From Chromera velia (taxonomy: Eukaryota; Sar; Chromeraceae): a stretch of 30,601 bases of DNA. Positions within the stretch are counted from its first letter, which is position 1; the number at the start of each line of letters is the position of its first letter. Made by a program: the position numbers and the translations under genes. Positions 1 through 30,601 of the stretch are shown here, piece after piece. Location of the stretch: the NCBI GenBank assembly GCA_018398765.1, contig JAHBMJ010000827.1, positions 9,516 through 40,116 on the forward strand, written 5' to 3'. The notes beneath the pieces were generated by a model. It was not told the origin of the DNA and ran no database searches. It saw only the letters and a program-made list of their open reading frames with translations.

Positions 1-117
1 ACACACACACACACGCACAGAAAGAGACAAGCGCAGACAAGTACTAAAAAAAAACATGTTAAAAATCGCCGCTTTATGATTCCTTCTCCCTTTTGAATTC
101 CATTCCATTTGATCAAA
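1..117. other. Sequence downstream of the repeat gene
   Basis: This opens with an (AC)n microsatellite at 1-14 and then holds about 100 bp of AT-rich sequence just 3' of the stop codon of the minus-strand repeat gene. It is probably 3' untranslated or flanking DNA. I see no defined polyadenylation signal and no other gene. Confidence 0.5.
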
Positions 118-1540
118 TCACTGCATTTGAGAATACGAGCTTCCCCCCTCGCTCATATCCGAATTCATCATCGCCACCGGAATATGAACGTACCCAGTCG
201 GCACCCTCTGGATAGGCTGTCCGGGAGGTTTTCTGCGTGCAGCCCCCTCAAAAGTAACTAGATGCCCTCGCCCCCCGCTCTGTGCGAGTGCGAACGAGAC
301 TTCACTTTCTGATCCCGACCTCGTGCCTTCAGGAGACATCCAGATGTACCCTGTGGGGACACGAGAGAGCCGTCCGCCTGTGTGCTGAACAGCTGCAGGC
401 TCAAAAGTCACCCCCCCGGCTACCCCCCGTCCTTCGCTAGGCATGCTTCTCTCGGCCTCCGAGGCTGAGATGACAGACGAGCTGCCTCCTGCAATTTCCA
501 CCCACCCAGTGGGGACCCTCTGTATTCTCCTCCCGTCTCCCTGCAGAGGTGCTTGCAAGAGCACCCGTCTCCCGTCGGATGTCTGAGCGACCTGCAGGGC
601 CTGAGGCTGAGGCTGAGTCAGTCCACTTGCTGCGCTCTGTGCATCGTCTGCCTCAGCGGCCTCATGAGGGTGGAGCACCAGGGGCAGGGCCGCTGCATGG
701 ACACAAATTGAATCAAGTCAAGGGAATGCACGCAAGCAACCACATTCCTTCATTGTTTGAAAGCTCTCAGTTTCTTTCACCGTGCAGGCAGGCAGGCTGG
801 AGGGAGAGTCAGGCGGACAAAGAGAGATACTTCCTGCTGCTCTTGTCTTGGAAGAAACTGAGAGGTCAAAAAGACAGACCAAAAAAATATAAGAGAGACA
901 GCGAGACAGAGAGACAGGGACACAAAAAGAAAGAAAGAGAGAAACTGACATGGCTGTAGCACCAGAGCGTCCCCTCTCCCCCCTTGAACCGCATGCTGGC
1001 CCCTTGCCCCTCCAACTCCTCCCATGTGCCCCCCTCGAGATCTCTGCACGAGGAATTCTGATCCCGTCACGGAAATGTCATCTGAGATCTCGGGAAGCCA
1101 TCCGGTTGGAATCCGGGCAATTGGCCCTTTCTCAGGTTTCAGGGACCCCATGGACATCCCGACATGTCGAGCTTGTGTGGAGCCTGCATATGGGAAATAG
1201 GAGTGCAGAGAATAAATTGATATTTCAGATTTCCGCTTCCCAAGTCTACTCATCGAGAGACAGAGAAGCCGACTTTCTGTATGAGAGCATCGCAACAAAG
1301 CAATGAAGCAAAAATTGCAGGGCAAATCCACTCAAGCGCTCTCTCTACCTGATCGTGACGTGGATCCCCGACTGACTCGATCGCGTCCCGATACACAAAG
1401 AAGTGCCTCGATCATTCTTTTGCATCAGCAGAAGAGAGTGAAAGAAAAGAAAAGAAGAGAGAAAATGAATGTCTGGAAAGCTAGGGGCTATTGAGACCCT
1501 CCCTTTTCCTTCCAGCCTTATGGGGCATTTAGGCCTGACA

Positions 1541-1597
<57 letters not shown>

Positions 1598-3653
1598 TGT
1601 ATTGAGTGTTGTCGTTTCTATCTCTATCCACTCACCAGTAGACACCGCCATCATAGGAACAGAGGGCGAGCTGAGCGGAGCGGGGCCGCTCTTCGCTCTC
1701 TGCGCTCTTCCCTGCGGCCCCCCCTGTCCCCCTCCCGCTGCAGAGGGGGAAGAGGACCCGCAAAGACCCCCCAAACCGGCAGGTGCAGTTTGACCGAGTA
1801 AAAAGGACCTGCAAGAACGTTAGAAAACATTTTTTTTTTTTCGGCTGAATTGTGTTTGTTGGCGCACATCTGCATTTGTGAGCACAGCCTCTTGCTTGCG
1901 GACAGTCACGGAAAAGGACAGGAAGGATATTGCATTGATTATTCAACAAAAACGCAAACAAACGTGAAACCACAGAGAATATAATATGAAGACAATCGGA
2001 CGGACCGACCGACCTGATTGATGTGGAGGATCCCTGTTTCCTCAATTCTTTCCATTCAGGAGGGAAGGCGTTCATCGGCCCCTTGCCTTCTGTCGTCTTC
2101 GTGTCGCTTCCGAAGTTGACGCTGCGACGACCGGCCTTGTCATTAGCGAATCTCTGTCGGAGACTCTGGGCACTGTTGGGAGGTTTGGATGAGCCTGCAT
2201 GCAGACAAGTATGCGTTCATTTCCATACAGAATTCTTTTCGTACAGAATAACCAAATAATAGAGAATAAACGCAAGCGGAGACTCTGGGCACTGTTGGGA
2301 GATTTGGATGAGCCTGCATGCAGACAAGTATTCAGTCACACTGCATGCCGTGCATCGAGGGAGAATTGTCATACGGATGGATGGATGGATGATACAAAGT
2401 CGAGCCTGCAGTTGCGGAGTGCAGATGCACACGTGGATATCAGAATGGCAGTCTGAATTTCGCTTTTCAGTGTACAGCGCTATCAAGAGAAGTTGTTTCG
2501 CCCAATCTCCTCCCTGTCGCCACTCAACTCTGAATCCCGTAAACCGCACTCGCGTCTCTTGTAGATGTGTCAAAAGAGATACTGACAGAGATTTGACTTT
2601 TTTGAAGTTCCGCTCTGCCCTCCTCCTGCAGGAGTGCTCTCTGAGTCTGTTGAAGACACAGATACTCGAGCGTTTGTTTTCTTCACTCCTGCTGCTTCCT
2701 GTCCTGCCGAACCTCCCTCTGCTGCGGGTCCACTTCCCGCACTTGCCTGCTTCCCGGTCTCTCGGACAGTATCCATCGGTCCCCCCATCCCGTCCGTACT
2801 GGAGGAGCCGGAGGGTGCGGCAGAGGAGGGGGGGGCCGTTCCCCGTGGAAGCACCAGCCCTCCTCCCGTCGAGGCTCTGGCGGCATCAGACGGGGGCAAG
2901 GCGGCGGCCTGTGTGTGTGCCCCCCTCCCCCTGTCTGGTGCAGGGGAGCCCACACCCGAGTCTTGGGAACAGCTGCGAGAGGGCACTTCGATCCTTTCGG
3001 CAGGGCCTCGTCTGACTACTGTCTCCAGATCTGCGCGAAAGAGAGAGACAGAGAGAGTCAAACAGACAGACAGGCAGTGTGAAGCAAAAGAAAAGAGAAA
3101 AAATTCAGAGTCAAATCCTGACAGAAAGAAGTGCTCAGCTACCTCCTCTCAAGTGGATGCAGAAAGAAAGCAACCTCTCTGTATAGAGAGAATCTATCCT
3201 CCTCAAAAAAACATTCGAGTACCAGGACCACAAGGATGGATGCAGATTCACACATGCAGTGTGTGTTGTGCAAAGAAAATCGCATGCTCAATTGCTTGTT
3301 CAATGTTGTCCGACTGATTGACGTACTGATTGACTGACCTCCATCCCTAATTCCAGCCACAGGGCCCCTCTCCCTTGCTCCTTCATGCCCTCCTGCTGTT
3401 TTTTGTGCCCCCTCTTCTGTTCTCCCTTCTCTCTCTGCCGCTCTTCCTGCAGATTCTTCATTGGCCTCTTTGGACTCCCTTTTTTTTTCTCTTTCTCCTG
3501 CCCCGTCCCCTTCAGTCTCTCCCTCTGCCTCCGCCTCCTTCTCCTGTCCCTCCATTACTGTGGACAGTTGAAGATATTGGGAGTCGCGTTCGCTCACGTT
3601 CAATGAGTTTCTGCCGTCTTTGTCTGCAGAAGGGTCGAGAGAGAAGAGAAAAT

Positions 3654-3698
<45 letters not shown>

Positions 3699-6600
3699 GA
3701 AAGCCATTCATCTGAAGTGAAGTGAAAACTAACTCATGAACGCGATGGAAGAAGACTAGGGTAGACCAAGAGAAGAGAAAAGGAAAAAAAAAGCAGCAAA
3801 AGAGCCCCCCACCTTCATCCCGAGAGATCCTCTCGATGATGTCTTGGAGCTCTGCACTGATCTGATCCCGGTCTTGCTCGATCGACATTGCCTGCATCCA
3901 TGTATGTACCCATGTGGGCATTCACTCGATTAGTTCAGGGAATACGTACAAGACGGTGTCTCACGCATACATACACCATGTTTGCAATTAAGTGATAGCA
4001 CGAAAGAGACAAAAAGCACAACTGGCAAAGGGATAGAACGGAAGAGGCAAACAAAAGAATTGGCAGGCAAAGGGATCAGAAGACAGAGAGCTGTCAGACA
4101 GACAGACAGACAGACAGACAGACAGGCATACCTACCTGTGCCAAAGTCATCTCTGTCCCCGTTGGAGTTGTCTTCAGGATCTTTCGGAATCTTCCGCTAC
4201 TTGTCTTTTCATTCTCCTTTCCCTCGCACTCCCCTTCTACTGGTTCATTCCCCTTTTCCTTTTCTTCTTCTTGATGCAAGGCTGGGCTATCTGCAGGAAG
4301 AGTCTCGAGAATCTGTAGCGATCCATCAGGTTGCAGCTGTGCAAACTCCAGCTCCCCGCTCTGTCCCGTTCTCTGAAAAATTTGGGACGGACCAGAAGAA
4401 GGAACGGCAGATGCTGATAGTGCCTGAGAATATTCTGACAGAAGAGCTTGAGAATATTCAGAAGGAAGAGCTCCCGGCCAGGGTGTGGGGACTCTCTGGA
4501 TGAATCCCTTCTCGGGCTTTTCGGAGACGCCGCTCTCAAACATGATGCGAGGGGCTAGACCGACATATCCCGTGGGAACGCGGGGAACGGGGCCTGTGTA
4601 GGGCTTGCGCATGGCTTCACTCTCGAAGAGAACGTGCCGACTTCCATCTGAAGACAACACCCACCCTGTCGGAACTCGTTGAACGAGTCCGCGAGACGGG
4701 CCGACATTCGGGTCAAAGCTCACGTGCTCACTGAATTCTGTTGAAGGGGGAGCGGCCACCCACCCAGTGGGAACTCTTCGGATCGGTCCCTTCTCAGGTT
4801 TCCCCGACACCCCGCTCTCAAACAACACGTGATCGGAGGGGGCCTGGACCCACCCTGTCGGGACTCGACGGATGGGGGGATTGCCTTCATTGTCTACTGC
4901 TGACTGCCCAAACCCGACCCCCATTTCCTTCTCTTTCTCTTTCTCTTCGTTGCTTTCCCCCTGACCAGGCTGGTCTTCCTGAGACAAGTGGAGCTTGCTG
5001 CTTGCCCCCCCAGCCTCAGAGACGCCATCACAATTTGACATCGTCGGCATCGAGTGGGGCCAGGGAGTCGGAGTTCTTTGCAGAAATCCCTTTGGGGGCT
5101 TGATAAGGGCAGGACCCTCAAATGCAACGACCTGACCAATATCGCAATCACTCGGGAGGGGCGAGGGAATCCAGCCTGTCGGGACTCTTTTGAGGAAACC
5201 TTTCTCGGTCTTCCTCGTCGCACCACTCTCAAACAACACTTGCTCACCCCCTGACGCCACACCCACGACTCTCCTGGAGGCACCAGCGTCCCACTGAGAC
5301 TCGTCTTCTTCTGACGGCTCGGGTGCCGAGAAGACAAAACCAGTAGGCACTCTCTGTATTGGACCCTTTTCAACTTTGCCCACTGCCCCAGACTCAAAGA
5401 GGACGTGCATACTGCCAGAGGGAGATGCGCCCCCCGCGTCCTTCTCCTCAGGCTCTAAACGGACCCAGCCGGTCGGGACGCGCCTCACAAGTCCGCGAGA
5501 CGGGCTGACATTCGGGTCAAAGCTCACGTGCTCACTGAATTCTGTTGAAGGGGGAGCAGCCACCCAACCAGTGGGAACTCTCCTTATCGGTCCCTTCTCA
5601 GGTTTCCCCGACAAACCGCTCTCGAACATGACGTGGTCAGAGGGGGCCTGCACCCACCCCGTGGGGACTCGTCTAATTGGCCCCTTCTCAGATTTTCCTG
5701 ATACACCGCTTTCAAAGAACACATGGTCAGACGGGGCCTGCAGGGGGGCCCACCCAGTGGGTACACGTCGGATGGGAGGTTTGCCTTCGTTGTCTACTGC
5801 TGACTGACCAAAACCAACGCCCTGACCGCCTCCCTCCACTTCCCCTGTGCTCGGATCATTGCCCGTCGCCTGCATCGTTGCAAACTGCGCAGAGGTCAAA
5901 CGGGAAATCCAACCAGTGTGGAGACGCTGTGAGGATCCTCCCCCGCTGTGTGACGGGGCGGCAGCATCCTCTGAAGGGGGGGCGAGGCTGTTCGACCCCT
6001 CAAATGCCTTTCCCCCACCTGCAGCCTGATCCCCTTGCACGCCACTCAAATCTGAGGGGGCCGACGCCAACACCCACCCTGTCGGAACTCGTTGAACGAG
6101 TCCGCGAGACGGGCCGACATTCGGGTCAAAGCTCACATGCTCACTGAATTCTGTTGAAGGGGGAGCAGCCACCCAACCAGTGGGAACTCTTCGGATCGGT
6201 CCCTTCTCAGGTTTCCCCGACACCCCGCTCTCAAACAACACGTGATCGGACGGGGCTTGTACCCACCCTGTCGGGACTCTTCTGATTGGGCCCTTCTCCG
6301 GGATCCCCGACACCCCGCTCTCGAACATGACGTGGTCAGAGGGGGCCTGCACCCACCCTGTCGGGACTCGTCTAATTGGCCCCTTCTCAGGTTTTCCTGA
6401 TACACCGCTTTCAAAGAACACATGGTCAGACGGGGCCTGCAGGGGTGCCCACCCAGTGGGTACACGTCGGATGGGAGGTTTGCCTTCGTTGTCTACTGCT
6501 GACTGCCCGAAGACTACCTGGTCATGTAGAGTGTCCGGAGAGCTCCCATGTGCCGTGCTAGGCTGACTCCCTGCAGACATTCGTCTAGTCCCGGTCACCT

Positions 6601-9600
6601 GCTGCTGCCCCTCTTCGTTTTGGGGGCCTGCAACTGACGGGCGTGTCCCCCCGTCCCCGGCTGAGGAGGTGATATAACCTGCACAATCGATGCACAAGAG
6701 AATAATGATATAACCTGCACAATCGATGCACAAGAGAATAAATGAAAGTTGAGCAATAAAGATCAGAGAGACGAAATTCGCTCGTTCTGCGAAAGCCCCT
6801 ACGGCACAGTTGACAAAAAAATAGAGAATTTCTTGTGTTGCTCGCTTTGCTGGCTCCCGAGCATGTTTTCTGTTCTCCGTCAGACACACTGACGCTTTGA
6901 CCAGCATACACCCGAAAAAAGAAGCACCGAAACAAGAGCAGGAAAACCTGGAGCCTTTCATGAGTCCTCTATGCCGCCTAGGTACTCTGAACAGAGAATA
7001 ACACATTCACGATGCTACCTGCCTGACCTGTCGGCACTCTTCTCAATTTCCCTGTAGGTGGGAATATTGTCTCAGGCGACCAGTGCTGTCTGATTGCAGA
7101 ACAACTCAGAGAAGTCATCAAAGGCTCATGCTGACCAGGCTGTACTAAAGACCGAGCGGGGGGGACCTCGACGAAAACCGGTTGCTGCTCTTGTCCCTCT
7201 CCCCCCCCTTCCACGGGAACTTCCACAAAAACAGAAGGCCCCTGAGAAGACGACAATCCATGTTGGACTGCAACACCATCCTGCGGTTTCCCTTCTTGCC
7301 CCTGTTCCGGATAGAAAATACACACATTCTCTCCTTCCCCTCCCGAGCGAATATCTCCTTCCAAACTTCCCCTCTCTCCCCTTTCCTGCCCCTGCCCTCT
7401 TTTATCCCCCGGGTCCTCTTTCTTCGTCTCCCTTTCCCTTTCCCCCCCCCTCCCGCTTCCATTCAAAGTCATCAACACAACATCTGCACTTCCGAGCCGT
7501 CTCCTTCCCTTCCTACCCCTCTCCGCCCTCCCTCTACTCGGCCTCTGAGGTATCCTTGGAGCAGCCTGACTCGGGGGAGTCCGAACAAATTCGCTTGTAG
7601 AAAGACCCTGAGAAAGTTCGTCAAGAGGACCACTGTCAAGACGTAAAACCTCTCCCCTTCCCTTCCTGTCTACCCATAATTCCTCGGTCCTCCCTTGCCT
7701 GATCACAACAACTCTCGAGGGCTTCATCGATACAGACCCTCTCCCACCCTCGACTTCTCTCTCTACCTGCTCAGGGCGCACTCCAGCTCTTTCCCTTTCC
7801 CTTTCCAAATCTGCTTGAGCATCGCCAGCTCCTCGAGAGGTTTGCTTTCTCGGGCAGGTGGGAGGAGACTTGCGGCATCTCTGTGAGTTTTTCGAAGGGC
7901 ATTCGTTCTCTTTCTTCTGGACGTCCTCAGTCTTCAAAGCCCTCAGCGGACAGGAGTCGCAAAGTCCTGCCGGATCCACTGACGATAGTGGGCACTGAAA
8001 GCACGCACTTCCAGGCTGTTGATTCGGGTTCAGGAGAGCTCGAGCAGCTGCAGCAGCACTGGCCGCATGCAGCTGTAAAAGGTTGAGGGCACACGGAGAG
8101 AGTGCCCCCCCATTGGGAGATTGGGAAAGGGGGGGAGATGCCATTGCAGTCCCAAAGTGTTGCTGATATGGCCACGGCATGGCACAGAAAGGATAAACTG
8201 CAAACGGGTTTTGGCTGTGGATACAGGGGGGGGGGCAGCTTGTTGAAGCTCTCTGTTGCTGAGGGGATGGCGGAGCTTTTTTCGATGCAGAGGCTTCAGG
8301 AGATTGAGATTGCCGACAGGTTTCGTTCGTAGCTCCTCCCGGATGATGGCGTCCTCCTCGCCTCTCTGCCTGGTCTCGTTCCTGTTGGCGCCCGTCTTCC
8401 CCGACCGGCTGGCTTTGTGTTCTCCGAGCCCCTTCGGCTCTTTTGTGTCTGTCGCACATGCGGTGTCTGTGGAGGGCACAGTTGTGGTTTGTGTCCTGGC
8501 TGGTTTGCTTTCTCTCTTCTCCTTGAGGGGAGTGAGAGGGGGGCTGTGGCTGTTCTCTCCCTTGAAGTGCGTCTTTTTCCTCGCGTGACATTTCAGTGGA
8601 GCGAGCGGGATTGAGGCGCACACGCGCGTCTACTCTTGTGGTCGTTGTGGTAACTGCGTACAAAGGATTGGGGGTCCCTTGGGCCCCTTGGGCAGTGGGC
8701 CCTTGAGTTTGTTTGTTTGGCATGGGGGGCATGAGGGGCTGGCTGTTCGCATTTTCGAGTGCGGTTGAAGGGGGAGGCCTGTTGAGTCTTCTCTGTTCAA
8801 AGTGACTCATCGTGGTGGGGGGGAGGGGAAAGGAGGCTGCGTTGAGTTGCGTTTCTCGTGTGTGTGGGTAGTTTGCAAAGGTGCAGTACTGGTCTATAGC
8901 CGGGTCCTTGTGATAGAACTGTGTGTCGGGAATCTGAAAGTTGCCTTTTCTTTCTGGAGGGAGGGAGCGGGAGGGCGGCTGGAATGGTGCTGTGACGGTT
9001 CGCGTGTTGGCGTGTCCTTTGGATCGGGTTTCGTTTGCATGAGGACGGGTGGGGCTCTGTAAGGCTCTTGCGTTTTTGCTCTGTGCTACGCCGAAGGTGA
9101 AATTGGGAGGGGGTGAGAGCCGAAGGGGGGGTGTTGAGATGGGTGTGTAAGCGGAGGGGGGGATGCCTCTCGGGTTTGGGGGCGAGGTCATGAGGACACA
9201 TTGATCGTTGTATGGATAGGATGGTCCACAGGGGTGCGGAATCATTTCGGAAGAATTCGGAAGTGACTCCTGCCTTGTTGGGTATCTGCTTGGAGTGTTG
9301 GAGAGGCTTGTGAGAGCTGGAAGGGGGGCCGGAAGGGCTTGAAGAGGGAGGGGAAGACCTTCGTTTCCTCCCCCCATGGCAGTTGCAGTGACAGGGGGGA
9401 AGGGAATTGAATTTTGATTGAGTGCTAGGCTGATCTTTGCCTCAACCTCTGAGATTGGTCTCCCTTGTAATTTCGCTTCTTCCTCTCCTGTCAACCCTCT
9501 TTCAAACTCTTCCCCTTGAGTTGTCTGACGGGGGGCAAAGCTCTCTTGAGGCTGAGCTCTGCCGATGAGATTCTCTTGAATCCCGGCGCCAAGTTTGTGG

Positions 9601-10795
9601 GGATCCACACGAGCGGAGGTCGGTCCTTCTGGAGAATGGAACAGGTCAACGCCCATACCCAGAGGGGGTTCGGGCTGTCTTTCTCCGTCTCCGACGCACA
9701 GTCTGTCTCGTAGTGCACGGTTTTGACTGTCGAGTAAGTGAAGGAGTTGCTGCTGCATTCGGACCATCTCCGTAGCCTCCTTCACCGTCATGCTGCTCAC
9801 ATCTTGCGTGTTGAATCTGGACAGGGCGGCAATCTCCAAGCCCGAGAAAAGAGCCCCCTCTCCTTCCTGCTTTCCTCGAGGGGGTGAGGGTGTTTTTTTC
9901 TTTTTGGTTCTGTTCGTTTTTCTTGTCGCTTGGCTCTCTGTTTCCGAGATCGCGTGTTCTGATGGGCAGGAGGGGCGTGCCGTCAGATTACACGCGATGC
10001 AGTTCTGCAACAATTCAAGCAGCAGGGGGCTGGCTGTACACTCAAAAGGTCGAGTGCGAGTCGAGAAGCGACGAATGAACGTACAAGGGGCAGACAGTAG
10101 AAATTGATAGGGCAACCAAAGGAAGTTAGACGCCATTCGTTTTTCACATCGAAAGCCATCTCCACCCACATGCACCACAAAGTTTTTCCTTTCCTTTCAA
10201 ATCTCTCGACAAAATCCAAAGGAGGGCACTCAATTCGATCAGGCAGTCTGACCGGCTGATGCTGACTGCATGAATACGAACGCAGCTAGACAGCGGGGGA
10301 GTTCTGGCGTGGGTGCGTGGGTGCGTGCGGGCAGAGAGATCAGCAAACAGTTGGCAGGGTATGTGGGCATGGAAGGAAGCAGACACTGACTTGTTCTGTG
10401 GCTCTCTGCATTCTCCTGTCCTCTGCGCTCTGCCTCCTGTAAGTTCCGAAGAAAGTTCCTCTCTGCGCTGATGATTTCGACTGCATTGCGAACAGGTGGT
10501 TCTGGAGCTCTCCGTCCTTCTCTTCGCGTGTTTTCGTTGGTTGTTCTTCTCGATTACCACTTCGGGAAGGATAGATAAGACGTCGTAAAGCTGAAATAGC
10601 CTCTCGGTCTGGAGAAGGAAAAGGGGGATGAGTCTTCTCTCTCAACTCCTTCTCACGTTCTCTGTGTTCTCTCTCCCTTTCCTTCTGTGTCCGACTGAAG
10701 TTCTGGAGTGCCTCTGAGTTCCTCTGGTGCAGTTCTGCGAAGGTTGGAAAGTCTAGGTCGCTTTGGTGTCTGGGGGGAGACCTTCCGCGTCGCAT
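118..10795 (-). CDS. Giant VxF...PTGW tandem-repeat protein, ten exons
   Basis: I do not recognise the family. Exons on the minus strand are 10795-10391, 10004-7028, 6678-4136, 3891-3813, 3623-3339, 3030-2587, 2194-2014, 1808-1636, 1183-950 and 692-118. Their lengths sum to 7,896, exactly 2,632 codons with the stop, and the phase matches at every junction. The start is the first ATG after an in-frame TAG. Residues 1-135 are charged with a short Arg/Glu-rich helix. Residues 136-1127 are Pro/Ser/Gln-rich and disordered, with one CX2CX10CX2C cluster near residue 800. From about residue 1120 a repeat takes over, V-x-F-E-S-G, 4-8 residues, E-K-G-P-I-x-R-V-P-T-G-W, with Ser/Pro linkers. I count about 22 clear and 3 degenerate copies. 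No signal peptide or membrane segment is seen. A structural scaffold role is only a guess. Exon borders were placed by eye; the coding assignment is strong. Confidence 0.85.
1541..1600. repeat. Compound microsatellite (CTGT)n(CT)n(GT)n
   Basis: Three simple-repeat types run directly into each other. The tract lies in intron 8 of the minus-strand repeat gene, just downstream of the GTGAGT donor at 1635. Confidence 0.95.
2158..2331 (-). repeat. 55-bp direct duplication carrying an acceptor and exon start
   Basis: Positions 2158-2212 and 2277-2331 are direct copies, 54 of 55 bases identical, 119 bp apart. Each contains, on the minus strand, a GCATGCAG acceptor followed by the first 35 or so bases of exon 7. 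The copy at 2158-2212 fits the coding frame of the repeat gene. The other lies in the preceding intron, and its use would shift the frame because 119 is not a multiple of three. Confidence 0.85.
3653..3695. repeat. (GA)n microsatellite acting as a polypyrimidine tract
   Basis: On the gene's minus strand this reads (TC)n and ends about 30 bp upstream of the CTGCAG acceptor at 3625-3624, so it probably supplies the polypyrimidine tract of intron 4. Confidence 0.9.
4093..4126. repeat. (GACA)n microsatellite in intron 3
   Basis: About eight tandem GACA units lie a few bases downstream of the GTAGGT donor that ends exon 3 of the repeat gene. Confidence 0.95.
4510..6525 (-). repeat. Higher-order coding repeat array inside exon 3
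   Basis: Three blocks each open with the same unit, V-x-F-G-Q-S-A-V-D-N-E-G, starting near 6520, 5820 and 4920 on the minus strand. Each continues through several V-x-F-E-S-G / R-V-P-T-G-W units and a V-S-F-D-P-N unit in nearly the same order. Long nucleotide stretches are almost identical between blocks, for example around 4739-4840 and 6157-6250. This indicates recent internal duplication or gene conversion of whole blocks on top of the older 30-residue repeat. Confidence 0.85.
6678..6749 (-). repeat. Tandemly duplicated 3' splice site of intron 2
   Basis: A 36-bp segment containing the end of intron 2, its TGCAG acceptor and the following bases is present twice in tandem. The two possible exon starts are 6678 and 6714, exactly 12 codons apart and both open. 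Either acceptor completes the motif R-V-P-T-G-Y across the junction with the donor at 7028, because both copies begin with the same GTTATATC. The distal acceptor would add 12 hydrophobic, Cys-containing residues. Confidence 0.75.
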
Positions 10796-11505
10796 GCCCC
10801 GTCTACTTTGCAAGCACTGGCGCTAGGTTGTGATTGAATCAGACGGAAAAGAACAAGCTTCAATTCCTCAACGAAAAACAGAAGCGACGGAAAACCTTGT
10901 ACAGCGTGAGCTCCCACTGACTACGAGATGACAATGGGACAGTTGCACGAGAAGAAATGTCCAGCCAGCCTCGGCCCTCTGGCGAGATCAATTGTAAGAC
11001 CTTAATTAATTAATTGAAATTAACCTTCGATCGGCCGGCCTCCGTCAGAATGCTTCGCAGAGGGCAGCTCATGCACTCGATCGCTGCGTAAAAAAGAGGC
11101 CCTACGAAATTTTCGTGCCTTCGTTTTCCTACGAAGGTCGCGGTTGATCAATCGTACCCTATGCGATGGTCATGCAAGGCACTCACCGCAAATTTTCATC
11201 AGTGTGTCAGCTCTGTACGCAACGATATAATTCGCTTTTTTTTTTTTTTCCGATGCATGCATGCATGCATTCTTCTTCCTTCGTAAAAATCGATCAAATG
11301 CATGGTCGAAGTGCGTGATCGAATTGTGATCGAGGTCGGAGGAAAGAGGGAATTCAAGGCAAGCTAGCTCTGTACATATATATCCAGTAAGAAGCTTTTC
11401 CTGTGAAGTCCTCTACGCAGTCAAGAGACTGAAGCACTGCTCGTTTCACCAGAACTATCCCTATACAATCGATTGGGACAACGTAAAGCTTCTGTGCGTG
11501 CTAGA
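10796..11505. promoter_or_regulatory. Divergent intergenic promoter region
   Basis: About 710 bp separate the start codons of the minus-strand repeat gene and the plus-strand CaaX gene, so both promoters should lie here. Visible elements are a TTAATTAATTAATT tract near 11003, a 13-bp palindrome at 11104-11116, a 6-bp-stem inverted repeat at 11118-11137, a poly-T run near 11230-11249 followed by (TGCA)n around 11252-11270, and a TATATATA tract near 11375. TGCATGCA is a known ApiAP2-type target in apicomplexans; its role here is inference. No other gene is seen. Confidence 0.5.
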
Positions 11506-13257
11506 ATGAACTTCTCAGGCTCCTCCTCTGTGCCAGACCAAATTAGCAGTCTGTACTCATTCTGTATTGAGACCACAAATGGGAACTTCTTGCCAGACGC
11601 CCTCATCTCTCCTGCCTCTTCTTCTCTCCGCTCCCTTTCCCCCTCCCAAGACGTGTGTCTAAAGCTTGCCTCGGTTTTCCTGAGAGGCGATCTGCCCACT
11701 CAAGAACACCTTGATGAAGTGATAGACGGGGCATTGGAGGGCAGCAATGGTCAATGGACAGACAGGGGGGGGAGAGATTCTGGTCCTTTCAGTCTTGCCT
11801 TTCTTCAATCTGCTCGAGTAAGAGACTCCCAACCTGTCGAAAAGAGAGCCTCAGAAATGCAAGACGTTCTTGTCGAGTTAGTCTCCGCAGGCTCACGTCT
11901 AGGCCTGCAGCAGCAACAGCAGCAGCCGGGAGGAGGGGGAGAGAGAGCAGGGAGTGGAGGCTCAGCCTCTGTGTGTGTGCTGGAGAAGGGCGGCAAGTGT
12001 CACTTGGTCGCCTTTCTCCGGCAACCCTTCATTCGAGGTGCTTCCCCCCCGAACCCCCCTTTGCTGTGGCTATTTGACCCCTACTCTCTGAGGATCTCTA
12101 GCGCCTCATCACCCGACCAAGACGACTTTGAGAGTGCCTTCCTTCGCCCTGCAACCGGGGGCACCTCCAGGTCCTACACCAGGGGGGCTGCTCTGTGCGC
12201 ATTCAGAAGCAGGGGCGCATTGGAACAGTACGTCCGAAAACGGCTCGTTGACTCATGTGCCTCAGGAGCAGGCTCAGCGGCATCGGATCACTTCTGCTCC
12301 CTCGACCCCCTTCCCCGCCTGCGGGTCCGATTCTTCTCCGCTAGCATTTTGCCGTCCCCTTCTCCCCCCTCTGCACCCACTAGAGAAAGAAACAAAAACG
12401 ACATCACTCAGTCTGTGACACAGGGGAACAGGAAGACAACAGGATCCCTCGGTGTTCCGCACAGACCCTTGTGCCCCCCCTCGGCCGACCTCTCGATTCT
12501 CCCTTCCCCTTCGAATTCCAAAAACATGGTGGAAGTCTCTTCCAGGGGGGNNNNNNNNNNNNNNNNNNNNNNNNNNNNNNNNNNNNNNNNNNNNNNNNNN
12601 NNNNNNNNNNNNNNNNNNNNNNNNNNGGGGGGGGGGGGGAAGCAGCAGGAGAAGAAAGGGAACTGTGACGCACCCTTGAGCATTCTGTCCATTCACGCTC
12701 AGGAACAAGTAACTGAAACAAGAAAACTGGGGGGGGGTACAGTCTCATCTAAGCAGCCTCAGCCAACTAAGCGAGAAAGCTTCGAAACCATTCTGGTCGA
12801 CAACGATTCAGAAAACGAAAGGGACAAAGACGAATTTCATGTCCGATTTCAACGGAGGGAGGAGAACCATCAACAGCTATCCCTCTCTCGTTCTTCTTAC
12901 CAGAACAGAAGTAGATCCAACGCCACCAGTTCCGAAGAGGACGAAGACGAGGGAGAGAATTCCTCACTAGGCCAAGGCCATGGAGGGGAGTTGAACAGAA
13001 GTAAGCAGGAGTCGGTTCACCATGTGGAAATTCTCAGGGACCGGCTGAGAAACTTGGAAGCAGAGAATCTTCGACTGGCTGCGGAGAAGGAAAGAGTGGC
13101 TGACCAGTTGGCTGCTTCTTCTCGAGCCTGTAGGGACTTGGAGCACCGTCTTGAAAGGGAACGGGCCCCCCCGAACTCAGACTCAAGGGACGCAGACTGG
13201 GAACTGACTCGGAGATCAATGTGTGGACAGGCAGACGGCAGCTGCGTTCTCATGTAA
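11506..13257 (+). CDS. Coiled-coil protein with C-terminal CaaX box, intronless
   Basis: A single open frame of 583 residues if the 76-base gap is correctly sized. I chose the first ATG; the frame is open a little upstream but without another ATG. Residues 1-290 look globular, with a Leu/Phe-rich segment, a Gln run near residue 136 and a W-L-F-D-P-Y-S segment followed by a Tyr-Val-Arg-Lys-Arg helix. The layout vaguely recalls papain-like deubiquitinases with an Asp-Pro-His motif, with Tyr in place of His, but I do not rely on it. The middle is disordered and acidic. Residues about 505-555 form a coiled coil. The protein ends in C-V-L-M, a CaaX motif whose terminal Met favours farnesylation in known systems, with a second Cys eight residues earlier. 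Membrane attachment through a lipid is inferred. The specific function is unknown. Confidence 0.8.
   Translation: MNFSGSSSVPDQISSLYSFCIETTNGNFLPDALISPASSSLRSLSPSQDVCLKLASVFLRGDLPTQEHLDEVIDGALEGSNGQWTDRGGRDSGPFSLAFLQSARVRDSQPVEKRASEMQDVLVELVSAGSRLGLQQQQQQPGGGGERAGSGGSASVCVLEKGGKCHLVAFLRQPFIRGASPPNPPLLWLFDPYSLRISSASSPDQDDFESAFLRPATGGTSRSYTRGAALCAFRSRGALEQYVRKRLVDSCASGAGSAASDHFCSLDPLPRLRVRFFSASILPSPSPPSAPTRERNKNDITQSVTQGNRKTTGSLGVPHRPLCPPSADLSILPSPSNSKNMVEVSSRGXXXXXXXXXXXXXXXXXXXXXXXXXXGGGGKQQEKKGNCDAPLSILSIHAQEQVTETRKLGGGTVSSKQPQPTKRESFETILVDNDSENERDKDEFHVRFQRREENHQQLSLSRSSYQNRSRSNATSSEEDEDEGENSSLGQGHGGELNRSKQESVHHVEILRDRLRNLEAENLRLAAEKERVADQLAASSRACRDLEHRLERERAPPNSDSRDADWELTRRSMCGQADGSCVLM
12551..12626. 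other. Assembly gap of 76 N
   Basis: The run of N is bordered by G homopolymers on both sides and lies inside the CaaX gene. The frame continues on both sides, so the estimated size keeps the reading frame, but the true length is unknown. A Gly-rich or G-rich low-complexity tract probably caused the break. Confidence 0.95.
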
Positions 13258-14034
13258 GGAAAGTAATCGACAAGACGAATTCTCAACCAGAAGTGCCATC
13301 TGAAGTGGGATTCCACCATATTCTCTAAACTCCCCTACCCCCCCTCCCTACTTTCAATTCGCTGGTATGCAGGCTTGCGCCTTCACCCAGACAGCCGTCA
13401 GGCTGTCATCTCTCGGCGATCGAAAGCTAGGCCATGAAAATGGCCGAACATTCAACTCTAAATGCGTTCTATAGGTAAGACTCTTAACTAAATGATCCAT
13501 TGAACGTCAAGATACTTGGACTGTTGGACTTAATTGGACAATACATGACAGCTTAGGAAATTAAACCGATGATGCAAATTGGTACGCAAATTAGCTTAGA
13601 AGTTAACATTGTTGATATGAATGGATCAGAGTCAGATCATCAGATGATTTAAGATGATTCAGACTAGGATTTAGATCACTACTATATTCGTAGTATAATT
13701 GGATTAATAAGTTCTTTATTTTTACAATTAAGTAGACAAGAATCTGAAATATATACGTAACAAAATGTCTAGTAAAAGTTACTAATGTAAAACTTGAAAC
13801 ATCAAGTTGAATTTCGGGTTCATACAGTTGTTTCTAGAACTAGTTGAGCCTAGTTCCACTGCAGAGTGATTTATCCATGAAAAAGTTGAATTTATAAGTT
13901 TAGATTAATTCGATCTAAGATTCGATCCCCAGGCTAATCATCATCATCATCCACGAGTCATGATCACCAGTATTATTACCTAGATTATCATATAGATGAT
14001 AGTAATTATAATTGAAATTATAGTTATACCAGGT
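13258..14034. other. 3' flank of CaaX gene entering the AT-rich island
   Basis: No gene is seen. Shortly after the stop come two small hairpins: 13390-13407 (7-bp stem, GTCA loop) and 13430-13445 (6-bp stem, GAAA loop). From about 13450 the composition turns AT-rich and stays so up to about 16790. Confidence 0.5.
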
Positions 14035-14336
14035 TAGTGCTAGGAAAAGGTTTAAGGTTCAAGGTTCACTTCAAAGTAATGAACTTGAATCAGGTTCAAA
14101 AACAGGTTAACTTACTAGACACCCAGCTCTGACTCTTTATTTCTCTTAAGCCGAGGGCGGCGCGCACCGGCCTGCCCAGGCTTCTCCTAGTGGCCGTGCG
14201 TGCATGGTCCTAGGCATAGTCTCAGAAACAGGTTCAAAACAGCTAGGTTCATCAGGTTCAACAGGTTCAAATCAGGTTCAACAGGTTCACTTTTTCAGAT
14301 TTGAACCTTTTTTAAATGAACCTTTTCCCAGCCCTA
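14035..14336. mobile_element. hAT-like MITE
   Basis: The ends are imperfect inverted repeats, TAGTGCTAGGAAAAGG at the left and the complement of TAGGGCTGGGAAAAGG at the right, 17 of 20 identical over 20 bp. The TAGGGCTGGG form resembles termini of hAT-superfamily elements. The interior holds many copies of GGTTCA and a short GC-rich core at about 14155-14210. At roughly 300 bp there is no room for a transposase. A clean 8-bp target duplication is not visible, so the family assignment is tentative and the copy is probably old. Confidence 0.5.
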
Positions 14337-14785
14337 TTACACCTATGCCATACTGACAGTGCATTGCCAATCATTACTACTGGTTAAAAGCACCGTTTAA
14401 AAAATAAAATAAAATAAACCTTGACCTTCAATATAAAATTAAACCTAGCTCTAAAAAACGGGAATTGAAACTAATTAAAGGATTAAAGAGTCTTTTTCAT
14501 AATCTATTGTTAACTGTTCTTATTGGAGTGAAAACGGATGCCAAACAACTGGCATGCAGGAATTCACGCAGGTTTAGGGCTTCGGCCGCAAACACAATGT
14601 GATCCAATATAATTTATGAAGTGTCACAAGATTATCACTAGCTTGAAACTAGGATTATCACCAGGATTATCACCTGTTAATTATGAATTGAATTAAAATT
14701 ATTATTAAATTGTTATTGATACAGTGTCCAACTGCCCTTGGTATTTGACTGACTTCAATGTCTGTCAATATAAATCAAAGTGCCA
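14337..14785. other. AT-rich spacer between two inverted-repeat elements
   Basis: About 450 bp of AT-rich DNA without open frames or recognisable RNA genes. It contains short repeats of the form GATTATCAC near 14630-14675. Confidence 0.5.
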
Positions 14786-15010
14786 CAGTGAACTCTAGGC
14801 ATGGAATATGATAAATAAAATAGATTTTATTTAATCCCAATTTCGATTTTATTTTTTATTATTTTTTTTTTATTTGAATTAGTTTGTTCTCTTGTTTGAC
14901 ATAAAATTTATCAGAGCTATACATTTATAAGTTTAAAACTCTTTTTTAAATAACTATGCTAATAATTAAATCAAGAACTTCAGTTTATATCTCTCTTTTA
15001 CTGTTTATTT

Positions 15011-15358
15011 TTATACACCCCTTTGTCTATCCTCAATGAAGTCCCATTCAGGCACAACGGCACGTCCCTGCACATATTCAATAATTTCTGTTATCAGCTC
15101 CTCCGTCTTCGGACGGAACATAGTAAAATGATCTGCACTGCAGGCATGATGTCGCATAACTAACAGGTTTAGCTGATCGGAAATATAGCACACCTCTACC
15201 AGAGGTGCACCACCTATCTCGTGTTCAGTGAAGACGAGAACACTGGTTTTAGTGGCAGCTCCTGCAGCTGCATAGTCTACCAATTCCCACTTGTATCTGA
15301 AATAAGTAAAGACATCGAAAAACATCTCTGACCACTTCTCTTGGAACTCCCTTTTCAC
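15011..15358 (-). pseudogene. Thioesterase-like domain C-terminal fragment
   Basis: About 115 codons resemble the C-terminal part of type I thioesterases that end PKS, NRPS or fatty acid synthases. There is a region ending V-L-V-F-T-E, then A-D-H-F-T-M-F matching the family's G-D-H-F-T-M-L segment with the catalytic His, then a helix ending I-I-E-Y-V. The nucleophile-elbow part (G-x-S-x-G) is missing. The fragment has no ATG and reads from an open but non-initiating codon. It sits inside an AT-rich inverted-repeat element on the opposite strand from the PKS at 27.4 kb. It is likely a captured or decayed gene piece; a spliced small gene is less likely. Confidence 0.45.
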
Positions 15359-15406
15359 CTGTCTGACCCTCCACTCTGGTAGAGACTAGCTCAAAGTGTC
15401 GACCTC

Positions 15407-15625
15407 CTACTCTTTGAGCTGAAAACACTTTTCAACCACAGCCAGACTCTCACTCTCTCTGATCAAATTCGTAATAGGACTGAATGCCCCACTCAGTCCA
15501 GCCTTGCACATTTCTATCGTAATTGGAAACTGCGCACAATCTCGCTCACTCTCATTACGATCGAGGGAGAAAACATCTAGCTTGGGGGTAGCATCTGTGA
15601 ATGAATTTAAAAGGATTCGCCCCAT
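15407..15625 (-). pseudogene. Possible upstream remnant of the thioesterase-like fragment
   Basis: A 72-codon open frame with an ATG lies just upstream of the thioesterase-like piece on the same strand and in the same inverted-repeat element. It may be an earlier segment of the same gene, but I cannot match it to a specific domain. The region between the two frames contains 9-bp inverted repeats (15388-15396 and 15412-15420). Confidence 0.25.
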
Positions 15626-16420
15626 AAGGATAACTATGCCCCAAAGAAATCAGGCCCTAGATCAGGCCGTAGTTGGAGGTTGGGCGGAGGTGTCTCTCTC
15701 TGTTCTGCAAGTTTTCGAAAAAGCACCAGACAATTGTCGAGTCGTATAAAGAATTAAAATCAGATGTTTTTTAAATTTCATTCAACTGATGTCTAAAAAT
15801 ATGTTAGCGTATCATAAAGTATAAAGTATAGTTTTTAGAAGGAGATTAGGCCACAAGTACTTCACTGTATCATACTTTCTTTCACAGTCTTTGTCTTTGT
15901 GACTATCCGATGCAAAGACGCTTCAATCTGATAGACTAGCTAAAAGAAGACGTCTGGTTTGGGTCAATCACACTGGTCGTGCACACTTCATGCATATGCA
16001 CTAATTGATTTTTGTGGTTGCACACGCGCATGCACAGATTATTTTCGCTTACGTGTGCATGCGTTTAACCGTGAAAAGAGAGACACATGTAGCGCCAACA
16101 GCTTTGACTGACGGAGTATGTAACAGCATGCACACAGGTATATATATATTTTTTTCTATTTTTTTTTGCTAATTTTATGCTCAAAAATTAGTAAAAAAAT
16201 AGTTTGAATTTTTGGTGGGGTTTTCATGGTGTCTGGTGCGCGGAATCGTCAACCCCCCCCCCCCCTAAAGACTAAATAAAACAAATATTATTTATGGTTA
16301 TTTTGAATATATATTTTATTTATTAGTTTTTTATTTTGTTTATCATGTTCCACGCCTAGAGTGAACTGTTGTTGTAACTAGTGTGGTAAAAAACCAAAAT
16401 GCCTTGTACCTTGCCGCCGA

Positions 16421-16786
16421 CCCTACAAAAAAGTTAGGAAATATGTTAGAAATATTATAGAAATTTTATAGAAATATTATAGAAATCTCATCTAAGAAAT
16501 CTGGACCACATTTCTAACTTTTTTAGAAATCAAATATGACTTCTTAACATTTCTAAAGATCTTAAGAAAACTTAAGAAATGTGTTAGAAATATGTGAGAA
16601 ACATAAACTTGAAAATCAAATATTATAGAAGTATTATAGAAATTTTATATATTTATAGAAATCTGCAATTTTATAGAAATGTTAAGAAATCAGAGTTGAT
16701 TTCTTAAAAAGCTAAAAATGTGGTCCAAATTTCTTAGATGAGATTTCTATAGTATTTCTAACATATTTCTTAACTTTTTTGTAGGG
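16421..16786. mobile_element. Fold-back MITE with long inverted repeats
   Basis: The two halves are near-complete inverted repeats that start CCCTACAAAAAAGTTA and run inward for more than 100 bp. They share CTCATCTAAGAAAT and GGACCACATTT blocks. The left arm carries an extra short tandem of TTATAGAAAT units. There is no coding capacity and no clear target duplication. The good match between the arms suggests a relatively young copy. The superfamily is unknown. Confidence 0.8.
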
Positions 16787-17455
16787 GAACGCTAGACGCC
16801 TATTCATAGGCCGATGGCGATGGCGTATGATGATGATGATGCAATCTAGCCGTCAATCAAACAGTGTCTGTTTGATATTGCCACGTTGTTTGACCAGTTG
16901 TTCCTTCTGGCCCAATACTGGCCCAGTCGTATCGCAGTGCTCTTTACAGCGCTCACAGTCTCATACAGTTACATTCTTACCTTCCGTACGAACACACACA
17001 GAAATTTGAACGCACACTGAGCAAGACTGGCAGACAACTTTTGAATGGAACACAGTTCTAAACACTTCGTACACGCATCTACACACAGACATGGGAGAAC
17101 GCAAACGGGTCGTGTGCACCACCACCAAAAGACGGACCGTCCAAAAAAACCGACGCAGACAGACATGCAGGCAAAAAGGGATTCATCGGGGCAAAGAGAA
17201 GCACCTCATAGCATGTTTCGCTGGCGATCGACCAGTCGATCGGAAGAAAAAATGGTCTGTCTAGAAGTAAATGGGAAAAGATTTTTCGAAGGAAAAACGA
17301 CACAATTAAGAACAGACGAACACCGGGCAGTCGCTCGATGGAGTTCAACGGATGGGAAGGGGAAGAGAAGAAAGAAACAGGGACGATCGGCCTGGACCTT
17401 TTCCGTCCCTCTTTTCCTTCACTCCCCTTCCCTTCGTTTGTTGAACGATCGTTCC

Positions 17456-17458
<3 letters not shown>

Positions 17459-17490
<32 letters not shown>
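17459..17490. repeat. (TC)n microsatellite
   Basis: About sixteen tandem TC units in the gene-poor stretch, flanked by further pyrimidine-rich sequence. Confidence 0.95.
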
Positions 17491-17497
<7 letters not shown>

Positions 17498-20400
17498 CTT
17501 CGTTCCCTCGTCTTGAGGAGGAGAAAAAACAGGATGGGGGGGGATCAGACAGGAATGCGGTGTTGCGACATGGGGATGCGCACACAATTAAAGCGCACGC
17601 ATTATTGCTCCCGCCCATGCATGGAGGCAGGAAGGGAGAGATTCATTCGTTCATTGATACTGTGAAGGCTTGAGGGATCTTAAAGAATGATAAAAATGGT
17701 CGGACTGAGACGCAGTCCGCACCAAATGAAAAAACGATGGGTGTGTAGTTGGAGAGCTTAAATTCTGTGTGCGTGTGTGTGGATGTGTCTGTGCGGTTGT
17801 ATGTGTGTGTGTATGTTGAGATGTCTGTGTGTGATCGTGTGTTTGTACGGTTTTGAGCGTGCGGTGGCGGTACGGGAGGACAGAGAAGGCGTCCCATGCA
17901 GAGGCGGACTGCTTAGGCGCTTTGTTTGTTCACATGCGGTGGTCGCGAGAGCTGCAGTGCGCATGCACTCACCGCGTCAAAACCAGCAGCATTCCCTCCA
18001 CACAGGCGCCTCCCTCATCAGACAGACACGAGAAGGAACAACGAAGGGGGGGCAGACGTTCGAAGGAAAGCTGCTCAACCAAATGGGTGGGTACAATTAA
18101 CCAACGAGAAAAGATGACAAAACAATACAGGCAGGCGCACGTAAAGGGTAGGAGAAAGAGTAGACGGTCGGGCTTGCAATTTCACCATGCAGACAAGAAT
18201 GAAGACCCACAGACAGACACTGAATCGGCCTACACGTCTCTTCCTTTCTTGCCGCCAGCTCTGCACACGCCCTTCCTTTTCTTTTCGATCTCTCCCGTTG
18301 AGTTCTCTCCGTCTGCAGGTCGGGTGGTTCGTCTAAAAGGATCCTCCCTTTACTCACTCACTCACTGACATTCATTGAGGACGGACGGAGTCTCTCACCC
18401 CTGGTAGCTACGTGCCGCCCCGCCCTCTCGCTTACTAATGGCTGTGCATGCATGGTGCCGCGTCCCTGGAATTACAAAAATACACCCCCTCCCTGAAATG
18501 AATTTCCATTCATTTTAAACCAATCACTGCAACACAACCACCATCAAATATGCTTTCTCCTCCCTCTTCCCTCCTCTATGATTCACTTCCTTCCTTCATG
18601 CCTCCCTCCCTCCTTCCCTCCTGCAGCTGCTTCTTCGGAACCCATCTGAATCAATTGAGCCTCTCTCGCCTCTTCCTTCCTTCCTTCCTTCCTTCTTTCT
18701 TTCTTCTTTGCTCTCCATTCATTCCTCATGCAAGACTGCTTTTTCTTTCGGCTGCTAGGAAAGGGAAGAGAAAGAAAGGGAGGAAATTCTCTTTTGAGCT
18801 CGATCTCACACTCTCACCCCCACCCATTGGTGGGCTGACTCTCTTCCTTTCATTCAAGAAGAATCTCTCTGTCAAACCCCTTTCTTCTCCACCCGTTCAT
18901 CCAAAAAATTGTTTTCACTAGGGGCGCAGCAGATAAGAGAAGCCTTCTTAAATCGAGAAACTACTCACTCAATCACTGGCTCCATGGCGTGAAAAAAAAG
19001 AAACAGTTGGCAGGAGGAATGAACGAAAAGACCAACGAGGAAGGTCCATCTGCATCTGCATGCGCCAGAAAAACCAGAATTCAAGGAAAGAATCGTCCCT
19101 TCTTTCTTTTCGTGTCAAGACGCTTTCTTTCACCTTTTCTGCCGATTTGAGAGCGGGCACGGGTGGTCGTCGTGGAGCCTCCTCTCCTGCCCTCTTCCGC
19201 CTCCTCCGGCGTGTGATTTTCTTTTTCTTTAAACTCACACCGCTGTTTCTTTTCTGTTTCCGGGCTCACGCCTGCCTGCCTGCCTGCCTGCCTGTGTCGG
19301 TACGGCCAAGAGGATGATGGAAGGACTTCAGCATCAAATATGAATACAGTTGCGCGTTCATCCATCCATTCATTTGATCAGACTTTAAAACAGACAGAGA
19401 CATGCACTCACGAGTGCATGAAGCCATCAAACAAACAAACAAACAAATGCGTGCATGAAAAGCAACGACTGCATGATCGATTGGAGGGAACAAACTCTCC
19501 CGGCCCTCCATTAATTCACTCACTCACTCACTGCATCATCAACGCGCATTTCCTTCCATCACTTTGCTCGACTCTCTCTTCATATCGACCAGCGCAATTG
19601 AGCAATCCGAGTCAGTTGGCCACAGCTTTGCTTTTGGTTGTGAAATGCCCGCAAAGCAAAGAAAGCAGACAGACGGGACGGTGCGTGTCTCGAGGGAGCG
19701 GGTTCTAGTGCAGAGACGCGACCTGGCTCGATCATGTTGTATTAAATTTGTGTCGGTGCGTGTCTTTGTCTATGTCTCTGCTCTTGTCCCCTACATTCAG
19801 TCTACTGCGCTCTCTCCGCCTTCTTGTCTCAGGACACCCAGCGGGTCATTCACGGAAGTGATAAGGAAAAGATTCCTGCAACGAGGAAGGAAGGAACGGA
19901 TGGGGGGGGGGCGCATTACTTTGATTGAACTGTCAATAGGCGAGCCACCTGACTGGCAGGCCTTTCGACCACGACCCTTTGTTGTCGTCAATTGCTCTCC
20001 TTTTCCCCAAGGCCCCCCCCCCACGCACGTGAGAAAGAAAAGAAAAGAAATCCACTGCCGATTAAACCTGTTGATAAAAGGCTTCAACCTCTCTTGCTTG
20101 ATTCTTTTCCTTCCTCTCTGGCCAAAAGAACGAGAGCGCTGCTTCCACCTGCAACGCCTTCCTTGTACCAGACGCGAACAACAGGAAACGACATGCCGCA
20201 TGAAGGAACATTGCAAGCAGATCACGCTCGCTCGCATGCCCGTGCAGGGCATCCACCACCAGGTTCGACAGAATTCTTCGAGCTGGATAATGAATCAATG
20301 AAGAAGCGAAAAGAGAGAAACAAACAAAGGCAGGCAGAAACATCACGCCACATCGGATTTCTTCTTCCAGTATGGAGAAGATTAAACAAAAAGAAGACGA

Positions 20401-20790
20401 CGACAAACAAACGAATAAAGAAAGACAAAAGTGGAGGCCAACTGCTCACATTTTTGCAACTTTCATGAGTAAGGCGAGAGAGAAAGTCAGTCCTCCTTTC
20501 CCCCCTTCATTTTTGACCGGTTCGGAGTGCAGTCTATAAAGCCAGATGAGACGACAGACCGCAACTTGTGCATCCATGCATGCATGTGAGGAATGCAGAT
20601 GGACAGAACTGACACATCTGAAGCTTCGCCAAGTGATCAGAAGACCTGTCTGTCGGCAAAGATCCGATGACTGATGGATGTATCCTTCACGCATTCCTTT
20701 GTTTTTCCATCCGCTCTTTCATTTTCACACGTAGCAGCATTCTTCAAGCACTTAAACCGAACTCTCTTCCTGGAGCACTTTCAGGCCCCA

Positions 20791-20810
20791 AGAAAGAAAG
20801 AAAGAAAGAA

Positions 20811-20845
<35 letters not shown>
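20791..20845. repeat. (GAAA)n microsatellite
   Basis: About thirteen tetranucleotide units with one interruption, one of several tetranucleotide tracts in this gene-poor zone. Confidence 0.95.
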
Positions 20846-21340
20846 GAAAAAGGATGATAAAGAAGAAAGGAAGAAAAAATATTTAACTCAATAATTGCAC
20901 GAAGCACAAACATGAACACTTAAATGCAGTCCGAAGACCCACCCGCATGTATCCATTCATTCAAATCTTTTTCAAATGAACATACCAACCAGTCATTGCA
21001 TTCATTCATTCATTCATTCATGCCCTTTTCTTCTGCCCTCTCCCCTCTGCATTCCGCTTCCAGAGAGAAGAACAAAAAGCGGCTCCCCACACGAACAAAG
21101 AAAGAAAGAACATTCATCAACCAACGCACGCAACTGCTTTTTCACCCGCGTTTCCGTTTCCGCCGCCCGTCTCGTTCTTCTCTTCTCTCACTTTCATTTT
21201 CACCCTCTTGGTGCAATCCACTCTCTTTCTTGACTTTCACACCCTTCCACACCCACGCTTTTATCAAAGACAGACAGACACACACACACACATATGCGGA
21301 TGTTCACCGACGGCCATCCAGCGAATGCACCCCTGCCTGC

Positions 21341-24300
21341 CTATCCCACCTCGGCCCGCTCCTCCACAATCCCGACCGGCCCCGGCAAGCCCTCAGGGAA
21401 CCCTCGCAAACCGAGAGCAAGCAAGTGAGAGAGGGAGGAGGGCGCTGAATGGAACGAAAACGAAGAAGAGACAGATTGTCCCTGCGGGTCTCTACGCAAA
21501 GAAGTTGAGAGGAAAGGGGCCACCAGGGGATTCGAGAGAGCAGCAGGCGGGGGAGGAACACCAACGACAGATTCTCTCTGTTCTCTCTCCCCTTCCGAAG
21601 TGCCAGCTGCGGCATGCGCGGCTTCTCCGTGCTCTTCCTCTTCCTCTTTCTCTTTCGAAGGTCGGACAGAGGACGCCGGGATGGGACCAGGGGGGTGTCG
21701 TTGTGTGTCTTTTTTCTGAGAAGAAGAAGAAAGGAGACATGCGGTCGAAGGATGGGCGTATGGGTGCAGATGGAAAATGCATCCACTACTTGATGTGTGC
21801 TGCCTCGAGCCTGCATCTGGCCGCTCTCTTTTTTCTTCGATTTCTGTCCCTCGCATTGGCCCAAATGATCCTCCTCTTCGTGCAGAAACCTCTGCCTGCC
21901 GCTCCACCCTCCTCGTCTGCTGCCTTTGAAAGCCGCCGACTAATTCAGACGAGGAGGGAGGAGGGAGGAGTGAAGAGGGGAACGGGGGGCCCTCTCCGGT
22001 CTTCTTGGCTTTGACTGTAGGGGAAGCTGTGGCTTGGGCTTTGTTGGGAAAAGAGCGAAACGGTGCGTATCCCTCTTCCTCGGAGGAAGCAGAGGACTCA
22101 GCTGCATGCAGGAATGGAGGGAGGGAAACGGACAGAGGGGGCATTCTGGGTGATACGGGGAAGGGAGCAAGATATGTGAGCAGAACAACAAAAGAGACAT
22201 GCAGACTGTCTCGTTTTTTCCATCGTTCGCTATTGTTTGCTTTGATGTGAAAAAGAGAACGACTACAAAACGTTTTTTTTCCTTGGCCTCCTTACGGGCT
22301 CACAGAACAGACAGGAACGGTTCAGTAAAAAGAGAGACTGTGTAACTTCCTTCTCTTGCCTTCCTTCTTCCTGACTCCACATCGAATTCTGAAACACAAA
22401 GAAAGCGAAATAGCGCTACCTTTCTATCTTCGTTTCTTTCTCTCTTGGGAGCACAGGCAGCCAGGCACGAGCATGTTCCTAAACCATCAGTCCTCCCCAC
22501 CCCTTCCCCTTGAGGCACGCACTCACCTTGTGCAGCCCTGGAGGAGGGCCCAACGGAGCCGCATCCCCCCATCTCGCACTCTGCTTCATCCTCAGCATCC
22601 ACCCCCATCCCCATCCCCCCCGCTGCAGGAGGACGACCCCCTCGAGACTTCAACTGTGTGACAGCAGCAGCAGCAGCCGCCTCATGATGTGCCTGCAGAG
22701 TCGACGTCAAACATCCACCTCCATCGTTTCCCCCCCCTCCTCCCGAATACGCCCCTGCGTCACGCTCCTTCTCCCTTTCTCTCACTGCAACCCAGAGTGC
22801 CGTGCAACTGTCGACTACTGCTTTCAATTCATCCACCGACACCGTCTCCTCTCTTCTCAGGAGACTCGCAATCTTGGCACGGCTCTCCTCGGGGACCTCC
22901 CGACTTGACAACAGACGCTGGGCCACACGGACGTACCGTACAGCCTCAGACAAACCGGACTTTGTCCATTCTGTCCGACGGCACCGATCCGCAAGCCCGA
23001 GGCCCCCGCTAGCACCCGAGGGCCCCCCTGCACCTGCCTGCCCCTTCTCGTTGTTATTCCCAACTACAGCAGCTACCTTTCTTCGCCAGTCTGCGAGGGT
23101 GAAGGCTGGGGGGCTAGGGAGGCTTTTGCCTCTGGGTTGCTGCTGTTGAGAAGCCTGCAGGTCTGTGCAGTCCTCCATTTCAGCGCTCAGTTTCTGTCTC
23201 GGAAGGCTCATGGGGAAGGAGCGGGAGAGACCTTCGGGGACGCCGTTGGTTTCCTCTTCGTCCTCGTCTGATGAGATGTCGAGAAGCTGAGAGGCGTCTG
23301 CAGAATGGGGGGGGATGAGGCCCTTCTTCTCCTGCTGCTCCTGTTGCTTCTGCCTTGATGGATTGACCAAAGCAGGGAGCAATGTGGGCCAGTTGGAAAA
23401 CAGCTGGCCGAGGCTGTCAGGCGGAGACGGGGAGGGGGAAGAAGCAGAAGAATAATCGGCCAAACGGTGGAGGTGGTGGTTGGCTGCATGGGGGAGAAGA
23501 GAATGGGGGTGTCCTCGGGAGTGCCTGCCAGGGGGCAACACACCACCGTAGCTGTGGGAAGCAAAGGGACCACTGCGACCGTGCAGTGAGTACATGCCGG
23601 GGCCCTGATTAGTCCGGGGTCCCGGGCCCCGTTCGCCCCCGCTACTCCCTCCACTTCCACCTGACCACCCACTTCCACTCACCCCCTGGCCAGAGGAAGA
23701 CATACTTTCCATGCACCCGTGCAGTCCCCCCCCGGAGTGCGGTTTGTTTGTCTGGGCAGCCCCGGGGACTTTCCCCTTTCCCCCCACAGTACGGTGATCA
23801 AGGGACGACGAGGAGCCGGAGTGGCCCTCACTACTCGTCGGGATGTTCCGCTTGCTGGCGTCTCCACTACCGGAACCCGACCCTGAGCCCCCCGCCGTCG
23901 TGGTCTGGTTGCCCATCAGCAGCAGTCTCTCTGCCTGGTGCTCCCGGGGGTCTCTGCCTGTGAGTCGTCCGGGGCCGCTGCCCGCAGAGGGGCCGTGCAG
24001 GTCCTTGCAACTACTTCTGTTCTTGCGCTCTCCTGCTGCAAGCATCGGCATGCACTGGCCTGGCGGGGCGGTGGCCATCTGTTCATCGCAAACAACCGTC
24101 TCCAGCGCCATGCTTGGAGGGTATTCTCTGCCGTCTCTCTGTAGGCTGGGGGCTTCTAGGGCAGTGGGGGCGGGTTGGTGGTCGTGTCTGACTTGGACTT
24201 GCATTTGGAGGGGGGCAGGGGAGTGAGAGGGGGGGGGCACGCTGGAGACGGGGGTTGAGCCTCTTTTTTCCTCTTGCTCTCTCCACCCCTGCTGGCCCTC

Positions 24301-26376
24301 CTCTTGGTCAACGTCCATGGGGACAGATACAGATTCAGCAGCAGGATCCTCTGTCCGCACACCCACCCCCTCGCTTACTGGCTGGACCTCTGGCACACAT
24401 GGCGGCATGCGACCATCCTTCTGCACGAACGCATGCATCATCATCATCATCACCATCATCAATGCATCATCATCATCATCATTATTATTATTATTGATCG
24501 GTCTATGGGCATCATCACCATCATCATTGGTGTTGTTGTTATTTATTGATCTGCAGGCCATCATGCAATCGTCATCATTCACCATCGCCAACGCACGCAT
24601 ACACACGCACGCACAACAATACACAGACCGACACAGACAGAGAGAGGCATGCGTATGAGGAGAAAAGGCAGACCGAGATCAACGAAAGAGACAGAACGGC
24701 AGATGAGAGGAAACACATAGAGACAACGAAGGGCAAATGCCCCTCTCCGATTCCTTTGCACACGGGCAGAAGAGCCCCTATCCCAACACACCCAAGGAAG
24801 AAAGTGGGAATTAAAGAAAACCCACCGGGCGAAGACGAAGTCGGACAAGTGGGCCAAAGTCATCCTCGTCAAGGACCACCCACTTGCCCCTCCGCCCCCC
24901 CTCCTCCCCCTCTCCGTCTCCCTCTGCATCTCCTGAGAGGGACGAATCCTCCAGACTGCCTCCCTCGAGGAAACCTCCCATAAGGTTGTCCTGTGGGGGG
25001 GCGGAAGGGGACAGAGATGAAGAACTTCCAGTCCCATTGGAGAGACGGCGAAGCACACCCGGGCTCAAAACGCCCAGGACTGCGGGAGGTTCAGGAGTGG
25101 GGTTGGCGGAGGGTGCTCTTCCCCCCGTCGCTGTGCCGCTGTACGTCAAGATGGGGGAGCGGCCGGCGTGTCCCTCGCCTTCCCCTCGTCCCTGACTCGA
25201 AGCCCAGTTGTGCCCCCCCCCTCCCCCTCCCGCTGCCGCCTCCAGAGACGGAAAGGAAACACCCGGGGACCCTGGAAGGGAGGGAGAAGGGGGCGCGACG
25301 TCTGGAATGACCTCGTATGTGCCTGCATGCACACACGGACGCAGTGGAATTAGTGGGAAGTGTGGAATGCATTGTCGTACTCCCAAGCATGCATGCACCC
25401 ACGGAGGCGAGAGAGAGCATGCGGATAATGCCGACACCTCTATAGAAGTACACAGATGCCAAGACAGGCATGACAAAGGCACACACAAACAAAAAGCAAG
25501 GGCGGCAAAACAAGAATCCTTAATTGGACGTCGGCAAACGCTCACACCTACGATTTTGTTCCTTTCCCCTTCCTCTTCATTCCTCTTCCCACAAAAACAG
25601 GCAAGCATGCAGACAGGCTCGATTTTTGCTTACTCTCCCCCTTTTTTCTGGTTCACAGACTCACTTCGAGATAAAAAAGGTGGGTGGAAAGAATGCAAAA
25701 CAACTCATACAAAAGAGAGAAAAAACAAAGAAAGGGGGAGACACAAAAAAAAGACGCAGAAGACGAGTGAGTGCCTCGATGAGCAGATAGACACTGAGAT
25801 AGCCAGACGCAGCGTTAGAGACAGGGAGAACGAGGCCGACAAAGACACACAAGGGACAACAAACACTGGCAAACAGGCAGGCAGGCTTACTCACCGATCT
25901 GAAGCTGTTTGCAGGACTCGTAAAGGATCCGCAAGATTTCGCTTAGCCGGACCTTTCCACTCCCATCTTCCTTCACGCTCCCTCGGCACGCGAATTGCTG
26001 CACACATCAAAATTCAATGTATGTCACTGTTCAGTACACGCTACTTCCTCTTCCTTATACCCTAGCGTCTACATATGCACGCATACACTGGAAGAGCTGC
26101 AAAAGGCCGACTGACCGCTTCCAGACCCCCTTCAATGACGTAAAGAATTTCGATTTCGGTCCTCTCCCCGTCCTCCTCAGTGGAGACCTCACTTGTCGCT
26201 GTCTGGTCTCTCTCCTCCCTCGCCATCTCACCGCCCGCTTTCCTCATCTCTTGTTGGAAGAAGAACTGAGGAGGAGAGGGAAGTGTCTCGGCAAAGACGC
26301 ACCTTTCCTCATCCCCAACCTCTCCCGCATACTCCTCTCTGCTGCTGTCGCTACTTTCGTGAAGACTATTCAACAT
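21341..26376 (-). CDS. Large disordered protein with an EF-hand-like loop, five exons
   Basis: I do not recognise the family. Exons are 26376-26116, 25997-25895, 25322-24826, 24420-22527 and 22101-21341. Phases 0, 1, 0, 1 match and give 1,171 residues. Every acceptor ends TGCAG; donors are GTCAGT, GTGAGT, GTGGGT and GTGAGT. Residues 96-107 (KEDGSGKVRLSE) fit an EF-hand loop with Lys at the first position in place of Asp, between two helices. Residues 269-277 contain V-V-L-D-E-D-D, and residues about 666-677 L-L-D-I-S-S-D-E-D-E, both like SUMO-interaction motifs. A compact helical stretch lies at about 728-850. The rest is Ser/Gly/Pro-rich. The first exon is the least certain: the frame is open a little upstream without another ATG. 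The last exon may also be divided or be followed by further exons. Confidence 0.7.
24436..24496. repeat. (CAT)n/(ATT)n microsatellite beside an acceptor
   Basis: Trinucleotide repeats lie in the third intron of the minus-strand gene, ending about 15 bp upstream of its CGTGCAG acceptor. Read as protein they give an artificial run of Met, Asp and Asn. Confidence 0.9.
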
Positions 26377-27388
26377 TGAAGTGTCTTCAAGTCCACAAGA
26401 GGTGATATCGAACGATGGTAAATCTGTCTCTCTTGGTCAGGCTCAGTCTTCTTGGGTGTTGGTGGCCAAAATGCGCCTCCAAGAACTTCCGAACCCAATT
26501 CGCCTTCCTGTCTGCCTCTCAGACCGAGTGGCTTCAAAACAGTAACCACACAGTCAGTGGGACAAAAGACGCAAGCTGAGATCTGAACTATGGATGAAGA
26601 CAGAAGCTGTCTCGATCTAGAAGTACTTATTTGGCAAACTCTTCGGAACAACTGAGAGGAAAGACGGAAACAAGCACCCTAAAGCGCTCTGAGCCGTTCT
26701 TTTATTCTGATATGCAACTTAAATCCCTTTAAAAGAACCGAAGTGCCTGGCAAACAGTCACGCGACGCATCGATCGAAGAACCTTAAAACCCTCCTTCCG
26801 TGTGTTGCCATCGACACGGAAGAACGCAGCGACCCTTGCTGGTCTCGACCTCTCACAGTGCACGTGCATACTGCACACTTCCTCCACCTGATGGTACTGC
26901 ACCTGTGTCACTGCCGTGATCATGTCTTTCATCCCCCTTCCGTTCCCTTCGATCCACGTACACCGATCAATTCCTTGTCCTTTTTCTATCGATCCTTTTT
27001 CTCTGACAAAATTTTGATGCAATTGCATGCCTAAATTTTTTTAGCCACTTGCACGTTCATGCGGCGCTATGCGCGTTCGCGGCCGGCCCGCAGTCGGCCC
27101 CGCGGCCGGCCCGGACTGCATGGCACTTCGCCGTCTCCGAGTCTCTTCTGAGACTCTTCACCACCTTAATTTTCATTGAGTCAAATCATGGTAGATGCAG
27201 TCCTGGGTGTTCTCGGGTGGGGAGCCATCCTGTAAGCGAATTGTCTATCTGAATGAATCTGCCATTCCTTCTCGTGCTTGAGAAGGCTAGCGAGGTTCGA
27301 TCATAGGTTCCGGAATGTCAGACTGATTCTTCTTGTGTGATCCTCTCCAGTAGGGTGCCTCCCTGTGAGTTTCTCTGTTCTTTCAGAG
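26377..27388. promoter_or_regulatory. Divergent promoter region between the EF-hand-like gene and the PKS
   Basis: About 1 kb separates the two start codons. It contains a GC-rich block at 27061-27120 with two 13-bp direct copies of CGCGGCCGGCCCG (27078-27090 and 27101-27113) and an inverted GCAGTC/GACTGC pair (27090-27095 and 27114-27119). A TTTCAG acceptor-like site directly precedes the PKS start codon, so a 5' untranslated or upstream exon is possible. Confidence 0.4.
26729..27028 (-). CDS. Possible small protein, 99 residues
   Basis: An ATG-initiated open frame of 99 codons lies in the divergent intergenic region, upstream of and on the same strand as the EF-hand-like gene. The residue mix is balanced and not low-complexity, with several Met, Val, Arg and Cys, which is why I list it. 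I recognise no domain, signal peptide or membrane segment. It could be a small independent gene, an unspliced upstream exon of the neighbour, or chance. Confidence 0.25.
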   Translation of the reverse strand: MQLHQNFVREKGSIEKGQGIDRCTWIEGNGRGMKDMITAVTQVQYHQVEEVCSMHVHCERSRPARVAAFFRVDGNTRKEGFKVLRSMRRVTVCQALRFF

Positions 27389-30300
27389 ATGGGATCAAAA
27401 GTGGAGCTGCCTGAGGGTCTCCTCCTCCAAGAGATTGTCGTCTCAGCCGGAGTCGTTTTTGCGCGCATGTCTCTGGCGGACGGCGTCTCCCTCGATGTCT
27501 TCTCTGAGAATACCTCTGTGGCCATTCGTCTCGACTTGTCGAGAAACCCGACGCTCTCAGAGCTGTCTGTTGTCGCTGCTTCAAGTCTGCAGGGCCTTCA
27601 GCTGCCGAGTGAGAACCAGAGGCCCTTTGATCGCAGCGCTTCATCCGACTGCATGGCGTCTCTTCATATTCGGAAAACAGGTGTGTGTTCAGCTGCCGCA
27701 TCGCCCTTCGCGCTCCCTCTGGTGAACAGGCATCAATAACGATGTTCATTGTGTTGCAGGAAGTGGATCTGGTGATGAGGAAGAACGAGAGAAGTCTGCT
27801 GCGGCCCCATTCTGCATCGTGGTTTACGAAGAAGAAGAAGACGGGAGGATTTGGCGGTTGGAGGTTTCGGCCGAGGCGGGGTCTTCTGTTCAGTCAGATC
27901 CCTTCTCGCGTTGCATGAGGACCCTCCTGGACCACCTATCTGAAGTTCCATGTGGATGGGGGTGCCCTGTGGGGGCTCTTCCTTTGGTGTCTCCTGAAGA
28001 GCGCCACACTCTCCTCGAGTGGGCATCCGGCATGCCCTGCCGACTCCCTTCGCCTGCGCAGACGGTGCACAAGGCCGCACTTGACCGATGTAAAGAGTTC
28101 CCTGAGAGAGTTGCAATACTGCCCCCCCTAGGCTCTCCTACCTTCCCCTTGTCAAGGGGTCAGGTAGAGCAGAAAGTGAGGTTGATCAGCAGTCAGCTAC
28201 GCGGAAAGTGGGAGGTCTTGCCGGGAGAGCGAGTGGGGGTCATGATCGGTCATCACCCGATGTTCCCTGTAGTGATGCTGGGTGTGATGGCGAGTGGTGC
28301 GGTGTGTGTCCCGTCAGATCCCCTGGATGCAGACGGCGTGAAGGAGTACATCCTCACAACCGCCCAGTGCAGGGCCTGTGTGTGCCTGAGCCACTCTGCC
28401 TCTCCATCTTCCTCTTCGTCTGCGGGTGGGGCAGTCCCTTCTCTCTCCACAGTCAGGATGGTGGCTCTGAACGAACTCCTTGAATCGGACGCCGACCCGC
28501 ACTCTGTTTGCAGGCCTGAGGCTGAGGATTTGAGTGCAGATGATCATCTCGAAGAGGAAGTGTGGTCCGATTCCGGCCATTCCGATTCGGAGGCTCTGGT
28601 GATCTTCACCTCGGGGTCAACGGGTGTTCCCAATGGGGCGAGTCTCTCCCACGGGAACCTTCTGAACAGCCTCTCGGGGCTTGAAGAAGATACATTCAAA
28701 GCACAAGAGGCTATCCTCTGGCAGGCCAACTGTCGATGGATTCTGGGGTTTGCTCAGTGCGTTCTGGGGATGGCCGCTGGTCTTCGTGTCTCGGTTTGTC
28801 CTCGTGAAGTCTCACAAGACCCTCCGAAACTGGATGAACAGTTGGCAGCACACGGAGTGACGCTCCTGTGGGGCATTCCGTCGGCACTCGCGGCTCTCTC
28901 TCGTGCGGGGGTGTCGTTTCGAAACCTGAGCCTGATAGTATTCGGGGGGGAACCCGGGCGGGCCTCTGACGTGTCTGCGATTCTGCAGGCGTCAGAGAAA
29001 GAAACAGGTGGCGAGTCTGTCCCCGTTGTGAACTCCTGGGGGATGACAGAGATCGGTTTTGCGGCTCAGACTCGAGTTAGCAGGGTGGAAGAACCGTTAC
29101 CTCTCGGTCGGCCCATGAGTAACGTCCGGTTGTTCGTTCTCGACAAGTTTGGAGATCTCCTGCCGCGGTCCTGCAAAGGGGTGCTGTGGGCAAGCGGGCC
29201 GACGGTCACGCGGGGGTATTTGAACAATTCGGATAGAGACGCAACAAAATTCTGTGTGAGAAATTTTGGGGGCAATCCCCTGCAAAGGGGGTCAGAGAGG
29301 CTTTTCTGCACTGACGATCTTGCATCGTGGGAGGAGGGGGGGGTGCTGACGGTACACGGTCGGGTGGATGGGAGAGTGCGGGTGCGGGGTCAGTATGTAG
29401 AGACGGCAGTTGTGGAAAGAGTCCTGAGGGAGATGAGAGATGTGAGTGAGGCCTCTGTCATTCAATTGAACGAAGACCTTGTGGCTGCCATCGTCCCCTC
29501 CTCCTTGACCGGTCGTTCAGCATCGCAAGTCACCACTGTGAGGTCCTGGTTGAATCGGAGGCTGCCTCGTCCGTCCGTTCCCTCTGCCATCTTCTTTCTC
29601 GATCGATTGCCCCGCACTTCCACAGGCAAACTCGATATCGCGGCACTCAAACGGGTGCTGACGGAGAAGATGAACGAGAAAGAACGAGAGCTTTCCGCCC
29701 TGTCCCCTCCTTCCCATATCAAGGGGTCGGCAGGAGTGCTGAGTGCTCTGAATAGAGAGCGTCTTCAGACGGCTGTCCGCGAGGTTGCAGCGACAGTTCT
29801 GGGTCTGTCTCCGAGGGACGTCCCAGTGGACGCTCCCCTTGCTGACCTCGGAATCGACTCACTCGGGGCAGTTGAGTTCCGTAACCGCCTCTCATCGAAC
29901 CTCGGTGTGTCTCTACCGGCAACCATTCTCTTTGATCGGCCCACACTGACAGAGCTTTTGGATTGGATGGTTCGTGGAGACCTGACGGCGCATGAGACAC
30001 TGGGTCATCGAGCGGAATTCGAGAATTTCTATTCATCGAGAGGCGACAAAGGGGGAGGCGGGGTGGCGATTGTCGGTGTTGCGTGTCGGTTTCCGGGTGG
30101 CAGCAGCAGTTGTGAGACGTTCTGGGAGATGATGATGTCGAAGAGAGACTGCATGTCTGAGGTTCCGCTGAGCAGGTGGAACAACGAGGCCATGTTCGAC
30201 CCCGACCCTGATGCAGAGGGGGAGAGAACGTACGTCAGAGAGGGGGCGTTCATCGAGGACATTGAGAGGTTCGACAACGCCTTCTTCTCCGTCTCCGAGA

Positions 30301-30601
30301 CAGAGGCGGCGTTCATGGACCCCCGACAGAGGCACATGCTGGAGTGCTCCTTTGAGGCCTTTTCGCACGCGGGATACTCAAAAGAGTCCCTCTTGGGCTC
30401 TCGAACAAGTGTCTACGTTGGATGCTGCTACGGGGACTGGCATTCAAGAGACATTCAGAGGAAGAGCAACGCCTTTGTTGGCACAGGCATAATGCCTGCA
30501 CTCCTGTCCAACCGCGTCTCGTACGTTTTTGGTTTGAAGGGACCCTCACTGACGATTGACACCGCCTGCTCGTCGTCTCTTGTGGCGATTGATGCGGCTG
30601 T
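27389..30601 (+). CDS. Modular PKS/NRPS, 5' part: condensation remnant, A, ACP, KS (runs off the edge)
   Basis: Exon 1 is 27389-27680 and exon 2 runs from 27760 to the window edge with no stop, giving about 1,044 residues. Residues 1-170 match only the C-terminal half of an NRPS condensation domain: an E-N-T-S-V-A-I-R segment followed by D-L-S-R-N-P-T near residues 40-55, and the usual linker L-P-L-V-S-P-E-E-R. The HHxxxDG half is absent. The adenylation domain spans about 175-725, with F-T-S-G-S-T-G-V-P-N-G near 380 (Asn for the usual Lys), N-S-W-G-M-T-E at 522, T-D-D-L near 615, G-R-V-D-G-R-V-R-V-R-G, and the catalytic Lys in S-T-G-K-L-D at 721. The carrier-protein serine is 798 in G-I-D-S-L. 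The ketosynthase starts near 865 and reaches D-T-A-C-S-S-S with active Cys 1034. An adenylation domain would activate a starter acid and load it on the carrier for the first condensation. Confidence 0.9.

Follow-up and report, generated by a model that had tools for sequence, protein, structure and literature searches.

What is the repeated unit that runs from a V-x-F start to an R-V-P-T-G-aromatic core along a predicted Chromera velia protein, is it confined to that protein, and what might it bind? The question arises in a stretch of 30,601 nucleotides (contig JAHBMJ010000827.1, positions 9,516 to 40,116; hereafter the window), for which a preliminary description based on the letters had proposed a repeat-bearing protein of 2,631 residues.

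Gene model and repeat unit

A six-frame motif scan found the core in its V-x-F/KGPI context on the minus strand alone, and the gene was modelled there as nine exons (Table 1). All eight introns are bounded by GT...AG, and the joined reading frame has a single stop codon, which is terminal. Counted from the initial Met in exon A, the protein has 2,543 residues. Its N-terminus is uncertain and, with the 5' end unsettled, the earlier length was neither reproduced nor refuted. The composition is rich in Gly, Ser and Pro.

Table 1. Exons and repeat features of the gene model (positions in the window)
Feature	Position	Strand	Content
Exon A	7019..10136	-	N-terminal part; full units absent; 1,039 codons from first Met; true start uncertain
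Truncated core KLRRVPTGQ	within 7061-7023	-	3' end of exon A, directly before GT donor
Exon B	4136..6678	-	Main array, 17 units (6523-4469)
Exons C (3891-3813), D (3623-3339), E (3030-2587)	2587..3891	-	Charged or Ser/Gly-rich; units absent
Exon F	2014..2194	-	One divergent type 2 unit VNFGSDTKTTEGKGPMNAFPPEWKEL (2126-2043)
Exon G	1636..1808	-	Linker; unit absent
Exon H	950..1183	-	One unit RHVGMSMGSLKPEKGPIARIPTGWL (1169-1089)
Exon I	118..692	-	Three units (570-493, 417-337, 264-181) and stop codon TGA (120-118)

We aligned 22 units of the form V-x-F...G-x-I-x-R-V-P-T-G-W/Y/F, in agreement with the preliminary description, which had counted about 22 clear copies and had rightly placed the last ones on separate small exons (F, H and I). 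The P is kept in all 22 units, and V, F, R and T are each kept in at least 90% of them. Besides these units there are the truncated core of exon A and two very degenerate copies (5935-5900 and 4183-4148). Chance does not produce such numbers: the protein holds 21 cores, against a mean of 0.0075 and a maximum of 1 in 2000 whole-protein shuffles. In exon B the array is made of three super-blocks related to each other, and 12 of the 17 core-to-core distances counted after the exon A core fall between 29 and 37 aa.

The unit in other genes and selection on its core

The unit had been described as a family within one protein, but it is not confined to that protein. Whole-genome searches found that no fewer than three further genes of this genome have it, with 34 cores on contig C3962, 22 on C972, 3 on C1117 and 2 on C1288, a contig-end fragment. 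Judged by their sequences, these genes seem to form a small family, as yet without a name, of putative multivalent binding scaffolds. The 30 rows of alignment A3, which come from more than one gene, have a hydrophobic anchor, G-x-V/I and R-x-x-T-G-[FYW] at matching spacing. The V-x-F end is weaker, being mostly A-x-I or A-x-F in the paralogue units, while R-x-x-T-G stays. The best out-of-gene match of the exon H unit is RHAHISVAALKPEKGKVARRPTGFV of C972, and those of the exon F unit are LTFSADTRQEDGGKGPLNAFPKNWRKS and LAFSADTREEDGGKGPLVSFPKGWRKS of the same contig. Profile A3, which excludes the exon F unit, also misses it, and we assign that unit through its match to C972. At E 0.1, exon A has no paralogue in the rest of the genome; hence, the four genes have the unit in common, not the N-terminal part. 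Linkers are strongly acidic in C3962, C972 and C1288. In C3962 and C972 the period is near-constant, mostly 44-50 residues, which could fit an ordered assembly and counts against a scaffold reading.

The similarity reaches past the core that served to pick the units, as indicated by two flank-only scores. With the core excised, the profile scored 12.4, and none of 300 draws from unrelated windows, which are less mutually alike than repeat units, went above 3.3; likewise without the core, a score of 13.8 exceeded, by a narrow margin, the maximum of 12.1 in 200 column permutations. The comparison of profiles A1 and A2 gave a probability of 95.9 and a score of 31.8 (300 column permutations did not exceed 13.6), but 27 unrelated windows chosen by the same core pattern scored about 24 with a probability of 94 (one set reordered 100 times, hence one control), and we do not rely on this score because the core had helped to select the units. 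Used as a single profile, A1 gives modest HMM scores. In bits for whole sequence and best domain (200 shuffles each), they reached 11.1/9.9 against 4.2/2.0 for C972a and 5.4/2.7 against 2.1/0.7 for C1117. For C3962 the best domain exceeds the shuffles (12.5 against 5.0) whereas the whole sequence does not (6.0 against 7.3), and for C1288 and C972b the shuffles were not exceeded.

Pattern scans of the genome delimit the family further. The first pattern, R-V-P-T-G-aromatic with S, L, C and stop also admitted at the ends, occurs at 57 places, 18 of them in the present gene, against 152 for its backward control, so that the core alone shows no genomic enrichment. All 39 places outside the gene were inspected, and the sole one within an array of the unit is in C3962. 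The second pattern found 38 places and its control 20; of the 38, 23 lie in C3962, 3 in C1117, 2 in C1288 and 10 elsewhere. The third found 28 against 2 (21 in C972 and 7 elsewhere); four of those 10 and five of those 7 were inspected, and none are units. Genome matches on six other contigs (C2925, C3971, C1445, C797, C184 and C172) lie in no frame above 90 residues holding at least two cores, and are provisionally taken as acidic-linker matches.

Between unit classes, the RVPTGW core has a pS of 0.78, which is saturated, and a pN of 0.23, against a pN of 0.53 in the spacer and 0.68 directly past the core. Since the core was kept while synonymous sites became saturated, these codon comparisons indicate that the reading frame is translated and that the core is under selection. 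The cores of the paralogues gave a pS of 0.75 and a pN of 0.068 in C972 (22 units), and a pS of 0.56 and a pN of 0.136 in C3962 (33 units), values of which only pS is unbiased because the core belonged to the unit-picking pattern.

Library searches and predicted structure

The preliminary description had assigned the unit to no named repeat, and Pfam, NCBIfam and PDB sequences indeed yield no credible match for it. The Pfam scans covered seven exon pieces (without C and G) and four paralogue frames to E 1, as well as 30 single units to E 10; NCBIfam gave no match on five proteins. DUF1720, LPD23, TDBD, Zwint and LEA_2 were not credited, all being under the cut-offs, and Phage_tail_terminator_6 on C3962 reached 30.0 bits for a cut-off of 23.8, yet no single stretch passes. 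In PHROGs, scanned with five proteins, there was no passing stretch for phrog_10864 (E 1.8e-06) and phrog_14401 on exon B, nor for phrog_3724 on C972b. The family phrog_15004, of single-strand DNA-binding proteins, matched C972b at E 6e-18 with five passing stretches and C972a at E 0.0073, pairing the acidic repeated part of C972 with profile positions 263-395 of 421. This numerically strong match is provisionally taken for an acidic-tail match. Among PDB sequences there was nothing for profiles A1 and A3, and one weak GDSL-esterase row (E 0.8) for exon B. The Rfam search returned none. A prokaryote scan gave 215 stretches fitting the pattern, of which two places in Naasia pass; each frame there has one isolated APIRRVPTGWWWV and no repeat, as expected of chance. 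The viral scan gave 9 fitting stretches, none of which pass. Literature searches on the core strings found no paper about such a repeat among the matches listed.

AlphaFold produced no confident fold for four units (pLDDT 40, pTM 0.31, with short low-confidence strands) or for two (pLDDT 61, pTM 0.13, with nothing assigned by DSSP), and neither model is strong enough to serve as a query for structure searches; the alignments had 7 and 12 rows only, few enough for a fold to go unrecognised. Composition and these low-confidence models suggest that the protein is disordered. Of the strict core amid disordered linkers described earlier, the core is conserved and selected, and the protein looks disordered.

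Possible roles of the array

The explanation we favour, with some reservation, is that of a largely disordered protein acting as a multivalent scaffold of linear motifs. Each unit would be a linear binding motif of about 26-28 residues, with a V-x-F hydrophobic anchor, a short variable spacer and a stricter second anchor (hydrophobic-x-R-V-P-T-G-aromatic), and the units would be threaded on flexible linkers. Since other genes carry the same motif in up to 34 copies, one common docking surface is probably recognised. With many copies per chain, the partner could be held or clustered by avidity, in the manner of stickers and spacers. If this is true, several repeat-rich proteins of one genome have in common a repeat family absent from the family libraries scanned, and a single peptide would be a concrete handle for finding the partner and the structure that is built. 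In Chromera velia, this would bear on the scaffold proteins of photosynthetic relatives of apicomplexan parasites and on their retention by the parasites.

Alternatively, the array could be a multisite phospho-array: phosphorylation of the threonine in each unit would let a pThr-binding partner read it, and the scaffold could thereby be switched. We think this unlikely. Hydrophobic-x-R-x-x-T is the consensus of CaMK/CDPK/AMPK-type kinases, and R-x-x-T is invariant in the main unit type, no column of the 30-row alignment A3 being fully invariant apart from R and T; position T-5 is hydrophobic in 82 of 84 cores. However, S replaces T in none of the 84, which one would not normally expect of a plain phosphosite except with a reader that demands Thr, the conserved G and aromatic past T exceed the kinase consensus, and type 2 units have no core T.

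We also doubt that the units belong to the cytoskeleton, cortical or microtubular, as a structural repeat (alveolins in a broad sense, or tau-type) that follows a polymer lattice at regular spacing. The fairly regular spacing in exon B, C3962 and C972 and the short strands of one AlphaFold model would suit such a repeat, but no Pfam match to one was found within the E limits given above, and VPV occurs once in the 2,543 residues. Alveolins and articulins (epiplastins) are, like this protein, repetitive and are known from alveolates; epiplastins are said to have no strict motif except VPV, whereas a strict sequence motif is found here, and the articulin subclass has more than 3 VPV modules against our one (PMC6212826). 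Nor does any Pfam match name IMCp (exon pieces at E 1, single units at E 10, assuming that the library copy includes it), and alveolin membership fails. Tau/MAP repeats are alike in having a Gly/Pro/Lys-containing motif about every 30 residues along a disordered chain. Yet the 30 single units gave no Pfam match at E 10 to any repeat family, the tubulin-binding repeat included (its model again assumed present), and we know of no counterpart of R-x-x-T-G-aromatic in these repeats.

More speculatively, there may be a sticker code peculiar to this lineage. One alga-like alveolate would use the same unnamed motif, hydrophobic-x-R-x-x-T-G-aromatic, in four or more disordered proteins to build and tune a single cortical layer or cellular condensate, and kinases would switch all these proteins through the strictly conserved threonine.

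It is very unlikely that the protein is a Rubisco or pyrenoid linker working like EPYC1 or PYCO1, despite a similar architecture. In EPYC1, too, stickers that contain an aromatic residue recur along a disordered chain. PYCO1, also disordered, repeats a short motif with an aromatic residue several times, the copies being set apart by flexible spacers; it has a W sticker, a GTGYNP motif and a pI of 10.03 (PMC10288592). In contrast, the present protein has many more copies and a near-neutral pI of 7.32 (5.31 for C3962 and 4.49 for C972b, although 9.56 for C1117), and KWSP is absent from it, C3962, C972b and C1117; it is thus neither strongly basic nor endowed with KWSP-type stickers. Furthermore, a 2012 paper states that direct evidence of pyrenoids is lacking in Chromera velia (PMC3468483).

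Docking of PP1 by a regulatory scaffold through V-x-F (RVxF) and neighbouring SLiMs is highly improbable. The units do start with the V-x-F triad of such regulators, but the docking pattern, [RK]x0-1[VI]{P}[FW], fits 3 of 22, which bears out the earlier remark that most copies lack the basic residue. The triad is not kept in most paralogue units, and the invariant part is R-x-x-T. Of the PP1 regulators known, about 70% have RVxF (PMC4999541).

Finally, functionless neutral tandem duplication is hardly tenable: blocks of exon B are clearly duplicated, some recently (60 codons with a pS of 0.11), but the core was kept despite saturated synonymous sites between unit classes, and the unit was kept across separate genes. 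One super-block linker is conserved as well (pN 0.000 and pS 0.09 in 30 codon comparisons), a conservation that recent duplication explains but that, contrary to the scaffold reading, a structural array would also allow.

Repeat units of the window gene

The product of the window gene, a minus-strand gene whose exons we label A to I, has 2,543 residues in our model, with G, S and P abundant. The preliminary description gave 2,631 residues, and extra upstream exons, outside the model, could be the source of the difference. In this gene, 22 units of 26-28 residues can be aligned, which bears out the earlier count of about 22 copies with a fixed core; they have the consensus xHVxFESxxxxKPxKGPIxRVPTGWVxx. 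The P of the core (R-V-P-T-G-aromatic) is kept in 100% of the units, and V, F, R and T in at least 90%. The protein has 21 cores, versus a mean of 0.0075 and a maximum of 1 in 2000 shuffles of its sequence. The 3' end of exon A is a truncated core, directly before the intron.

Window gene and other unit-bearing frames
Feature	Location	Strand	Content	Units or cores
Window gene model	10136 to 118	minus	nine exons, eight GT...AG introns, single open frame	
Units in exon B	exon B	minus	three related super-blocks	17 units
Remaining units of the window gene	exons F, H, I	minus		
C3962	contig C3962		one open frame, 2,050 residues; acidic linkers	34 cores
C972	contig C972		two frames, 502 + 1,008 residues	22 cores
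C1117	contig C1117		361 residues	3 cores
C1288	contig C1288		fragment at contig end	2 cores

We compared pS and pN, as proportions of sites and with no model-based test, across 13 unit classes represented by one unit each. The core has a pN of 0.23 against a pS of 0.78 (synonymous sites are saturated), while pN is 0.53 in the spacer and 0.68 in the three residues directly after the core. The codon choice for R-V-P-T-G varies freely from unit to unit; between the super-blocks of exon B, pN is at most 0.059 and pS ranges from 0.09 to 0.36. Saturated pS together with low core pN indicates that the core is under purifying selection and that the frame is translated, a point on which the preliminary description had made its reading depend. 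Block duplication alone is insufficient to account for the conservation of the core.

The start of exon F has a near-identical second copy about 120 bases upstream, within the intron (window about 2320-2130, minus strand), and there are thus two similar acceptor sites. A short tandem duplication likewise surrounds the exon B acceptor.

The unit in other genes of the genome

The preliminary description had placed the unit family within one predicted protein. We find the same unit also in contigs C3962, C972 and C1117 of the same genome, and probably in C1288; this occurrence in several genes is new relative to that description. We searched the genome (177.8 Mb, 4,040 contigs; the window is C826, 9516-40116) with the core pattern and found 57 places, 18 in the window gene and 39 elsewhere; we read all 39, and one, in C3962, lies inside a unit array. 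The backward control of the pattern gave 152 places, hence the core alone is not enriched genome-wide. With the C3962 array as query we obtained 54 places, including the four contigs. Three links between the window gene and C972 are independent of the core pattern, with modest E-values computed for one genome. More precisely, C972 is the best genome-wide match of the divergent exon F unit beyond its own place (E 0.0099; the next has E 1.42), it is the sole match of the exon H unit outside its own gene among the matches listed (E 0.0049), and the joined C972 stretches have the window array as their best match outside C972 (E 0.006). Exon A matched nothing else in the genome at E 0.1, so that the genes have the unit in common and not their N-terminal parts. 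Close to its end, the C3962 open frame has FLVTFNSKTKEPRGKVKRVPTGQ, a truncated core like that of exon A.

The full profile-profile comparison of window and paralogue units scored 31.8, versus at most 13.6 in 300 column permutations. Since a control of one set of 27 unrelated windows with the same core already scores about 24, most of this value reflects selection by the core. With the core cut off, the preceding 19 residues scored 12.4, versus at most 2.3 (60 draws, 27 same-core unrelated windows) and 3.3 (300 draws, 598 R-x-x-T windows), although these control windows are mutually less alike than the repeat units. When instead the columns of the real paralogue units were permuted 200 times, which preserves the likeness of these units to one another, the flank scored 13.8 versus at most 12.1. 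As the flank-only scores exceed the controls, we treat C3962, C972 and C1117 as bearing the same unit; C1288 probably does too.

In a 30-row alignment of main-type units (R-x-x-T-G-aromatic; exon F unit excluded), every row has R and T, and G is nearly invariant; most units of the paralogues have A-x-I or A-x-F in place of the V-x-F anchor. All 84 cores that match R-x-x-[ST]-[GP]-[WYFQC] have T and none has S at the [ST] position, and T-5 is hydrophobic in 82 of them. A divergent type 2 unit, V/L-x-F-x-x-D-T-K/R...G-K-G-P-L/M-x-x-F-P-x-x-W, lacks the core T; the window gene has one copy, in exon F, and C972 has two.

The two C972 frames overlap in different reading frames (4064-8462 of L092, a stretch of C972), and in both a type 2 unit is followed by a similar ATPEQL...GEA stretch; both might belong to a single gene that is internally duplicated. 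The C3962 and C1117 frames have A-A-[YW]-H-N-P-S-S-D around a TGCAG acceptor-like site (about 729-760 of the C3962 stretch L091; about 1100-1070, minus strand, of the C1117 stretch L093), and a homologous upstream exon may be common to both genes. Matches to a third motif pattern are identical in C97, C234 and C3481, with one letter different in C2248. The surroundings of those in C97 and C2248 (stretches L105 and L109), both read, are alike, and all four look like dispersed-repeat copies unrelated to the unit.

Proposed role and candidate identities

We lean slightly towards a reading in which the window protein would be a disordered scaffold in which a two-anchor linear motif recurs about 22 times and which would thereby bind or cluster a partner by avidity, the other proteins of the genome with this motif having the same partner. 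AlphaFold was run on adjacent units, as the preliminary description had suggested, using the window sequence only, and confidence was low: four units (7-row alignment) gave pLDDT 40, pTM 0.31 and short low-confidence strands, and two units (12-row alignment) gave pLDDT 61, pTM 0.13 and no DSSP assignments. These models, from shallow alignments, agree with disordered linear motifs. The chief rivals, an ordered cytoskeletal repeat and a phospho-array, seem improbable to us, and equally so.

Searches of Pfam, NCBIfam and solved-structure sequences gave no credible match to the unit, in line with the earlier view that it fits no named repeat. We found no literature on it among the matches listed for core-string searches of open-licence PMC, where subscription journals are few. 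Disordered proteins with short-motif arrays are a known kind; this unit is without a named family in Pfam or NCBIfam. The architecture of PYCO1-type pyrenoid linkers is similar to that of the window protein. However, the pI of the window protein is 7.32 versus 10.03 for PYCO1, the KWSP sticker is absent, and direct evidence for pyrenoids in C. velia is lacking according to a 2012 paper (PMC3468483); we rejected this identity. PP1 docking, in which the RVxF motif has a role (PMC4999541), was discarded as only 3 of the 22 units fit RVxF, consistent with the remark that most copies lack its basic residue. Alveolins and articulins were dismissed with no such Pfam match and one VPV in the window protein (criteria from PMC6212826). 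In PHROGs, one match was strong by its number: phrog_15004 matched C972b, one of the C972 frames, at E 6e-18 over its acidic repeated part, which we tentatively take for a composition effect.

Other genes in the window

A Ser/Gly-rich open frame of 792 residues (22300-24678, minus strand) had no Pfam match at E 0.01. On the plus strand, an open frame of 616 residues (11407-13257) has an N run at 12551-12626 and a coiled-coil-like C-terminal part; searched in two pieces, it had no Pfam match above the cut-off. The start of a large gene lies at 27726-30599 (plus strand), its frame extending past the window end, which is the contig end. It has AMP-binding, AMP-binding C-terminal, phosphopantetheine carrier and ketoacyl synthase domains, a content that suggests a type I polyketide synthase carrying a loading ligase.
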